Notes under the pieces: generated by a model
What the model saw: only the letters and a program-made list of their open reading frames with translations
What the model was told of the DNA's origin: nothing
Database searches by the model: none
Source of the DNA: Flavivirga sp. 57AJ16
GTDB lineage: Bacteria > Bacteroidota > Bacteroidia > Flavobacteriales > Flavobacteriaceae
Length of the DNA stretch: 64,000 bases
Direction: 5' to 3'
Assembly: GCF_028736925.1 (NCBI RefSeq)
Contig: NZ_JAQZAT010000020.1
Location: forward strand, 1-64,000
Program-made: the position numbers and the translations under genes
In this document: positions 1 to 64,000 of the stretch, in pieces
Layout of the letters: each line of letters begins with the position of its first letter
Numbering within the stretch: the first letter of the stretch is position 1

Positions 1-485
1 AAGTTCAGTAAGGCATAAGGCACTATAAAAAACAGCATCCATCTTTCCTTTTTGTTCTTGATGATGTCATAGATGGTATACCCTAAATAGACCAATAGCG
101 TGACGCCTGCCAGGACTTCCCCTATAATCAACCATATGTTTTCGCCAAAGCCGTTGACGTCCTCTACGATCTGGAGCGTAATAAAAAACAAATAGGGAAT
201 AAAATAGAGAAGGTCCCTGAGTTGAAATTTATCTTGATTGGAATTGTGATACTTTATTAGTAAAAAGAAGAGTGTGATGATCAATGGGGATTGGAAAAAA
301 TACCAATTAACATTAGGAAAAAACAGATTGAAATCATCATCTCCGATAACATTCAAAAGCAATGCAATGATTGAACCTAAAAGTAGCAGGAAATTTACCC
401 GCTTGTAACTTTCCCGCTTGACGAGCAGGACACTCAAAAGGAACAGGCCCTGGATCAGGGCGATTATCTGGATTATATTTAACAT
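1..485 (-). CDS. Partial membrane protein, probably sensor part of an AraC-type regulator
   Basis: An open frame on the minus strand starts with ATG at 485 and runs off the left edge, giving 161 residues without a stop. The protein begins MLNIIQIIALIQGLFLL and shows about six hydrophobic stretches (residues about 1-22, 32-48, 62-80, 92-110, 118-138 and 150-161). Flavobacterial AraC-family regulators often have such a multi-span N-terminal half followed by a cytoplasmic helix-turn-helix domain, so that is the likely identity, but the DNA-binding part lies outside the window. Codon use (many CTG, ATC, CAG, GTC) is richer in G and C than the genes that follow, so it may belong to a different neighbourhood. 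The reading frame is well supported; the family assignment is an inference. Confidence 0.6.
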   Translation of the reverse strand, partial: MLNIIQIIALIQGLFLLSVLLVKRESYKRVNFLLLLGSIIALLLNVIGDDDFNLFFPNVNWYFFQSPLIITLFFLLIKYHNSNQDKFQLRDLLYFIPYLFFITLQIVEDVNGFGENIWLIIGEVLAGVTLLVYLGYTIYDIIKNKKERWMLFFIVPYALLN

Positions 486-1267
486 AAATAACGGGGCACT
501 TTCTGCAAAAGGGCTAAAATAATTCAAAAAAAACTAAAAAGGAATGATAATTTATTAAAAAGCACCAAAACCTAGTACCATAGTTGGCCCGATCGCCGAT
601 CGGTTTTCCTGAACTGCCCTGTACGTGTTTCAGGTTCATTTTATAGATTGGATAACGAAAATTTTTGCGGATGATTGTTTATGGCCTTCAATATTTTGGT
701 TGAAACAAATAGGGTGGTCGGAAAAGGTCGATTTATCACATCTCTTTGACGAGCTTCTTTTAATAGGGTTTAAGCTATTTTACGAGGAATTAATTCCTTT
801 GTATTTCATAATATTGCATTTAATTAAAGTTAATCAGAGCAAAAGCGACCTATTAGGTTACCTGTTCTTGAAAAAAACAACGTCACTTTTTGATTAAAAC
901 GGGTTCAACAAAAGTAAACCATTTCACCAATTCAATGGAAGTAAAAGATGGGAACTGGATTCGGACCTATGTGGGCGTTTAGACTTCATTGCAGTATCAT
1001 ATAAATGATAAAAATTTCAAAGAACTCAATGCTGGGTTAATCTGCTATTGTTGATTTTTTCTTCGAATGGAAGCCAATAATATTTACTATAAAATTTATT
1101 TATTATAGGCATTGAAACACTTTGGGTTTTTGGGGCTTAATTATCTAAATAAAATTATAAACCACCCTTTGTTGGTTAGTTATACCCTTATAGTTGTTTG
1201 CATGTAATTGTAATTTTGTTTTAACTAATTTTGTTAAACAAATTGTTATATAAATTATTTTTAAAAT
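486..1267. other. Long stretch without a convincing gene, upstream of kduI
   Basis: About 780 bases with no gene I can defend. A 90-codon frame from a GTG at 625 to 897 on the plus strand has a hydrophobic, unrecognised product and no clear ribosome binding site; it could be a remnant. The last 100 bases are very AT-rich and contain the symmetrical stretch TTTGTTAAACAAA (1230-1242), about 25 bases before the kduI start, which could be part of its promoter or an operator. Confidence 0.4.
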
Positions 1268-2110
1268 ATGAATACCAACTATGAAGTACGTTATGCATCT
1301 TCTCCAAACGATGTAAAATCGTATGACACACAAAAGCTAAGAGATCATTTTTTAATAGAAAATTTAATGGAACCCGATGTTGTTAATTTGGTTTACACAC
1401 ATTATGATAGATATATAGCAGGAAGTGCTGTTCCGGTTCAAAAACCATTAATTTTAGAAAGTGTAGATACGTTGAAAGCAAGCTATTTCTTGGAACGTAG
1501 GGAATTAGGTGTTATTAACGTTGGAGGAAAAGGAACGATATCTGTAGATGGTACCGATTATGAGTTGAACCACAAAGAAGCATTGTATATTGGTAAAGGT
1601 CATAAAAGTGTTGTGTTTTCTAGTGACTCTAAAAATGAACCAGCAAAATTCTATTTAAATTCAACACCAGCACATAAAGCTTATCCCAACAAAAAAATAG
1701 GTGTAAATGATGTAGAAACAATTGAATTGGGGACACCAGAAACTGCAAATGCACGTACTTTAAGAAAGTATATTGTAAATAGTGTTGTGGATGTATGCCA
1801 GCTTCAAATGGGAATGACCACATTAAAAGCAGGAAGCTCATGGAATACTATGCCAGCTCACGTACATGACAGACGAATGGAAGTGTATTTTTATTTTGAA
1901 GTACCAGAAGATCAGGCGGTTTGTCACTTTATGGGGCAACCACAGGAAACCAGACATATATGGATGGGGAACAATCAAGCTGTTATTTCACCACCATGGT
2001 CTATTCACTCGGGGTCTGGTACAAGTGGTTATTCTTTTATCTGGGGTATGGCAGGTGAAAATTTAGACTATGGTGACATGGATCATTGTAAAATAAACGA
2101 ATTAAAATAA
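1268..2110 (+). CDS. kduI: 5-dehydro-4-deoxy-D-glucuronate isomerase (KduI)
   Basis: Cytoplasmic isomerase that converts 5-keto-4-deoxyuronate, the rearranged form of the unsaturated uronic acid released from lyase products, to 2,5-diketo-3-deoxygluconate. Length (280 residues) matches the family. The cupin metal site is visible as His198, His200, Glu205 (PAHVHDRRMEVYFYF) and His247 (PPWSIHSG), in the same order and spacing as the zinc ligands of E. coli KduI. It is followed after 17 bases by the next enzyme of the pathway, and together they imply that the lyases and GH88 downstream feed uronate into this route. The start at 1268 is the first ATG and gives the usual N-terminus. High confidence. 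Confidence 0.95.
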   Translation: MNTNYEVRYASSPNDVKSYDTQKLRDHFLIENLMEPDVVNLVYTHYDRYIAGSAVPVQKPLILESVDTLKASYFLERRELGVINVGGKGTISVDGTDYELNHKEALYIGKGHKSVVFSSDSKNEPAKFYLNSTPAHKAYPNKKIGVNDVETIELGTPETANARTLRKYIVNSVVDVCQLQMGMTTLKAGSSWNTMPAHVHDRRMEVYFYFEVPEDQAVCHFMGQPQETRHIWMGNNQAVISPPWSIHSGSGTSGYSFIWGMAGENLDYGDMDHCKINELK

Positions 2111-2127
2111 TTAATAAAAGATATAAA

Positions 2128-2919
2128 ATGTCAATAAATTTATTTGATTTAACAGGAAAAATAGCCTTGGTAACCGGAGGTGTTCATGGGTTAGGTATGG
2201 CAATGGCCAAAGGCTTAGGTAATGCAGGAGCTACCATCATTGTTAATAACAACTCAAATGATGCTTTAAATGAAGCTGTAAAAGAATATAGATCTTGTGG
2301 TTTAAATGCATATGGTTATGTATTTGATGTTACAGATGATAGAGCTGTTGAAGATGCTATAGCAAAGATTGAAACTGAAGTTGGCCCTATAGATATTTTA
2401 GTAAACAATGCTGGTATTATTAAAAGAATTCCAATTGTTGAAATGGAAACTAAAGATTTTGAATTAGTTGTAAAAGTAGATTTAGTTGGACCATTCATAG
2501 TATCTAAATATGTTGCTAAAGGTATGATAAAGCGTGGTGGTGGGAAAATTATAAATATTTGTTCTATGATGAGTGAATTAGGTAGGGATTCTGTTAGTGC
2601 TTATGCCGCAGCAAAAGGTGGTTTAAAAATGCTAACACGTAGTATGGCAACAGAATGGGCTAAATTTAACATCCAAACAAATGGGATTGGTCCTGGTTAT
2701 TTTGCTACAAGTCAAACGGAACCTATAAGAGTAGATGGGCATCCATTTAACGAATTTATTATGGGTCGCACACCAGCCGGACGTTGGGGTAACCCTGAAG
2801 ACTTACAAGGTGCTGCCATCTTTTTAAGCTCAAAAGCTAGTGATTTTGTTAACGGACATATTGTATATGTTGATGGGGGTATATTAGCTACAATTGGAAA
2901 ACCGTCAAACGAGAATTAA
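2128..2919 (+). CDS. kduD: SDR-family 2-deoxy-D-gluconate 3-dehydrogenase (KduD-like)
   Basis: Short-chain dehydrogenase of 263 residues expected to reduce 2,5-diketo-3-deoxygluconate to 2-keto-3-deoxygluconate with NAD(P)H. The Rossmann glycine motif TGGVHGLG lies near residues 16-23, NNAG is present in the middle, and the catalytic pair is Tyr159 and Lys163 in SAYAAAKGG. It lies 17 bases after kduI, probably in one transcript. Gluconate 5-dehydrogenases are close relatives, so the substrate is deduced mainly from the kduI neighbour. The enzymes that would finish the pathway (KDG kinase and KDPG aldolase) are not next to it. Confidence 0.88.
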   Translation: MSINLFDLTGKIALVTGGVHGLGMAMAKGLGNAGATIIVNNNSNDALNEAVKEYRSCGLNAYGYVFDVTDDRAVEDAIAKIETEVGPIDILVNNAGIIKRIPIVEMETKDFELVVKVDLVGPFIVSKYVAKGMIKRGGGKIINICSMMSELGRDSVSAYAAAKGGLKMLTRSMATEWAKFNIQTNGIGPGYFATSQTEPIRVDGHPFNEFIMGRTPAGRWGNPEDLQGAAIFLSSKASDFVNGHIVYVDGGILATIGKPSNEN

Positions 2920-2934
2920 TAAATCTATACTGTT

Positions 2935-4110
2935 ATGAATAACATAAAACTAGTAGGGTGCTTAATTGGTTTCATAATTATTTCATCTTGTATTAAGAAA
3001 GAAAAACCAATAACGATTCTAGTTAAAAATACTCTTGACTTTAAACGTACTTTTGAAACTATTGAATTATCTAAAATAGATTTAAACGTTGTAGACCTTT
3101 CAAATATTGGGATTCTAAATACTGAAACAGGTCAACTTCAAATAACGCAGTTGGTTGATAATGAAGGGGATGGTGTTATGGATGTTATATTGTTCCAACC
3201 CATGATAAAAGGCCATTCAGAAATTACTTTTCAAATAGTTAATATTACAGAAACAGAACGACCCAAAGCCCAAGAATTATGCTATTCCCGTTTTGTGCCA
3301 GAGCGTACAGATGATTATACATGGGAAAACAATAAAGTAGCCTTTCGAGTTTATGGACCAACAGCTCAAAAAATGATTGAAGATAGCATTCCTGGTGGTA
3401 CTTTATCGAGCGGAGTTGATGCTTGGTTAAAAAGGGTTGAATACCCAATTATTAATAATTGGTATAAGAAAGAAACGGAGACCGATGGAACTTATCATGA
3501 AGATACTGGTGAAGGCCTAGATAATTTTCATGTAGGAGTAAGTCGAGGTGTAGGTGGTATTGCTGTAAAAAGTGATAGTACTTATTACTTTTCTAAAAAT
3601 TATACCCAATGGCGTACCATAACTACAGGGCCCTTACGAACTAGTTTTTATTTGAAATATGAAAATTGGAATGCGGGTGTAAACATTGTTGAAGAGTCTA
3701 AAGTTATTAGTTTGGATTTAGGTCAAAATTTTTCAAAATTCACAACATCAATAAATGGTGTAAATCAAATCTCCGCAGGTTTGACTTTACATGAAAAAGA
3801 TGGTGTTATTTCTGGAGATACTGAAAACGGATGGCTAAGTTATTGGCAACCACACGCTAATTCTGAATTGGGTACTGCTATCATAGCACCTAAAGAGACT
3901 TTTGTTGGTTTTGAAAATTACGATATTGAAACTAAAGATTTAAGTAATGCTTATGCGCATTTAAATGTAAAAAACAACCAAGTGGTTTATTATGCGGGTT
4001 TTGGATGGAAAAAAAGCGGACAATTTAAAAATAAATCAATTTGGGAAGACTATCTAAATAAGTTTGCTAAACAAATTAACAACCCATTGGTTGTTACTAT
4101 AGTAAAATAA
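2935..4110 (+). CDS. DUF4861-like lipoprotein
   Basis: A 391-residue exported protein with a lipoprotein signal (IGFIIISSC, acylated Cys near residue 19). The rest is soluble and rich in beta-strand-like sequence with aromatic clusters (WENNKVAFRVYGP, WLSYWQPHANSELG, YYAGFGWKKSGQF). This pattern agrees with the DUF4861 proteins that often accompany kduI and kduD in Bacteroidota uronate loci; a lyase- or hydrolase-like role in processing unsaturated uronates has been guessed from context but I see no catalytic motif that proves it. It begins 15 bases after kduD and is probably co-transcribed. Family assignment is from memory of the sequence style and context, so moderate confidence. Confidence 0.65.
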   Translation: MNNIKLVGCLIGFIIISSCIKKEKPITILVKNTLDFKRTFETIELSKIDLNVVDLSNIGILNTETGQLQITQLVDNEGDGVMDVILFQPMIKGHSEITFQIVNITETERPKAQELCYSRFVPERTDDYTWENNKVAFRVYGPTAQKMIEDSIPGGTLSSGVDAWLKRVEYPIINNWYKKETETDGTYHEDTGEGLDNFHVGVSRGVGGIAVKSDSTYYFSKNYTQWRTITTGPLRTSFYLKYENWNAGVNIVEESKVISLDLGQNFSKFTTSINGVNQISAGLTLHEKDGVISGDTENGWLSYWQPHANSELGTAIIAPKETFVGFENYDIETKDLSNAYAHLNVKNNQVVYYAGFGWKKSGQFKNKSIWEDYLNKFAKQINNPLVVTIVK

Positions 4111-4154
4111 AAAAAATATTTTTTTAGATTTTTTAGGTCGTTTTTTAGAAATGA

Positions 4155-4250
4155 TACCAAATAAACTTCAAAATAACTGGTTAAATCCGTTTAGCTCACT
4201 ATTTTTTATTTTTATAATTGGTGTTCATGAATCTTCGATTTCTATTTCCT
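4155..4250 (+). repeat. Single end of the dispersed palindromic element seen at 19917-20519
   Basis: This stretch begins TACCAAATAAACTTCAAAATAAC and contains GTGTTCATGAATCTTCGAT. The reverse complement of 20436-20519 reads in the same order: 24 bases are identical between 4220-4243 here and 20436-20459 there, and the outer end (4155-4178) matches 20496-20519 with few changes. Only one end is present here, so this looks like a partial or solo copy of the element. Confidence 0.7.
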
Positions 4251-4274
4251 TTATATTTTCAATAAAAAAATCAT

Positions 4275-4307
4275 ATTAAGACAGCAATTTTTAATTGCTG
4301 TCTTAAT
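4275..4307. terminator. Perfect 15-bp hairpin after the kduI operon
   Basis: The arms 4275-4289 and 4293-4307 are perfectly complementary (outer bases ATTAAGACAGCAATT) around a TTT loop. It lies after the lipoprotein gene and before the regulator gene. The 3' side has no long U tract, so it may act as a terminator in either direction or as a transcript-stabilising stem. Confidence 0.55.
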
Positions 4308-4405
4308 CATTTACAGAAACTTAAAACTGGAAAACATTACCATTAATCAAATACTGGAATGCTTATAGAATTTGGCAAAATAAAAACATTAAATTATTAA
4401 TTGAT

Positions 4406-4569
4406 TGTCCGTAATTTGTCATAAACCTAAAAATATATTGATTTTGCCATCCCGAGGCAACGAGGGATCTCGAGGGACCCCATTGATTATCAACAGATTC
4501 CCTGCCTGCCGGCAGGCAGGTTCACTTCGTTCTGAATGACAAAAATATCATTATGTATGATTACGGACA
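4406..4569. repeat. MITE-like palindromic element with TGTCCGTAAT ends
   Basis: The 10-base sequence TGTCCGTAAT at 4406-4415 recurs inverted at 4560-4569, bounding 164 bases without coding potential. Inside is the perfect 20-base palindrome at 4501-4520 (CCTGCCTGCC and its complement) and low-complexity text of the kind spread through flavobacterial genomes (GAGGGATCTCGAGGGA; ACTTCGTTCTGAATGAC). It could be a small non-autonomous transposable element or a dispersed extragenic palindrome. No transposase is present. Confidence 0.5.
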
Positions 4570-4622
4570 TTCAGAAATTATTATATTAGTTTCAATATTT
4601 ATAGTCTTTCACTAATTCATGT

Positions 4623-7600
4623 ATGAATTTTAAAAAATATATAGTTTTATTCCTTTTTTATTTTGTTGCCAGTTTTGTATTTGCTCAAGAACAAGAGAAC
4701 AATTATGAAGCTTTAAAATTCAAAAACCTTTCTGTTAAAGAGGGTTTGTCTCAAAGTTCTGTATTAAGTATAATACAAGACAAAAAAGGTTTTTTATGGT
4801 TTGGAACTCGAGATGGACTAAATAAGTATGATGGAAATGAGTTTAAAGTTTTTAGACAAAACCCTCAAGATAGTACCAGCCTAAGTAATAATTTTATAAA
4901 AATATTATATGAAGATACAAAAGGTAATTTATGGGTAGGGACTGTAGATGGCCTAAATAAATATCAACCTGAATCAGATTCATTTAAAAAATACTTTATA
5001 AAGGGATATAAAAATAGCAACGAGAGCAATGTTATTTGGGATATAATAGAAGATAGTGGAGGTTATTTGTGGATAGGTACTGAAGCAGGGTTAAAAAAGT
5101 TTCATATTGAAACAGATTCATTTGTTGAATTAAATCATGCAAGTACATTATTAAAATCACCAATACGATCTTTATTGATCGTTGATAAAAATCAATTATG
5201 GATTAAAACCACTGATCAGGTTGGAGTTTATAATATGAAAACGTATAATGTTAAGCTGTCTTCATATAAAGAAAATTATTTAAAAGAACTTATTAAGAGT
5301 AGCGTTTCTGTATTGTACCAGGACCAGAAAAAAAATATTTGGCTTGGTTTTAATAGCGGATTAGCTATGTTAAATAAACGAAATAATAAGTTTGAGTATT
5401 TTGTTTTAAAATCAAACGAAGAAAGTCCAATTACAGGAGAAGTTCGTACTATCTGGGAAGATTATTTAGGGAATTTGTGGGTAGGCACATATAATGGCCT
5501 TTATATATTAAACCCTGATAGGTCTAGAATATCTCGGTTTATGCACGATGAGAATAATTCAAATAGTTTAAGTCAAAATTCTATTTATAAAATTTATGAA
5601 GATATTAAGGGCGATATTTGGATTGGTACTTATGCTGGGGGAGTAAGCTACTATGATAGGAGTTTTGATGTGTTTAAACACTTTCCTTCGGGAACTAATA
5701 ATACAAAACTTAATTATAAGGTAGTAAGTTCTATTGTAGAAGATGAAAATAATAATTTATGGATCGGTACCGAAGGTGGGGGTATAAATTTTTATGATAG
5801 TAATAAGGGCATTTTTAAATACTATACCAGTAATTCTAACGATTCAAATTCTCTAAGCGCCAATAATGTTAAAGCAATTATTCAAGATCATGCTGGTAAT
5901 TTTTGGATTGGAACACATGATGGAGGACTCAATTTTTTAAATCCGAATAAGCGACCGTTTAAATTTATAAAATACTTAAATAATCCTAATAGATTAAATA
6001 GTCTAAGTAATAATCGAGTTATATCTTTATTTGAAGATTGTCAACATAATATATGGATAGGTACTAGCGGAGGCGGGTTAAATGTTTTGAATAATAAAAC
6101 GAAAACCATAACACCAATAGTGGATAATAAAAATGTATTAGGGGATATAGTACATGTTATAACTCAAACTTCAGATAAAAATCATCTTCTGTTAGGGGGT
6201 GGTAATGGATTAGCTAAGATTAACATAAATACAAATCAATTAGATTCCATTAATTATTTAGGAACAAATAAGACCGAACATAATTCAGGTGTTGTACTTT
6301 CTATTTATGAAGATAAAAATAATCATCTATGGATAGGTACGGAAGGGAATGGTTTGTTTTATTATAAAGGAGAGTCTTCTGAAACAACTAAATTTAATTC
6401 AAATAATGGATTGCCAAATGATGTTATTTATGGTATTGTTCCAGATAATAATAACCATATTTGGTTAAGTACAAATAATGGGTTAAGTAGAATTAATTTA
6501 GAATCACTTAAGATTAAAAATTTTGATGAGTCAGATGGTCTACAAGGTAATGAGTTTAACTATGGTGCTTATTTAAAAAATAAAAAAGGTGAGCTGTTAT
6601 TTGGTGGAGCAAATGGATTTAATCTATTTAACCCAAGTGAGATTATTGAAAATACTTTTGTACCACCTGTAACTATAACGTCATTTAACGTTAATAATAA
6701 ACCCTATATAAAAATAACAGATTCCACAAAAAAAATAATCCTCAAACATACTCAGAATGTTTTTAATTTCGATTTTGTAGCGACAAGCTACTCTCAACCA
6801 AATAAAAATCAATATGCATATAAGCTAGAAGGGTTTGACAAAGAATGGAATTACATTGGTAATAAAAAATCTGCAACTTATACTAATTTAGATGATGGTG
6901 ATTATGTTTTTAAGGTAAAGGCATCTAACAATGATGGTTTATGGAATGAAAAAGGGGCCTCTATACCAATTACTATCTTACCAGCTCCATGGCAAACTTG
7001 GTGGGCGTATCTATTATATACTTTACTATTTATAGGTGTAATCTTAATTTTTAGAAAATATAGTTTAATAAGAATAAGAGAACGAAATGAGTTAAAACAA
7101 GAACGTCTTGAGAAAGAAAGAATTGAAGAGGTGAATAAATTGAAACTGGAGCTATTTACAAATATTTCTCACGATTTTAGAACACCTCTTACCTTAATTC
7201 TGGGCCCTTTAGAACGTCTGTTGAAGGTTGATAATAAAGATAACTTTATTAAAGAACAGCATGAAATTATGTACAGAAATGCCAGTACATTAATGGAATT
7301 AATAAACCAATTGCTGGATTTTAGAAAAAGTGAATCTGGTAAATTACAATTATGCGCATCTAAAAAAAATATTGTACCATTTGTAAATGACATAAAGTTA
7401 GCTTTTGAAGGATTAGCTAGAAGCAAGAATATAGATTTTACATTAAAAGCCTCCAATGATGTTATTGATGTATGGTTTGACCAGACCAAACTCAAAAAAA
7501 TCATATTTAATCTACTCTCTAACGCCTTTAAGTTTATAGGAGAAGAAGGTGAGATCTCAATAGATATTTCCACAGAAGATAAGCTTAAAAAAGAGGGTTC

Positions 7601-8732
7601 ATTCAATTATGTAAAAATTAAGGTGTCAGATAACGGGAAAGGAATTTCAAAAGCAAATAGGAAATTTATTTTTGATAGATTCTACCAGCTAGGAGAGCGT
7701 TCTGGTACGGGTATAGGTCTAGCTTTAACCAAAAATCTTGTTGAATTACACCAAGGTTTTATTAAAGTTAAAAGTCATGAAAATAAAGGGACTACTTTTA
7801 TTGTGCAATTACCTTTAGGAAAAGAACATTTAAGTAAGGAAGAAATTGTTGATGATACAATAAAATCCGAACAGGATACTTTCTATAATATTGAAAAAGC
7901 TGCTTATGTAGAAAAGGAAATTATTGCTTTAAAAAAGCAAAATAATAATCAAGATATAAGTATTGATAATACTTTACCATCTATTTTAATTGTAGAGGAT
8001 AATGTGGAGGTGAGAACATTTATTACATCAATTTTTAAAGGAAAATATAATGTTTTTGATGCAGAAAATGGTAAAGATGCTATTGAAATAGCTAAATCGC
8101 AGGATATAAACTTAATTATTAGTGATATTATGATGCCAGTAATGGATGGTGTTGAAATGTGTAATGAGTTAAAAACGAATATAAAAACCAGTCATATTCC
8201 TGTAATATTATTAACGGCAAAAACATCTCAAGAAGCCAAAAAAACAGGTTACCAAATAGGCGCAGATGCTTATATAACCAAACCGTTTGATGCTAACATA
8301 TTAGAGATAAGAGTTGTAAATTTATTAAAATCCAGAAAAAGCTTAATTGATAAATTTAAAAAAGAAATCATTCTTCAGCCTAAAGAGCTTACGGTAACTT
8401 CTGCCGATGAAATGTTCTTACAAAAAGCCATAGATATTCTAGAACAAAATTTATCTAACCCAGAGTTTGGAATAGCAAATTTTATAGAAGACATGGGGGC
8501 GAGTCGTTCTGTTTTATACAGAAAATTAAAAGCATTAACTGGTCAGTCTATTTCAGAATTCATAAAAAATATAAAATTAAAAAGAGCTGCACAATTAATA
8601 AAACAAACGGATATGAGCATTTCAGAAATTGCATTCGATTTAGGTTTTAATGACTTAAAGCATTTTAGAAAATCATTCAAAAAAGCATTTAACACCCTCC
8701 CTTCTCAATATAGAGATAGTACTTCCATTTAG
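4623..8732 (+). CDS. Hybrid two-component system sensor/regulator (HTCS)
   Basis: A one-protein regulator of 1369 residues, typical of Bacteroidota PULs. In order: signal peptide (about 1-22); a long periplasmic beta-propeller region of repeated DxxGxLWxGT motifs (about 30-690); a Y_Y_Y-type domain (about 700-785); one membrane segment (about 795-817); histidine kinase with His850 in ISHDFRTPL and ATP-binding motifs DNGKGIS and GTGIGLAL; receiver domain with acidic Glu1125/Asp1126, phospho-acceptor Asp1168 (SDIMMPVMDG) and the later Lys-Pro; and a C-terminal AraC-type helix-turn-helix (about 1265-1365). Such proteins bind an oligosaccharide in the periplasm and switch on the neighbouring susCD genes. 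Here the ligand is likely an unsaturated glycosaminoglycan fragment. It lies alone, 211 bases before susC. Confidence 0.95.
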   Translation: MNFKKYIVLFLFYFVASFVFAQEQENNYEALKFKNLSVKEGLSQSSVLSIIQDKKGFLWFGTRDGLNKYDGNEFKVFRQNPQDSTSLSNNFIKILYEDTKGNLWVGTVDGLNKYQPESDSFKKYFIKGYKNSNESNVIWDIIEDSGGYLWIGTEAGLKKFHIETDSFVELNHASTLLKSPIRSLLIVDKNQLWIKTTDQVGVYNMKTYNVKLSSYKENYLKELIKSSVSVLYQDQKKNIWLGFNSGLAMLNKRNNKFEYFVLKSNEESPITGEVRTIWEDYLGNLWVGTYNGLYILNPDRSRISRFMHDENNSNSLSQNSIYKIYEDIKGDIWIGTYAGGVSYYDRSFDVFKHFPSGTNNTKLNYKVVSSIVEDENNNLWIGTEGGGINFYDSNKGIFKYYTSNSNDSNSLSANNVKAIIQDHAGNFWIGTHDGGLNFLNPNKRPFKFIKYLNNPNRLNSLSNNRVISLFEDCQHNIWIGTSGGGLNVLNNKTKTITPIVDNKNVLGDIVHVITQTSDKNHLLLGGGNGLAKININTNQLDSINYLGTNKTEHNSGVVLSIYEDKNNHLWIGTEGNGLFYYKGESSETTKFNSNNGLPNDVIYGIVPDNNNHIWLSTNNGLSRINLESLKIKNFDESDGLQGNEFNYGAYLKNKKGELLFGGANGFNLFNPSEIIENTFVPPVTITSFNVNNKPYIKITDSTKKIILKHTQNVFNFDFVATSYSQPNKNQYAYKLEGFDKEWNYIGNKKSATYTNLDDGDYVFKVKASNNDGLWNEKGASIPITILPAPWQTWWAYLLYTLLFIGVILIFRKYSLIRIRERNELKQERLEKERIEEVNKLKLELFTNISHDFRTPLTLILGPLERLLKVDNKDNFIKEQHEIMYRNASTLMELINQLLDFRKSESGKLQLCASKKNIVPFVNDIKLAFEGLARSKNIDFTLKASNDVIDVWFDQTKLKKIIFNLLSNAFKFIGEEGEISIDISTEDKLKKEGSFNYVKIKVSDNGKGISKANRKFIFDRFYQLGERSGTGIGLALTKNLVELHQGFIKVKSHENKGTTFIVQLPLGKEHLSKEEIVDDTIKSEQDTFYNIEKAAYVEKEIIALKKQNNNQDISIDNTLPSILIVEDNVEVRTFITSIFKGKYNVFDAENGKDAIEIAKSQDINLIISDIMMPVMDGVEMCNELKTNIKTSHIPVILLTAKTSQEAKKTGYQIGADAYITKPFDANILEIRVVNLLKSRKSLIDKFKKEIILQPKELTVTSADEMFLQKAIDILEQNLSNPEFGIANFIEDMGASRSVLYRKLKALTGQSISEFIKNIKLKRAAQLIKQTDMSISEIAFDLGFNDLKHFRKSFKKAFNTLPSQYRDSTSI

Positions 8733-8973
8733 TAAATATTATATCTTAGTTCTTTATAAAACTTAAAATTTAAACTCAACATAAAACAAAGAAGCTCTTG
8801 TCGTAAATGTTTTTTATACAGGTGTTTACGCTATTCTGTGATTTTAGTTTGTTGGGTTTGTTTTAGGGAATGAACAGCTAACCACTGTTAAAAAAACGTT
8901 CTAGCCCCCTTATTTAGGACTGTTTCAAATTAATTTCGTCATTATGAAAGTGTATAACCTAACTGACAAGAGA

Positions 8974-11900
8974 ATGAAAAATCATTTTAAAAAGAAATTA
9001 ACAAAACCAATGAGACCTATTATCATAGTCATAATGTTTTTTTTTGGAGCACTATTTAGCTTTGCTGGCTATGCTCAAGTAAATACCGTTACTGGGGTAG
9101 TTACAGATGAAGTCGGTTTGCCTCTTCCTGGGGTAAATGTTACAGAAACAGGGACTCTAAATGGAGTTACTACAGATTTTGATGGTGCTTATGCTATGAG
9201 TATAGAACAAGGCGCTTCTTTAAGCTTTAGTTATATTGGTTATAAAACAGTAACCATTGTAATTACAGATCAATCAAAATTAGATATTAATTTAAAACCA
9301 GACCTTCAGAAATTAGATGATATTGTTATTATTGGATATGGAGCTGTTAAGAAAAAAGATTTAACAGGTTCTGTAGCTACAGTAAAAATGGATAGATTAA
9401 CAGAAGCACCTGTAGCAAACTTCGATGAAGCTTTAGCAGGTCGGGTAGCAGGAGTTCAAGTAAGTTCTGGAGATGGAGAACCTGGTAATGGTTTAAACAT
9501 AATTATTAGAGGTGGGAATACAGTGAATGGTGATAACTCTCCTTTATATGTTTTAGATGGTTTTATTATTGAAGATTTCAATCCTGGTATTATAGACCCT
9601 GCAGATATTGAATCTATGAGTGTTCTTAAAGACGCATCGGCAACCGCAATTTACGGGGTTCGAGGTGCAAATGGTGTTGTAATTATTACATCTAAAAGAG
9701 CAAAAACAGGAAAAACAAAAGTTTCTTATGAAGCAAGATTGGATGTAAAAGAGGTAACAAAAAAATTAGATGTTTTAGATCCTTATGAGTTTTTAAAGCT
9801 TTCCTTTGAGATTAATCCAGCAAGTACAACTACAAGATATTTTTCAACTTACGATGAAGGAACCGGACAGAGTGTACAAGTTGGAGATATAGAAGATTAT
9901 CGAAATGTAGAAGGTAGAAACTGGCAAGATGTTGCATTTAGAACAGCTTATTCTAAAACCCACAAACTTAACATATCCAGTGGGGGAGAGCAAACAAGAG
10001 TTAATGCCTCCTTAAATGCCGTGGAAAATCAAGGTTCTTTATTGAATTCAGAATACAATAGAATAAATGGTAGAATAACGTTGAATCAAAAAATTAGTGA
10101 AAAGTTAGACATAACTGCTGATGTTATGTATACCAATTATACTCAAGAAGGTATTAATACTAAAGGAACATCTTCTTACTCTTTTATGAGGAATTTAATC
10201 ACATACAATAATGTGGCTAATATATTTGTTCAATATGAAGATGGATTTAATCCACTGGACCAAGTAAGTGAAGATTACGACTTAATAAACATTGTGAGTT
10301 GGCACCCAATTGTATCCTTGGAAAGTGAATACAGAAAAAGTAAAACAGATCAATTTATTGCAAACTTAAGATTGAATTATGACCTAACTCCGAGTTTAAT
10401 TTTTGAAACTAGAGGAAGTTTTAATAGTCAATTTAGACATACAGGGGTATTTAATAATAGTAATACAGTTTATGGTAGACTTATAAATAAAGTTGATGGT
10501 ATTAATGGTTCTACAGATAATATAAGATGGAATAATTTTTCTACTGTGAATACCTTAAGTTATAAAAAGAGATTTGGTGATCATTCTATAGATGCTGTTT
10601 TTGGAACAACTTTAAATATTAGAAAATACTCTAGATCTTATGCACGTTATATAGATATCCCTCAATATTTAGAAGGTTTAGGCGTAAACTCTATAGATGG
10701 AGGAACCATAGATGGCTCGGGAGATATTTTTGGAGATACTGAAACAAGAATTTTTTCTTTATTAAGTAGGGTTAATTATAATTTTAAGCAAAAGTATTTC
10801 TTTACAGCTTCTATTAGAAGGGATGCATCTTCAATTTTTCCTAAAGAAAATAGAGTTGGATACTTTCCTTCAGCAGCATTATCTTGGAATGCCAATAAAG
10901 AAAGTTTTATTGAAAACTTAGGCGTATTTTCTCAATTAAAATTTAAAGCAGGTTATGGAAAAACAGGAAACGATAGAATTCCAAGTTCTGCTAGATTTGA
11001 TGTTTTAACAGATAGTGATGCCTCTTATTTTATAGAAGGTGATATTATACAAGGGCAACGCCCAACTAGTGCGGGAGCTAATCCTAATTTGTTTTGGGAA
11101 ACCACAGAGCAATACAACGTAGGTGTAGATATGGGCTTTTTTGATGATAGATTATCATTAACTACTGAAGTTTACCAAAAAGACACTAAAGATTTACTTA
11201 TAAATGCCGATGCAGCACCTTCTCAAGGGTTTTCTACTATTTGGATAAACTCTGGGCATGTTAGAAATAAAGGATTAGAGTTTAGTTTAAGCACCTTAAA
11301 TGTGGTTACTAAAAACTTTGAATGGCATACGGATTTTAATATTTCATTTAATCAAAATTCAATTGTATCCTTACCAGAAGGAAAACCGATTTTTGGAACA
11401 CCAAATTATTATTTTCGTTTAAGTACCAATCAATTTATAGTTGAGGAAGGAAAATCTTTGGGAAATATATACGGTTATATTTCTGATGGTGTTTATCAAA
11501 TAGAAGATTTTGAAAATTACAATGCCACAGCATCTACACACACTTTATTAGCAACAGAACCTTATTATAAAAGCCACCAAGCGGGAGATGAAAAGTACAA
11601 GGATTTAAATGGGGACGGACAAATAACAGCAGCCGATAAAACAGTAATTGGTAATGCTATGCCAAAGCATTATGGAGGTTTTGGTAATACATTTAAATAT
11701 AAAAACTTTCAGTTGAGTGCATTTTTTCAATGGTCTTATGGTAACGATATTTTAAATGCAAACAGATTGGTTTTTGAAAGTATGTCTTATGCTGGTCAAA
11801 ATCAATTAGCATCAACACTTGATAGGTGGACGCTGGAAAATCAGGATACAGGTTTACATAGAGCAGGAGGTCAGGGTTTTGAAGATGTTTCTTCTAGAGT

Positions 11901-12153
11901 TGTTGAAGATGGATCCTACCTAAGATTAAAAACGGTTAATTTCTCTTATAATTTTTCTGAGGATGTTTTAGATAAACTTAGTTTAACAAATTTTGAGTTA
12001 TATCTGGCAGCACAAAATCTTTTTACATGGACTAATTACAGTGGTTTTGATCCAGATGTTTCTGTTGCAAGTTCTTTAATAACTCCGGGTATAGATTACT
12101 CTGCCTATCCAAAACAAAAAATATTAAGCCTTGGTTTAAAAGTTTCATTTTAA
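8974..12153 (+). CDS. SusC-family TonB-dependent outer-membrane transporter
   Basis: Outer-membrane importer for oligosaccharides, energised by TonB. After the signal peptide (FGALFSFAGYAQ) there is a carboxypeptidase-like regulatory domain (VTGVVTDEVGLPLPGVNV), then the plug with IRGGNTVNGDNSPLYVLDG and SVLKDASATAIYGVRGANG, then a long beta-barrel ending in aromatic Phe (LGLKVSF). About 1060 residues, a normal length. An upstream in-frame ATG at 8944 would add ten polar residues; I prefer 8974 because it puts the basic N-region directly before the hydrophobic core, though the signal is rather long either way. SusD follows after 10 bases. Expected to be induced by the HTCS upstream. Confidence 0.95.
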   Translation: MKNHFKKKLTKPMRPIIIVIMFFFGALFSFAGYAQVNTVTGVVTDEVGLPLPGVNVTETGTLNGVTTDFDGAYAMSIEQGASLSFSYIGYKTVTIVITDQSKLDINLKPDLQKLDDIVIIGYGAVKKKDLTGSVATVKMDRLTEAPVANFDEALAGRVAGVQVSSGDGEPGNGLNIIIRGGNTVNGDNSPLYVLDGFIIEDFNPGIIDPADIESMSVLKDASATAIYGVRGANGVVIITSKRAKTGKTKVSYEARLDVKEVTKKLDVLDPYEFLKLSFEINPASTTTRYFSTYDEGTGQSVQVGDIEDYRNVEGRNWQDVAFRTAYSKTHKLNISSGGEQTRVNASLNAVENQGSLLNSEYNRINGRITLNQKISEKLDITADVMYTNYTQEGINTKGTSSYSFMRNLITYNNVANIFVQYEDGFNPLDQVSEDYDLINIVSWHPIVSLESEYRKSKTDQFIANLRLNYDLTPSLIFETRGSFNSQFRHTGVFNNSNTVYGRLINKVDGINGSTDNIRWNNFSTVNTLSYKKRFGDHSIDAVFGTTLNIRKYSRSYARYIDIPQYLEGLGVNSIDGGTIDGSGDIFGDTETRIFSLLSRVNYNFKQKYFFTASIRRDASSIFPKENRVGYFPSAALSWNANKESFIENLGVFSQLKFKAGYGKTGNDRIPSSARFDVLTDSDASYFIEGDIIQGQRPTSAGANPNLFWETTEQYNVGVDMGFFDDRLSLTTEVYQKDTKDLLINADAAPSQGFSTIWINSGHVRNKGLEFSLSTLNVVTKNFEWHTDFNISFNQNSIVSLPEGKPIFGTPNYYFRLSTNQFIVEEGKSLGNIYGYISDGVYQIEDFENYNATASTHTLLATEPYYKSHQAGDEKYKDLNGDGQITAADKTVIGNAMPKHYGGFGNTFKYKNFQLSAFFQWSYGNDILNANRLVFESMSYAGQNQLASTLDRWTLENQDTGLHRAGGQGFEDVSSRVVEDGSYLRLKTVNFSYNFSEDVLDKLSLTNFELYLAAQNLFTWTNYSGFDPDVSVASSLITPGIDYSAYPKQKILSLGLKVSF

Positions 12154-12163
12154 AAATAAAATC

Positions 12164-13801
12164 ATGAAAATAAAAATAATATTAGTAGCCGTTTTTTCAG
12201 CTTTGATATTTCAGAGTTGCGACAATCAATTAGAAATATCACAAAATGATAATATTACTGCCGATAACTTGTACAACACGGAATCTGGTGCTTTGGCCGG
12301 ATTAGTTGGAGCATACAGTAGAATTGTATCTGTTTATAGAACAGCTATAATCAATGCACAATATCCAACAGATTGGACGGATGAGGGGCATTATAATAGA
12401 AAAGGGTTAAGAGATATCCGTAAAAATAATTTTACAACATCAGAGCCTACGTTACTTTCAATTTGGAGCACGTATTATGAAGGCGTTGCGGCAACAAATA
12501 GCTTGTTAATTGGTTTAGATAATTCAACTTTAAGTGAAGATATAAAGCTAAAATATATCGCAGAAGGTCGTTTTTTAAGAGCATTCTTTTATTTTGATAT
12601 TCAAAAAGCATTTGGAGGTGTTGAAGGAATCCCAATGCCTTTAGAAGAAACCAACAAACAGTTATTGCCTAGAACGCCAGGTATAGATGTTTTTAAACAA
12701 ATTATTGCCGATTTAGAATTTGCAGAACAGTACTTACCTACAGATTCGGAAGCAGAATTAGGTAGAGCAGGTAAGGGGATAGCACGTGGTTTATTAGCAA
12801 AAGCATATTTATATATGGCAAGTAATCCGTTTAATGAAGCTGGTGCTTACGAAAAATCTATAGCGTGGAGTAAAACCATTATGGACGATCCTTTTTATGA
12901 ATTAAACCCTAGTTATGGCGATGTGTTCGACCAATTAGCTATGGGAAATTATGAAAAAAAGGAAATGATTTTTCAAATTGGTTTTTCTTTTGACAATTTA
13001 GATATTTACCAATCATCAAAATTAGGATCGGAATTTGGCATGAAAATAGACGATGAAATTTGCGGCGGAAAAGGCTTTGCACTTACCTATGCTACTATTT
13101 CATTAATCTTAAAATACAGGTCGGACCCTATGGACGAAAGAGGTTTTTGGAATACAAATCCATATTATAACAAAAGACTTGATAATTGTGGACTAAGTAC
13201 AATTAATAATCAATTTACTATTCCTGCATCAAAATACCGTAGATTTTTAGAGCCCAATAATACCAATACAAGTTATGGCTCGCACCATTGGCCTATTTTA
13301 CGTTTTTCCGATGTATTGTTAATGTATGCAGAGGCTGTTAACAAAATAACACCTGGTTCTAATTTAGCTTTAAATGCTGTAAATCGCGTTAGAAATAGAG
13401 CCAATGCAACACCTTTAACAGCAATTACAGATGAATTGATTCAAGAAGAGCGATTATTAGAGCTATGTTTTGAAGGACAACGTAAATTCGATTTAGTACG
13501 TTGGGGAATTCTTGAAGAAAAAGTTAACGAAACAAAATCTATCATGGAAACTTTAGGAGCAAATCCAGCTTTTGAAAATCAAGATTGGACCTCTTATGGA
13601 GAACCCAATTTAGGAAATGATGGTATTCCCGAAAGTGGTGATGAGCCAATAGTAAGAGACATAAAATACAATTTTTTTAATGGGTCTTTTGACTATTTTG
13701 ATGGGTATAATGATTTTGACCCTAGTAAACACTATATACTACCTATTCCAGAACAAGAGTTGGGTGTAAATACAAACTTAAAACAAACGACAGGTTGGTA
13801 A
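12164..13801 (+). CDS. SusD-family surface glycan-binding lipoprotein
   Basis: RagB/SusD-type outer-membrane lipoprotein of 545 residues that forms the lid of the preceding SusC channel. It has a lipoprotein signal (FSALIFQSC), the N-terminal SusD motif region (NLYNTESGALAGLVGAYSRI), a conserved RFLRAFFYFDIQKAFGG helix, and the C-terminal family end (EERLLELCFEGQRKFDLVRW and the final YILPIPEQELGVN). It begins 10 bases after susC and is surely in the same transcript. Its ligand is inferred from the PL8/GH88 neighbours. Confidence 0.94.
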   Translation: MKIKIILVAVFSALIFQSCDNQLEISQNDNITADNLYNTESGALAGLVGAYSRIVSVYRTAIINAQYPTDWTDEGHYNRKGLRDIRKNNFTTSEPTLLSIWSTYYEGVAATNSLLIGLDNSTLSEDIKLKYIAEGRFLRAFFYFDIQKAFGGVEGIPMPLEETNKQLLPRTPGIDVFKQIIADLEFAEQYLPTDSEAELGRAGKGIARGLLAKAYLYMASNPFNEAGAYEKSIAWSKTIMDDPFYELNPSYGDVFDQLAMGNYEKKEMIFQIGFSFDNLDIYQSSKLGSEFGMKIDDEICGGKGFALTYATISLILKYRSDPMDERGFWNTNPYYNKRLDNCGLSTINNQFTIPASKYRRFLEPNNTNTSYGSHHWPILRFSDVLLMYAEAVNKITPGSNLALNAVNRVRNRANATPLTAITDELIQEERLLELCFEGQRKFDLVRWGILEEKVNETKSIMETLGANPAFENQDWTSYGEPNLGNDGIPESGDEPIVRDIKYNFFNGSFDYFDGYNDFDPSKHYILPIPEQELGVNTNLKQTTGW

Positions 13802-13828
13802 TAACCTATCACTTTAAAAATATATAAA

Positions 13829-14767
13829 ATGAAAAAAACAATATATGTAATATCAGGTTTATTGCTTTTGATTCTTTTGGTCGAAAGTTGCGAAGATTTG
13901 CAAGAAGTTGAAACTCCCCAATACGAAGTGGCTTTTAGTACCACAGCAAAAGTTGGAGAACCAATAGAGTTTATGGTTGAAAATGCTCCTAATTTCTTAA
14001 GTTTTTATTCAGGTGAATTTGGTCATGAATATAAAAATAGAACAAGAACAAATGCTGAGGGCATAATTAATATGTCTTTTGATAGTTCCCAGAATTGGCA
14101 AAATGGAATTAGTAGATCGACCCAATCGCTTTCCGTTCAAGTATCTTCAGATTATGATGGTACAGGAACTCCCGAAGCTATTGCAAATGCCACTTGGACA
14201 GATATTTCAGATCGATTTACATTAGCTACAGACAGAACTTATGATTACACTAATTCTGGAATTGCAGATATTACCGATTTAGCGGCAGATGGAAAACCTG
14301 TTTTTATAGCTTTTAAAATTTATGCTATCGGTAAAGTCTCCGAAGGTAATAGACAAGGTGAATATCGTTTAGATAATTTTAATATTGAATTAGCTGTAAG
14401 TGGCGAATCTTATTCTTTGCCAAAAGCAGATATGACAACTCCTGGCTTTAACATGGTAAATGTAGCAGGATTTAACGATAATACGGTTTTCGATCATTGG
14501 GTGCTTTGGGATAATGATTTTTATAGAATTAAAGGGGAACAAGCTGATTACACCAATGAAGATTGGTTAATTACAGAGCCAATAAACCTTACTGGTGTCA
14601 CTCCAGATATAGGAATTTCTTTAAAAACATATTCAGCACAACTAGAGACTTTTAGGCATACCTATACAGAAGCTGGTACTTATACAGTAACTTTTGTTGG
14701 TAGTAATGAAACCATTTACGGTAAAAAGAGCGATGTTAAAGAATTCACCATAACTGTAACCGATTAA
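13829..14767 (+). CDS. Surface lipoprotein, likely glycan-binding (SGBP), PKD-like C-terminus
   Basis: A 312-residue lipoprotein (LLLILLVESC, Cys near residue 21), placed third after SusC and SusD with a 27-base gap, the usual slot of a surface glycan-binding protein. The N-terminal half (residues about 25-120, AKVGEPIEFMVENAPNFLSF) resembles DUF5017-type domains found in flavobacterial PULs. The C-terminal stretch (FRHTYTEAGTYTVTFVGSN) has the strand pattern of a PKD domain. No enzyme motif is seen. Glycan binding is an inference from position and architecture. A hairpin follows at 14805-14848. Confidence 0.7.
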   Translation: MKKTIYVISGLLLLILLVESCEDLQEVETPQYEVAFSTTAKVGEPIEFMVENAPNFLSFYSGEFGHEYKNRTRTNAEGIINMSFDSSQNWQNGISRSTQSLSVQVSSDYDGTGTPEAIANATWTDISDRFTLATDRTYDYTNSGIADITDLAADGKPVFIAFKIYAIGKVSEGNRQGEYRLDNFNIELAVSGESYSLPKADMTTPGFNMVNVAGFNDNTVFDHWVLWDNDFYRIKGEQADYTNEDWLITEPINLTGVTPDIGISLKTYSAQLETFRHTYTEAGTYTVTFVGSNETIYGKKSDVKEFTITVTD

Positions 14768-14804
14768 GGTTAAATAAGTTTTGGTCTCTCTCTAGAGTAT
14801 TTTT

Positions 14805-14852
14805 AGAACCTCAATGACCTAAATTTAATATTTAAATATTGAGGTTCTTTTC
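14805..14852 (+). terminator. Rho-independent terminator after the susCD/SGBP genes
   Basis: An 11-bp perfect stem, AGAACCTCAAT at 14805-14815 and ATTGAGGTTCT at 14838-14848, followed by a short T run. It ends the susC-susD-SGBP unit, so the PL8 gene downstream probably has its own promoter in the 180 bases before 15028. Confidence 0.75.
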
Positions 14853-15027
14853 GCTTGTGTAATCATTAGTTTATCTCAATAAAATACAGACAGTATTTTT
14901 TACAATGTGTATGTTGTTAATTTAAAAATCACTTGGTGTTGTCACGTTTAGATATCTGTAGTATGTTGATAATGAGTAACTAGGCTATAGTTGAAGTTTC
15001 TTTTGATAAATAAAAAATAAATAATTA

Positions 15028-18000
15028 ATGAAAAATTTATACGTCTTAGTTCTCCTTTTTTTATTGGTGGTTAATACTGTATTTTCTCAGGTAAACATTT
15101 CTTCTGGTGTGTGGGAGCCTATTGGAGACGTCGTTTTAAGTAATGTTAATGACGATGACCATAATGGAGATGGTCTTGGAGATGGAGCTTTACTTGTAGA
15201 CGGCCAATCGGCGGTTGTGGGCCAAGGAGTTGCATATACATTGGGAGGGCGTATGGAGTTAAGTGAATCTATAAACATTAGTACCTACACTTATAATCGA
15301 AATAGTTCTTTTGTAAGTTTTAAAATTGAATTATATAATAAAACGGATAATGCTGTAATTGGAAATTCATCTATAGTTGAACATTATGGAAATGATGCGA
15401 CACCAGTAAATACACTTCTATATTATACTGCAGCAAGCAGTGATGAAGGTGATGAATTACAAATACGATATATTAGAACCGATAACGGACATATAGCAAG
15501 AGACTTTGCTATTGATAATTTAACATTTACAACACCTTTAGTAATAGCATCTTGCCCTTTTACCGTTATTCCGGATTTGGATCTAGAACCATCAAATGGA
15601 GGAATTGAAGCAGAAATAGCAGGGGCAGTTGATAAGTTTTCCGATGCTTATTTAGGAACCAGTTTTAGTGGTGCTCTAACCGCTGCAAATGCTTCATATA
15701 ATGCTTTAGGGATTACGGTTAATTCTGGAGTCATCTCATCTACAACTCCAATTACAAACTTTAATCAAGTAGATTTTCTTAAAAAATATGCTGAATATTT
15801 AAAGTTTAACCCTACTGATACTGACATTAAGGAAAAAGCAAATAATATTGTTTGGCTTACATCTCAATATTTTTGTAATGGAACTTTAGCTTTGGATAGC
15901 CAGTTGTATGATTATCAAAAATTTGCAAGACCAGCATCCTTGTTAAAAGACTTTTTAGAACCTGGTGTTCAAGATTTATTTGCCTATACATTATATAAAC
16001 ATTCAGTTCAATTTGAACATTTTTGGGAACCAAGTTATGATGTTGCTTATCAAGAAAACTTTGGAGCAATCAATACCGATGTTATTTATAATATTTCCGA
16101 TGTTATGTTAGCTTATAGTTTATGGCACAACACAGCCGATGAACGTTACAGATATATGCGTGGATTCAAACGTTATTTAAATCGATTTTTTTCTTATACC
16201 GCTGGCACAACCGATGGTATAAAGCCTGATGGAACAGGTTTTCATCATTGGACGGCATATAATAATTACATGTATTCTTATAATACGGCTGCTAGTTTAT
16301 TATCTTATTTAAGTGGAACAGGTTTTCAAGTAGATCAAGTTAATTACATGGTGTTTCGTAATGCGTTTTATACACAGTATATGCAGGCAAATGACGCAGG
16401 AGTACAGGCATTATGTACCGCAGGTAGAAATCCTCAAAATAGAATGAGGCCATTAACGCAATCTGCACTTAAAACATTAGCGATCGCAGGAGGTGGTATC
16501 CTTGGTTTATCCACAGCCGATCCTGTTTTAGCTGGATTGTACAACAGGGTTTATGGTGTGGATATGGACTTTAATTACAATACGGTCACACCTTTTTCTG
16601 AAGGTTTTTTTCAGTTTAATCATGCCTCGGCTAGTGTTTTTAGAAAGGATAATTGGTTGGTATTTAATAAAGGTTTCTCTAGTAATATGTGGGGTAGTGA
16701 AATATATGTACAACAGAATAGATACGGTAGATATCAAGGTTATGGTGCTCAGGAAATTATCTATCCAGGTAATATGGAAATAGGAAATGGTTATGATGTA
16801 AATACTTGGGATTGGAATTTCAACCCTGGTACAACCGTAATTAAGAAGTCATGGGAGGATTTGCATGCAGAACGTGGACGTATTGATGAGTTACAACAAA
16901 AACGCTTTGTAGGTTCCCTGAATTTTAAGAACAATAATAGCGAGTTACTAACCAATAATCATGGTCTGTATGGCATGTTTGCTATGGATTTTCAAGAGAA
17001 AGAAAATCAAGGGTTTGGAGAGACGCATCATTCCGAAAATCATAACAACTCATTTACTTTTAAAAAATCTAATTTTTATTTTGATGATATTATAGTTTGT
17101 CTTGGTTCAGGAATTAGTAATAATGATACATCCAATGAAACCATTACGACTTTGTTTCAAAGATTGGATAATACGGGGAGTGATGTAAATGTAAATGGAA
17201 CAAGCCAATCGGGAATGGGCATAATGTCGTATAACAGTGGTTCAGCAAATTGGTTACTCAGTAATTACGGTACAGGGTTTTATTTTATTTCAGGTAATGA
17301 TGAACTTGTGGTTAAAAAGGAAGTGCAGCAAAACCCTAATCAAAATCAAATATGGCCAGTCGATTTTAGTGGTAATCCAGTTGATACATATTGTATTGGA
17401 TATTTAAATCATGGTAGCAGTCCATCAGACGCTAGTTATGAGTATATTTTAATGCCTGATAGTAATATTTCAGAAATGCAGTTATTGGATACGGCCATAC
17501 AAAATACAAATAAACCTTATACGGTATATCAACAAGATAATAATGCCCATATTGTGGAGCAAATTTCAAAAAAGCTATGGGGTTATGCTTTTTTTAATGG
17601 CGTATCTGGGTTGGCATATGACAAAGTAACTGGTGTTGATGCCTCTTGTTTAGTAATGACTGCTTATGATGAAGTTGAAAAGGAGTTGCGTGTTTCTATA
17701 GATTATCCGGATTTAGGTTTTGAGAGTAGGTCTTATACTTCGTCAATAGAAGTAAAAAGACAGCTTACGCTTCTAGGAGAATGGGCTTTAAGCAGTACGT
17801 ATTCAGGTGTAGAAATAGTATCTACCAACAGTACTCAAACTGTCATTGAATTTACATTAGTTAATGGATTAACTAAAGAGGTATTACTAAAAGAAGTTGG
17901 CTTGTTAAGTAATAGGGATTTTGAAAAAGCACCAATTGCAATTTATCCAAACCCGACTAATAATTTATTGAATATAGCTGTTTCAAGTTCAGATATTCAA

Positions 18001-18159
18001 ATCAAAAATATAGATATTATCGATATTTCAGGAAAAACTATTTATACCCAAAAAAGTGCAAAACCAATTTATGTAAATCATTTTGCAAAAGGATTTTATA
18101 TTTTAAATATAGAAATGATTAATGGGATAGTAGTCAACAAAAAAATTGTTATAAACTAA
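15028..18159 (+). CDS. PL8 polysaccharide lyase with N-terminal Asp-rich module and T9SS tag
   Basis: Secreted lyase of 1043 residues. Layout: signal peptide (1-20); an Asp-rich beta-module (about 25-167) that is repeated twice in the next gene; the PL8 alpha-toroid and beta-sandwich parts (about 190-960); and a type A T9SS sorting domain (from IAIYPNPTNN to the C-terminus). The catalytic tetrad known from Proteus chondroitin ABC lyase (His501, Tyr508, Arg560, Glu653) is matched by His407, Tyr414, Arg467 and Glu558, the last beside the NRYGRY motif. It should cleave chondroitin or hyaluronan by beta-elimination outside the cell or at its surface. The segment FHHWTAYNNY differs from the second PL8 lyase, so the two may have different preferences. 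Confidence 0.9.
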   Translation: MKNLYVLVLLFLLVVNTVFSQVNISSGVWEPIGDVVLSNVNDDDHNGDGLGDGALLVDGQSAVVGQGVAYTLGGRMELSESINISTYTYNRNSSFVSFKIELYNKTDNAVIGNSSIVEHYGNDATPVNTLLYYTAASSDEGDELQIRYIRTDNGHIARDFAIDNLTFTTPLVIASCPFTVIPDLDLEPSNGGIEAEIAGAVDKFSDAYLGTSFSGALTAANASYNALGITVNSGVISSTTPITNFNQVDFLKKYAEYLKFNPTDTDIKEKANNIVWLTSQYFCNGTLALDSQLYDYQKFARPASLLKDFLEPGVQDLFAYTLYKHSVQFEHFWEPSYDVAYQENFGAINTDVIYNISDVMLAYSLWHNTADERYRYMRGFKRYLNRFFSYTAGTTDGIKPDGTGFHHWTAYNNYMYSYNTAASLLSYLSGTGFQVDQVNYMVFRNAFYTQYMQANDAGVQALCTAGRNPQNRMRPLTQSALKTLAIAGGGILGLSTADPVLAGLYNRVYGVDMDFNYNTVTPFSEGFFQFNHASASVFRKDNWLVFNKGFSSNMWGSEIYVQQNRYGRYQGYGAQEIIYPGNMEIGNGYDVNTWDWNFNPGTTVIKKSWEDLHAERGRIDELQQKRFVGSLNFKNNNSELLTNNHGLYGMFAMDFQEKENQGFGETHHSENHNNSFTFKKSNFYFDDIIVCLGSGISNNDTSNETITTLFQRLDNTGSDVNVNGTSQSGMGIMSYNSGSANWLLSNYGTGFYFISGNDELVVKKEVQQNPNQNQIWPVDFSGNPVDTYCIGYLNHGSSPSDASYEYILMPDSNISEMQLLDTAIQNTNKPYTVYQQDNNAHIVEQISKKLWGYAFFNGVSGLAYDKVTGVDASCLVMTAYDEVEKELRVSIDYPDLGFESRSYTSSIEVKRQLTLLGEWALSSTYSGVEIVSTNSTQTVIEFTLVNGLTKEVLLKEVGLLSNRDFEKAPIAIYPNPTNNLLNIAVSSSDIQIKNIDIIDISGKTIYTQKSAKPIYVNHFAKGFYILNIEMINGIVVNKKIVIN

Positions 18160-18336
18160 TTTGATTATAATTAAGATAAGGATTAATGTCTCTTGCATAG
18201 CCTAGTGTAAAGCATGTTTCTGAACAGTTAGACCTTGTTCTAAGAACAGCTACCACCTCTTTATTTATTTGATTGACGTGTATTTTTACAACAAACAAAT
18301 AATAAAATATATCCTTTTAATCTTAAATTGAAAATC

Positions 18337-19623
18337 ATGAAAAAAATTACTTTATTAATGCTGCTTACACTGGCAGGGATTTCAATAATGAAAGCACAAG
18401 TTATTGCAACCGGTGCGTATAGTTCTGATGCAACTGTAACTATAACCGATGTTACAAATGATGAAGATAATGGTGATGGAGCTAATGATGGGGCTAAGTT
18501 TATGGATGGGTCTGACGGAAGCTCAGTAAATGAAACTGCGTATTTTACTTTTGATGGAACCATGGAGAATGGCATGGCATATGAGGTAAGTACAACGGTA
18601 TATAATGTTAATACTTCTTATTGTGACTTAACGGTATCTTTGTATAACAAAACGGATGGTACTGAATTAGCGACAGCAAATGCTGGTGTACAGCCATTTG
18701 AACACGCAGGGGGAGATGATATTAAAGCTGTTACATTAAATTATACAGCTGTAGCTTCTGATGAGGGAGATGTTTTAGAGGTAAGGTATGTGAAAATTCA
18801 AGCTGGCGCTTATCGTAATTATGCTGTAGATATTTTGGAGCTTGGAGGAGTTGCTGTGGGACCTACAGTACCTACAACTTCAATGTCTCCAGAAGGCGTA
18901 TGGTCACCGATTAAGACAACAATTTTAACAAATACTACAGATGATGCTGATAATGGGGATGGTGTTGCCGATGGCGCTATTTATGTAGATGGGCAAGATG
19001 AAGGTGGTACTATGGCTGATAATATTGGACAAGGAGTTGCTTTTACTTTTGATGAAACAATGGAAGCGGGAGATGTCTATAATGTTGTTACAAATATTTA
19101 TAACTCCGGTGCCTCTTATTGTATAGTTACTGTGTATCTGTACAATGTAACAGATGGTACTCAATTAACAACACCTCCTAACACAGGTCTTGCTGGTGGT
19201 GGTACAGTAGCAGAAGTCACAGTAAATTATACGGCTGTTTCAACAGATGCTGGTGATGTGTTAGAATTGAGATACGTAAAAAATCAGGATGGAAACCTTT
19301 CGCGTAATTTTTCAATAGATAATGCAAAAATCAATAGTGTTGCGATATCGACGGATTTAGCGGCGCTATCTCTAGAAAACAGTGTATTGAATGCAAGTGT
19401 TTCTGTATATCCAAATCCTACAAATAGCATACTAAATATTAATAAAACCAATACAGATATTAATATTAAAAGAGCAGATCTTTTTGATGTTACAGGAAAA
19501 ATAATTTATAGTCAATCAAATAATCAAACTATCAACGTATCTAACTTTTCAAAAGGGTTATATGTATTAAAAATTGAATCTCAAGATGGAGGTATTGCAA
19601 CAAGAAAAATTGTTGTAAAATAA
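18337..19623 (+). CDS. T9SS-secreted protein made of two copies of an Asp-rich module
   Basis: Secreted protein of 428 residues: signal peptide ending in KAQ (about 1-20), two homologous modules of about 135 residues (about 20-150 and 165-305), and a type A sorting domain (VSVYPNPTNSILN to the end). The modules share DNGDGxxDGAxxxDG near the start, SLYNKTDGT/YLYNVTDGT in the middle and SDEGDVLEVRYVK near the end, and match the N-terminal module of the preceding PL8 lyase (DHNGDGLGDGALLVDGQ; SDEGDELQIRYIR). It has no catalytic domain. It probably binds the same glycan as the lyase or holds it near the surface. I use the ATG at 18337; a TTG nine bases earlier is less likely. Confidence 0.85.
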   Translation: MKKITLLMLLTLAGISIMKAQVIATGAYSSDATVTITDVTNDEDNGDGANDGAKFMDGSDGSSVNETAYFTFDGTMENGMAYEVSTTVYNVNTSYCDLTVSLYNKTDGTELATANAGVQPFEHAGGDDIKAVTLNYTAVASDEGDVLEVRYVKIQAGAYRNYAVDILELGGVAVGPTVPTTSMSPEGVWSPIKTTILTNTTDDADNGDGVADGAIYVDGQDEGGTMADNIGQGVAFTFDETMEAGDVYNVVTNIYNSGASYCIVTVYLYNVTDGTQLTTPPNTGLAGGGTVAEVTVNYTAVSTDAGDVLELRYVKNQDGNLSRNFSIDNAKINSVAISTDLAALSLENSVLNASVSVYPNPTNSILNINKTNTDINIKRADLFDVTGKIIYSQSNNQTINVSNFSKGLYVLKIESQDGGIATRKIVVK

Positions 19624-19654
19624 TTTTATTATTTACAAACTCATCAAGATTAAT

Positions 19655-19793
19655 AAAAGAGGGTGTCTAAAAAGTAAGTTCGATGTCATATTGAGCTTGT
19701 CGAAATATTTTTAACTTACTGATAATCAATATCAGTTTCGACAGGCTCAACCTGACAAATCAAATTATAAAGACTTTTTAGACACCCTCTTTT
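19655..19793. repeat. Nested palindromic element with perfect 20-bp ends
   Basis: AAAAGAGGGTGTCTAAAAAG at 19655-19674 is repeated as an exact inverted copy at 19774-19793. Inside, ATTGAGCTTGTCGAAA and TTTCGACAGGCTCAAC form a second, imperfect inverted pair. The 139-base unit would fold into one long hairpin, followed by TTTTTG, so it can terminate transcription after the T9SS gene. The sequence style (GACAGGCTCAACCTGACA) is that of dispersed flavobacterial repeats. Confidence 0.75.
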
Positions 19794-19916
19794 TGTTATC
19801 TAGAAGTTCAATCAAGATCTGTAGATTCTAGTTTATTTAGGAAGAAAGCATATTTATATTCAAATTGGTATTAGAACTCGCTAATTTGTTTCGATTATTT
19901 ATAGTGTTGATTATTA

Positions 19917-20519
19917 TACCAAATGAATTTCAAAATAACCGTAATTATTTTGAGTTATTTTTAGTTCAGATAAAATAGAAAACATGTGCTCAGCTTGACT
20001 GGGTACCTAAGCATAGCATTCGTTCAATGTCATTAAGTTAAGGTAATTTGTTCATTTTTGTCACATTGACTTCGGCTGCGCTCACAGACTGTGTCGTAAT
20101 TCAAAACACATGCATGAGATTGCTATATTTGAATTTCTTCTCGAGTCCCCCCCGAGTGTTTTTTGCTAAAAAAGCGAAATGTAATTGCGACACAGTCTGT
20201 CACATAAACTAAAGTCGAAATGCTAATAAAACTAGAACACCAATAGGTCTTCGACTTTAGCCTGTCTTGAGTACTTCGACTACGCTCAGTATAAACTAAA
20301 AGACGAAAGGCTCGGACTGACATTACGGCCTTAACTTAATGACATTGAGCATTCGTTACGGTTATATACCCAGTCCCTGCCTCGCCGGCAGGCAGGAAGC
20401 TGAGCACATGTTTTATATTGCAATATGAGCTAAAAAGAAATCGAAGATTCATGAACACCTGTTTTTAAAATGAAAGATAGTGAACTAAACATATAGGTTG
20501 TTTTGATGTTTATTTGGTA
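19917..20519. repeat. About 600-bp imperfect palindromic element
   Basis: The outer 24 bases at 19917-19940 (TACCAAATGAATTTCAAAAT...) match the inverted 20496-20519 at 20 of 24 positions. Inner pairs are exact: 18 bases at 19979-19996 with 20397-20414, and 19 bases at 20025-20043 with 20329-20347. A smaller pair surrounds CACAGACTGTGTCG / GCGACACAGTCTGT. The middle holds low-complexity text (TACTTCGACTACGCTCAGT) and an insertion-like palindrome around 20374-20395. A partial copy lies at 4155-4250. No transposase is present; it is a large fold-back or MITE-type element. The remainder of 19624-20666 holds no gene. Confidence 0.7.
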
Positions 20520-20666
20520 TTAGTGTTATAAAATGGTTTAAAAACATTAAATAGACTAGTTATCCCCCTTTTCTAAGTAAGGAAACACCGCTTAGTCTAT
20601 AAATGTATCATTTTACTTTGCTATAGAAATCATACGTGAATAGAAAAATATAAATATTAGTTAAGA

Positions 20667-21932
20667 ATGAAAAATCATTTAAATGTAATCCATAGCGCTC
20701 ATTTTGTTATTAAAAATCTTTCTTTAATAGGTCTTTTAATTTGTACTTTTAGTTGTAAAGAACCTAAAAAAGAGTTAGTCGCAGAAGTTGTAACGAATAA
20801 TAAGGTAAGTATTGATTTAGAAAAACAAATTGATGATTGTGAGTTCCAATTGGAAATTACAGTTCCTAAATTAACAGATTTAACAAAGCACCCGCGTTTA
20901 ATCGAAACCAATGAAACAACATGGGAACAAGTAGACAATGATGAACTTATATGGACATCTGGTTTTTACCCAGGTATTTTATGGTATGCTTATAATATTA
21001 CAGGAAATAAAAAATGGAAAGATGAAGCTATAAAACGTACAGAGGTTTTTGAAGATTATAAAAATATTAAAGTACATCATGATATTGGTTTTATGATGTT
21101 TCCTGCTTATGGCAATGGTTTTATAATAGGAGATAAAAAGGAATATAAAGATATTTTAATAACGTCTGCAAATTCTTTAGCTACACGTTTTAACCCTAAT
21201 GTTGGTACTATTAAATCATGGTCTAACAAAATGCATCCACGTTGGAAACAGCATATTACCATTATTGATAATATGCTAAATTTGGAATTGTTGTTTTGGG
21301 CAGCAAAAAACGGAGGTGATAAAAAGCTATATGATATTGCTGTAAAACATGCCGAAACAACCATGAAAAATCATTTCAGAACAGATTGCACATCATGGCA
21401 CGTTTTAGAATACGATTCTATATCGGGAGCAGTTTTAAACAGACACACTAAACAAGGTTATGCAGATGATAGCAGATGGTCTAGAGGGCAAGCTTGGGGT
21501 GTTTATGGTTATACCATGGTTTATAAAGAAACAAAAGATAAAAAGTTTTTGGATTTTGCTCAAAAACTTACTAATAAGTATTTATCGCTTTTACCTGAAG
21601 ATATGGTGCCTTGTTGGGATTTTGATGTAGCAAACAATCCAAAAGAAGAAAAAGACGCTTCGGCTGCTGCTATAGTTGCATCTGCTTTAATAGATTTAGG
21701 CACATTTGTAGAAAAGAAAGAAGATCAAGAACGTTATTATAATGCGGCTTTGAAAATATTGAAATCTTTGGGGTCTGATAAATACTCTGGTGTGGGTAAA
21801 ACCGATTCTTTTTTATTGCATTCTACTGGAGCTAAATCTTTAGGTTGGGAAATAGATGTTGCCTTGATCTATGCCGATTATTATTATATTGAAGCGTTAT
21901 CAAGATTAAAAACATTGCAAGAACAAAAATAA
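20667..21932 (+). CDS. GH88 unsaturated glucuronyl hydrolase, lipoprotein
   Basis: Periplasmic or membrane-anchored enzyme of 421 residues that removes the 4,5-unsaturated glucuronic acid from lyase products by hydrating the double bond. A lipoprotein signal ends at Cys30 (LLICTFSC). The GH88 alpha/alpha-barrel signature is clear: WTSGFYPGILWYAY, HHDIGFMMF with Asp139, and IDNMLNLELLFWA with Asp201; these two aspartates correspond in order and spacing (62 residues) to Asp88 and Asp149 of the Bacillus enzyme. Further conserved segments are YADDSRWSRGQAWGVYGY and DASAAAIVASAL. It lies between the two PL8 genes and links them to KduI and KduD. Confidence 0.94.
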   Translation: MKNHLNVIHSAHFVIKNLSLIGLLICTFSCKEPKKELVAEVVTNNKVSIDLEKQIDDCEFQLEITVPKLTDLTKHPRLIETNETTWEQVDNDELIWTSGFYPGILWYAYNITGNKKWKDEAIKRTEVFEDYKNIKVHHDIGFMMFPAYGNGFIIGDKKEYKDILITSANSLATRFNPNVGTIKSWSNKMHPRWKQHITIIDNMLNLELLFWAAKNGGDKKLYDIAVKHAETTMKNHFRTDCTSWHVLEYDSISGAVLNRHTKQGYADDSRWSRGQAWGVYGYTMVYKETKDKKFLDFAQKLTNKYLSLLPEDMVPCWDFDVANNPKEEKDASAAAIVASALIDLGTFVEKKEDQERYYNAALKILKSLGSDKYSGVGKTDSFLLHSTGAKSLGWEIDVALIYADYYYIEALSRLKTLQEQK

Positions 21933-22074
21933 GTTGATAGAGGTTTTAAGGGCGAGTATATGAAAAACAGCCCTAAACTTAAAAACCGAATAAAAGTCGT
22001 TTTGATAGCTAGATGATAATTCATTTATACAATTTTATAAAAAGGCCTCAATTATATTTCAAAAAAACAAACAG

Positions 22075-25000
22075 ATGAAAAGAATTATATGTTTTTCAAA
22101 TAACATGAAAAGCCTCCTTTTTTTAACTGGGGCATTAATAAACATAAGTTGTTATTCGCAACAAGATTATAATCCAGCTATAGAATCATTCGAGTCTCAA
22201 AAAGCTTTAGATTTTTATGAATCAGAGAATAGTAAGCTATCTATAAGCGATTCTCACAATAGATATGGTAAATCATCATTGCTTTGGGAATGGTATGGAG
22301 AAAGTGATTTTTCAACATCTAATTTTAAAATATTATCATTAAAAGAGAGTCCGTTGGCTTATGGGGATCATTTCCCCGCAAGCCCAACGCTTCAAATGTC
22401 TATTTATAATGAAGAAGCTCAAGATGAAAAAATAACAATTTCTTACTATAAAAACGGAAATAAAGAAGTTTGGTTTGATGTTGATCTATCTTTTACAGGA
22501 TGGAGGCGAATTTGGGTGCCATTTTATGAAATGCAAGGTAATGCACCATTAAAAGGAGCCGCAATTGATTTTGACAATTTTAAAATAAGCACAAGTTCCG
22601 CTAAAGGAAAATTATTTTTTGATGATATTATTTTTTCTCAATATCAAGATGATAGATTTCAGTATCCAGATGAAATGGTACCATTTATAAAGGCAGACAC
22701 CAATTTAGGATCCGATCACTGGATGCCTTTGATTAGTAATTATGATAATATTAAAAAATTAGAGCCAGCGCCAATTTCTATGGCTATACGATTAGACTTG
22801 AAGAAGTTTGAAAAATTAATAGATCAAAGTTTAGTGGTAGATAAAAAATATAAGGTCTATATAAATACGCTGCGAGATTTATATCAAAACTTAAATATTA
22901 AAGAAAAAGGAAATACAGTAGTAGGACCACCATTAACATTTAAGGAATTCGAAGAGTATTATGATAAAAATCAACAAGGGCCAAACAATTTTAACGATGT
23001 AAAAGACTTAGGTCGGGTTTTAAAACAATTATCCAATTTTCACAATAGAGCAAACCCTGAGGAGCAAGAGGAAATTAAAGCTATGTTTTTAACAGGAACA
23101 AAGTATTTCCTAGATCAAGGTTGGCAAGCAGGTTCTAGTGGAGGAACTAGACACCATATAGGTTACAATGTTAGAGAAATTACAGAAGCGTTTTTTACAA
23201 TGCGTCAATTATTGTACGATAATGGATTATTAAACGAAGTAGGGGCAAGCTTACATTGGTTGTTTAATTTAGGAATGCTCTTAAACGATGAAAGTACATT
23301 TCATGTTAATATAGATTATTTAAATACCCAATCGTATTATCATTTAATGCTCATTTTTATGTTTGAAAAACAAGAAAAACAAGCAGCGATGTTAAGTGCA
23401 TATTCAAAATATATGTCTATTATTTTAGCACAGGAGAAAGAAGCAGGGGGCTTTAAAGTTGATGGAACCGCCTGGCACCATAATGGTCATTATCCTGCTT
23501 ATGGAATTGGAGCATTTAATAATGTTCCTAAAGTTATTAATACTTTAGCTAGAACTCGTTTTAGAATTAAAACCGAAGGACACAAAAACTTTAAAAAAGC
23601 CTTTTTAGCATCAAGAATTTATAGTCAAATGTACAATTGGGGTTTTGGTAACGGAGGCCGTCATCCATTAGAAGATAATGGGATTCAAAACATGAAACAA
23701 AGGTTTTTATGGATGGCAAATGCAGGAGATCCAACAGGTAAAACTAAAATAGATAAAGAATTTGCAGCTGCATATTTAAGACTTTGGGGCAATGAGGATA
23801 TTTTTAATTCAACTTTATTTACAAAAATGAATGGAATACATAAAGAAAAATTGTCCGGTTATTATACTTTCCCTTACGCAGCTACTGGTGTTTATAGGCG
23901 CAATAATTGGGCTGCTTTTATAAAAGGCTATAGTAAGTATGTTTGGGCTTCAGAAATTTATGTAAACGAAAATAGATATGGTAGATACCCTGCCAATGGA
24001 ACAATACAATTATTGAATGAAAACGGGGAAAAAGGAAGTGGTTTTCAACAGGAAGGTTGGGACTGGAATCGTTATCCTGGAGCAACTGTAGTTTATTTAC
24101 CTTTAAAGGAATTAGAACCAAAAATACCTTTATTGATGTTTCGTTCAGAAGAGTCTTTTGCAGGAATAGCAAAATTAGGAGATAATGGTGTTTTCGGAAT
24201 GATTTTAAATGAAAGCAAAGGTTCTAATGGTGATGGTAGAGAAGTGAATATTGGTTTTCCTGGCAAATTATATGCAAAAAAATCAGTTTTTTCTTTTGAT
24301 GGTAAACTAGTTTGTATTGGTACTAATATTTCTAGTGTTGATGAGGAAAATCTAACACAAACCAATTTGTTTCAAAACTATTTAACAGATATTAAAACAC
24401 CATTATATACGGTATCGGAAACTATAAAAGAGTTTCCTTATAAAACCGAACTCAAACAAGATTCAAAAACGGGTGTTTGGTTAACAGATGCTTACGGGAA
24501 TGGATATCATGTGCTTTCTAATACACCTGTACAAATTCAACTGGAAAAACAGCATTCATATCATAATAAATATTCAATTAATACAGGCTCCATGAATCCT
24601 AAAGGAAATGGGGTTAAAGAGACCGAAGGTAATTATGCTACCGCATGGATAGATCATGGGTTAGCTCCAAAAAACGCATCGTATCAATATGTTATTTATC
24701 CTTTTTTAGATGAAGATTCCCAAAAGAATTTTGGGAAAATAGTAGAAAAAGATCGGTCTTTCAAAATAGAACGTGCCGATAGTATTGCCCATATTGTTTT
24801 AGATAAAAAAACGAATACAACAAGTTATGTTGTTTTTGAGAAGGAACAAAGCTTAGAGTATGGTTTGCTGGAAACCGTATCGGAACCTGCTTTGGTTATG
24901 GTTAAACAAAACTCGGCAAAAGCCTTGACCATAAGTGCCGTACAACCAGATTTAAATTTTCCTATGGATAATAAAGAGCAATTTAAAAATTACAGTATGC

Positions 25001-25149
25001 CTGTAGAGCTTAAAATAACCTTAAAAGGAAAATGGACAGCTTACCCTGCCGATTATATTAAAAGTCTAGATAATTCTGGAGTACATACTATAATTTCACT
25101 GGAATGTGTTAATGGGGCTACTAGAACTATTAATGTGAATAAATTATAA
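22075..25149 (+). CDS. PL8 chondroitin ABC lyase-like enzyme
   Basis: A 1024-residue exported lyase with the full chondroitin sulfate ABC lyase architecture: N-terminal jelly-roll domain (about 35-205, NPAIESFESQKALDFYE), alpha-helical toroid (about 215-590), and C-terminal beta-sandwiches. The tetrad is His469, Tyr476 (DGTAWHHNGHYPAYG), Arg529 (GGRHPL) and Glu627 (SEIYVNENRYGRY), and GWDWNRYPGATVVYLP is also conserved. The spacing of these residues follows the Proteus enzyme closely. The N-terminus (GALINISC) may be a lipoprotein signal, and the start could also be the ATG at 22102. It has no T9SS tag, unlike the other PL8, so it probably works in the periplasm or anchored in a membrane. It ends the PUL. 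Confidence 0.92.
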   Translation: MKRIICFSNNMKSLLFLTGALINISCYSQQDYNPAIESFESQKALDFYESENSKLSISDSHNRYGKSSLLWEWYGESDFSTSNFKILSLKESPLAYGDHFPASPTLQMSIYNEEAQDEKITISYYKNGNKEVWFDVDLSFTGWRRIWVPFYEMQGNAPLKGAAIDFDNFKISTSSAKGKLFFDDIIFSQYQDDRFQYPDEMVPFIKADTNLGSDHWMPLISNYDNIKKLEPAPISMAIRLDLKKFEKLIDQSLVVDKKYKVYINTLRDLYQNLNIKEKGNTVVGPPLTFKEFEEYYDKNQQGPNNFNDVKDLGRVLKQLSNFHNRANPEEQEEIKAMFLTGTKYFLDQGWQAGSSGGTRHHIGYNVREITEAFFTMRQLLYDNGLLNEVGASLHWLFNLGMLLNDESTFHVNIDYLNTQSYYHLMLIFMFEKQEKQAAMLSAYSKYMSIILAQEKEAGGFKVDGTAWHHNGHYPAYGIGAFNNVPKVINTLARTRFRIKTEGHKNFKKAFLASRIYSQMYNWGFGNGGRHPLEDNGIQNMKQRFLWMANAGDPTGKTKIDKEFAAAYLRLWGNEDIFNSTLFTKMNGIHKEKLSGYYTFPYAATGVYRRNNWAAFIKGYSKYVWASEIYVNENRYGRYPANGTIQLLNENGEKGSGFQQEGWDWNRYPGATVVYLPLKELEPKIPLLMFRSEESFAGIAKLGDNGVFGMILNESKGSNGDGREVNIGFPGKLYAKKSVFSFDGKLVCIGTNISSVDEENLTQTNLFQNYLTDIKTPLYTVSETIKEFPYKTELKQDSKTGVWLTDAYGNGYHVLSNTPVQIQLEKQHSYHNKYSINTGSMNPKGNGVKETEGNYATAWIDHGLAPKNASYQYVIYPFLDEDSQKNFGKIVEKDRSFKIERADSIAHIVLDKKTNTTSYVVFEKEQSLEYGLLETVSEPALVMVKQNSAKALTISAVQPDLNFPMDNKEQFKNYSMPVELKITLKGKWTAYPADYIKSLDNSGVHTIISLECVNGATRTINVNKL

Positions 25150-25361
25150 ACCAAAGTTGGGCCAAATAGAAAAAGTCAAGATGAGTTCACTATCAAAATA
25201 GTAAAATAATTAAAAAAAAAGCATTATTATAGTTCTGTATTTATAGTGAATTTGTAGTGTTTCATTGAATATTCTTCAAAAAAACAGAGATTGCCATGCA
25301 TGGATATAAGGATTGTTGATTTTTTCGTTCTTCAATTTCTTTTAAGATCCTAATGAAAAAT

Positions 25362-28250
25362 TTAGAGTTTTACGAGCTTAAAAACTCCTGTATTCCCAAG
25401 GTCTGTATAGACTTTTATGAGATATATATTTTTTGGGAAATTAGATATGTCGAATGCTGTATTTTTTGAAAAGTTTCCGCAAAAGTTTTTAATGCGTTTA
25501 CCGGTCATATCATAAATTTCTATTTTTTGAGTATTTTGATTTACCTTGAACATTGTTGTTGCGGGATTCGGAGACAATGTAAATTCTAATAGTGGATCCT
25601 TAGAAACAGAAAGTGTACTAATTTGGTTGCCATAGATTTTAAATTCACCTGGCGCCAAATTAATACTTGTTGTCGCTCCGTCAATAGTTGATGAATTGTC
25701 CATTAAATTGTACCAAGTCCCAGAATAAGGGAAGTTTGGGTTTACCATTTGTGGTACAATATCAAAATTTGCAATAATTATGACATTTTTAAGTGTTGCT
25801 CCACTGGTATTTTCATTGCCGGTGTAGATGCTAATTCTAGGTGTTAAGTTTCCTGAAGAGATATTGTAATCCCCCTCGAAAACAGGTTCGGTAATTTTTA
25901 ATTGGTTTATTCGTGACCAATCATTATAAATAGTATTTCTATTGGCATCGTTTAACCAATTGTTGGTCCATTGCGGTTGCGGTTTGGTGTCTAATTTACA
26001 ATCCCCATCTATTATATCGTCAGGTGAGTTTAAAGAACCATTATTACAAGTGAAAATGGAATTTTCCATACCCAAATCACCAAAATGCCAAATCATTTTT
26101 GGTCCGGGAATGGTAAGTGAAACGGCTCCTAATGCCGACATTCTTGACAATGCGGTATTGAGATCTTTTACATCATAATCTGTATTGCCGTTACCAAACA
26201 GAAGGTTTTTGTACATCAGGCGTTCTTCATCATGGCTTTCGGCATATCCAACAAGCCTAGGGCTACTATAACCTCTGGAAGTATGACCCATTTCGGTAAT
26301 GTCGCTAGTGTATCCCATGATTAATTCGTTATACTGGTGATTTATATTACCCCAAAGCATAATGCCTTTACCTTCATCAACACGGTAATCAGCCCATTCG
26401 GTTTCCTCATCTCTAGACGTTTTTCCGTCGTTATTAGCATCCCATTCTGAACCAAGATGCTCAAAAATGACATAATGGTCTGCGTCTAAACTCCAGCTGT
26501 AGTCTGCATATTCTTTTAACACAGCAACTCTGTCGGCGTTATAATCGTTCGTACAGCCTTCGTTGTTTTCACAGTTTTGAGTGAACCCCTTAGTTAAATC
26601 CCATCTAAAACCATCAATTTTAAATTCTTCAATCCAGTGTTTAACCACACGTTTGGTATAAACTTGAGTGAAGGAATTGGTGTGGTTAAAATCTGAGCCC
26701 ACATTATAAGAGTGTTTCGGTGTTGTATTAAAATAAGGGTTTTCAGAACTGGGTTCGCCCCAGCCATCCCCGTCAGGGTCGTTCATCCATAAACGCACCA
26801 TGGGGTTTCTTCCAAAGGCGTGGTTTATGGCCACATCTAAAATGACGGCAATACCATTTTGATGGAATAGGTCTATCAGCTCCTTGAATTTATCCTCGGT
26901 GCCGTAAAATTTATCTAATGCCATATGGAAGGCTGTGTTGTAGCCCCAGCTTTCGTTGCCTTCAAATTCCATAATGGGCATGAATTCTATAGCATTGATA
27001 TTTAAATTTTTGAAATAATCAATTTTATCAATCAAATCCTGAAAATTTCTATCGGCATCAAAGTCACGAATTAAAACTTCATAAATCACCAAATCTTCTT
27101 TTTTGGGTTTTGAAAAATTTGCTACCTGCCAGTTGTAATCTGGTTTATTCGTCTGTAATACCGATACCTCGCGTTCTTGCCCTTGCGGATAGCTAGGTAA
27201 GTTTGGATATGAATTGGTTGGTATCCAAGGGTCGTCAAAAGGCGATAAAACTAGAGTTGAATATGGATCTGCAGTTTTTACCAATGCAGGAGAATTGGCT
27301 ATAGGCGTTTTATCGACGGCCCAATATTGAAAGGTTTCAATTTGCCCAGGAGTCAACCCTGTAATAGTTAGCCAAAATTTATTGTTTCGTGATGGGTCTC
27401 GCTTCATGACATAATTAGAATTGGGTTGCCAATTGTTGAAGCTTCCGGCTACATAAACAAAGTCTTTGCCTGGGGCATAAAGTACAAATGTAGCTTTAGT
27501 AGGATCGCTATCATCGTAAGTAACACCGTCTAGATAGGTCTCTGGCATGATTTCGAAACTACTGCCCGGATCAATTAAAACAGAGAATGTTTTTGTTTTG
27601 GTTTCGCCACCAATGGTTGTTTCCAGAATGTAATTTTTATTCTCTGTGATATTGGTATCGCTATAGGAATAAGTTGTAATACCAGATTGTGTGTTGATGG
27701 TGTTACCATTTGCTTTTAATACATAGTTGGCATTGCTTCCTGTGTTGGTCGCCGAAACCTCTAAGTTGTCGCCAGAATTTAAAATAGTTATAGCATTTGT
27801 TGGTGCTATTAATGATACTTGAAACAAACCAACATCTTCCAGGTAATCCTCAGACTGTTTATTGCCCGTTCCGTCTTTCGCTTTTATAAGGAAGCCTATT
27901 CTGCCAATTCCTGTCCTACTATAAAATATTGTTGGTGTAATGGTAATGGTGTATTCATCTGTTGATGAATTATAGTTTAACCGGTTGGATTCGTTTGAAC
28001 TTGTCCATTCCCCATTGGTTGGGCAATCTTGTTGGTTGCTTAAATTAGTATCGTATGACCATGACCAAAGGTATAGGGCATTGTTTGTAATTCCCCAAGC
28101 CGCTTCATCAATAGTTGTCCCATCAAAAGTTATTGTTATTTCCTCGCCTTCCTGAAAAGGAGTGGGTGAAATGGTATAAGTTACATCTTGTTTTTGGCCG
28201 AACATACACGTTATTCCCAAAAACATTAAAAAAGTTGTAATTTTTTTCAT
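25362..28250 (-). CDS. Secreted GH13 alpha-amylase with binding domains and T9SS tag
   Basis: Extracellular starch-degrading enzyme of 962 residues, in the position of SusG. Layout: signal peptide (MKKITTFLMFLGITCMFGQ), two N-terminal beta domains (about 22-135 and 140-220), an E-set domain with the CBM48-like VYVAGSFNNWQPNSN (about 235-345), the GH13 barrel (about 385-790), and a type A sorting domain at the C-terminus (LSPNPATTMFKV). GH13 regions: DVAINHAF, GFRWDL with nucleophile Asp551, IFEHLG with acid/base Glu597, and YAESHDEE with Asp674. It is the last gene of the susCDF-type operon, after a gap of 84 bases with a hairpin. It should cut starch at the cell surface into oligosaccharides for SusCD. 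Confidence 0.93.
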   Translation of the reverse strand: MKKITTFLMFLGITCMFGQKQDVTYTISPTPFQEGEEITITFDGTTIDEAAWGITNNALYLWSWSYDTNLSNQQDCPTNGEWTSSNESNRLNYNSSTDEYTITITPTIFYSRTGIGRIGFLIKAKDGTGNKQSEDYLEDVGLFQVSLIAPTNAITILNSGDNLEVSATNTGSNANYVLKANGNTINTQSGITTYSYSDTNITENKNYILETTIGGETKTKTFSVLIDPGSSFEIMPETYLDGVTYDDSDPTKATFVLYAPGKDFVYVAGSFNNWQPNSNYVMKRDPSRNNKFWLTITGLTPGQIETFQYWAVDKTPIANSPALVKTADPYSTLVLSPFDDPWIPTNSYPNLPSYPQGQEREVSVLQTNKPDYNWQVANFSKPKKEDLVIYEVLIRDFDADRNFQDLIDKIDYFKNLNINAIEFMPIMEFEGNESWGYNTAFHMALDKFYGTEDKFKELIDLFHQNGIAVILDVAINHAFGRNPMVRLWMNDPDGDGWGEPSSENPYFNTTPKHSYNVGSDFNHTNSFTQVYTKRVVKHWIEEFKIDGFRWDLTKGFTQNCENNEGCTNDYNADRVAVLKEYADYSWSLDADHYVIFEHLGSEWDANNDGKTSRDEETEWADYRVDEGKGIMLWGNINHQYNELIMGYTSDITEMGHTSRGYSSPRLVGYAESHDEERLMYKNLLFGNGNTDYDVKDLNTALSRMSALGAVSLTIPGPKMIWHFGDLGMENSIFTCNNGSLNSPDDIIDGDCKLDTKPQPQWTNNWLNDANRNTIYNDWSRINQLKITEPVFEGDYNISSGNLTPRISIYTGNENTSGATLKNVIIIANFDIVPQMVNPNFPYSGTWYNLMDNSSTIDGATTSINLAPGEFKIYGNQISTLSVSKDPLLEFTLSPNPATTMFKVNQNTQKIEIYDMTGKRIKNFCGNFSKNTAFDISNFPKNIYLIKVYTDLGNTGVFKLVKL

Positions 28251-28263
28251 AATATTATTTTGA

Positions 28264-28291
28264 TGTAAGAGGTTGTATTCAACCTCTTACA
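28264..28291 (-). terminator. Intercistronic hairpin between susE/F-like gene and GH13
   Basis: TGTAAGAGGTTG (28264-28275) and CAACCTCTTACA (28280-28291) pair perfectly over 12 bp with a 4-base loop. On the minus strand it lies just after the SusE/F-like gene and before the GH13 start. It lacks a strong U tract, so it may be a partial terminator or an mRNA-protecting stem that lowers GH13 expression relative to susCD. Confidence 0.6.
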
Positions 28292-28334
28292 AATAATTTA
28301 TTATTACAAGTGTTATATAGTGTGGATTTGTTTT

Positions 28335-29684
28335 CTACCTCTTTCCTAAATAATATACAGGTCCTGAAGGATCATTAAAGTCAATGTTAATAACATAGTT
28401 GCCTGCTTCAACGGCAATATTGTTATCGGCATCTTGGTCTAAAATATTATCGCTATTGGCATCACCATAATCGCCGTTCCACTCATTGTTTTGCCTGAAT
28501 TTAATTTCGCCATCTAAAAGCGTTACATTTTCTGCAAACCAAACTCCCGGTTGTATTTCGGTTAAGCTAGCATCTGGAGTTTCACCCCAATTGTTGTAAC
28601 CTGAGCCAACTGCTCCCCAAAGGGTTGCCGGTTCAATGGCATACGAATTGTCCTTTAAATCCACTGTGACTAAATAATGGCCTTCTGTAACTGCAATATT
28701 ATTATCGGCATCGGCATCTAAAACGCCATCGCTATTAGCGTCTCCTAAATCACTGCCCCATTCGTTGTTCATTCTGAGTTTAATTTCGCCATCAACAAGT
28801 CTTACGCCAACTTTAAATGTATCTGTCGTATAATCATAATAAAGTTTGGCATCTGGAGTTTCGCCCCAATTGTTATAGCCAGAACCTACAATGCCCCATG
28901 AGAAAGGTTCAATGGTATAAGAATTATCGTTTGTGTTTATGGTGATTTTATAATCTCCAGCGGTTACGGCAATATTGTTGTCTGGGTCGGCATCTAAAAT
29001 ACCATCGCCAGTAGCATCGCCTAAATCGCCGCCCCATGTGTTGTTTTCACGGAATTTAATTTCGCCATCAACTAAGTTTACATAAGAAACAATGACACCA
29101 GGTGTTGAAGTCGTGTAGAATTTGCCATCGGCAAATGCGCCCCAGTTATTGTAACCTGAGCCAACAATACCCCATGAGGCTACTTCAAAAGCACCACCAC
29201 CTTCTACTATTTCAGGAAGTACAACGGTTAGTTCTTGAGTGTTGGAATATGACTCTGGACCGTCGGTTCCAACAAAAGCTTTAATTCTAAAATAGAGCTG
29301 GCCCGTATTTGGGTTCTCTGTATTTGGGTCGCTATCTAATCCTGCTGCTTCTGCGAAGCTTAACATTTGGCCGATTGTTATCGCTATTTCATTTCCAGTT
29401 GTTGTTCCTAGAGTAGCGGCATCGGTAAAATCGCCTAAAATAGAGTTTTCTAATTCGTAACTAACGTTAGTTGGGACACCAAAATTGGCATCTTCCCATG
29501 TGAAGCGCTCACCAATGTTATTGGATGCTGCTACCGTTAAAGTATATGCGTCTAAAAATGAATTTGAAAAGCTTATGCCTTCAGCAGGCTCTTGGGCAAC
29601 AAATACTAAGTCGTCATCCTGATCGCAGGATATAAATCCAATCACAGCAATAATTAAAAGCGATAAAATTTTTATATTTTTCAT
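28335..29684 (-). CDS. SusE/SusF-like starch-binding lipoprotein with three tandem modules
   Basis: Outer-membrane lipoprotein of 449 residues (signal IIAVIGFISC, Cys near residue 20). An N-terminal SusE-type domain (about 35-155, FSNSFLDAYTLTVAASNN) is followed by three tandem modules of about 92 residues. Each starts with WGIVGSGYNNWG or WGAVGSGYNNWG, carries DGEIKxRxNNxWGxDxGD, and ends in DADADNNIAVxxGxYxxxxD. The Trp/Tyr/Asn pattern is that of SusE/SusF starch-binding modules, where aromatic residues stack on helical glucan. It lies 18 bases after susD in the transcript. The near-identity of repeats 1 and 2 suggests recent duplication. Starch binding is inferred from family and context. 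Confidence 0.88.
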   Translation of the reverse strand: MKNIKILSLLIIAVIGFISCDQDDDLVFVAQEPAEGISFSNSFLDAYTLTVAASNNIGERFTWEDANFGVPTNVSYELENSILGDFTDAATLGTTTGNEIAITIGQMLSFAEAAGLDSDPNTENPNTGQLYFRIKAFVGTDGPESYSNTQELTVVLPEIVEGGGAFEVASWGIVGSGYNNWGAFADGKFYTTSTPGVIVSYVNLVDGEIKFRENNTWGGDLGDATGDGILDADPDNNIAVTAGDYKITINTNDNSYTIEPFSWGIVGSGYNNWGETPDAKLYYDYTTDTFKVGVRLVDGEIKLRMNNEWGSDLGDANSDGVLDADADNNIAVTEGHYLVTVDLKDNSYAIEPATLWGAVGSGYNNWGETPDASLTEIQPGVWFAENVTLLDGEIKFRQNNEWNGDYGDANSDNILDQDADNNIAVEAGNYVINIDFNDPSGPVYYLGKR

Positions 29685-29702
29685 AATAGTAATAATTAGT
29701 TT

Positions 29703-31259
29703 TTAATAACCTGGGTTTTGGGTTAAGTTGGGATTGGCTTGTAAGGCCGATGCAGGAATAGGGAATAGGTTATAAGTTGCAGGAATTGATGTTCCGTTTT
29801 TTACGCCACCTTTCCATGGCCATAAATAGCTGCTTCCTGTGAACATGTTAAACCGAATTAGGTCGGTACGTCTATGCCCTTCGAGGTTTAATTCTCTTCC
29901 CCTTTCATCAATAATAAACTCTAGTGTTAATTCACTTTGGTTTATTGTACTGGCATTTGATCGCAATCTTACTTCGTTTACATATTGTAAAGCTGTATTC
30001 ATATCGGTGCCAGCAGCATTTCTAATGGCACATTCGGCATACATTAAATATGCGTCTGCCAACCTAAATAGCGGAAAGTCTGTATTTGCAAAACCAGTAG
30101 CAGTGGATGCGCCTGTAGTGTTGGTGTTTCTAAACTTTATTGATGGATAACCATCGGTCCAGGTTTTATAGTCTTCCATTTCGTAATTGTGGCCTTCTGT
30201 CCAAAATAGGCCAGCTCTTACGTCGGTCGATGTTTCTAAATCTCCAAATAAGCCGTACCAAGCTTTTGATGATCTGTGCCCGCCCCAACCTTCGGTAGCT
30301 CCAAAGTCGGCTAGTGGCATAGTGGCTGAATTTAGACTTCCGTTAATAATGTAAGTTGTGTTACCAAAACTCTGACTAACGGCCGCATCTGCTATTAAAG
30401 GAAATATGATTTCTGGAGACGTATCGTTGTCTGCCGAAAAATTTAACACAAAATTCGTGGCTAAAGAATAATTTCCTGAATTAATTACTTTGTTGGCGTA
30501 AGTTGCTGCATCGGCATATCTGGCGGTACCCGAATAAACTTCAGCATTTAAAAATAGTTTGGCCAATAGCATTTGGGCGGCTCCATTTGTGGCTCTGCCG
30601 TATGTGTTTGTAGGGAGTAAAATAGGTTCGATGTCCAATAGTTCGCTTTCAACATAATCAAATAATTCTTGACGCGACGCCTCGGGTAGCGATTCTGATT
30701 GACCGAAATTTTCTTCGGTCGCCAAAACGCCTTTGCCAAAAACATCGATTAAATAAAAATATGCTAAAGCTCTAATGTAACGTACTTCGGAAATAACAAC
30801 TTCTTTGTTTTCAACATCTACGTTTGGAAGAATTGAAAGCAAGTTGTTGCATTGTGGAATGGTAAAGAATATTCTGTTATAAAGGTATCTGAAGAATTTA
30901 TTCTGATCTGTCCAATCTGTTGTAGTTGTTAATTGGTCCAGTCCATTATCTCCCCATCTGTTTTTCATAGCATCTGCCGCAAAATCCTGAAGATTTACAA
31001 TACCCCTTAAGAACGGTGATTCGCCGGCATCGTCACTAATATCCGAGCTTCCCGATCCTTGAGCGCCAGAAAGCGCAAATGATCCATACAGTCTAGATAG
31101 AATGCCTTCAACCGCTTGAGGGTCCTGTTGTAAAAGTTCCTCCAGTGAAAGTTCTACCAATGGCTTGGTTTCTAGATCACTGGTACAGCTTATAGTTAGG
31201 GTGCTGAACAGCACTAAACCAAATAGTAATTTTAATATGTTATTTTTCATTGTTTTCAT
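29703..31259 (-). CDS. susD: SusD-family starch-binding lipoprotein
   Basis: Outer-membrane lipoprotein of 518 residues with signal LVLFSTLTISC (Cys25) and SusD-type helices (VISEVRYIRALAYFYLIDVFG; ATNGAAQMLLAKLFLNAEVY; LEFIIDERGRELNLEGHRR) and the characteristic end LFPIPASALQANPNLTQNPGY. It caps the SusC channel encoded directly upstream, with only three bases between the genes, so the two are translated from one message. An alternative ATG three codons later is possible. The substrate is starch or maltodextrin, judged by the GH13, GH97 and GH65 neighbours. Confidence 0.94.
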   Translation of the reverse strand: MKTMKNNILKLLFGLVLFSTLTISCTSDLETKPLVELSLEELLQQDPQAVEGILSRLYGSFALSGAQGSGSSDISDDAGESPFLRGIVNLQDFAADAMKNRWGDNGLDQLTTTTDWTDQNKFFRYLYNRIFFTIPQCNNLLSILPNVDVENKEVVISEVRYIRALAYFYLIDVFGKGVLATEENFGQSESLPEASRQELFDYVESELLDIEPILLPTNTYGRATNGAAQMLLAKLFLNAEVYSGTARYADAATYANKVINSGNYSLATNFVLNFSADNDTSPEIIFPLIADAAVSQSFGNTTYIINGSLNSATMPLADFGATEGWGGHRSSKAWYGLFGDLETSTDVRAGLFWTEGHNYEMEDYKTWTDGYPSIKFRNTNTTGASTATGFANTDFPLFRLADAYLMYAECAIRNAAGTDMNTALQYVNEVRLRSNASTINQSELTLEFIIDERGRELNLEGHRRTDLIRFNMFTGSSYLWPWKGGVKNGTSIPATYNLFPIPASALQANPNLTQNPGY

Positions 31260-31262
31260 CTT

Positions 31263-34200
31263 TTAAAAATCAATATTTACTCCTAGGTTATAAACTGTTG
31301 GTCTTGGGTAAAAGTTCTTGTCTATACCATTAAAGTTTTCTGGGTCTTGCCCAGAGTAGTTCGTAACTATAAAAGGATTGTTAACTGCGCCGTATACTTT
31401 AAGTGTAACATTTTTTATAATATTGGAAAGGGTATGTCCCAATACAATATTTTCGCATCTTAGGAAAGATGCTCCTTCAATAAAATAATCGGAGTATTGT
31501 ACAGGGTCAACGATATCCGTAAATACAGGGTTTGCTTCACCTGTAAAGAAATTTAATTGGTTAAAGAATGAATTACCGTCTAACGACGTAGCATTTTCTA
31601 TGGCGCCTTGTGAAAGTTTTCTAGAGTTGTAAATGTAGCCATCTAATTGCCCTCGTAGACTCGTGCTGAAATCCCAGTTTTTGTAATTTATGGAAAAACC
31701 AAACCCAAATGTCCAATTGGGTTGCATGGGTTTATAGTATCTGTCGGCTTCTGTAATTCTTCCGTCATCGTTCAGGTCAACAAAAGCACCCAATATTGGA
31801 TTGCCATTTTCATCATAAACCTGTTTGTGGACATACGCTGAACCTGCTTGCTCACCAATGGCATGTCTTAGTAGGAAATTTCCAGTTCCAATGTCCAGCC
31901 TAGCCTCATCCTTGTTTACGGTAATTTGTTGTACGCCTTTTAAATCGGTTACTTCGGTAATGTTGTATGAAAGGTTTCCGTTTAGATCTAAGCTAAAATC
32001 ATCGTTCTGAACAGGGTTTAGGTTTAAGTTCATTTCGAAACCTTTACTTTCTGTTGATCCAACGTTTTGAATAATTTGATCGCTTAGTGCTTGCCCAGGC
32101 GGAACACCTGTTAACACCAATAAATCTTTTGTATCTCTTTTAAAAATGTCGAAAGATCCAGATAACATACTGTTGTCGAAAAAATCAAAATCAATCCCAG
32201 CATTATAAGTGGTCGTTTTTTCCCAAGTCAGGTCTGGATTAAATTCTTTGGCATTATAAAGGTTAACACCACTAATGTACTGACTTTGCTGCGACCCAAT
32301 TTCGAATAATGGGATAGAAGGGTAAAAACCTACTTGCCCCGAAATATCCTGCTGACCTGTTTCTCCCCAGCCAATCCTTATTTTAAAATCGTTTACAAAG
32401 GTGACATCTTTTAAGAAGTTTTCCTCCTTTACTTTCCATGCTACAGCAGCAGATGGAAAATATCCCCAGCGATTCTCTTGGGTGAAAAATGAAGAAGCAT
32501 CAGCCCTAAAAGAGGCCGTTAGTAAGTACTTGTTGGCCAGGTTTATATTAGCCCTTCCAAAGAATGATTGTAAATTTAGTTCGTTAAAGTATCTGTTGTT
32601 TGGGTTGTTAGGGTTTATGTTTCTTACGCGGTCTCCGGTTATACCATCTCCGTCTAAATCATAATCCTCACCTAGTGTACCAGAGTCGCTGTATGCTGGG
32701 TCGGCCGTAAATTCATCTTTATAACCATCGTTCTTAAAATTTTGGTAGGAATAACCAGCTTGTATATCAAAGTTATTAATAAAGAAATCATCAAACTCTT
32801 TGCGATACGCCAAATAAGACTCCATAGTAGTATTTGTAATATGTTGGTTCTCACCAAAGCTTTTACCTGGTTGAAGTATGTAACTACCATTCGGTAATGG
32901 GTTGTTTGGGTCGGCACTGCTTACCTGCGTATAGCTATTTACTGCGCCATCGGAAAAAGTTTCTTCTATTTCAGCTCTGGAAGCTTCCAGACCTAGATTC
33001 ACTACTGCCCTTAATTCCGGAAGAAAATGGAATTTATAATCCAATTCAAGATTTCCCAGTAAACGTTTAACCTTTTCTGGACGTGATCTTTGGAGTAGCA
33101 CAGCTAATGGATTAGTAGATCCTATTTTTTCATTGGGTGCATTAGGGTCGTTGGAAGGTCTGAGTTGCTGATAGAAACCACCAAAAATGGAGTTTCCATC
33201 ATAAATAGGCTTTGTAGGATCCATGGAAACAGAGCCTCCAATGGCAGCCCCTTCGTCAACCGAATTTTTTTCTACGGCAGTCCCTTTAGCATTTAAATCT
33301 ATTTTTAAATGATCATCAAAAAGTTTTGGAGATAATCTTATTGACCCTGTAATCCTTTCATAGTCATTAGTTTTTACAACACCTTCCGTTTCATTGTAAC
33401 CTATAGAGGCCCTAAAAGGTATTTTTTCGAGTAAATTAGCCCTTACACCAAAATTATAATCTTTAGTAATTGCCGTTCTATATATGGCATCTTGCCAATC
33501 TGAATTATAAAGAGCGCGATCACCACTAGGGGTATTGATAATAAGCGCAGGTGTTTCATTAGTGTCTACGCTACCTAGAGGTACTCCTAGGCTATTATAG
33601 CCTTCAGGAAAGTACATATTAATAAATTTAGCAAACGTAACGCCATCCATAACTTTCACTTGGTTCTTAGAGCTGATATTGCTAAAAGACGTTCTAGCTG
33701 AAAAATTAAATTTAGCCTCACCCGAAGTTCCTTTTTTTGTGGTAATGATTAATACCCCATTGGAAGCTCTTGATCCATAAATGGCGGTTGCCGATGCGTC
33801 TTTAAGAATGCTGAAGCTTTCAATATCGTTTGGGTTTATTAAACTAAGAGGGTTTCCAACTCCGGCAACACCTCCGTTATCCAACGGAACGCCATCAATT
33901 ACAATTAATGGCGAGTTGTTTCCCGATAATGATGAACCACCTCGAATTCTAATGTTTGGTGCAGCATCTGGTTGTCCACCGGCACTGGTAATTCTAACAC
34001 CGGCAGCCTTACCCTGAAGTAGTTGGTCTGGGGAAACTACGGCCCCTTGATTGAAGTCTTTAGAGGATACTACATCAACCGAGCCGGTTAAATCTTCTTT
34101 CTTTACGCTACCGTAGCCTATAATTACAATTTCTTCAAGTAGCGCAGTGTCTTCTGTTAGTACAACGTTCAATGTTGCTTGCCCTGTGTAGGTTATTTCT

Positions 34201-34439
34201 TTTGGTTGGTAACCTACAAAGGTAAATACAATAACGTCTCCGTTATTAACTTCAATTTTATACTCTCCATCAAAGTCTGTTGCCGTACCGTTAGAGGTGC
34301 CTTTTATAACAACATTAACTCCAGGGAGCGGAAGGGAAGTTGATTGTTCTGTTACCGTTCCTTTTAAACTGTTTTGCCCAAATAGAAAAACAGGCAGTAT
34401 AAGCATAAAAAACAGCAAACTTTTAGTAGTAGTTTTCAT
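31263..34439 (-). CDS. susC: SusC-family TonB-dependent transporter for alpha-glucans
   Basis: TonB-dependent outer-membrane channel of 1058 residues. It has a signal peptide ending FLFGQ, a carboxypeptidase-regulatory-like domain (LKGTVTEQSTSLPLPGVNVV), the SusC plug motifs (IRGGSSLSGNNSPLIVIDG and SILKDASATAIYGSRASNG), and a barrel ending in NLGVNIDF. First gene of the minus-strand operon susC-susD-susE/F-GH13. The control region upstream holds a perfect LacI-type operator (34549-34562) and a TAAGTTTG -7 box (on the minus strand, 34503-34496). Expression is therefore likely set by the divergent LacI regulator and lifted by maltodextrin. Confidence 0.95.
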   Translation of the reverse strand: MKTTTKSLLFFMLILPVFLFGQNSLKGTVTEQSTSLPLPGVNVVIKGTSNGTATDFDGEYKIEVNNGDVIVFTFVGYQPKEITYTGQATLNVVLTEDTALLEEIVIIGYGSVKKEDLTGSVDVVSSKDFNQGAVVSPDQLLQGKAAGVRITSAGGQPDAAPNIRIRGGSSLSGNNSPLIVIDGVPLDNGGVAGVGNPLSLINPNDIESFSILKDASATAIYGSRASNGVLIITTKKGTSGEAKFNFSARTSFSNISSKNQVKVMDGVTFAKFINMYFPEGYNSLGVPLGSVDTNETPALIINTPSGDRALYNSDWQDAIYRTAITKDYNFGVRANLLEKIPFRASIGYNETEGVVKTNDYERITGSIRLSPKLFDDHLKIDLNAKGTAVEKNSVDEGAAIGGSVSMDPTKPIYDGNSIFGGFYQQLRPSNDPNAPNEKIGSTNPLAVLLQRSRPEKVKRLLGNLELDYKFHFLPELRAVVNLGLEASRAEIEETFSDGAVNSYTQVSSADPNNPLPNGSYILQPGKSFGENQHITNTTMESYLAYRKEFDDFFINNFDIQAGYSYQNFKNDGYKDEFTADPAYSDSGTLGEDYDLDGDGITGDRVRNINPNNPNNRYFNELNLQSFFGRANINLANKYLLTASFRADASSFFTQENRWGYFPSAAVAWKVKEENFLKDVTFVNDFKIRIGWGETGQQDISGQVGFYPSIPLFEIGSQQSQYISGVNLYNAKEFNPDLTWEKTTTYNAGIDFDFFDNSMLSGSFDIFKRDTKDLLVLTGVPPGQALSDQIIQNVGSTESKGFEMNLNLNPVQNDDFSLDLNGNLSYNITEVTDLKGVQQITVNKDEARLDIGTGNFLLRHAIGEQAGSAYVHKQVYDENGNPILGAFVDLNDDGRITEADRYYKPMQPNWTFGFGFSINYKNWDFSTSLRGQLDGYIYNSRKLSQGAIENATSLDGNSFFNQLNFFTGEANPVFTDIVDPVQYSDYFIEGASFLRCENIVLGHTLSNIIKNVTLKVYGAVNNPFIVTNYSGQDPENFNGIDKNFYPRPTVYNLGVNIDF

Positions 34440-34473
34440 ATTATTTAGTTAAATAATGAATTGAATAGTTTAG

Positions 34474-34491
34474 TTATATTTTCACTTCTCA
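34474..34491. promoter_or_regulatory. 18-base motif shared by susC and transporter control regions
   Basis: TTATATTTTCACTTCTCA here is identical to 35819-35836. Here it lies just downstream of the presumed susC start of transcription; there it lies in the leader of the MFS gene, within the loop of a hairpin. Exact 18-base identity between two control regions of the same locus suggests a common binding site or RNA element. Confidence 0.55.
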
Positions 34492-34548
34492 ACTCAAACT
34501 TATGTAAAGAAAATGTTAAGGAATAATTTTTAATTACGAAATTTTTAG

Positions 34549-34562
34549 CGAAAACGTTTTCG
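34549..34562. promoter_or_regulatory. LacI-family operator in the divergent susC/lacI region
   Basis: CGAAAACGTTTTCG is a perfect 14-base palindrome with the central CG step typical of LacI-family operators. It lies between the divergent susC and lacI-type genes, upstream of the presumed susC -7 box. A weaker version, GAAAATGTTTTC, lies at 34625-34636 nearer the regulator gene. Binding by the adjacent LacI-type protein is an inference. Confidence 0.7.
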
Positions 34563-34689
34563 TGTTGATAACTTCTTAATAAAACATGTTAAAAAATAAT
34601 AAAATCGTATATATGGGCATTTGGGAAAATGTTTTCTTAATTTTATAAAAAGATGTAAATAATTGTTACTTTTCGATGAATTATATGTC

Positions 34690-35763
34690 ATGAAAAAAAG
34701 AATAACACTAAAACAAATAGCAAAGGAATTAGATGTTTCTGTATCAACGGTCTCAAAGGCATTGAGTGGAAGCAGTGAAATTAGTGAAGATACCACTCAA
34801 AAAATACAGGCCTTTGCTAAGCTTTATAAGTACAGGCCAAATAATATTGCCCTTAGTTTAAAAAACAGAAAAACAAAGACCATAGGCATTTTAATTCCAG
34901 AAATTGTACATCATTTTTTTTCTACGGTAATAAGAGGGATAGAAAGAGTAGCCAACCGTAGAGGTTACAATGTTATTGTTGGCTTGTCCAACGAGTCCTT
35001 TACTAAGGAAATCATTAATATGGAAATGCTTGCCAATGGTAGCATTGATGGGTTTATCCTTTCTATTTCAAAAGAAACTTTATTGAAGCAAGATTACCAC
35101 CATTTTCATGCAACTATAAACCAAGGTATACCAATTGTTATGTTTGACAGGGTGGTAAGTGAAGTAGCATGTGATAAAGTCATAGTTGACGATTTTAATG
35201 GTGCCGTAAAAGCAGTTAGTAAGCTTATTGAAAACAACTGCAAAAACATAGCGCTTATAACCACAATGGATTATATTAGTGTAGGGAAACTAAGAACTCA
35301 AGGATATCTGGAGGCTTTAGAACATCACAACATAGTCCCCGACACCAATATGATTTTAAAAATAGACGACAGTTTAAACGTAGAATATCATTTGGAATTA
35401 TTAGAGGATGAAATAGCCCAATTTTTAAAAAACAACCCCAAAATTGATGGCGTTTTTGCTGTTAATGAGTTGTATGCTGTAACCGCTATGAAGGTGGCTA
35501 AAAAATTAGGATTTGATGTTCCCAACGATATTCAGGTCATTGGTTTTACGGATGGTGTGTTGTCAAAACATGCCACGCCAAGTTTAACCACGGTAAGTCA
35601 GCATGGTCAAAAAATGGGTGAACAAGCAGCAAATTTATTAATAGAAAGGTTGGAGGCCGAAGACACGCAGAGTGAGCAATATTTCAGTAACAACAACGAA
35701 AAACGTGATTTTATAAAGGTGGTTATTGAGACCGAAATTATTGAAAGAGAATCAACTAAATAA
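34690..35763 (+). CDS. LacI-family transcriptional regulator of the starch locus
   Basis: DNA-binding regulator of about 357 residues. The N-terminus KRITLKQIAKELDVSVSTVSKALSG is the LacI helix-turn-helix with hinge, and the rest is a periplasmic-binding-protein-like sensor domain (TIGILIPEIVHHFFSTVIRGIE; IDGVFAVNELYAVTAM; TTVSQHGQKMGEQAANLLI). I chose the ATG at 34690; an ATG nine codons upstream would add a non-homologous tail. It lies between the divergent susC arm and the plus-strand transporter/enzyme arm. It replaces the SusR-type activator of the classic Bacteroides starch system, as is common in flavobacteria. The ligand is probably maltose or a maltodextrin. Confidence 0.92.
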   Translation: MKKRITLKQIAKELDVSVSTVSKALSGSSEISEDTTQKIQAFAKLYKYRPNNIALSLKNRKTKTIGILIPEIVHHFFSTVIRGIERVANRRGYNVIVGLSNESFTKEIINMEMLANGSIDGFILSISKETLLKQDYHHFHATINQGIPIVMFDRVVSEVACDKVIVDDFNGAVKAVSKLIENNCKNIALITTMDYISVGKLRTQGYLEALEHHNIVPDTNMILKIDDSLNVEYHLELLEDEIAQFLKNNPKIDGVFAVNELYAVTAMKVAKKLGFDVPNDIQVIGFTDGVLSKHATPSLTTVSQHGQKMGEQAANLLIERLEAEDTQSEQYFSNNNEKRDFIKVVIETEIIERESTK

Positions 35764-35770
35764 AAATTTA

Positions 35771-35870
35771 TTTGGAAGAATAAAAATCTTTTCTATATCT
35801 TTGACGCGAAATCAAAACTTATATTTTCACTTCTCACATAAGTTTTGATAAGTAAGTATCGCTTATCAAA
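35771..35870 (+). promoter_or_regulatory. Promoter and leader with two competing hairpins, upstream of MFS transporter
   Basis: A Bacteroidota-type promoter is seen: TTTG (35771-35774), 21-base spacer, TATCTTTG (35796-35803). The leader then contains ATCAAAACTTAT (35811-35822), which pairs over 12 bp with ATAAGTTTTGAT (35838-35849), and TTTGATAAG (35844-35852), which pairs over 9 bp with CTTATCAAA (35862-35870). The shared bases 35844-35849 make the two hairpins mutually exclusive. The loop of the first holds the 18-base motif shared with the susC region. This could be an attenuator-like switch or simply clustered operator sites. Confidence 0.55.
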
Positions 35871-35895
35871 TAGTATTAATTAAATATACTATTTA

Positions 35896-37254
35896 ATGGA
35901 AAAGCGTAAGTTAAGTTTCTTGGAAATTTGGAACATGAGTTTCGGGTTTTTAGGAATCCAGATGGGGTTCGCCCTTCAAAATGCCAATGCCAGTAGAGTA
36001 CTTCAAATTTTCGGAGCCGACGTTCACGAACTGTCGTGGTTTTGGATAATTGCACCTTTAATGGGATTAATAGTCCAACCAATTATTGGTCATTACAGTG
36101 ATAAAACTTGGGGACGGTTTGGTAGACGCAAACCTTATTTTTTGGTAGGTGCCATTTTCGCTTCTTTAGGTTTAGTGCTTATGCCACAGGCGAATATGTT
36201 CATTGCTTTTTTACCCGCACTTTGGGTAGGGGCAGGTATGCTGATGATTATGGATGCGTCGTTCAACATTGCCATGGAGCCGTTTCGAGCTTTAGTTGGT
36301 GATAATTTAAGAACAGACCAACGTACTTTTGGGTTTAGCGTTCAAACGGCACTTATTGGTTTTGGGGCTGTAATTGGATCTTGGTTGCCATATGCTTTAG
36401 CGAATTGGTTTGGTTTTTCAAATGAAACTATTGATGGAGCGGTACCATCAAATTTGATTTGGTCGTTTGTTATTGGGGCCATTGTTTTGATCGTTTCCAT
36501 TTTAATTACTGTTATAACAACTAAAGAGTATTCCCCGGAACAGTTGGCGCTTATTGAAAAACAAAAGGCGCAATCCGATGAAATTGAAATAGTGGATAAA
36601 GAAAAGGAGTCTAGTTTACTGGATATCTTTGAAGACTTTAAAAAAATGCCCCTCACTATGCGTCAATTAAGTTGGGTGCAATTCTTTTCATGGTTTGGTT
36701 TGTTCGGTATGTGGGTGTTTGCAACACCTGCCATAGCTCAGCATACTTATGGTTTGCCTTATACGGACAGTAGCAGCCCTGCCTATCAAAAAGCAGGCGA
36801 TTGGGTAGGTATATTGTTCGGTGTTTACAATTTAGTTTCTGCATTTTATGCTTTCGCATTACCATACATCGCCAAAAAAATAGGAAGGAAAAAAACACAT
36901 GCAGCTTCTCTTATTATAGGCGGTATAGGGTTGCTTTCAATCTACTTAATGCCCGATAAAAATTGGCTTATTATATCCATGGTTGGCGTGGGTATTGCCT
37001 GGGGCAGTATTTTGGCCATGCCCTATGCGATTTTGGCAGGTTCTATTTCACCCAAAAAGATGGGGGTTTATATGGGGATTTTCAATTTTTTCATTGTAAT
37101 GCCACAAATTATCAATGCTTTAATTGGTGGTCCGCTTGTAAAATATGCTTATGGCAACCATGCCATATTCGCTTTAATAATGAGCGGTATAAGTTTTTTA
37201 ATTGCGGCATCTTTAGTATTTAAGGTTAAGGATGTTGATGATGTTGTACAATAG
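35896..37254 (+). CDS. MFS sugar transporter, likely for maltose/maltodextrin
   Basis: Inner-membrane symporter of 452 residues with about 12 membrane segments. The segment between TM2 and TM3, GHYSDKTWGRFGRRKPYFLVG, is the MFS/GPH-type loop motif, and a second copy of the half-motif (AKKIGRKKTHAASLIIGG) marks the C-terminal half. Sits first in the plus-strand arm, followed by beta-phosphoglucomutase and maltose phosphorylase, which act on cytoplasmic maltose. This arrangement is standard in flavobacterial alpha-glucan PULs, so it most likely moves maltose or short maltodextrins from periplasm to cytoplasm. Overlaps the low-quality upstream extension of the next frame but not its true start. 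Confidence 0.88.
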   Translation: MEKRKLSFLEIWNMSFGFLGIQMGFALQNANASRVLQIFGADVHELSWFWIIAPLMGLIVQPIIGHYSDKTWGRFGRRKPYFLVGAIFASLGLVLMPQANMFIAFLPALWVGAGMLMIMDASFNIAMEPFRALVGDNLRTDQRTFGFSVQTALIGFGAVIGSWLPYALANWFGFSNETIDGAVPSNLIWSFVIGAIVLIVSILITVITTKEYSPEQLALIEKQKAQSDEIEIVDKEKESSLLDIFEDFKKMPLTMRQLSWVQFFSWFGLFGMWVFATPAIAQHTYGLPYTDSSSPAYQKAGDWVGILFGVYNLVSAFYAFALPYIAKKIGRKKTHAASLIIGGIGLLSIYLMPDKNWLIISMVGVGIAWGSILAMPYAILAGSISPKKMGVYMGIFNFFIVMPQIINALIGGPLVKYAYGNHAIFALIMSGISFLIAASLVFKVKDVDDVVQ

Positions 37255-37267
37255 AACAAAGAATATA

Positions 37268-37933
37268 ATGAATAACAAAATAGGAGTCATTTTCGATTTA
37301 GACGGTGTCATAGTAGATACCGCAAAATATCATTTTTTGGCATGGAAAAATCTTGCCGATGCATTGGGTTTTGAGTTTACAAAAAAACATAACGAATTGC
37401 TTAAAGGGGTTAGTAGAGTTCGGTCTTTAGACATTTTATTGAGTATTGGAAACGTTAAACTTTCCGAAGAAAAAAAGCAGGAGTTTTTAGTTTGTAAGAA
37501 CAAAGAGTATCTCGAATTCATAAAAAAAATGAATTCAAGTGAAATTCTTCCGGGTGCACTGGAGTTGCTCAATACTTTGGATGCGCTGGGAATAAAGTAC
37601 GTTCTCGGTTCGGCAAGTAAAAATGCACCACTTATTTTAAAACAAGTTGGACTTTTCAATCGATTCGCTGGTATTGTTGACGGTAACAGTGTTTCTAAAG
37701 CTAAGCCAGACCCCGAGGTGTTTTTAATTGGGGCAGAAAAGTTAAATCTACAGCCAGAACAGTGCATCGTTTTTGAAGATGCTATTGCAGGAATCGAAGC
37801 GGCTAATACAGCAAACATGATTTCAATTGGTGTTGGCGATAAAGAGACACTTGAAAAAGCCGATTTCCATTTTGAGAGTTTGACGGAGGTGACTGCCAAT
37901 TTTATAAAAGAGTTAGTTAAAAGAGTTAGTTAA
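37268..37933 (+). CDS. pgmB: Beta-phosphoglucomutase (HAD superfamily)
   Basis: Cytoplasmic enzyme of 221 residues that turns beta-glucose 1-phosphate, made by maltose phosphorylase, into glucose 6-phosphate. The HAD motif is FDLDGVIVDT with nucleophile Asp10 and acid/base Asp12; the cap domain helix has KGVSRVRSLDILL, typical of PgmB; VLGSASKNAP is motif II, and SKAKPDPEVF and VFEDAIAGIEAA are motifs III and IV. The start at 37268 is chosen over 37232 because it starts right at the conserved N-terminus and lies 13 bases after the transporter stop. The GH65 gene follows after 95 bases. Confidence 0.94.
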   Translation: MNNKIGVIFDLDGVIVDTAKYHFLAWKNLADALGFEFTKKHNELLKGVSRVRSLDILLSIGNVKLSEEKKQEFLVCKNKEYLEFIKKMNSSEILPGALELLNTLDALGIKYVLGSASKNAPLILKQVGLFNRFAGIVDGNSVSKAKPDPEVFLIGAEKLNLQPEQCIVFEDAIAGIEAANTANMISIGVGDKETLEKADFHFESLTEVTANFIKELVKRVS

Positions 37934-38028
37934 AAGAAATAAGGAACAAAAAGTTTAGAAAAAGGGAAACGTTGGTTCTAAGATAGAACAACTATTTTCT
38001 CAAATCTAACCTATCATATCTTAAAAGT

Positions 38029-40341
38029 ATGAATCAAGATTATATAAAGCCAGACAACTGGTCTATCATAGAAGAAGGTTTTGATACCAACCGTGTTAAA
38101 TCTTCCGAAAGCCTCTTCAGCATTGGTAACGGAGCCATGGGGCAGCGCGCTAATTTTGAAGAGCAATACACAGGCCCGAGTTTTCGGGGTAGCTATATTG
38201 CAGGAGTATATTATCCAGATAAAACCCGTGTAGGCTGGTGGAAAAATGGCTATCCAAAATATTTTGCCAAGGTATTAAATGCACCCAATTGGATTGGTAT
38301 TAACGTTATTATCAATGGTGAGACTTTAGATTTATTTAAGGTAAAAGAAATGGATGGTTTCCGCAGGGAATTAAATATGAAAGAAGGCTGGCTTTCAAGA
38401 AGTTTTACAGCGACACTTCAAAACCAAACAAAAGTAAAGGTTGAGGTTTTACGGTTTTTAAGCTTGAATTTAGATGAACTGGGAGCCATAAGATATAACG
38501 TTACTCCTATAAATGGCGATGCAGAAATTCAATTTCAGCCCTATTTGGATACTGGAATCACGAATGAAGATACCAATTGGGACCACCAGTTTTGGAACAC
38601 TACAAACGTAGAAATTAATAGCAATCGGGCCTTTATAGAAGCGCATACCATGAAAACCAATTTTCATACCTGCACATTTATGGAAACCAGTATTTTTATT
38701 GATGCTATAAAGCAAAATATAAATCCTGAGCATTTTAAAACCAATAAGTTTACATCATTAAACTATGTTTTAAAAATTAAAAAAGAACAAACAGTAGGTT
38801 TAGTAAAGTTTGGTGGCTATACGGTAAGCAGGAACCACAAGGAAACAGAGTTAATTGATGCTGCAAAAACCATATTGTCAAAGGCATCGAACTTAGGGTT
38901 TTTATCGCTTTTGGAAGACCAAAAAAAATCTTGGGCCGACATCTGGAACATGTCCGATATTACCATTGAAGGCGATGTTAAGGCCCAGCAAGGTATCCGT
39001 TTTAATATTTTTCAATTAAACCAAACATATTTAGGAAAGGATTCTAGGTTAAATATTGGCCCTAAAGGATTTACTGGAGAAAAGTATGGAGGAAGTACTT
39101 ATTGGGACACCGAGGCTTACTGTATTCCCTTTTATATGGCTACTAAAGATCAACAAGTTGCTAGAAATCTATTGGAATACCGATATAATCAATTAGATAA
39201 AGCTATTGAGAATGCTGAAAAGTTAGGGTTTTTCAATGGTGCGGCACTGTATCCTATGGTTACCATGAATGGGGAAGAGTGTCATAACGAATGGGAAATT
39301 ACTTTTGAAGAAATACATCGAAATGGTGCTATCGCATTTGCCATTTATAATTACCATCGTTATACTGGTGATTATAGTTATATACCAGAAAAAGGATTGG
39401 AAGTCCTTATAGGAATTGCTCGCTTTTGGCAACAACGTGCAACATATTCGGAAGATAAAAATAAATATGTTATTTTAGGGGTAACAGGTCCAAATGAATA
39501 TGAAAACAACGTCAATAACAATTGGTATACGAATTACTTAGCGCAATGGTGTATTAATTATACTCTAGAAAATATTGAAAAGTTAGAATCTGATTTTCCA
39601 TTGGAGTTTTCAAAACTAAAGGATAAGGTAAATATTTCAACTAAGGAATTGAATGATTGGAAACGTGTGGCCGACAACATATATTTTCCATATTCAGAAA
39701 AACATGGAGTATACCTGCAACAAGATGGTTTTTTAGATAAAGAATTAATAACGGTTAACGATTTAAATAGGTCGCAGCGACCAATAAATCAGAAATGGAG
39801 CTGGGATCGTATCTTACGTTCACCTTATATTAAACAAGCCGATGTTTTACAGGGGTTTTACTTTTTTGAAGATCAGTTTGCAACAGCAGATTTAGAGCGC
39901 CATTTCGATTTTTACGAACCATTTACGGTACACGAAAGTTCTTTGTCGCCCTGTGTTCATAGTATCCAAGCAGCAAAACTTAATAGAATGGAACAGGCTT
40001 ACGCTTTTTACCTGCGTACATCACGATTGGATTTAGATGATTATAATAAAGAGGTAGAAGAAGGACTTCATATTACTTCCATGGCAGGTACCTGGATGAG
40101 TATTGTAGAAGGCTTTGGAGGTATGCGTGTTAAGGATAATGCATTACATTTTGACCCAAAAATACCAAAAGAATGGGCAAGTTATTCATTTAAAATCAAC
40201 TTTAGAAATCAAATTTTAAAAGTAAGTGTGACGCAACAGGGCACTAAGTTTGAATTAGAAGGTAACGACGAGTTACAGATTTTTATAAATGACACATTAC
40301 AGGTTATTAAATCTAATAAGTATGAGCATGTTTCAAGATAA
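38029..40341 (+). CDS. GH65 maltose phosphorylase
   Basis: Cytoplasmic phosphorylase of 770 residues that splits maltose with phosphate into glucose and beta-glucose 1-phosphate. GH65 hallmarks are WDTEAYCIPFYM, the NGEECHNEWEITFEEIHRNG segment that holds the general acid (Glu421 by comparison with known maltose phosphorylases), GVTGPNEYENNVNNNWYTN, and the phosphate-site region QADVLQGFYFF ... HESSLSPCVHS. No signal peptide. Trehalose or kojibiose phosphorylase are alternatives in the same family, but the neighbouring pgmB and amylases favour maltose. The stop overlaps the start of the next GH13 gene by 20 bases. Confidence 0.93.
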   Translation: MNQDYIKPDNWSIIEEGFDTNRVKSSESLFSIGNGAMGQRANFEEQYTGPSFRGSYIAGVYYPDKTRVGWWKNGYPKYFAKVLNAPNWIGINVIINGETLDLFKVKEMDGFRRELNMKEGWLSRSFTATLQNQTKVKVEVLRFLSLNLDELGAIRYNVTPINGDAEIQFQPYLDTGITNEDTNWDHQFWNTTNVEINSNRAFIEAHTMKTNFHTCTFMETSIFIDAIKQNINPEHFKTNKFTSLNYVLKIKKEQTVGLVKFGGYTVSRNHKETELIDAAKTILSKASNLGFLSLLEDQKKSWADIWNMSDITIEGDVKAQQGIRFNIFQLNQTYLGKDSRLNIGPKGFTGEKYGGSTYWDTEAYCIPFYMATKDQQVARNLLEYRYNQLDKAIENAEKLGFFNGAALYPMVTMNGEECHNEWEITFEEIHRNGAIAFAIYNYHRYTGDYSYIPEKGLEVLIGIARFWQQRATYSEDKNKYVILGVTGPNEYENNVNNNWYTNYLAQWCINYTLENIEKLESDFPLEFSKLKDKVNISTKELNDWKRVADNIYFPYSEKHGVYLQQDGFLDKELITVNDLNRSQRPINQKWSWDRILRSPYIKQADVLQGFYFFEDQFATADLERHFDFYEPFTVHESSLSPCVHSIQAAKLNRMEQAYAFYLRTSRLDLDDYNKEVEEGLHITSMAGTWMSIVEGFGGMRVKDNALHFDPKIPKEWASYSFKINFRNQILKVSVTQQGTKFELEGNDELQIFINDTLQVIKSNKYEHVSR

Positions 40342-42283
40342 AAAATATATAAATAGCTGCAAAAGTGTGTTATATCTATTTTGCGTAGTGGCTTTAAATA
40401 TGTCATGTAATAATGCTGTTAAGGAAAACGAAGAAGTGTCATACACCAAAGTTATAGCTGAAACATATAATGATGTGGAGCGCATTGAGCCTATAAATTG
40501 GTGGGTAGGCTTTAAAAGTCAGGATTTACAATTACTTGTTAAAAACCCGAACATATCGCAATCGCAACCAGAAATCAATTATCCAGGGGTTTCTATAATA
40601 GCAGTTCATAAAGCGAATAGCCCTAATTATTTATTTATTGATTTAAAGATTGATAAGCAGGCCAAGGCGGGAAAGTTTAACATCATATTTAAGTTTGAAA
40701 ATGGCGAGGAAAAACGACAGACTTATACCCTTAAATCGAGAGTAAAAGCTTCTGATGATTATGTTGGATTCAATAGTTCAGACGCGATTTATTTAATAAC
40801 ACCAGATAGATTTTCAAATGGTAATCCTTTAAATGATATTGATACAAAATTATTAGAGAAAACGATAGACAGATCCGATGATTATGCCAGACATGGTGGC
40901 GATATAAAAGGCATTACAAACCATTTGGATTATATTGAAGATTTAGGGTTTACAGCTATTTGGCCATGTCCGATGTTAACTAATAATATGTCCAGTAGCT
41001 CATACCATGGTTATGCAATAACCGATTTTTATGAAATCGATCCTCGTTTTGGAAGCTTAGACGACTATTTGGAATTATCTGAAAAAGCCCGTAAAAAAGG
41101 TATAAAACTTATCGGGGATCAGGTAGCCAATCATTGTGGGTCGGAACACTGGTGGATGAAAGATTTACCATTTTCCGATTGGGTAAATCAACAAAAGGCC
41201 TTCGAAAACCATGAGCAATTAAAGATTTCTAATCATAGACGTACCAGTAATCAGGACCCATATGCTTCAACTAAGGACAAGCAAGGTATGAGCGAGGGGT
41301 GGTTTGTGCCGTCTATGCCTGATTTAAATCAGAAAAACCCGTTTATGGCCAAGTATATTATTCAAAATAGTATTTGGTGGATTGAAACTGCAGGATTAGG
41401 AGGTATTCGTCAAGATACTTATCCGTATCCCGATAAGGAATTTATGAGTGATTGGGCTGGTGCTATTATGAATGAATACCCCAATTTTTCAATTGTAGGA
41501 GAGGAGTGGAGTTATAATCCGTTAATTATTGGGTATTGGCAGAAAGGTGCTAATAACCGAGATGGTTACGATTCCAATTTAAAATCACCTATGGATTTTG
41601 CCATGCAACGCCAAATAGTTAATGCCTTGAACGAAGAAGAAAGTTGGGATAAAGGTTTAATTAAGATGTATGAAGGCTTGGCAAACGATTTTTATTATCC
41701 TTCTCCAAAAGACATTTTAATCTTTGCCGATAACCACGATATGAGTCGAATTAGTACCCAGGTTAATGAAGATGTTAATAAGGTAAAAATGGCCTTAGGA
41801 TACATTTTTACAATGCCTAGAATTCCCCAACTGTATTATGGTACTGAGATTTTAATGAACGATTCTGCAAAACCAGGGGACCACGGTTTAATACGATCCG
41901 ATTTTCCAGGAGGTTGGGAAGGTGATGCGATTAATGCCTACACCACAGAAGGATTGACTGGTGCTCAAATAGAGATGCAACAGTTTGTGAAAAAGCTTGT
42001 AAACTACAGAAAACATAGCAATGCTATTCATGAAGGGACAACCATTCATTATGTCCCGGAAGATGGTATTTATGCGCTGTTTAGAATTCTTGAAGATGAG
42101 GTTGTGGTTGTTATTTTGAATAAAACCTCTCGAAGCAATCTATCAACATCAAGGTTTCATGAAATTGGCTTAAAAGGTAAAAACATAAAAAATATTATAA
42201 ATGAAGAGATGAGTATTTGGGGAGATAATGTTACTATAAGCCCTAACAGTATTACTTTATTTTCAACTAAACTTAACAACTAA
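40322..42283 (+). CDS. GH13 cyclomaltodextrinase/neopullulanase-like lipoprotein (SusA-like)
   Basis: Alpha-glucan hydrolase of about 653 residues with lipoprotein signal (FCVVALNMSC). An N-terminal cyclomaltodextrinase-type beta domain (about 35-130, RIEPINWWVGFKSQDLQLLV) precedes the GH13 barrel. GH13 regions: LIGDQVANHCG, GGIRQDTYPYPD with nucleophile Asp, VGEEWSY with the acid/base Glu, and FADNHDMSR. A short C-terminal beta domain follows. It should act in the periplasm on imported maltodextrins, like SusA. The start at 40322 overlaps the end of GH65; the frame is open further upstream, but an earlier ATG at 40289 would put polar residues before the signal. Confidence 0.9.
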   Translation: MSMFQDKKYINSCKSVLYLFCVVALNMSCNNAVKENEEVSYTKVIAETYNDVERIEPINWWVGFKSQDLQLLVKNPNISQSQPEINYPGVSIIAVHKANSPNYLFIDLKIDKQAKAGKFNIIFKFENGEEKRQTYTLKSRVKASDDYVGFNSSDAIYLITPDRFSNGNPLNDIDTKLLEKTIDRSDDYARHGGDIKGITNHLDYIEDLGFTAIWPCPMLTNNMSSSSYHGYAITDFYEIDPRFGSLDDYLELSEKARKKGIKLIGDQVANHCGSEHWWMKDLPFSDWVNQQKAFENHEQLKISNHRRTSNQDPYASTKDKQGMSEGWFVPSMPDLNQKNPFMAKYIIQNSIWWIETAGLGGIRQDTYPYPDKEFMSDWAGAIMNEYPNFSIVGEEWSYNPLIIGYWQKGANNRDGYDSNLKSPMDFAMQRQIVNALNEEESWDKGLIKMYEGLANDFYYPSPKDILIFADNHDMSRISTQVNEDVNKVKMALGYIFTMPRIPQLYYGTEILMNDSAKPGDHGLIRSDFPGGWEGDAINAYTTEGLTGAQIEMQQFVKKLVNYRKHSNAIHEGTTIHYVPEDGIYALFRILEDEVVVVILNKTSRSNLSTSRFHEIGLKGKNIKNIINEEMSIWGDNVTISPNSITLFSTKLNN

Positions 42284-42288
42284 AAAGA

Positions 42289-43743
42289 ATGAATATTATA
42301 AAAAAGCTATGGCTACCAATACTGGTTTTATTCTTGTTTGTTTCCTGTAAAGACAAGAAAAATGAGGCTGCTCAAGAGTTGGATATCCCTCAAGAGACTT
42401 ATGCCTTAGAGGATATTAATGATGCTGTTTTAGAATCTTCAGTGATTTATGAAGCCAATATTCGGCAGTATTCTGAGGAAGGTTCATTCGAAGCGTTTAC
42501 TAAAGATATTCCCCAGTTGAAAGCATTGGGGGTAAAAATTATATGGTTAATGCCTATATTTCCAATTTCAGAGACTAAAAGAAAAGCTACAGGAGGAGAT
42601 TTTGCATATAAAATTAAGGATGAAGCAGCACGTAAAAAAATACTAGGCAGTTATTATGCGGTTTCGAATTATACTAAGGTGAATCCGAAATTTGGAAATC
42701 TAGAAGATTTCAGGAATCTGGTAAAAACAGCCCATGATAATGATATGTATGTGATTCTTGACTGGGTGCCTAACCATACCGGATGGGATCACGAATGGAT
42801 AACCGCACATCCTGATTATTACACACAAAATGAAAAAGGTGAAATTATCGACCCTGTAAATCCAGATACCGGAGAGTCATGGGGCTGGGAAGACGTTGCA
42901 GATTTGAATTACGATAACCAGAGTATGCGCAATGAAATGATTGCCGATATGAGTTATTGGATTACTGAGGAAGATATCGATGGGTTTCGATGTGATGTAG
43001 CTAGTAATGTGCCTACAGATTTTTGGAAAAAGGCAATTCCTGAATTAAGAGCGAAGAAAGGTATTTTTATGTTGGCTGAAGCATGGCAACCTGAACTTTT
43101 AAAAGACCATTTGTTCGATATGGCTTATAATTGGGAAGGTCATCATCTTATGAACCACATAGTACAAGGTGAAAAAATATTAAGCGATTTGAAGGACTTT
43201 ATGGCATCGAACAAAACCAAATATGAATCGGATGATATCTTAATGAATTTTGTAACCAATCATGACGAAAACTCATGGAATGGAACCGTTAAAGAGCGAT
43301 TGGGCAACGCATCCGAATTGATGACAGCTCTAACTTATGTGATGCCCGGGATGCCTTTAATCTACTCAGGGCAGGAGTATGGTTTGAATCACCGATTAAA
43401 GTTTTTTGAAAAGGATACTATCCCTAAAATCAAAGGTGATACTTGGGGGTTGTTAAAAAGTTTAGGACAATTGAAAAATGACCACAAGGCATTAAATGGA
43501 GGAAAACAAGCTGCAGGGTTAAACATTATAGATATTGAAAATTCGAATGTGTTAATTCTGGAAAGAGTTAAGCAATTAGAGAAACTAACGTTTATTGGTA
43601 ATTTTTCCAGTGAAGTACAAACTATCAAATTACCTATATCTGGAAGCTTTATTGATTTTAAAGCCAATCAACAAGTTGATTACAAATCTGAGCAAAAACT
43701 ACAACTGGCACCATGGGAATTTAAGATATTGTTAAATCCATAG
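42289..43743 (+). CDS. GH13 alpha-amylase lipoprotein
   Basis: A second periplasmic-side GH13 enzyme, 484 residues, with lipoprotein signal LVLFLFVSC (Cys near 20). The core regions are VILDWVPNHTGWDHEW, DIDGFRCDVASNVP with nucleophile Asp, IFMLAEAW with acid/base Glu, and NFVTNHDENSW. It lacks the extra N-terminal domain of its neighbour and so resembles plain alpha-amylases or maltogenic enzymes. It begins five bases after the preceding GH13 gene and is part of the same operon. The difference in domain content suggests that the two enzymes split oligosaccharides in complementary ways; exact product specificity cannot be read from the sequence. Confidence 0.9.
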   Translation: MNIIKKLWLPILVLFLFVSCKDKKNEAAQELDIPQETYALEDINDAVLESSVIYEANIRQYSEEGSFEAFTKDIPQLKALGVKIIWLMPIFPISETKRKATGGDFAYKIKDEAARKKILGSYYAVSNYTKVNPKFGNLEDFRNLVKTAHDNDMYVILDWVPNHTGWDHEWITAHPDYYTQNEKGEIIDPVNPDTGESWGWEDVADLNYDNQSMRNEMIADMSYWITEEDIDGFRCDVASNVPTDFWKKAIPELRAKKGIFMLAEAWQPELLKDHLFDMAYNWEGHHLMNHIVQGEKILSDLKDFMASNKTKYESDDILMNFVTNHDENSWNGTVKERLGNASELMTALTYVMPGMPLIYSGQEYGLNHRLKFFEKDTIPKIKGDTWGLLKSLGQLKNDHKALNGGKQAAGLNIIDIENSNVLILERVKQLEKLTFIGNFSSEVQTIKLPISGSFIDFKANQQVDYKSEQKLQLAPWEFKILLNP

Positions 43744-43782
43744 AAGTATGCCTGGGTTGATTAGAAATCACTTAGAATGTAA

Positions 43783-45912
<2,130 letters not shown>

Positions 45913-46420
45913 TTGAAATTATAACGAATCCTAAACAATTCATGCATCGTGTTGTAGCCAATTTTTAATTTTTAGATTGTTTTACTTTAGGAACATCTGG
46001 AATATCAATTTTTAGCTCTCCTTTACTTTTGTTAAAAGATAAAATTATAAAAACTCACCAATCTTTTTTCGAATAAATGTGTATTATCTCTAAAAGGATT
46101 ATAGCCTTTTTTAAGAAGAACAAGAAGCCCTTTTTTATAAATAGATAAAATTAAAAACAGTACCCGAAAATACATATCGGACTTGTTCCTCCCTTTTGAA
46201 AAGGGAGGATAATTTCGACCTTGTCGAAATTTAGGAGGGCTAATGGCAGGCCTTCCTTTCAGATCGACCAAACTTTTACCTAAACACAACTTTTGAGCAT
46301 GATCCATAAAAACACGGACATCTTCAAAAAATTGAATATAAGTGATAAAATGTATTAAAGGCTACATTTTTATACGTACGGATTATGTCTTTAGCAGTTT
46401 CAAAAATGTTGTACATAAAC
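45913..46420. other. Gap between the starch locus and the tRNA remnant
   Basis: No gene is supported here. A 91-codon minus-strand frame at 46032-46307 runs through dispersed repeat text and is not convincing. The repeat text holds CCTCCCTTTTGAAAAGGGAGG (46188-46208, a perfect 10-bp stem with one-base loop) and AATTTCGACCTTGTCGAAATT just after it, a dispersed palindrome pair of flavobacterial style. Confidence 0.5.
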
Positions 46421-46450
46421 AAAAAAACCAAGACTAAAAATCTTGGGTTT
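46421..46450 (-). terminator. tRNA terminator on the minus strand
   Basis: CCAAGA (46428-46433) and TCTTGG (46441-46446) pair around a short loop. Read on the minus strand this is a stem followed by a run of seven T, directly after the 3' end of the tRNA-Met remnant. It is thus the original terminator of that tRNA gene. Confidence 0.65.
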
Positions 46451-46456
46451 TCTTTG

Positions 46457-46499
46457 TAGCGAGAGAGGGGGCACGATCCCCCGACCTCCGGGTTATGAA
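46457..46499 (-). other. 3' half of tRNA-Met, probable attachment site of the mobile element
   Basis: Read on the minus strand, this is the anticodon loop TTCATAA, the 3' anticodon strand CCCGG, variable AGGTC, a T-arm GGGGG-loop-CCCCC, and acceptor strand ending TCTCGCTA. The 5' half is absent: directly beyond the anticodon loop (46500 onward) the expected partner of CCCGG is missing. A tRNA 3' half with its terminator on the chromosome side and an integrase on the other side is the classic mark of site-specific integration at the anticodon loop. The intact tRNA should lie at the far end of the element. Confidence 0.7.
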
Positions 46500-46616
46500 T
46501 TCTGAATCCTTTGGGTCTTAATGATCTTAAATGTGTTTAAAATCAATTCATTACGAGGGTTTTAAGTTTTTTTTTGATAATTTTAAATTCAATTAAATGC
46601 AAGAAAAAACGCTAAA

Positions 46617-46638
46617 TGTTTTAGGTATGTTTTAGGTA
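46617..46638 (+). promoter_or_regulatory. Tandem 11-base repeat upstream of the integrase
   Basis: TGTTTTAGGTA occurs twice without a gap (46617-46627 and 46628-46638), about 50 bases before the integrase start and about 120 bases inside the tRNA border. Short direct repeats in this position are often arm-type sites for integrase or excisionase, which is a guess here. Confidence 0.4.
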
Positions 46639-46685
46639 AAACAAAATGTAATCCTTATCTTTATTGTCTGTAAAAGCAATTATTT

Positions 46686-47897
46686 ATGGCATCAATAAAA
46701 GTAATCCTTTGGAAACACGATAAGAAAAAAGATGGCACTTGTCCTATTGCTATTCGTGTTACCAAAGATAGAAAGACACGTTATATTTTTACTGGAAAGT
46801 ATATTCATGCTAAAGATTGGAATGAAGATACGAGGTTAGTGAAAAAATCTCATCCCAATTCAAAACGTCTAAATAATCTATTATTAAAAAAACTAACCGA
46901 AGCGCATGACATGGTTTTGGAAGTTGAAACGAAGGAGAAAAGCCAATCGGTTTCTTCAATTAAAAAGAAAATCGTTGGAGAAACGAAAAAAGATTTTTTT
47001 CAAGTCAGTGAAATCTTTCTCGCTAATCTTCTTAAAAGAAAAAAGTTCAATCAACATTATAATCAAGAAAAGCGGTTAGAGATTTTTAAAACCTTTCTTG
47101 GTCGTCAAGAATTAAGTTTTACGGATTTAGATGTAACGCTGCTTAAAGGGTTTGAAGCACATCTTCTTTACGAAAGAAAGGTTGCGCCACGCACGGCGGT
47201 GAATTACTTGATGCTCATTCGTACTATTTATAATTTTGCTCGTAAGGAATTTAGTGTTGATGATAAAAACTATCCCTTCGGAAAAGGTAAAATTCAAATC
47301 AAATTTCCTGAAACTGAAAAAATCGGATTGAATATTGAAGAAGTACAATTATTAGAAACGGTAACAGAGATTACACTTGCGCAACAACAAGCGGTTAATG
47401 TTTGGCTGACGAGTTTTTATTTTGCAGGCATTCGAGTGGGGGATGTTTTAAAATTAAAATGGTCAGATTTTAAAGATGGACGTTTGTATTATCGAATGGG
47501 AAAAAACAAAAAACTTGTCTCGCTCTCCGTTCCAGAAAAAGCAAAACATATCCTCAATTCTTATATTGACAATAAAGAACATAAGGATGATTTGATATTT
47601 CCTTTTTTAAAAGGCACGAGTTTGAAAAATGAAAAACAAACAGAAACCAGAGTTAAAACCATCACTAGAAATCTTAATCGTCGACTGGAAATTGTTGCAG
47701 AAAAATTGAAAATTGAGAAGAAACTTTCCATGCATATTGCGCGTCACAGCTTTGGCAATATTTCTGGCGACAAAATCCCTATTCAAATGTTACAAAAACT
47801 TTATCGTCATTCTTCAATTACAACGACCGTCAATTATCAGCAAAATTTTATGCATAAAGAAACCGATGATGCTTTGGAGAAAGTGATTAATTTCTAA
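46686..47897 (+). CDS. Tyrosine recombinase (integrase) of the mobile element
   Basis: Site-specific recombinase of 403 residues. The N-terminal arm-binding region (about 1-85, ILWKHDKKKDGTCPIAIRVT) is typical of Bacteroidota conjugative-element integrases. A SAM-like core-binding domain (about 105-205) is followed by the catalytic domain with all expected residues: Arg250 (AGIRVGDVLKLKW), His350 and Arg353 (MHIARHSFG), His375 (LYRHSS) and nucleophile Tyr384. It lies just inside the tRNA-Met half, pointing into the element, and most likely integrates and excises it at that tRNA. Confidence 0.95.
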   Translation: MASIKVILWKHDKKKDGTCPIAIRVTKDRKTRYIFTGKYIHAKDWNEDTRLVKKSHPNSKRLNNLLLKKLTEAHDMVLEVETKEKSQSVSSIKKKIVGETKKDFFQVSEIFLANLLKRKKFNQHYNQEKRLEIFKTFLGRQELSFTDLDVTLLKGFEAHLLYERKVAPRTAVNYLMLIRTIYNFARKEFSVDDKNYPFGKGKIQIKFPETEKIGLNIEEVQLLETVTEITLAQQQAVNVWLTSFYFAGIRVGDVLKLKWSDFKDGRLYYRMGKNKKLVSLSVPEKAKHILNSYIDNKEHKDDLIFPFLKGTSLKNEKQTETRVKTITRNLNRRLEIVAEKLKIEKKLSMHIARHSFGNISGDKIPIQMLQKLYRHSSITTTVNYQQNFMHKETDDALEKVINF

Positions 47898-47917
47898 ATT
47901 TTTCCGATATTAGCTGT

Positions 47918-48190
47918 ATGCAAGTTGTTTGTTTACAGGAAGAAGCTTTTTATACGCTGTTTGATAAGGTAGTCGAACATTTAGAGGAAAAGCGAGACAA
48001 GGATAAGCCTTTCAAATGGATTGATGGAGAGGAAGCTATGTCCTTGCTCAACATTACTTCAAAGACGACTTTGCAGAAATTAAGAGACGAGGGGAAAATA
48101 CGTTTTTCTAAACCCCAACCCCGCATTATTCTTTATGACCGCGATTCTATCAATGACTATATAGAAAGCAAGGCTTATGAAATTTTTTAA
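47918..48190 (+). CDS. Small helix-turn-helix protein, excisionase-like
   Basis: A 90-residue protein. Its second half (WIDGEEAMSLLNITSKTTLQKLRDEGKIRFSKPQPRIILYDRDSINDYIE) is the MerR/Xis-type helix-turn-helix 17 pattern found in small proteins beside Bacteroidota integrases. It begins 20 bases after the integrase and could direct excision or regulate transfer. The first 45 residues are acidic and without a recognised fold. Confidence 0.8.
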   Translation: MQVVCLQEEAFYTLFDKVVEHLEEKRDKDKPFKWIDGEEAMSLLNITSKTTLQKLRDEGKIRFSKPQPRIILYDRDSINDYIESKAYEIF

Positions 48191-48193
48191 ATT

Positions 48194-48499
48194 ATGGAAG
48201 AACAAACAAAAGTTGATAAGGATTATATAGAATCTTTTAATCAGGGCTATGAAGTAGCTAAGGAACTTGGATTAAAACCAGACTCCATTGAGGGAATAAA
48301 GGCTGGAAATAATCGTATGCAAGGCATGAAAGACGGCATGGAACAATACGGCAAGGAATTAACCCAAGAAAAAGAAAAACAGATTGAAAACAGAAAAGAC
48401 ATTATTCCCCCTTTGGATATTGAGAGTCTTGATAACCATTATGTTGACTTAACGCCTGACCGAAAAGACAAGAATAAAGACCGCGATATGGAGTTATAA
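48194..48499 (+). CDS. Hypothetical charged protein next to the integrase
   Basis: A 101-residue, hydrophilic protein rich in Lys, Glu and Asp, without membrane segment or known motif. It starts three bases after the preceding gene, so it is probably co-transcribed with integrase and excisionase-like genes. The C-terminus (DKNKDRDMEL) overlaps by six bases the end of a decayed gene on the other strand. I do not recognise a family. Confidence 0.6.
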   Translation: MEEQTKVDKDYIESFNQGYEVAKELGLKPDSIEGIKAGNNRMQGMKDGMEQYGKELTQEKEKQIENRKDIIPPLDIESLDNHYVDLTPDRKDKNKDRDMEL

Positions 48500-48720
48500 C
48501 CCAATATTTTCCCAATTTATTGGGGCTATTCTGTTTTTTATTTTTTGTAATGTTTTTAGAATATCTTCCTCAGTAGGAAACGCGCCGTAAACCAACGATT
48601 TAAAGGTTGTGTGATAGGTATTGCTTAATTGTTTCCATGTATTTTCTATATCTGAAAATATCAAGGCTTCCTTAAAGTAACCGCTTGTTTAAAGAGGTCT
48701 GGTTGGGTGTGTAGTTTCAT
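48494..48720 (-). pseudogene. Internally deleted AbiEii/AbiGii-type toxin gene
   Basis: Directly after the AbiEi-type gene, with an ATGA overlap, a minus-strand frame starts MKLHTQPDLFKQAVT, the usual beginning of AbiEii-type nucleotidyltransferase toxins, but stops after about 19 codons at 48664. In another frame, from about 48668 on, about 58 codons remain open to a stop at 48494 (ALIFSDIENTWKQLSNTYHT ... KIKNRIAPINWENIGL), which reads like the C-terminal end of the same family. Some 200 or more residues with the catalytic centre are therefore missing, and the two ends are out of frame. The family link is from my memory of typical ends and from the antitoxin neighbour. Confidence 0.65.
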
Positions 48721-49436
48721 ATAATGTTCCAGTTTTTTTTACTTGGTAAAACGCCCTCTTTGATATTCAAATCATATGTTGTTAGTGGGTTCAGAGAGTC
48801 TTTTAGATTGCCTGTATCTTTATTTAAACTATCGAGCAAAGCTCCTAAAAACGCCCTCACTCTGGGGGGGTATTTTAGAGCATATTGATTGATTTTTTTA
48901 AGTTGGGTTTTATCCAATTCTTGAAATAAATAGGACAATCTTTTAACGGCTTCCGCGCTATCAATATCAGGAATTGAGTTGAAATCTTTTAAAGCGTCCA
49001 GTAACCCCAAAAGATTATAGTTTGTGTCTGTAACTTCAATATAACTTTTAACAGGCTTCGCTTTGATATTGATTGTGTTGACGTAAATTCTTTTTGTTAA
49101 GGAGGCTATTTTATATTCATTGGGAATTTGTGTTGTCAGTCCAAGTTGATTGTATAGAGCTATTCCTGTTATATATGCGATACGCTTGCCATTTTCAAAT
49201 AAATAAGGTTTTAGTATTTCTGCTTGGTTTGGTTTTAATTCCCCAAATATTGTTTTTTCTGGTTTATAGAAAATTCCCTTACTCACTTTTTTGATGACCT
49301 TTTTTTTAATCAAACGTTCTAAAGTTTTTGCAATGGCTGTGTAGGATGTGTTGATTGCAGCAAATTTTTTATACCCAAAGGTTTGTCCCTCGGGTATTGT
49401 TTGAATAATTGTTTCTATTTGTTTGCTAACGGTCAT
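48717..49436 (-). CDS. AbiEi-type antitoxin / DUF6088-like regulator
   Basis: A 239-residue DNA-binding protein. The N-terminal part (SKQIETIIQTIPEGQTFGYKKFA ... IAKTLERLIKKKVIKKVSKGIFYKP) is a winged helix of the AbiEi type, and the rest matches the DUF6088 body (AYITGIALYNQLGLTTQIPNEY). AbiEi proteins repress their own operon and counteract the AbiEii toxin. I take the ATG at 49436 rather than 49451, because TATATTTG (49448-49441) is a perfect -7 box and would start the transcript right at this ATG. Its toxin partner is deleted, so it may remain only as an orphan antitoxin or repressor. A 28-base palindrome lies over the promoter. Confidence 0.82.
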   Translation of the reverse strand: MTVSKQIETIIQTIPEGQTFGYKKFAAINTSYTAIAKTLERLIKKKVIKKVSKGIFYKPEKTIFGELKPNQAEILKPYLFENGKRIAYITGIALYNQLGLTTQIPNEYKIASLTKRIYVNTINIKAKPVKSYIEVTDTNYNLLGLLDALKDFNSIPDIDSAEAVKRLSYLFQELDKTQLKKINQYALKYPPRVRAFLGALLDSLNKDTGNLKDSLNPLTTYDLNIKEGVLPSKKNWNII

Positions 49437-49440
49437 GGTA

Positions 49441-49495
49441 CAAATATACATTAAAAGATATTATACTGTCAAGTTTATTGCGCAATAAACTTGAC
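49441..49495 (-). promoter_or_regulatory. Promoter with 28-base palindromic operator for the AbiEi-type gene
   Basis: A perfect 28-base palindrome at 49468-49495 consists of GTCAAGTTTATTGC and its reverse complement. On the minus strand its end TTGAC (49472-49468) is followed by 19 bases and TATATTTG (49448-49441), the Bacteroidota promoter pattern, and the ATG lies four bases later. The operator thus covers the -33 element, as expected for autorepression, and the mRNA would be leaderless. Confidence 0.75.
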
Positions 49496-49519
49496 GATTT
49501 ATTTAAGGGTTAACCATGT

Positions 49520-49550
49520 ATGAGCCGATTAATTTTGCTAATCGGCTCAT
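49520..49550. terminator. 12-bp hairpin between the AbiEi-type and RadC-like genes
   Basis: ATGAGCCGATTA (49520-49531) pairs perfectly with TAATCGGCTCAT (49539-49550) around a 7-base loop. It stands between two divergent genes, so it is not needed as a terminator and could be a second inverted-repeat operator, or it could insulate the two promoters. Confidence 0.5.
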
Positions 49551-49601
49551 CTTAATTTTAAGTGCGTACAAATTGGCTTTTTGTTGTGAGAGTTTCTCTT
49601 C

Positions 49602-50063
49602 ATGACAAAAATTGACCTTTATAAAATTCCGGAAATTGAACTCACCTATAAGCGCAAAGTCAAAGCCGATGATCGTCCGAAAATCTCATCATCTTGGGAT
49701 GCGTACAAGTTATTCCGTGAAAATTGGGATGATTTGACGATTAACTTAGCCGAAGAATTTAAGATCATGCTGCTTGATCGCAATAATCGCTGTATGGGTA
49801 TTGTTCCTATTTCAAAAGGTGGGGTATCAGGAACGGTTGTTGACCCAAAACTTATTTTTGCCTCTGCTCTTAAAGCGCGTGCCTGTGCCATCATTTTAGG
49901 TCACAATCATCCATCGGGAAATACAAAACATAGCCGTGCCGATAAAGAAATAACGGATAAACTTGTACAAGGCGGGCAATATTTAGATTTAAAAGTCCTC
50001 GATCATATTATTGTTACAGATGAAAATTATTTATCATTTGCTGATGAGGGATTAACCTTATGA
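49602..50063 (+). CDS. RadC-like JAB/MPN domain protein
   Basis: A 153-residue protein of the RadC/DUF2466 group common on mobile elements. The metal-binding JAMM pattern is visible: GHNHPSGNTKHSRADKEIT, with both His and the later Asp, followed by DLKVLDHIIVTDENYLSFADEG. Only the JAB domain is present, without the helix-hairpin-helix part of chromosomal RadC. The biological role of these proteins is not settled. The motif AGTGCGTA lies 33 bases upstream and recurs before the relaxase and the coupling-protein genes. Confidence 0.88.
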   Translation: MTKIDLYKIPEIELTYKRKVKADDRPKISSSWDAYKLFRENWDDLTINLAEEFKIMLLDRNNRCMGIVPISKGGVSGTVVDPKLIFASALKARACAIILGHNHPSGNTKHSRADKEITDKLVQGGQYLDLKVLDHIIVTDENYLSFADEGLTL

Positions 50064-50072
50064 TTTTTATAT

Positions 50073-50312
50073 TTAATCAAAACCTTCTGAAAAAAATTCT
50101 TCTAAAGATATATTTAGAGCCTTTAAGACATTTAGTAAGCTACTAAATCTCAAATCACCACCATTTTCATATCTTCCATATTGAGCTCTTGGAATTTCAT
50201 TCTCAAAAGCAAACAATTCATAATTAGAATACCCTTTTTCTTTTCTTAATTGCCTCAATCTTCTTCCTAGATTTTCCAATTGGGCTTTTGTATATACATC
50301 TTTATTTGCCAT
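50073..50312 (-). CDS. XRE-family helix-turn-helix regulator
   Basis: A 79-residue repressor-like protein consisting almost only of a Cro/CI-type helix-turn-helix (ENLGRRLRQLRKEKGYSNYELFAFENEIPRAQYGRYENGG, then SSLLNVLKALNISLEEFF). The ATG at 50312 is preferred to an upstream GTG, since it matches the domain start and lies three bases after TTTATTTG, a near -7 box, so the mRNA may be leaderless. It is convergent with the RadC-like gene, with nine bases between the stops. It likely controls element genes. Confidence 0.88.
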   Translation of the reverse strand: MANKDVYTKAQLENLGRRLRQLRKEKGYSNYELFAFENEIPRAQYGRYENGGDLRFSSLLNVLKALNISLEEFFSEGFD

Positions 50313-50533
50313 ACACAAATAAAAACTTAAATCCACTCATTTGTTACTACTAAAAAGATACTACTTATTAGTGGTTTTTTTATTACCTTAGACTCCTCAA
50401 AATATATTTAGTAATGTCATTTATAAAAAATATTTGTATTCGCGACCCATAGAGATCGTTTTATTCCTGAATTTTTCCCTTGAAACAGCTTGTCTGTTTC
50501 TCAATCCATTGTTAAATCTAAAAATTAGATAAA

Positions 50534-51211
50534 ATGAAAAAATCAATAATAATAACGTGTCTTACTGTTTTAGGAACTATTTCAATTCATGCCCAAAAAA
50601 CGAAAAAAAGTGGTAGTTTAAACAGTTTGTTTGGCGTGAATGTTCAAGAAAGCCATGACAAATTTGAAGGCACTACCACCTATCGTATGACGGGCAATAA
50701 AGTTAAAATTAATGGAGCTGTTGCAGGCGGTGTTTTAAAAGGGGCTTTAGGTCTTATCACTAAAAACCCGAAATTCAGTATCATGACAACACGGCTTCAA
50801 CTTGAAAACCATATTACAAAAGACAGTGTTAATCATCTTGCCGTTATCTTCAAAATCAGTTTAGAGGATAATGGCGCATTTCGTGTCATGGAAGGAGAAT
50901 CTCTAATCTTTCTAGCTGATGGTCAACGCATCGGGTTATCGACTGATGGTGCTTTTAATCAAGATGATTTTGTTATAGATGGAGATTCAAAAACCCATGC
51001 CCGTTACGCCATTACTCAAAGTCAAATAGAGCAGATAATTAATTCGGAAGTTGTAGAGTTTCGCATTATGCAAGACGGCTATCAACTAGGCGAAGCGGAA
51101 GCCAGAGATAAAGGCGACACTTCTTTTGAGGGGTCTTTTTCTAAAAAGAACTTTAAAGCATGGCAGGATTTTTATGAGAACTACATTATTAACACCCCTA
51201 ACAAATCCTAA
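50534..51211 (+). CDS. Exported protein of unknown function
   Basis: A 225-residue protein with a clear signal peptide (MKKSIIITCLTVLGTISIHA, then QK). The mature part has the pattern of a beta-rich domain (TTYRMTGNKVKINGAVAGGV; GESLIFLADGQRIGLSTDGAF) and ends in an aromatic-rich tail. I recognise no family; plain secreted proteins with a similar look are frequent in flavobacterial genomes. It is followed five bases later by a small membrane protein, so the two may work together. Confidence 0.7.
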   Translation: MKKSIIITCLTVLGTISIHAQKTKKSGSLNSLFGVNVQESHDKFEGTTTYRMTGNKVKINGAVAGGVLKGALGLITKNPKFSIMTTRLQLENHITKDSVNHLAVIFKISLEDNGAFRVMEGESLIFLADGQRIGLSTDGAFNQDDFVIDGDSKTHARYAITQSQIEQIINSEVVEFRIMQDGYQLGEAEARDKGDTSFEGSFSKKNFKAWQDFYENYIINTPNKS

Positions 51212-51215
51212 TAAC

Positions 51216-51470
51216 ATGCTTTTACCAATGCTACTACTAGGGATAACAGTTTTCCTAAAAATCAAAGGGTATCAAATTCAAGATGCTAAAAGAAAATATG
51301 AATTTAAAAATCGAACTTCAGGAGGAACGGTGGAGTTCAAGACGTTTGAAGAATCAAAAAGTCACGAGAAACAAAAAACATGGGGTGGTTTTTTATCTCA
51401 TTTAGGAAATATGGGGATTGTTATCACAATTATTTCCTTTGCTTATAAAATTTTGATTGCCAAAAACTAA
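51216..51470 (+). CDS. Small two-span membrane protein
   Basis: An 84-residue protein with a hydrophobic stretch at each end (MLLPMLLLGITVFL and MGIVITIISFAYKILI) and a charged middle (about 17-55). I chose the ATG at 51216, four bases after the preceding stop; a longer frame from 51126 would overlap the upstream gene and start with a basic, unrelated tail. Function unknown. It is located between two exported proteins in the mobile element. Confidence 0.6.
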   Translation: MLLPMLLLGITVFLKIKGYQIQDAKRKYEFKNRTSGGTVEFKTFEESKSHEKQKTWGGFLSHLGNMGIVITIISFAYKILIAKN

Positions 51471-51494
51471 TTATAAACATTAAAATCAAAAAAA

Positions 51495-52424
51495 ATGAAA
51501 ACACTATTATTTAGCTACAAATTTTTATTTATGACCCTTATGTTTTTGCCATTATCTTTATGCTCTAAAGACAATGAAGATGATTTTGGTGATAATGAGT
51601 CAGAAGTGGTCGTATTAAATACAATTAGACAAACACCCATTTATAACACCTCCAATGGCTATCAATGGAATGATGTAAACTACCCTAATTCTAATTTATC
51701 CATTATGTCATATAGCACTTCAAATGTAATCGGAGAGTTTGGCGCAAGTGATGCAGAAGAGGAATTAGAAATTATAATGGAAATTGCTCGAAAAACAACA
51801 ATTGATGAAAACAAGAAAAAAGTAGATACCGTAAATTATAAGAGGGCCTGGGGGTATGATCTTTTAGATGCAGTAATGAATAAATCAGACTACTACATCA
51901 CAAAAAAAGAAGGAGGAACCCTGTTTGTTACAAAAGACAAAAAGTTCAGAGTTGAAAAATATTTATTAGGGAGTAGGTATGTTCCGGGGTTTGCTTTTTC
52001 ATATGCAGGATTATTCCGTTCTTTTGATAATGGTCTTGATTTATATTCAACGTTAAATGGTAATATTTACTATACTGATGATGATGTTTTCTCTTATTAT
52101 GAACCAACCAAAATACCTGTTTATCAATATGTTGATTACAGAATGCTGCTCCATTTTCGGTTTTTGATTAGGAATGGCGCAAAAGATATAAGCCTAAAAG
52201 GAATAAAAGAGGATGGCACAGAAATGTCATTCACCTTAAATGAAAATTCTGATTTAATAGCACTTTCAGATGAGTTTGAAGCCAATGAAATAGAAACTAT
52301 TTGGTTTTTAGCTAAAGGTAATTACCGTGTTGATTACTTCAATGGCATAATTTTTTCAAATGAATCAGGGGACAACAGCTCTCACGAAATTGAATATAGA
52401 TATGGAGAACCTATATTTGATTAG
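51495..52424 (+). CDS. Lipoprotein of unknown function
   Basis: A 309-residue exported protein with a lipoprotein signal (TLMFLPLSLC, Cys23) followed by an acidic stretch (SKDNEDDFGDNESE), the usual signal for surface display in flavobacteria. The rest is rich in Tyr and Asp and without recognised motif. It lies 24 bases after the small membrane protein and may be in the same transcript. The gene ends before a hairpin at 52451-52484. Confidence 0.65.
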   Translation: MKTLLFSYKFLFMTLMFLPLSLCSKDNEDDFGDNESEVVVLNTIRQTPIYNTSNGYQWNDVNYPNSNLSIMSYSTSNVIGEFGASDAEEELEIIMEIARKTTIDENKKKVDTVNYKRAWGYDLLDAVMNKSDYYITKKEGGTLFVTKDKKFRVEKYLLGSRYVPGFAFSYAGLFRSFDNGLDLYSTLNGNIYYTDDDVFSYYEPTKIPVYQYVDYRMLLHFRFLIRNGAKDISLKGIKEDGTEMSFTLNENSDLIALSDEFEANEIETIWFLAKGNYRVDYFNGIIFSNESGDNSSHEIEYRYGEPIFD

Positions 52425-52450
52425 GGAGGACATACTAAAAAAGTTATCAC

Positions 52451-52484
52451 GCAAGAGGCTGTCCCGAATTAGACGGCCTCTTGC
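52451..52484. terminator. Bidirectional hairpin between convergent genes
   Basis: GCAAGAGGC (52451-52459) pairs with GCCTCTTGC (52476-52484), and the inner GTC/GAC can lengthen the stem. It lies between the convergent lipoprotein gene and the 52484-53155 gene, whose stop codon touches the stem, so it can end transcription from both sides. Confidence 0.65.
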
Positions 52485-53155
52485 TATTCAAAATCATCTG
52501 AGGGTGATGGGGTTTTATTCTTATCTGTAACGATGTCCTTAGAATTTTCTTTAAACGCTATTTGTCTGTCAAAGAATTCATGGCTTGTATTTTCGTCCAT
52601 TTGAATTGTAGGTTCTGTTTTATTATGTTGCTCAATTTCTTTTTCCTCCAATGATGTGTTTTTTTGTTTTGTCTCAAGATTTCCAAAAAATTCTTTGGAT
52701 TTTTCGTCACTCATCTTAATGTCTAGTTTTTCAGGTTCAGATTTTTCTAACTCTTGTTGATGTTTTTTATAGCCACCAACATCTTTCTCAGATAAAATGG
52801 CTAAATCTTGATGGGGCATATCCGCAATCTGATTAATTGTGTGATTAGCATAATCTGCACTTTTGGCTTTATTAAGCATTTCATCTTTAATCTTTTTATC
52901 ATATTGCTCTTTGGTTTCAGCTTTTAATTTATTAGCAGTTTCTTTGGATGCAATTTCTTTTTTATAGTTTTGATTTAATGCTATATCACCCTTAGGTTTA
53001 AGCGTAAGATTTGGCTTTTGATAAGTAGCAAATCGTGATTTATCGATACTACTTATAGCCTTGTTCTTTTCTTCAATCAAATCTTGAACCTCTTGACTTC
53101 TTTGGGCTATTTCATAAATAACTTCGAGGTCTAAATCATCTGGTTTTGTTGACAT
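52484..53155 (-). CDS. Hydrophilic, probably disordered protein of unknown function
   Basis: A 223-residue protein rich in Lys, Glu, Asp, Gln and Asn, with no membrane segment and little predicted hydrophobic core. Two similar segments stand in the C-terminal half, DIKMSDEKSKEFFGNLE and TIQMDENTSHEFFDRQI, which may be repeated short binding motifs. The N-terminus (LDLEVIYEIAQRSQEVQDLIEEKNKAI) could be a coiled coil. It lies in the mobile element but shows no match to a known transfer protein that I can name. Confidence 0.6.
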   Translation of the reverse strand: MSTKPDDLDLEVIYEIAQRSQEVQDLIEEKNKAISSIDKSRFATYQKPNLTLKPKGDIALNQNYKKEIASKETANKLKAETKEQYDKKIKDEMLNKAKSADYANHTINQIADMPHQDLAILSEKDVGGYKKHQQELEKSEPEKLDIKMSDEKSKEFFGNLETKQKNTSLEEKEIEQHNKTEPTIQMDENTSHEFFDRQIAFKENSKDIVTDKNKTPSPSDDFE

Positions 53156-53219
53156 AAATCATATTTTATGGTAGCTTATACATGCTATTCTAGCCGATAA
53201 CAAATGGAGGTAAGTAATC

Positions 53220-53507
53220 ATGGTTTATTCTAATTGGGAAAAACTTGAAAGATATTCCAATGAAGATATTGAGTATAAAGATGAGGCTAGAAAATTAATT
53301 TGCCAATCTCTGGGTTTTGAACCTCCCATTCATATTTCAATGGTAGCCGAATTAACATTTAGACAAAATCTCAAAAAAATAGCATCAGGAGAAATCTCAA
53401 AAAAAATTTTAGACGAACAAATCGAAATTCAAACGAATTTAATAATTAATACACTAATTCCGAAATATGCTCCTGAACTTTCCGAATTTGTAAAAAGAGA
53501 TTCCTAA
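53220..53507 (+). CDS. Small hypothetical protein
   Basis: A 95-residue protein, apparently all-helical (EDIEYKDEARKLICQSLGFEPPIHISMVAELTFRQNLKKIASGEISKKILDEQIEIQTNLI), without signal or membrane segment. The start at 53220 is preceded by GGAGG at 53207-53211 (upstream, in the plus strand), a strong Shine-Dalgarno-like sequence unusual for this phylum. Function unknown. It is divergent from the preceding gene and convergent with the next. Confidence 0.6.
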   Translation: MVYSNWEKLERYSNEDIEYKDEARKLICQSLGFEPPIHISMVAELTFRQNLKKIASGEISKKILDEQIEIQTNLIINTLIPKYAPELSEFVKRDS

Positions 53508-53531
53508 TCATTCCCCTGACCACTATTATCA

Positions 53532-54371
53532 CTACCCATGATCTTGGTCTCCTTTACCATCCAAAAAATCATTATCCCAAATATCTTTTGTCGTTTGAAA
53601 AGAATCTTCAACGAGATTATAGAGTGATTTTCTCATGCCTTCATCATCAGGTAACTCAATGGGTAAATAAACACCTTTAGTGTCTTGTTTTGGTTTACGA
53701 CCAATAAACACATCATATTTCATTTCACTACAAATTTTCTTGTCGATATTATCCAAAACCCAATTACGTCCCTGTTGGGCTTTACTTAAATTTCTCAATC
53801 CATATATAATCCCACAAAAGATCAAAATCATTCCAACAACACGAGTGATAGGTATCAGTACGAAAATAATGCCTATGAGTACTGGTATGGCGGGTTCTAT
53901 TAAAACATGAATAGTGTAATTTGAAACTTTCATGCCTCGAAAAATCTTGCCGAGTATCTTTACCCAAAAGGTATTCAATTCTCCATCTGAAAGGCTAAAT
54001 CGCTTAAAATCGTAGGTCGTGCCATATTTCTTTATTTCCATGCGGTGGTAAATTGAAAAACCGAGATACGCACATGAAAAAATAAATAAAACAATGCCAG
54101 CTCCATTTATTCTTAAACGAAACAAATTGTCCAACCAAGAATAACTAATATTCAATATTAAAAAGAGACCTATGGATTGTGCCAGTGTTATATAACGTTC
54201 TCCAAACCGTTTCCTTAAAAACACTTCAATGATGGCAGATGCGTGGGAGGCAAACATCATAAAAAACCCTAAAACAAACTCGGAAACATGGTTTGTGCGA
54301 CCTTTGTGGATTTCAATAAAAACATTTCTTTTTTCTGGGTTGTAACGGTAATACTGACTTTCTGTACTCAT
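53532..54371 (-). CDS. Membrane partner of the coupling-protein ATPase
   Basis: A 279-residue inner-membrane protein with about five hydrophobic segments (FVLGFFMMFASHASAIIEVF; LAQSIGLFLILNISYSWL; GAGIVLFIFSCAYLGFSIYH; EPAIPVLIGIIFVLIP; VVGMILIFCGIIYGL) and a cytoplasmic C-terminal part (about 205-279). It starts inside the stop codon of the coupling ATPase (ATGA overlap), so the two are translationally coupled. Since the ATPase itself lacks membrane helices, this protein probably supplies the membrane anchor of the coupling complex. I do not recognise a named family. Confidence 0.7.
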   Translation of the reverse strand: MSTESQYYRYNPEKRNVFIEIHKGRTNHVSEFVLGFFMMFASHASAIIEVFLRKRFGERYITLAQSIGLFLILNISYSWLDNLFRLRINGAGIVLFIFSCAYLGFSIYHRMEIKKYGTTYDFKRFSLSDGELNTFWVKILGKIFRGMKVSNYTIHVLIEPAIPVLIGIIFVLIPITRVVGMILIFCGIIYGLRNLSKAQQGRNWVLDNIDKKICSEMKYDVFIGRKPKQDTKGVYLPIELPDDEGMRKSLYNLVEDSFQTTKDIWDNDFLDGKGDQDHG

Positions 54372-55783
54372 ATTGATTGTTGGTTTATAGTGAATAATGC
54401 ATAATTTTTCCCTGTGCTTAAAAAGGGAATGCCCTGTCGATGGACAACTGTTTGAATTTCAAAATCGTTGAGAGGGCCTCCCGTTTTTTGTCTTGCAAAC
54501 TCTGACGGCTGTATCGTGTGGAGTAGGTTTTGTGATGTTCCTTCTGAAAATGACGCATTATCACCCATAGACATATTTTCACTTCCAACCCAATGCAGTT
54601 CTTTACCAATAAGATCTGCCGCATATTCATTGGTTTCTACATCTGAATTGGCATGAAAGAATTTTGTCCCCAAATTACCCGCTAAGGCTTTAAATCGATA
54701 TGCTCCTCTATCACCACCGCCTGCATGCAAACTAAAATTAGGTAAGTTTTGGGTCAAATAGACTGTACAGGCTCGATAACTTCTTGCGGTCGATTGGTGG
54801 TCAATATCATGGTCGTGCAAAAAATAATGTGCCTCATCCACCCATAAAAATGTTGGACGACTGTTATCTCTTATCTGCCGCCTTTGCATGGCGCGTTGCC
54901 AGATATATTTAAATAATACTTGTCCATCCCTACCTGTATTTTCAAAAATCAAATAAGGCAAGTTCACAATAATAATTTTCCCCTTAATGGTATCTTCTGG
55001 TGTTATAGTCGTTTTGGTATTGAAAAGAGAATAAAGAGGGTCACGCATAAAGCGGTCGCCAAACCCAAAAAACATTTGCTCGACAATGCTTCTGGTTTTT
55101 TCAGAGAGATAGAGCCAATTGCCATAGAAAAAATCCTCTATAATATATAATCGTCTTGCCTGATTGTCTCTTTCTTGGGACGGCGGTGCATTATTAAGAG
55201 CGTTTGCCGCATATTCCATCAATCGAAAACATTGGGAGCTTTGTCTCCAGGATTCATTGCTTAATTCTGCTTTTGTTTTCGGGGCGGACTGGACAATTTT
55301 ATAAATATGCTCAAAGCGGATTTTCTTTTGGGTAAGTAAACAAAGGTCAACGGCATTGACGAGTAATTGCTGTAAAGCGGCATCCCAAAATGCTTTATCG
55401 GATTCCTGTCCATCATTCGCGCCAGCCTTGATAACTGTCTTCAAGGTGTCAGCAATATTATGCGTGATGCCCGTGCCTTTATCTGGTCGGCTACTTTCAT
55501 AATCAAGAAAGTTGAAATAATGCCCAATATCATGACCAAATATAATAAGGTCATCTTCCCGACCGTGTTTTTTGCAGTAGGATTTCCAAAGTTCAAGTTC
55601 GTCCTCTTTGGCGGTTAAAACCAAGCCACCAAATCCACTAGTTAAATATTTTTTAGCTAAAAGCGCACCTGAGCCAGACGTTTTTCCACTACCTAAACCG
55701 CCCATAATAAGCACACCTTCGCATGCATCACGCACCGTAAAGGGATGACCGACTTGCCAATTGATAAGAGGAATGTCTAACAT
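54368..55783 (-). CDS. Type IV coupling protein ATPase (VirD4/TraG-like), no membrane domain
   Basis: A 471-residue ATPase that should link the relaxase-DNA complex to a secretion channel. Walker A is GGLGSGKT (about 28-35, Lys34), Walker B is FLWVDEAHYFL, and conserved segments include AGNLGTKFFHANSDVETNEYAADLIG and the C-terminal FLSTGKNYALF. The usual N-terminal membrane helices of VirD4 proteins are absent: the Walker A lies only 28 residues from the start. The following gene, overlapping by four bases, encodes a membrane protein that may replace them. The motif AGTGCGTA occurs upstream at 55948-55941. Confidence 0.82.
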   Translation of the reverse strand: MLDIPLINWQVGHPFTVRDACEGVLIMGGLGSGKTSGSGALLAKKYLTSGFGGLVLTAKEDELELWKSYCKKHGREDDLIIFGHDIGHYFNFLDYESSRPDKGTGITHNIADTLKTVIKAGANDGQESDKAFWDAALQQLLVNAVDLCLLTQKKIRFEHIYKIVQSAPKTKAELSNESWRQSSQCFRLMEYAANALNNAPPSQERDNQARRLYIIEDFFYGNWLYLSEKTRSIVEQMFFGFGDRFMRDPLYSLFNTKTTITPEDTIKGKIIIVNLPYLIFENTGRDGQVLFKYIWQRAMQRRQIRDNSRPTFLWVDEAHYFLHDHDIDHQSTARSYRACTVYLTQNLPNFSLHAGGGDRGAYRFKALAGNLGTKFFHANSDVETNEYAADLIGKELHWVGSENMSMGDNASFSEGTSQNLLHTIQPSEFARQKTGGPLNDFEIQTVVHRQGIPFLSTGKNYALFTINQQSI

Positions 55784-55940
55784 AAAATTTATGCTTTAAC
55801 ATTCTTAGGAAGGGAATTACACCAAATATATGGATATTTATTAAAACATAAGAAAATACTTATTTGCCGAAAATATTTTTAGTTAGGGTTCGTTTACAAA
55901 AAAGCCTAAAGCACCGCTTAGGGGAGATGTCTGATAGATA

Positions 55941-55948
55941 TACGCACT
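55941..55948 (-). promoter_or_regulatory. AGTGCGTA motif upstream of the coupling-protein gene
   Basis: AGTGCGTA on the minus strand, 157 bases before the coupling ATPase. The same 8 bases, in the same orientation relative to the gene, lie before the RadC-like gene (49561-49568) and the relaxase (59096-59103). This may be a common operator of the element; at this length chance is not excluded. Confidence 0.35.
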
Positions 55949-55982
55949 GTAAAGTTGGTGTAAATTTATCATACTAATATTG

Positions 55983-56666
55983 TTAATCACTTTTTACTAT
56001 ATCTACAATATTTTTTATCCTAATTTCCAGCTCTTTTAGGCTTATATTTCTTTCGTATATCTGGCTACCTATGTTTATTCCTTTTGCCCCAGAGGAGAGG
56101 TAATTCTTGATTAGACTTTTATTAAAGGCATTTCCGCTTGGAATTATTGGGCAACTAACGAACTTACTCAAATATTTAATATATCCTGGAGAATGATAAA
56201 TATTTAGATGGCCATCAGCTTCTTTGAATACAGAAGGAAATATTTTTAATCCATTAGCTCCCAATTTTGAAGCAGTAATGGCCTCAGTGATTGTTTCAAC
56301 CGCAGGTAAAAAAGTAAATTCACGCTTTTTAGCATCTTGAAGTAACTTGTCGTTTAGGTATATTGAAAGGCAGCTATTAATACCATATTGAGCAAGAATT
56401 TCTAAATCTGAAATATTCATTACCGTACCCGCGGAAATATTTACATATTTCCCGAAAGAATCTATTAAAATCTCGATACATTTTAAAGATTCCGTATCTA
56501 TCTCACTAAATGCAGCATTGCCAGTGCGAATTGGGACTTCAAAAATGGTAATCCCACTATCAAGTAATGTTTGACCAACTTGTTTCGCTTCGGTTTCTTT
56601 AAGCCCGCGTAGTGCAGGTACTATTGGCATTTCTTTTAGAGCATCTAAAAAGTTTCTTGTTTTCAT
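55983..56666 (-). CDS. DgoA/KDPG-type aldolase in element cargo
   Basis: A 227-residue class I aldolase of the KDPG/KDPGal family, which joins or splits pyruvate and an aldehyde (e.g. glyceraldehyde 3-phosphate). Conserved parts are PALRG near the N-terminus, FEVPIRT with catalytic Glu43, SAGTV, GLKIFPS with the Schiff-base Lys141, PSGNAF and NIGSQIY. The LRG and LKIFPS text is closer to DgoA than to Eda. It is the last gene of a three-gene operon, 15 bases after the preceding gene. Because the other two genes are not sugar-acid catabolic genes, it may serve biosynthesis of a small molecule instead of uronate breakdown. Confidence 0.88.
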   Translation of the reverse strand: MKTRNFLDALKEMPIVPALRGLKETEAKQVGQTLLDSGITIFEVPIRTGNAAFSEIDTESLKCIEILIDSFGKYVNISAGTVMNISDLEILAQYGINSCLSIYLNDKLLQDAKKREFTFLPAVETITEAITASKLGANGLKIFPSVFKEADGHLNIYHSPGYIKYLSKFVSCPIIPSGNAFNKSLIKNYLSSGAKGINIGSQIYERNISLKELEIRIKNIVDIVKSD

Positions 56667-56681
56667 ATTAATTTTTCATTT

Positions 56682-57782
56682 TTAGTTTGAAGACTTAATT
56701 AAAGCATAAAGCCATTCATGTTTGCCAATAGTTTTTTTACGAAAATATTTATCTAATAAAACACTTATTCCAGGGGCGACCCAATTTACAAAAGGTATAA
56801 AAGATATAGCTCTTTCTCCCCAAGCAATTTTCGTCATTATTTCCTTGTATTTTTGTTCAGCTCGTAATGTCTCAGTTAGTAAATTAGTATATTGTCCCTT
56901 AGTTATTGAGTTACCGCTAGTTGCAGCATCATCTATATATTGTCTAAAATCTTTAATAGAAGGTTGCTTAAGAAATTTTATCATTTCTTCTGCAGATGAA
57001 GGTCTTAAATTTGGAATAATGCAATTAAATAAATTTTGACCTTCTAAAACTTTTTTTGTTGACAGATTGGCTTTTCCGTTGACAGCTCTTAAACTCTCCT
57101 TTTGTATAATTGAATACATCTCGCTTGTGTAGTCTACATCAAGAAATGGAACACCATAGATTTCACTCAATACTAATTTTTGATATAATGACTCGACTGT
57201 TGGTCTAATGATTTCTTTAACAAGCTCTAATTCTTCTTTTGTCCAACGAGCCTTTTTTGAAACCATCAATTTATTAATCTGTAAAATTTTTTTATCATTT
57301 ATTCTCCCTCCAGATTTCTCAATCATCAAATGCATCCCAAAACCATAAGATAAAACCCCTTTATTATAATCCTTAAAGGTGTTTTCGATATTTTTAATAT
57401 TCGACCTATATCCTTCAATGCCTCTTAAAACGGGTGCTCTCAAAGGGATTGGGTCGTTAAGAAAATTTTTTATATGAGAGTTTATTATGCTTCTAACACC
57501 TTCTAAATCAGACCCGAAATCACTTGTTTCTAAAAAGCCTTCTCCTTTGAGATATGTAATAGATTTTTTTAATGGAGCAAATTCAGGTTTCTTTGAATTC
57601 TGAATATATTCAAGTGATTGACCATCAATAACTGCTTTGTCAAAAAGCAGTAGCGGACCAAAATCAAAATCAATACCAGATTTAGTATATATATGTATTG
57701 GTATGTGCCATGTTGGTTTACCATTTCCTTCGGTTACTCCAGGTACATGACTTCTAAGCGCAGGAAGAATAATTTTATCCAT
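56682..57782 (-). CDS. Unknown protein, middle gene of the cargo operon
   Basis: A 366-residue protein I cannot place in a family. It begins IILPALRSHVPGVTEGNGKPTWHIPIHIYTKS..., has a helical middle (IRPTVESLYQKLVLSEIYGVPFLDVDYTSEMYSII) and near the C-terminus a moderately hydrophobic segment (WGERAISFIPFVNWVAPGISVLLDKYF, about 318-345) that could be a single membrane or amphipathic helix. It starts five bases after the methyltransferase-like gene and ends 15 bases before the aldolase gene, so all three are surely one transcript. Its AT-rich sequence differs from the flanking transfer genes. Confidence 0.75.
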   Translation of the reverse strand: MDKIILPALRSHVPGVTEGNGKPTWHIPIHIYTKSGIDFDFGPLLLFDKAVIDGQSLEYIQNSKKPEFAPLKKSITYLKGEGFLETSDFGSDLEGVRSIINSHIKNFLNDPIPLRAPVLRGIEGYRSNIKNIENTFKDYNKGVLSYGFGMHLMIEKSGGRINDKKILQINKLMVSKKARWTKEELELVKEIIRPTVESLYQKLVLSEIYGVPFLDVDYTSEMYSIIQKESLRAVNGKANLSTKKVLEGQNLFNCIIPNLRPSSAEEMIKFLKQPSIKDFRQYIDDAATSGNSITKGQYTNLLTETLRAEQKYKEIMTKIAWGERAISFIPFVNWVAPGISVLLDKYFRKKTIGKHEWLYALIKSSN

Positions 57783-57787
57783 AATAA

Positions 57788-58579
57788 TTAATATAATTTT
57801 GAAACCTCCAACCCGGCATCGTCAATTACTAAATTAATGCTAGTTTGAAATTTATCTGACGTACGAACGAAATTGAGATAATCGGAGACTGTTGGTTGAG
57901 CATTTTGTGAATTATGAGCAAGAACTAAAGCATTTGGAGCTAAATGAGGGATAGCACTTTTTAAAATCTTGAGATATAAAGATTCTGTAACACTTCCATT
58001 TAGCATTTGATTTTTGGGATCAAATTCAATCGATTTTGCATCTATATATAATAAGTCAATTTTTTCGTTACAAAAATTATTAAACCAATTTACTGCATCA
58101 TCGCAAATAATATTTTTCCCATGGTTTGGAACAAAATTCTCTACATTCTTTTTAGCTAAATTAGCTTCCTTTTCCAGTAATTCAATTCCTAAATGTATTC
58201 TTGAATTATAGCTTGCTCCAGAACCTATTGAAGCCCCTACATTGCATATGTAAGTGTATCCACAAAAAATACCTGCACATACAATTGCATTTGGTTGATT
58301 AATGGAGTTAATCGAATAAATTAACCGACGCATTCTAGGACTAATTCCTGTCCAAGGAATATGAAAATGTTCTTTAACAGCCTCAACGAAATTATCATAA
58401 TTATCTAATGAATAAGTAGAGTTCGATATGACTTTATTTGATTCAAGAAATTTAAGAGCATTTCTAACTACTGAAATTTCAATTTCCTTTGATTCAAACT
58501 CAATAAAAGCATTCATCCCGATTGATGGTCCCATAACATGTTTAGCCCAATCATCCGCATAATAGGTGTATTGTTTCAT
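57788..58579 (-). CDS. SAM-dependent methyltransferase-like protein, first cargo gene
   Basis: A 263-residue protein with the order of a class I methyltransferase: an N-terminal helical cap (about 1-90), an atypical motif I (AIVCAGIFCGYTYICNVGAS, about 98-117), an acidic end of strand 2 (HLGIELLEKEANLAKKN), IICDDAV, and strand 4 DLLYIDAKS (Asp175, Asp180). The layout resembles small-molecule O-methyltransferases. The glycine-rich loop is not canonical, so activity is uncertain. First gene of the operon; promoter not recognised. Followed by an unknown protein and an aldolase. Confidence 0.7.
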   Translation of the reverse strand: MKQYTYYADDWAKHVMGPSIGMNAFIEFESKEIEISVVRNALKFLESNKVISNSTYSLDNYDNFVEAVKEHFHIPWTGISPRMRRLIYSINSINQPNAIVCAGIFCGYTYICNVGASIGSGASYNSRIHLGIELLEKEANLAKKNVENFVPNHGKNIICDDAVNWFNNFCNEKIDLLYIDAKSIEFDPKNQMLNGSVTESLYLKILKSAIPHLAPNALVLAHNSQNAQPTVSDYLNFVRTSDKFQTSINLVIDDAGLEVSKLY

Positions 58580-58929
58580 GTTGATAATAACAATTTAATT
58601 TATAATAAAAAGGATAGGGGCAATATTCAATCAATAAATTTAAAAAACTAATACTTTTGATTGCTATTTCTGACATTGTATTAGATGAAAATCTAAAAAA
58701 AATCGATGAGATAAGAAATACCTAACACTTTACAAGCCAATTCTATTAAAATTGTTTAGCTATAATCAGTATTGTAAAACACATTGGATAGAAATATCAA
58801 TTAGGAAGGGCTCACAGACCAACACCTAAAGCACAGACCAAAAAGCCCCAACATCTATCGAACAAATCTATGCAGTGTTTTTTGGTAAACCCCTCCTTCT
58901 ATAATACAATAATATACTAAAAACGGGTG
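58580..58929. other. Intergenic stretch before the oriT-like region
   Basis: About 350 bases without a complete gene. A short open frame without start codon, ending at about 58724 with ...NLKKIDEIRNT, may be a fragment. The bases CCTAAAGCAC at about 58827-58836 also occur near 55903, i.e. on both sides of the cargo operon, which is too short a match to prove a flanking repeat. Confidence 0.35.
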
Positions 58930-59160
58930 GTATAAATCTGTCAGATTATTTTTGTATTTTTCTGACCCCTAAGGATTTGCAAAATCCGTCTGTAGTATGA
59001 TTTTAGAAAGAGGTATAGATGAATAACTCAAAGGGGGGTAATAAGGTTACGCACACAAAAAACTCATAAAAGTGAAAATTAATTCGTACATTTCAAGTGC
59101 GTAAGGCACATTCCCTTAAGACTTTATAAATAGCAATTTCAACCAATGTAAAAAGGGTCT
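58930..59160 (+). promoter_or_regulatory. Candidate oriT and promoter of the relaxase gene
   Basis: Upstream of the MobF relaxase lie two adjacent inverted repeats: GTCAGA (58940-58945) with TCTGAC (58961-58966), and GGATTT-gca-AAATCC (58973-58987). A -7-like box TATTTTTG (58947-58954) lies inside the first. Further on, TACGCAC (59048-59054) and GTGCGTA (59097-59103) form another inverted pair that includes the AGTGCGTA motif. Relaxases usually nick close to such repeats beside their own gene, so this is the best oriT candidate in the window; the nick site cannot be named. Confidence 0.5.
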
Positions 59161-61869
59161 ATGATTAGAATGTACCAAAGCCAGACATCCGCTCAGGCAA
59201 AAGACTATTTTCGTGATGCACTTTCTAAGGCTGACTATTATTTAGAAGACCAAGAACTCAATGGTCAATTTAATGGTAAGATTGCTAAACGTTTGGGGAT
59301 TGAAAAAAATCTTATTGATAAAGAAACCTTTGAAAAACTCTGTGATAATATCAATCCAAAGGATGGCGGTTCTTTAACGCCTAGAACTGTATCAGATCGC
59401 CGCGTCGGTTATGACATCAGTTTCCACTGCCCAAAGTCTGTTTCTATTCTTCATGCTTTAAATGACGATAAAAAAGTATTGCAAGCCTTTGAAGAAAGTG
59501 TCCATGAGACCATGTTGGATATTGAAGCCGACACACAAACACGAGTGCGAACGCAGGGTCAATATGATGATAGGCACACAGGCGAATTAATATGGACAAA
59601 TTTTATTCATCAAACTGCCAGAGCGGTTGCAGATAACCCCCCAGACCCGCACCTCCATTGCCATTGTTTTACTTTTAACGCGACTTGGGATGATACAGAA
59701 GGGCGGTTCAAAGCAGGGCAATTTCACAATATCAAGAAAGATATGCCGTATCACCAAGCCCGTTTTCAAAAACGCTTGGCTGATAAACTCTCCATTATGG
59801 GGCATGATATTCGAAAAACCAAGAATGGTTTTGAATTAGCCGTTGTTCCACAACGTGCCATTGACCATTTTTCTAAACGTACCAATTTAATCGGGCAAGT
59901 AGCCACCGAAAAAGGCATCACCAATCCTAAAGAACTCGATCAGTTAGGCGCAAGAACACGCGCCAAAAAACAAAAAAATCTTACCATGCCTCAATTACAG
60001 AATATGTGGCGAGAGCAACTCATAGATAAGGGTATTGATAAAGACGAGAAAAGCGAAGTTAAAACAACGGATATTTCCCTTGATGCCAAGCAATCCATAG
60101 ACCATGCGATTTCGCATGTGTTCACAAGAGCCTCTGTAAAGCGTGAACGCCAAATTTTAACGGAAGGCTATAAACATGCCATTGATACAACCAATGTTTC
60201 TTTGAATGATATTGATACCGCTTTTTTGAAGAATGACACCATTTTTAAAGTCCAAGTCGGTAGCCAAAAACTTTGTACAACCGAACTTGTCCACGCCGAA
60301 GAACGAAAAATGGTCAACATGGCCAGAAATGGCATTGGCAAGCTACGCCCGTTAAAAACGGATTTCAAAAAATCCCAATTCAAGAACTTAAACGAAGAAC
60401 AAATCAATGCCATCAGTCATGTGATGACCTCCCAAGATCGTTTGACCATGATTAAGGGCGGGGCAGGGACGGGCAAGACAACATTGTTAAAAGCGATTGT
60501 TCCTGAAATTGAAAATACAGGAAAGGAAGTGTTTTTGTTCGCACCTACGGCAGAAGCCTCCCGTGATGTTTTGAAAAAGGAAGGTTTTGAAAAGGCAGAT
60601 ACTGTTGCACGGTTTTTATTGGATAAAAATTTGCAGGAACAAATCAAAGGGCAGGTTGTTTGGATTGATGAGGCAGGCATGTTGGGGTCGCAAGATATGT
60701 CTAAAATCCTCGCCATTGTCGATAAAAATCAAACAAGGCTTATTCTTTCGGGAGACCCCAGGCAACATAACGCTGTGCAACGTGGGGATGCTATGCGGAT
60801 ATTACAAACCGTTGCCCATATCCCGCATGTCTCCATGGAAACCATATATCGTCAAAAACAAGATGGTTATAAATCAGCGGTAAAGGAGATTAGTGACGGC
60901 AATATTGCAACAGGGTTTGACATGCTCAACACCCAAGGTGCAATTCAAGAGATTGCTTCGGATAAAATATCACAAGCCGTTGTGGATGATTATTTAAAAA
61001 CCAGAAAAGACAATAAATCTGCTCTGGTCATCTCACCCACCCGTGCCAAGGCTAAAGAAATTAATCAAGAGATAAGGGAAGGGCTGAAAGAAAGCAAGAT
61101 TATTGGCAAGCGAGAAAAAGAATTTACCGTTTATGAGAATTTGTATTTAACCCATGCCCAAAAGGCGGATAGTCGCTCTTACAGGAAGGGGCATATCATA
61201 CAGCTCCATCAAAATATGCCCAATTTAAAAAAGGGGGCAGTGCTTAGGGTCACCAATGCAGAAAGCAAAAATGTTAGGGTTGAGGATAAACAAGGGGCAC
61301 AGCATATCCTGCCCCTAAGCAGGGCTAAAGATTTTGATGTTTATAATACCCATGCAGTGCGTATCAGCAAGGGCGATGAAATTAAAATCACTAAAAACGG
61401 CTATGATAATGCGGGGAAACGATTGAATAATGGCTCGGTGCTAACAGTTTCAAAAATAAAGCCGAATGGTCAGATTGAGGGTGTCAAGAAGTCAAATTCT
61501 AAAAATTCAACTTTTACCCTAAGCCCCGATCATGGCAATTTTGATTATGCCTATGCGTCCACCTCTTACAGTTCACAGGGAAAAACCGTGGATAATGTGA
61601 TTATCGCCCAACCTGCTGTTACATTCCCTGCATCCAACCAAAAGCAGTTTTATGTTTCAGTATCAAGGGGGCGCGAGAGCGTTACCATCTATACCGATGA
61701 CCGCGAAGATTTATTGAGCCATATTGAAAAATCAGGTGACCGCCAAGGGGCAACAGAATTGCTAACCGAAAAAGACTTTAAAACTAAAACGGTTGACATC
61801 GACATATCACGCCACAAAGAAACAACAAAAGATATAACACCCAATAAAGATTATGAGCCAGAATTATAA
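59161..61869 (+). CDS. MobF-family conjugative relaxase-helicase (TrwC/TraI-like)
   Basis: A 902-residue protein that would nick oriT, stay covalently bound to the 5' end and unwind the strand for transfer. The N-terminal relaxase domain (about 1-290) has candidate catalytic tyrosines Tyr16, Tyr26 and Tyr27 (KDYF, KADYYLED), and the metal-binding cluster PDPHLHCHCFTFN (His164, His166, His168). A RecD-like helicase follows, with Walker A GGAGTGKTTLL (Lys439), Walker B VVWIDEAGMLG, and motif VI-type FYVSVSRGRE. It is shorter than F TraI and similar to TrwC. It is divergent from the coupling gene, with the cargo operon between. MobF relaxases are less usual on Bacteroidota elements than MobP-type ones. 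Confidence 0.93.
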   Translation: MIRMYQSQTSAQAKDYFRDALSKADYYLEDQELNGQFNGKIAKRLGIEKNLIDKETFEKLCDNINPKDGGSLTPRTVSDRRVGYDISFHCPKSVSILHALNDDKKVLQAFEESVHETMLDIEADTQTRVRTQGQYDDRHTGELIWTNFIHQTARAVADNPPDPHLHCHCFTFNATWDDTEGRFKAGQFHNIKKDMPYHQARFQKRLADKLSIMGHDIRKTKNGFELAVVPQRAIDHFSKRTNLIGQVATEKGITNPKELDQLGARTRAKKQKNLTMPQLQNMWREQLIDKGIDKDEKSEVKTTDISLDAKQSIDHAISHVFTRASVKRERQILTEGYKHAIDTTNVSLNDIDTAFLKNDTIFKVQVGSQKLCTTELVHAEERKMVNMARNGIGKLRPLKTDFKKSQFKNLNEEQINAISHVMTSQDRLTMIKGGAGTGKTTLLKAIVPEIENTGKEVFLFAPTAEASRDVLKKEGFEKADTVARFLLDKNLQEQIKGQVVWIDEAGMLGSQDMSKILAIVDKNQTRLILSGDPRQHNAVQRGDAMRILQTVAHIPHVSMETIYRQKQDGYKSAVKEISDGNIATGFDMLNTQGAIQEIASDKISQAVVDDYLKTRKDNKSALVISPTRAKAKEINQEIREGLKESKIIGKREKEFTVYENLYLTHAQKADSRSYRKGHIIQLHQNMPNLKKGAVLRVTNAESKNVRVEDKQGAQHILPLSRAKDFDVYNTHAVRISKGDEIKITKNGYDNAGKRLNNGSVLTVSKIKPNGQIEGVKKSNSKNSTFTLSPDHGNFDYAYASTSYSSQGKTVDNVIIAQPAVTFPASNQKQFYVSVSRGRESVTIYTDDREDLLSHIEKSGDRQGATELLTEKDFKTKTVDIDISRHKETTKDITPNKDYEPEL

Positions 61870-62245
61870 ATTTAAGAGTTTACAGATTGCCAAAGGCGAC
61901 CAAGCACAGAGAAAAACAACCAAAGACCCAAACACCATTACGGTTTTTGAAACGGGAGATACCAAAACAATTGATTTTGAGCTTTTAGATGGCACAAGGC
62001 AGAATTTCCATTATTCGCATTATATCACGTCATGGATGGGCAAAGAAAATGGAGAGCGTATTATCAAAATATTTTTCGCAACTCATCTTGTAACAATTAA
62101 CGGATATTGCCTTGACGAAATCTACAACCACCTCACAACCCTATCCGTCAAATCCATCAAAGCCCATGATCAACGCTACCTTAATATGGTCGAAGAAAAC
62201 CAACCTTTTGCTATTCAAATAAGTATTGAATGGAAAGGAAATTAA
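61853..62245 (+). CDS. Hypothetical protein overlapping the relaxase end
   Basis: A 130-residue soluble protein whose start overlaps the relaxase stop by 17 bases, so its translation is linked with it. It contains a beta-rich centre (TITVFETGDTKTIDFELLDGTRQNFHYSHYITSW) and a helical end. No known family. The tight coupling suggests a transfer-related role. Confidence 0.65.
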   Translation: MSQNYKFKSLQIAKGDQAQRKTTKDPNTITVFETGDTKTIDFELLDGTRQNFHYSHYITSWMGKENGERIIKIFFATHLVTINGYCLDEIYNHLTTLSVKSIKAHDQRYLNMVEENQPFAIQISIEWKGN

Positions 62246-62265
62246 ATTTTTTAATTTGACTCTGA

Positions 62266-63309
62266 TTAAAGAAAATTTTTCATGGAATCAAATGTTGTTC
62301 CATATGTTTCATGTAAAACTGAATATTTACTGGCATAAAATTTTTGGTATATAAAGACTCTAAAAGCCAAGAATACATATAATAAAATTGGATTCATTAA
62401 AACAATTGTATTTACTACTAGTAAGCTGAAAAACATATTTGTTGATGAAGTAGAAAGATATATATTCACAGGAAGGGCGAATACGAATATTATTAATAAA
62501 TATATAAATACAAACTTTAAGCTTTTCTTTTTAGGGAAGAAAAATTTTATTTGTTTCGAAAAAGATTTTTTCTTTAGTTCTTCCCATTTTTTATTAATAT
62601 CATTAATAAAATCTTTATTTCTACTGAAATAAATTGATAGAAATACAAAGACTAGTACAATGGGAGAGATAACGTAAATTAATATAATTTGAATATTTGA
62701 TAAAGTTTCTGTAAAATGAACAATTAAATATGAAATAATAATACCTAATATATACATAACTATAGTTGTGGTTACTGACATTTTTATTTTATATGATAGA
62801 ATTTTTTCAGATATAGAGCTAAAAAATATGATAAAAGAATACGAAGATGTCATTAACGCCAAAAGAAACACAAAAAAGGTTAAATCCTCTCGTGTGCATG
62901 ATACTTGTGAGCATATCTTATAGGTTCCATCCGTTCCTATTTGTGACTGAAACGCAGCAATAATTAGAACAGTAAGACAATAAATAGAAAGAATTAAAGA
63001 TATCGGTTTAAATATTTCAAAAAGGAAATTCTTACGAGTGTTATATTCATTATTAAGATTCTCAAAATCAGCTAACATTCTAGATTTACCATTATCGACA
63101 AATTTATCTACACCTTTTAAATCGTCTTTCTTATCTGCATCTTTTAAAATTAATTTTAGCTCAATTTTTAATTCTTCTAGTTTATTGACAGATGAACCTC
63201 TCTTAAAAATTGCATTATTTAACAAGTTTCTGAAATAATCGAAACTCGCATAACCTAAATTTAAAGCAGCAAAAATCTCAAAAAAAGAACTAAAATTAAT
63301 TAAATCCAT
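62266..63309 (-). CDS. Six-span membrane protein, possible effector
   Basis: A 347-residue protein with a cytoplasmic N-terminal part of about 95 residues (helical, rich in Lys and Glu) and six hydrophobic segments: ISLILSIYCLTVLIIAAF, FFVFLLALMTSSYSFIIFF, TTTIVMYILGIIISYLIV, IQIILIYVISPIVLVFVF, FVFIYLLIIFVFALPVNI and SLLVVNTIVLMNPILLYVF. The gene is very AT-rich, unlike the nearby relaxase gene. It follows the PLD-like gene on the same strand with 67 bases between, where a 16-base repeat stands. It could be the membrane-acting half of a two-gene defence or competition module, but this is inference only. Confidence 0.6.
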   Translation of the reverse strand: MDLINFSSFFEIFAALNLGYASFDYFRNLLNNAIFKRGSSVNKLEELKIELKLILKDADKKDDLKGVDKFVDNGKSRMLADFENLNNEYNTRKNFLFEIFKPISLILSIYCLTVLIIAAFQSQIGTDGTYKICSQVSCTREDLTFFVFLLALMTSSYSFIIFFSSISEKILSYKIKMSVTTTIVMYILGIIISYLIVHFTETLSNIQIILIYVISPIVLVFVFLSIYFSRNKDFINDINKKWEELKKKSFSKQIKFFFPKKKSLKFVFIYLLIIFVFALPVNIYLSTSSTNMFFSLLVVNTIVLMNPILLYVFLAFRVFIYQKFYASKYSVLHETYGTTFDSMKNFL

Positions 63310-63354
63310 TTAATTATAACTAATATTAATAAATATAGGAAAGGTTGTTTTGAG

Positions 63355-63401
63355 ATATGGGGTGCAGGAATTACAATTACTTGAAATATGGGGTGCAGGA
63401 A
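63355..63401. repeat. Two copies of ATATGGGGTGCAGGAA
   Basis: The 16-base sequence is found at 63355-63370 and again at 63386-63401, 31 bases apart. The second copy encodes the last codons of the upstream minus-strand gene (SCTPY), the first is intergenic. A duplicated gene end is a mark of integration of a short segment, of a recombination site, or of slippage. Confidence 0.7.
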
Positions 63402-63973
63402 CTATAATTTGAATTAAATACGCTATTTATTTTTTCAGGAAGTCTTTTATTATTGAACGAACAAGTAGCCTCTCTTGTTATTTCGCAATTATCATCATTT
63501 CCTTGCAATTCTAGTCTAAACTTATTGTTATCCCCAACAACAAAACTAATATTTTCATTGTATATTTCTTTTATTTTTGATTTAAACTCTAGGGATGCAT
63601 GTTTAACTTCTATTCGTTCTGGAAATATCTGAGTTAAGTTGGATAAATAGTTTTCTAATTCTGAAGTTTCACCATTATTATACTTTTTACCAGCCACAAT
63701 TCTTATACTGCCATTTCTACCTATAAATTCAAATAGAGCTTCTCGAAAAGATTCAACTTGTTCATTTTGAGTCACGTCACCGGATAAATCATTATCAAAT
63801 AAAATAAAGTCATTTTTAGAATACTTTAAAATTTTAGACATAGCTATAGCAGCATGTTTGTGATCTCTATTTGGGAATATGACTTCACTATTGTTTTTTG
63901 CTAAAAATTCTAAATCTCTAGAATATTCTTCTAATTCTTCTATTTTCTTTTTTTCGTATAATGATTCTTTCAT
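63377..63973 (-). CDS. PLD-fold-like protein without visible catalytic HKD motif
   Basis: A 198-residue cytoplasmic protein. The middle reads like the strand-helix order of phospholipase D-like domains: HKHAAIAMSKILKYSKNDFILFDNDLSGDV, then GSIRIVAGKK, FPERIEVKHAS, ISFVVGDNNKFRLE and ATCSFNN. The HxKxxxxD motif itself is not seen, so it may be a sensor with a PLD-like fold and not an enzyme. The N-terminus is a charged helix. The promoter would lie at the right edge of the window. It precedes the six-span protein on the same strand. Family assignment is tentative. Confidence 0.5.
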   Translation of the reverse strand: MKESLYEKKKIEELEEYSRDLEFLAKNNSEVIFPNRDHKHAAIAMSKILKYSKNDFILFDNDLSGDVTQNEQVESFREALFEFIGRNGSIRIVAGKKYNNGETSELENYLSNLTQIFPERIEVKHASLEFKSKIKEIYNENISFVVGDNNKFRLELQGNDDNCEITREATCSFNNKRLPEKINSVFNSNYSSCTPYFK

Positions 63974-64000
63974 TTCTTATGTTTTCTCTTTCAGCTTAAT

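Follow-up and report, generated by a model that had tools for sequence, protein, structure and literature searches.

Two neighbouring genes of the flavobacterium Flavivirga sp. 57AJ16 encode presumably secreted proteins that share one domain of about 150 residues, present once in a PL8 lyase and twice in a small protein beside it. The question raised by this locus is what such a domain contributes to the lyase and to its neighbour. The DNA analysed, here called the window, is a stretch of 64,000 nucleotides, and all features described below lie on its forward (+) strand.

Three copies of a module in two neighbouring proteins

The copies are located at 15088-15543 (M1, residues 21-172, N-terminal part of the PL8 lyase), 18397-18858 (M2, residues 21-174, first half of the stand-alone protein) and 18889-19350 (M3, residues 185-338, second half of the same protein). 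All three were delimited by alignment and genome search. The three modules are alignable end to end with pairwise identities of 38-51% (identical positions: M1-M2, 53/140; M1-M3, 56/137; M2-M3, 73/144). Smith-Waterman scores of these pairs were 232, 269 and 335, respectively, far above the maxima of 77, 65 and 82 reached in 500 shuffles each, which excludes a chance likeness of Asp-rich stretches. A search of the window's own genome at E ≤ 1 revealed no module copies beyond M1, M2 and M3. The initial annotation had proposed a module of roughly 135 residues; the three copies were confirmed, but the length is closer to 150 residues. Alignment also bore out the order of motifs described for all three modules. 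The quoted motif strings were loose for the lyase copy, which reads HNGDGLGDGALLVDG, ELYNKTDNA and SDEGDELQIRYIR. Each module carries an Asp-rich loop. In M1 this possible Ca2+ site (D23 to A34) is found at 15154-15189, as located by the invariant positions of a 49-module alignment; the corresponding loops of M2 (18460-18495) and M3 (18943-18978) were placed by alignment.

The lyase (15028-18159, 1043 aa) is composed of a signal-peptide-like start, M1, the catalytic and super-sandwich domains and a T9SS tail. Its matches to Lyase_8 (1e-28) and Lyase_catalyt (5.5e-21) both exceed the Pfam cut-offs and assign it to PL8. In an alignment with chondroitin ABC lyase I, whose catalytic residues include H501, Y508 and R560, these three pair with H407, Y414 and R467 of the window enzyme, respectively. 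The stand-alone protein (18337-19623, 428 aa from the ATG at 18337) had been described as two modules plus a T9SS tag, and this is indeed its layout: a signal-peptide-like start is followed by M2, M3 and Por_Secre_tail (residues 357-427; 19405-19617). The T9SS C-terminal sorting domain scored 40.5 bits in the lyase (Por_Secre_tail, 3.4e-10) and 54.6 bits in the 18337 protein, both over the cut-off of 27. Judged from these tails, both carriers would be secreted and displayed at the cell surface.

The surrounding genes encode a KduI-type isomerase of unsaturated uronate catabolism (1268-2110; PF04962, 2.6e-31), a hybrid two-component regulator (4623-8732), a SusC-type TonB-dependent receptor (8944-12153) and a SusD-type protein (12164-13801). 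Between the SusD and PL8 genes lies a DUF5017 protein (13829-14767; PF16409, 7.9e-37), which was compared with the module and rejected as a relative. On the other side, a GH88-type unsaturated glucuronyl hydrolase (20667-21932; PDB 3wiw, E 3.2e-90; no Pfam family at 1e-5) is followed by a second PL8 lyase, which has Lyase_N but no module (22075-25149; PF09092, 3e-29; PF09093, 7.4e-75). The regulator, SusC, SusD, GH88, KduI and the second PL8 were counted for a glycosaminoglycan (GAG) reading of the locus. Rfam at gathering scores gave no match to an RNA element in 18100-20700.

The module family and its association with PL8 lyases

The family was sampled by scanning genome contigs with the single peptide pattern NGDGx[GNA]DGA; loci were picked by this motif inside the module, not by gene context. 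As one pattern was used and the counts refer to the matches listed, the size of the family is underestimated, and the Asp-rich loop owes part of its apparent conservation to the pattern itself. Among the matches listed, 28 module proteins were found in 25 named loci of Bacteroidota. PL8 GAG lyases account for 23 of the 28 listed proteins, 22 of them recognized by Pfam domains and one, a copy cut by the contig end (L019:9902-11016), by eye. T9SS tails are present on 26 of the 28. Stand-alone module proteins (5 of the 28 listed) have a PL8 gene within ~15 kb, inside the same fetched locus in four cases and ~15 kb off in one. The protein of two modules and a T9SS tail recurs among the listed relatives, which fits the stand-alone binding-type protein proposed in the initial annotation. 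In one listed member the module is joined to a LamG domain and not to a lyase.

This last architecture would suit an anchoring role, in which the module binds something other than the lyase substrate, such as a glycan of algae or of a host or the surface polysaccharide of the cell itself; the ligand cannot be read from the fold, which would also leave room for such a role. However, every one of the 28 listed module proteins either is itself a PL8 lyase or has a PL8 gene nearby, and we regard an anchor of this kind as very unlikely.

The modularity of the domain was analysed in PL8 trees. For this, 30 of 36 listed PL8 places, those with loci, were examined, and the PL8 region was recovered in 30/30. 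A tree from module-selected loci only contained 24 rows with and 13 rows without the module, separated by one change. This clean split was lost once the tree was widened to other genomes by nine PL8s that lack the module, taken from 26 such places with loci. In the wider tree two module-less PL8s nest inside the module-bearing clade with starred support, and three changes are counted for the module, possibly one gain and two losses. In one of the nested PL8s the catalytic part begins directly after the signal peptide. Since two PL8s without the module lie inside the module-bearing clade, the module is an add-on, and comparison of these sequences supports the view that it is dispensable for the lyase. 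The general description of a CBM, a discrete non-catalytic domain in or beside a carbohydrate-active enzyme, applies to the module, as seen in the listed PL8 lyases that carry it and the two clade lyases that do not.

Sequence libraries, predicted fold and conserved residues

Most modules matched no Pfam family over its cut-off (49 modules, 28 listed proteins), and the Pfam search with the 15028 lyase gave no CBM family. CBM_4_9 (PF02018, cut-off 25.9 bits) was exceeded by one of the 28 listed proteins (30.5 bits), while another reached 24.6 bits; the family was found in two of the 28 at 1e-3 and in 8 of the 49 modules at E ≤ 1. M1, M2 and M3 all stay under the cut-off, with 17.7 bits for the 18337 protein. 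As the single protein at 30.5 bits was the best match, the profile search found no strong match to a described CBM, in agreement with the module having been called uncharacterised. A literature search, whose coverage mostly excluded subscription journals, found no published description of the module. An HpiC1-like Pfam match in 3 of the 49 modules (best 1e-5) fits a fold common to the module and HpiC1-type proteins. Several further matches were dismissed: 4HBT_2 for the 18337 protein (23.3 bits, cut-off 25.5), 4HBT_2, Scm3 and Big_5 as weak matches that each occurred in no more than 2 of 49 modules, CBM60 in one of the 28 listed proteins (21.3 bits, cut-off 28.2) and NCBIfam matches in 1 of 11 modules each. 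A divergent Lyase_N (PF09092) was rejected as well, with an hhalign probability of 0.3% against eight Lyase_N-region rows and Lyase_N in none of the 28 listed module proteins at 1e-3.

The 49-row module alignment comprises M1, M2 and M3 and 46 of 47 hits from the 25 loci; the hit excluded is a partial one, to the second module of L026:9914. Compared as a profile with PDB sequences at E ≤ 10, it matched multicystatin only and no CBM-type chain, including the CBM70 founder. PDB sequence matches to a Complex I subunit and multicystatin were dismissed (E 0.75, 1 and 0.085). This comparison bears on the idea that the module is CBM100, which the available description gives as a beta-sandwich CBM specific for chondroitin sulfate. 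Fold and expected ligand would fit, but the profile matched no CBM-type chain by sequence, an argument that holds as far as the CBM100 founder is among the PDB sequences compared. Identity with CBM100 seems highly improbable.

The AlphaFold2 model of M1 is a beta-sandwich (pLDDT 90.1). Foldseek ranks a GH51 arabinofuranosidase and a phage tailspike highest for this model; further down its list are CBM16, CBM35 and 4d0q, a module that binds hyaluronan (CBM70; rank 45, E 6.4e-5, TM 0.54/0.51). With a second structural aligner, CBM22, CBM4-2 and HpiC1-type cyclases were at the top (Z 13.3-13.0, 135-141 residues). CBM100 is absent from the 50 structural matches listed, an absence that carries no weight. 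The predicted M1 model has a beta-sandwich of the CBM4/16/22 type, with which HpiC1-type cyclases tie; the latter are not known to bind sugars. The fold likeness tells neither the function nor the ligand of the module. On the basis of the model, the module is best read as an unlabelled branch of the beta-sandwich carbohydrate-binding modules.

D23, N26, D28, G29, D32, G33 and A34 are invariant in 49/49 modules, an invariance that the search pattern helped to select. These residues make Ca2+ in the Asp-rich loop plausible. R127, R138 and D143 are also invariant in 49/49 modules. With a mean pI of 4.29 and a mean net charge of -10, the modules are very acidic, and the window copies reach -14 to -19. 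Such strong acidity is awkward for a module binding a polyanion. A structural beta-sandwich would account for it: a Ca2+-loaded module could stabilise the protein, space it from the surface or help folding, with no sugar bound. The Asp-rich composition, the strongly conserved loop and a fold that also occurs in proteins without a known role in sugar binding are in line with this. In another marine PL8 lyase the N-terminal module reportedly affected neither hyaluronan binding nor activity, according to the available text of PMC13027841. That module is annotated there as Alginate_lyase and differs from the window module. A pure spacer, however, would hardly explain why a T9SS-tailed protein of two modules recurs; in addition, the tie to PL8 genes is tight, and the module is absent from two PL8s of the clade. 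We therefore consider a purely structural role unlikely.

Proposed role and comparison with known systems

The predicted fold, the tie to PL8 and the dispensability for the lyase argue for a carbohydrate-binding-type module, and the interpretation given in the initial annotation is in this way partly supported. We favour, as the likely explanation, an accessory carbohydrate-binding-type module with a CBM4/16/22 jelly-roll that would hold the PL8 lyase on its GAG and form a two-copy T9SS surface capture protein. A GAG as ligand is deduced from the gene context only: as the module travels with enzymes cutting polysaccharides of the hyaluronan/chondroitin type, this is the polymer that it probably retains at the cell surface. 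At the N-terminus of the T9SS-tailed lyase, M1 would keep the enzyme on hyaluronan or chondroitin. The 18337 product would capture GAGs at the cell surface through its two binding sites, keeping the polymer and its fragments close to the lyases and the SusC/SusD importer. The Asp-rich loop probably holds a structural or ligand-bridging Ca2+, and R127 and R138 may contact uronate carboxylate or sulfate groups. The window would then illustrate how such bacteria may use one binder in two forms, attached to a lyase and free at the surface.

A more specific version appears distinctly unlikely. Here the module would found a new CBM family in which the Ca2+ loop and R127/R138 bind the glucuronate of GAGs, possibly the unsaturated uronate ends made by PL8. 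CBM35 is a precedent for Ca2+-mediated uronate recognition. If this were true, the task of the tandem T9SS protein would be to retain the products of the lyases on the cell surface until they are imported, and an acidic protein with Ca2+ bridging would represent a second way of GAG binding, distinct from the one used by CBM70 with its basic groove. Few GAG-specific binding modules are on record, with CBM70 for hyaluronan and CBM100 listed for chondroitin sulfate in the sources available. A further compact family, often tandem and naturally stand-alone, would help to annotate GAG-degrading loci of Bacteroidota, and the module could serve as a probe for hyaluronan or chondroitin.

Among known systems, Lyase_N, the N-terminal domain usually found on PL8 lyases, occupies the same place, as in the second PL8 of the window, but has no profile similarity to the module. 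CBM4, CBM16 and CBM22 are among the top structural matches of the M1 model alongside HpiC1-type proteins (Z about 13); known members of these families bind mostly neutral plant-type glycans. CBM100 would share with the module the predicted beta-sandwich and the proposed GAG ligand, a comparison made from its description only. The founder of CBM100 reportedly comes from a PL29 lyase and has been crystallised. SGBP-type proteins, such as the bimodular CHU_1279 in the available text of PMC12016534, are non-catalytic two-module proteins like the 18337 protein beside SusC/SusD. Unlike them, the 18337 protein has a T9SS tail, and as far as can be told its modules are of another family.

Comparable in placement is also CBM70, in which the available part of a 2024 review (PMC11669647) files the hyaluronan-specific modules, given there as occurring only in PL8 enzymes. 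Like M1 with its predicted fold, CBM70 is a beta-sandwich at the N-terminus of a PL8 lyase. It gave no sequence match to the module in the PDB profile search and is predominantly streptococcal by the accessible text of PMC4175358, whereas the module is found in Bacteroidota among the matches listed, is acidic with many Asp residues, often comes in tandem and also occurs on its own. The same text describes the electrostatics of the CBM70 site as complementing the acidic ligand, in contrast to the strongly negative charge of the modules here. In the S. pneumoniae PL8 lyase, the groove mutations R112A and R145A abolish hyaluronan binding, as given in that text (PMC4175358); CBM70 needs these two groove arginines, and the module has two invariant arginines of its own, R127 and R138.

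A repeated module in two neighbouring secreted proteins

The PL8 lyase gene (15028-18159, forward strand) and the gene of the stand-alone protein (18337-19623, forward strand) both encode proteins with a signal-peptide-like start and a T9SS tail. Residues 21-172 of the lyase (M1) were aligned pairwise with residues 21-174 (M2) and 185-338 (M3) of the stand-alone protein. The copies shared 53/140 (M1-M2), 56/137 (M1-M3) and 73/144 (M2-M3) identities, with scores three to four times the top score of 500 shuffles. Judged by sequence, the three stretches are copies of one domain. The recurrence of a module three times in two neighbouring secreted proteins, noticed in the initial annotation, is confirmed; its length, put there at ~135 residues, is ~150 residues. 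A profile built from the three copies detected no fourth copy in the genome at E ≤ 1.

In profile searches, 2 of 60 relatives and 5 of 397 genomes of the family had a module match, own genome counted in both, as did 1 of 395 genomes sampled across the phylum, the own genome only. Thus, the module is rare. One motif, taken from an alignment of 11 modules and scanned across named genomes, yielded at least 25 loci, every one under a Bacteroidota name (families labelled on the tree: Flavobacteriaceae, Prolixibacteraceae, Cyclobacteriaceae, Spirosomataceae, Chitinophagaceae and Flectobacillaceae). These 25 loci encode 28 module proteins with 47 module matches, one to three per protein. D23, N26, D28, G29, D32, G33, A34, R127, R138 and D143 were invariant in 49/49 modules, the loop partly because its motif belonged to the search pattern; R127, R138 and D143 lie outside that pattern. 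W9 was kept in 47 and R130 in 44 of the 49.

Carrier proteins and separability from the lyase

Pfam identified 22 of the 28 module proteins as PL8 lyases (Lyase_8 and Lyase_catalyt) and a Por_Secre_tail in 26; Lyase_N was found in none at E 1e-3. A 23rd PL8 (L019:9902-11016), truncated at the contig end, was recognized by eye from the catalytic start behind its module; it stands in tandem with, and second to, another module-bearing PL8 gene (6635-9766). Five proteins are non-lyases. Those of L017, L020 and L026 consist of two modules and a T9SS tail. The L018 protein (9911-11461, 516 residues) has one module at 29-177 and then a long C-terminal part, in which Pfam found no T9SS tail; CBM_4_9, over the module, was its sole family at E 0.1. 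In Aestuariivivens insulae (L022), 9212-10714 encodes LamG, module and T9SS tail. The adjoining 7905-9038 protein, LamG-like by eye and without a module match, looks alike, suggesting that binding domains were exchanged within one locus.

For four of the five non-lyases a PL8 gene lies within the same fetched locus; for that of A. insulae it is ~15 kb off on the same contig. The order SusC, SusD, DUF5017, PL8 with module, stand-alone module protein and GH88 recurs in Polaribacter and Lutibacter (L020, L026), and the genome G003 has the same SusC-to-GH88 order, read by eye. The fetched stretch of Wenyingzhuangia (L017) keeps the stand-alone protein without a module-bearing PL8, and therefore this protein may be used independently of the fused form. 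The DUF5017 protein (13829-14767), encoded between SusD and PL8, has relatives adjoining SusD in L017, L020, L022 and L026 and may be a further surface glycan-binding protein. Kinship of the module with DUF5017 or Lyase_N was not detectable.

A catalytic-part profile (E ≤ 1e-30) matched PL8 in 22 of 397 family genomes, including all five module genomes. Among 36 PL8 places, the 30 with loci were examined; four (L045-L048) carry the module and 26 lack it at E 1e-3. Six places exceed 800 bits, namely these four and the module-less L049 and L050. Both of the latter are nested, with starred support, within the module-bearing clade of a 46-row PL8 tree, so that presence and absence require three changes, which may be a single gain and two losses. 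L049 begins with an unrelated stretch, and in L050 the catalytic part directly follows the signal peptide. The module is therefore an accessory outside the catalytic unit. The remoter module-less PL8s L051 and L054-L056 start with a Lyase_N-like region, read by eye.

Predicted fold and sequence relatives

AlphaFold2, run on the 49 aligned modules, predicted a confident beta-sandwich (mean pLDDT 90.1, pTM 0.86), with the lowest confidence, besides the final residues, at 21-30 within the Asp-rich loop. The top Foldseek rows were a GH51 arabinofuranosidase and a phage tailspike, followed by CBM16, an evolved CBM4-2, HpiC1-type cyclases, CBM22 and CBM35; 4d0q, the hyaluronan module, ranked 45th. 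A second structural aligner placed CBM22-1 at Z 13.3 (136 residues, 2.8 Å), tied with CBM4-2 and HpiC1-type proteins. The earlier proposal of an uncharacterised CBM is supported by this predicted CBM-type fold, whereas by sequence the link is faint: CBM_4_9 reached E ≤ 1 in 8 of 49 modules, its cut-off was passed by 1 of 28 proteins, and a PDB sequence search matched no CBM-type chain.

The locus and the putative ligand

His, Tyr and Arg of the 15028 lyase align with H501, Y508 and R560 of chondroitin ABC lyase I. Besides SusC, SusD and a hybrid two-component regulator, the locus encodes KduI, a short-chain dehydrogenase and a GH88-type hydrolase (top PDB match 3wiw); its second PL8 carries Lyase_N. 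None of the genome's 12 sulfatase matches lies on this contig, whereas G003 has one sulfatase between the GH88-like gene and the next PL8. This weakly hints at hyaluronan or unsulfated chondroitin as substrate, weakly because the window begins at a contig end.

Interspersed repeats occupy 19649-19804 and 19910-20525, between the stand-alone and GH88 genes. One, a palindrome of ~150 bases, has at least 14 further copies in the genome (80-99% identity); the larger, in which inverted repeats with arms of 47, 25 and 23 bases are nested, occurs in pieces elsewhere in the genome. With 40 scored out of 375 first-look candidates, the repeat search listed at least 117 matches. The repeats resemble MITE- or REP-type elements. 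Further along, 25362-45912 looks like an alpha-glucan utilisation locus, with SusC-, SusD- and SusE-like proteins (SusE matched in a search), a GH13-like amylase, a LacI-type regulator, a transporter, and phosphomutase-like and hydrolase-like genes, otherwise assigned by eye.

The most economical reading is that the module is a GAG-binding accessory, fused to the lyase and displayed as a tandem surface protein; GAG ligand, calcium and role are putative. The chief difficulty is acidity: the mean pI of 4.29 and mean net charge of -10 speak against a basic GAG groove.

CBM100 originates from PL29 and has a crystal structure. It is listed as a chondroitin-sulfate CBM in a title and a table row, and identity of the module with it is possible, at low probability. 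CBM70, the hyaluronan-specific module of the pneumococcal PL8 lyase, differs from the module by sequence (profile against PDB sequences). CBM70 nevertheless provides the model for the proposed mode of action, in which a GAG-binding module on the lyase would act as CBM70 does on the pneumococcal enzyme (PMC4175358).
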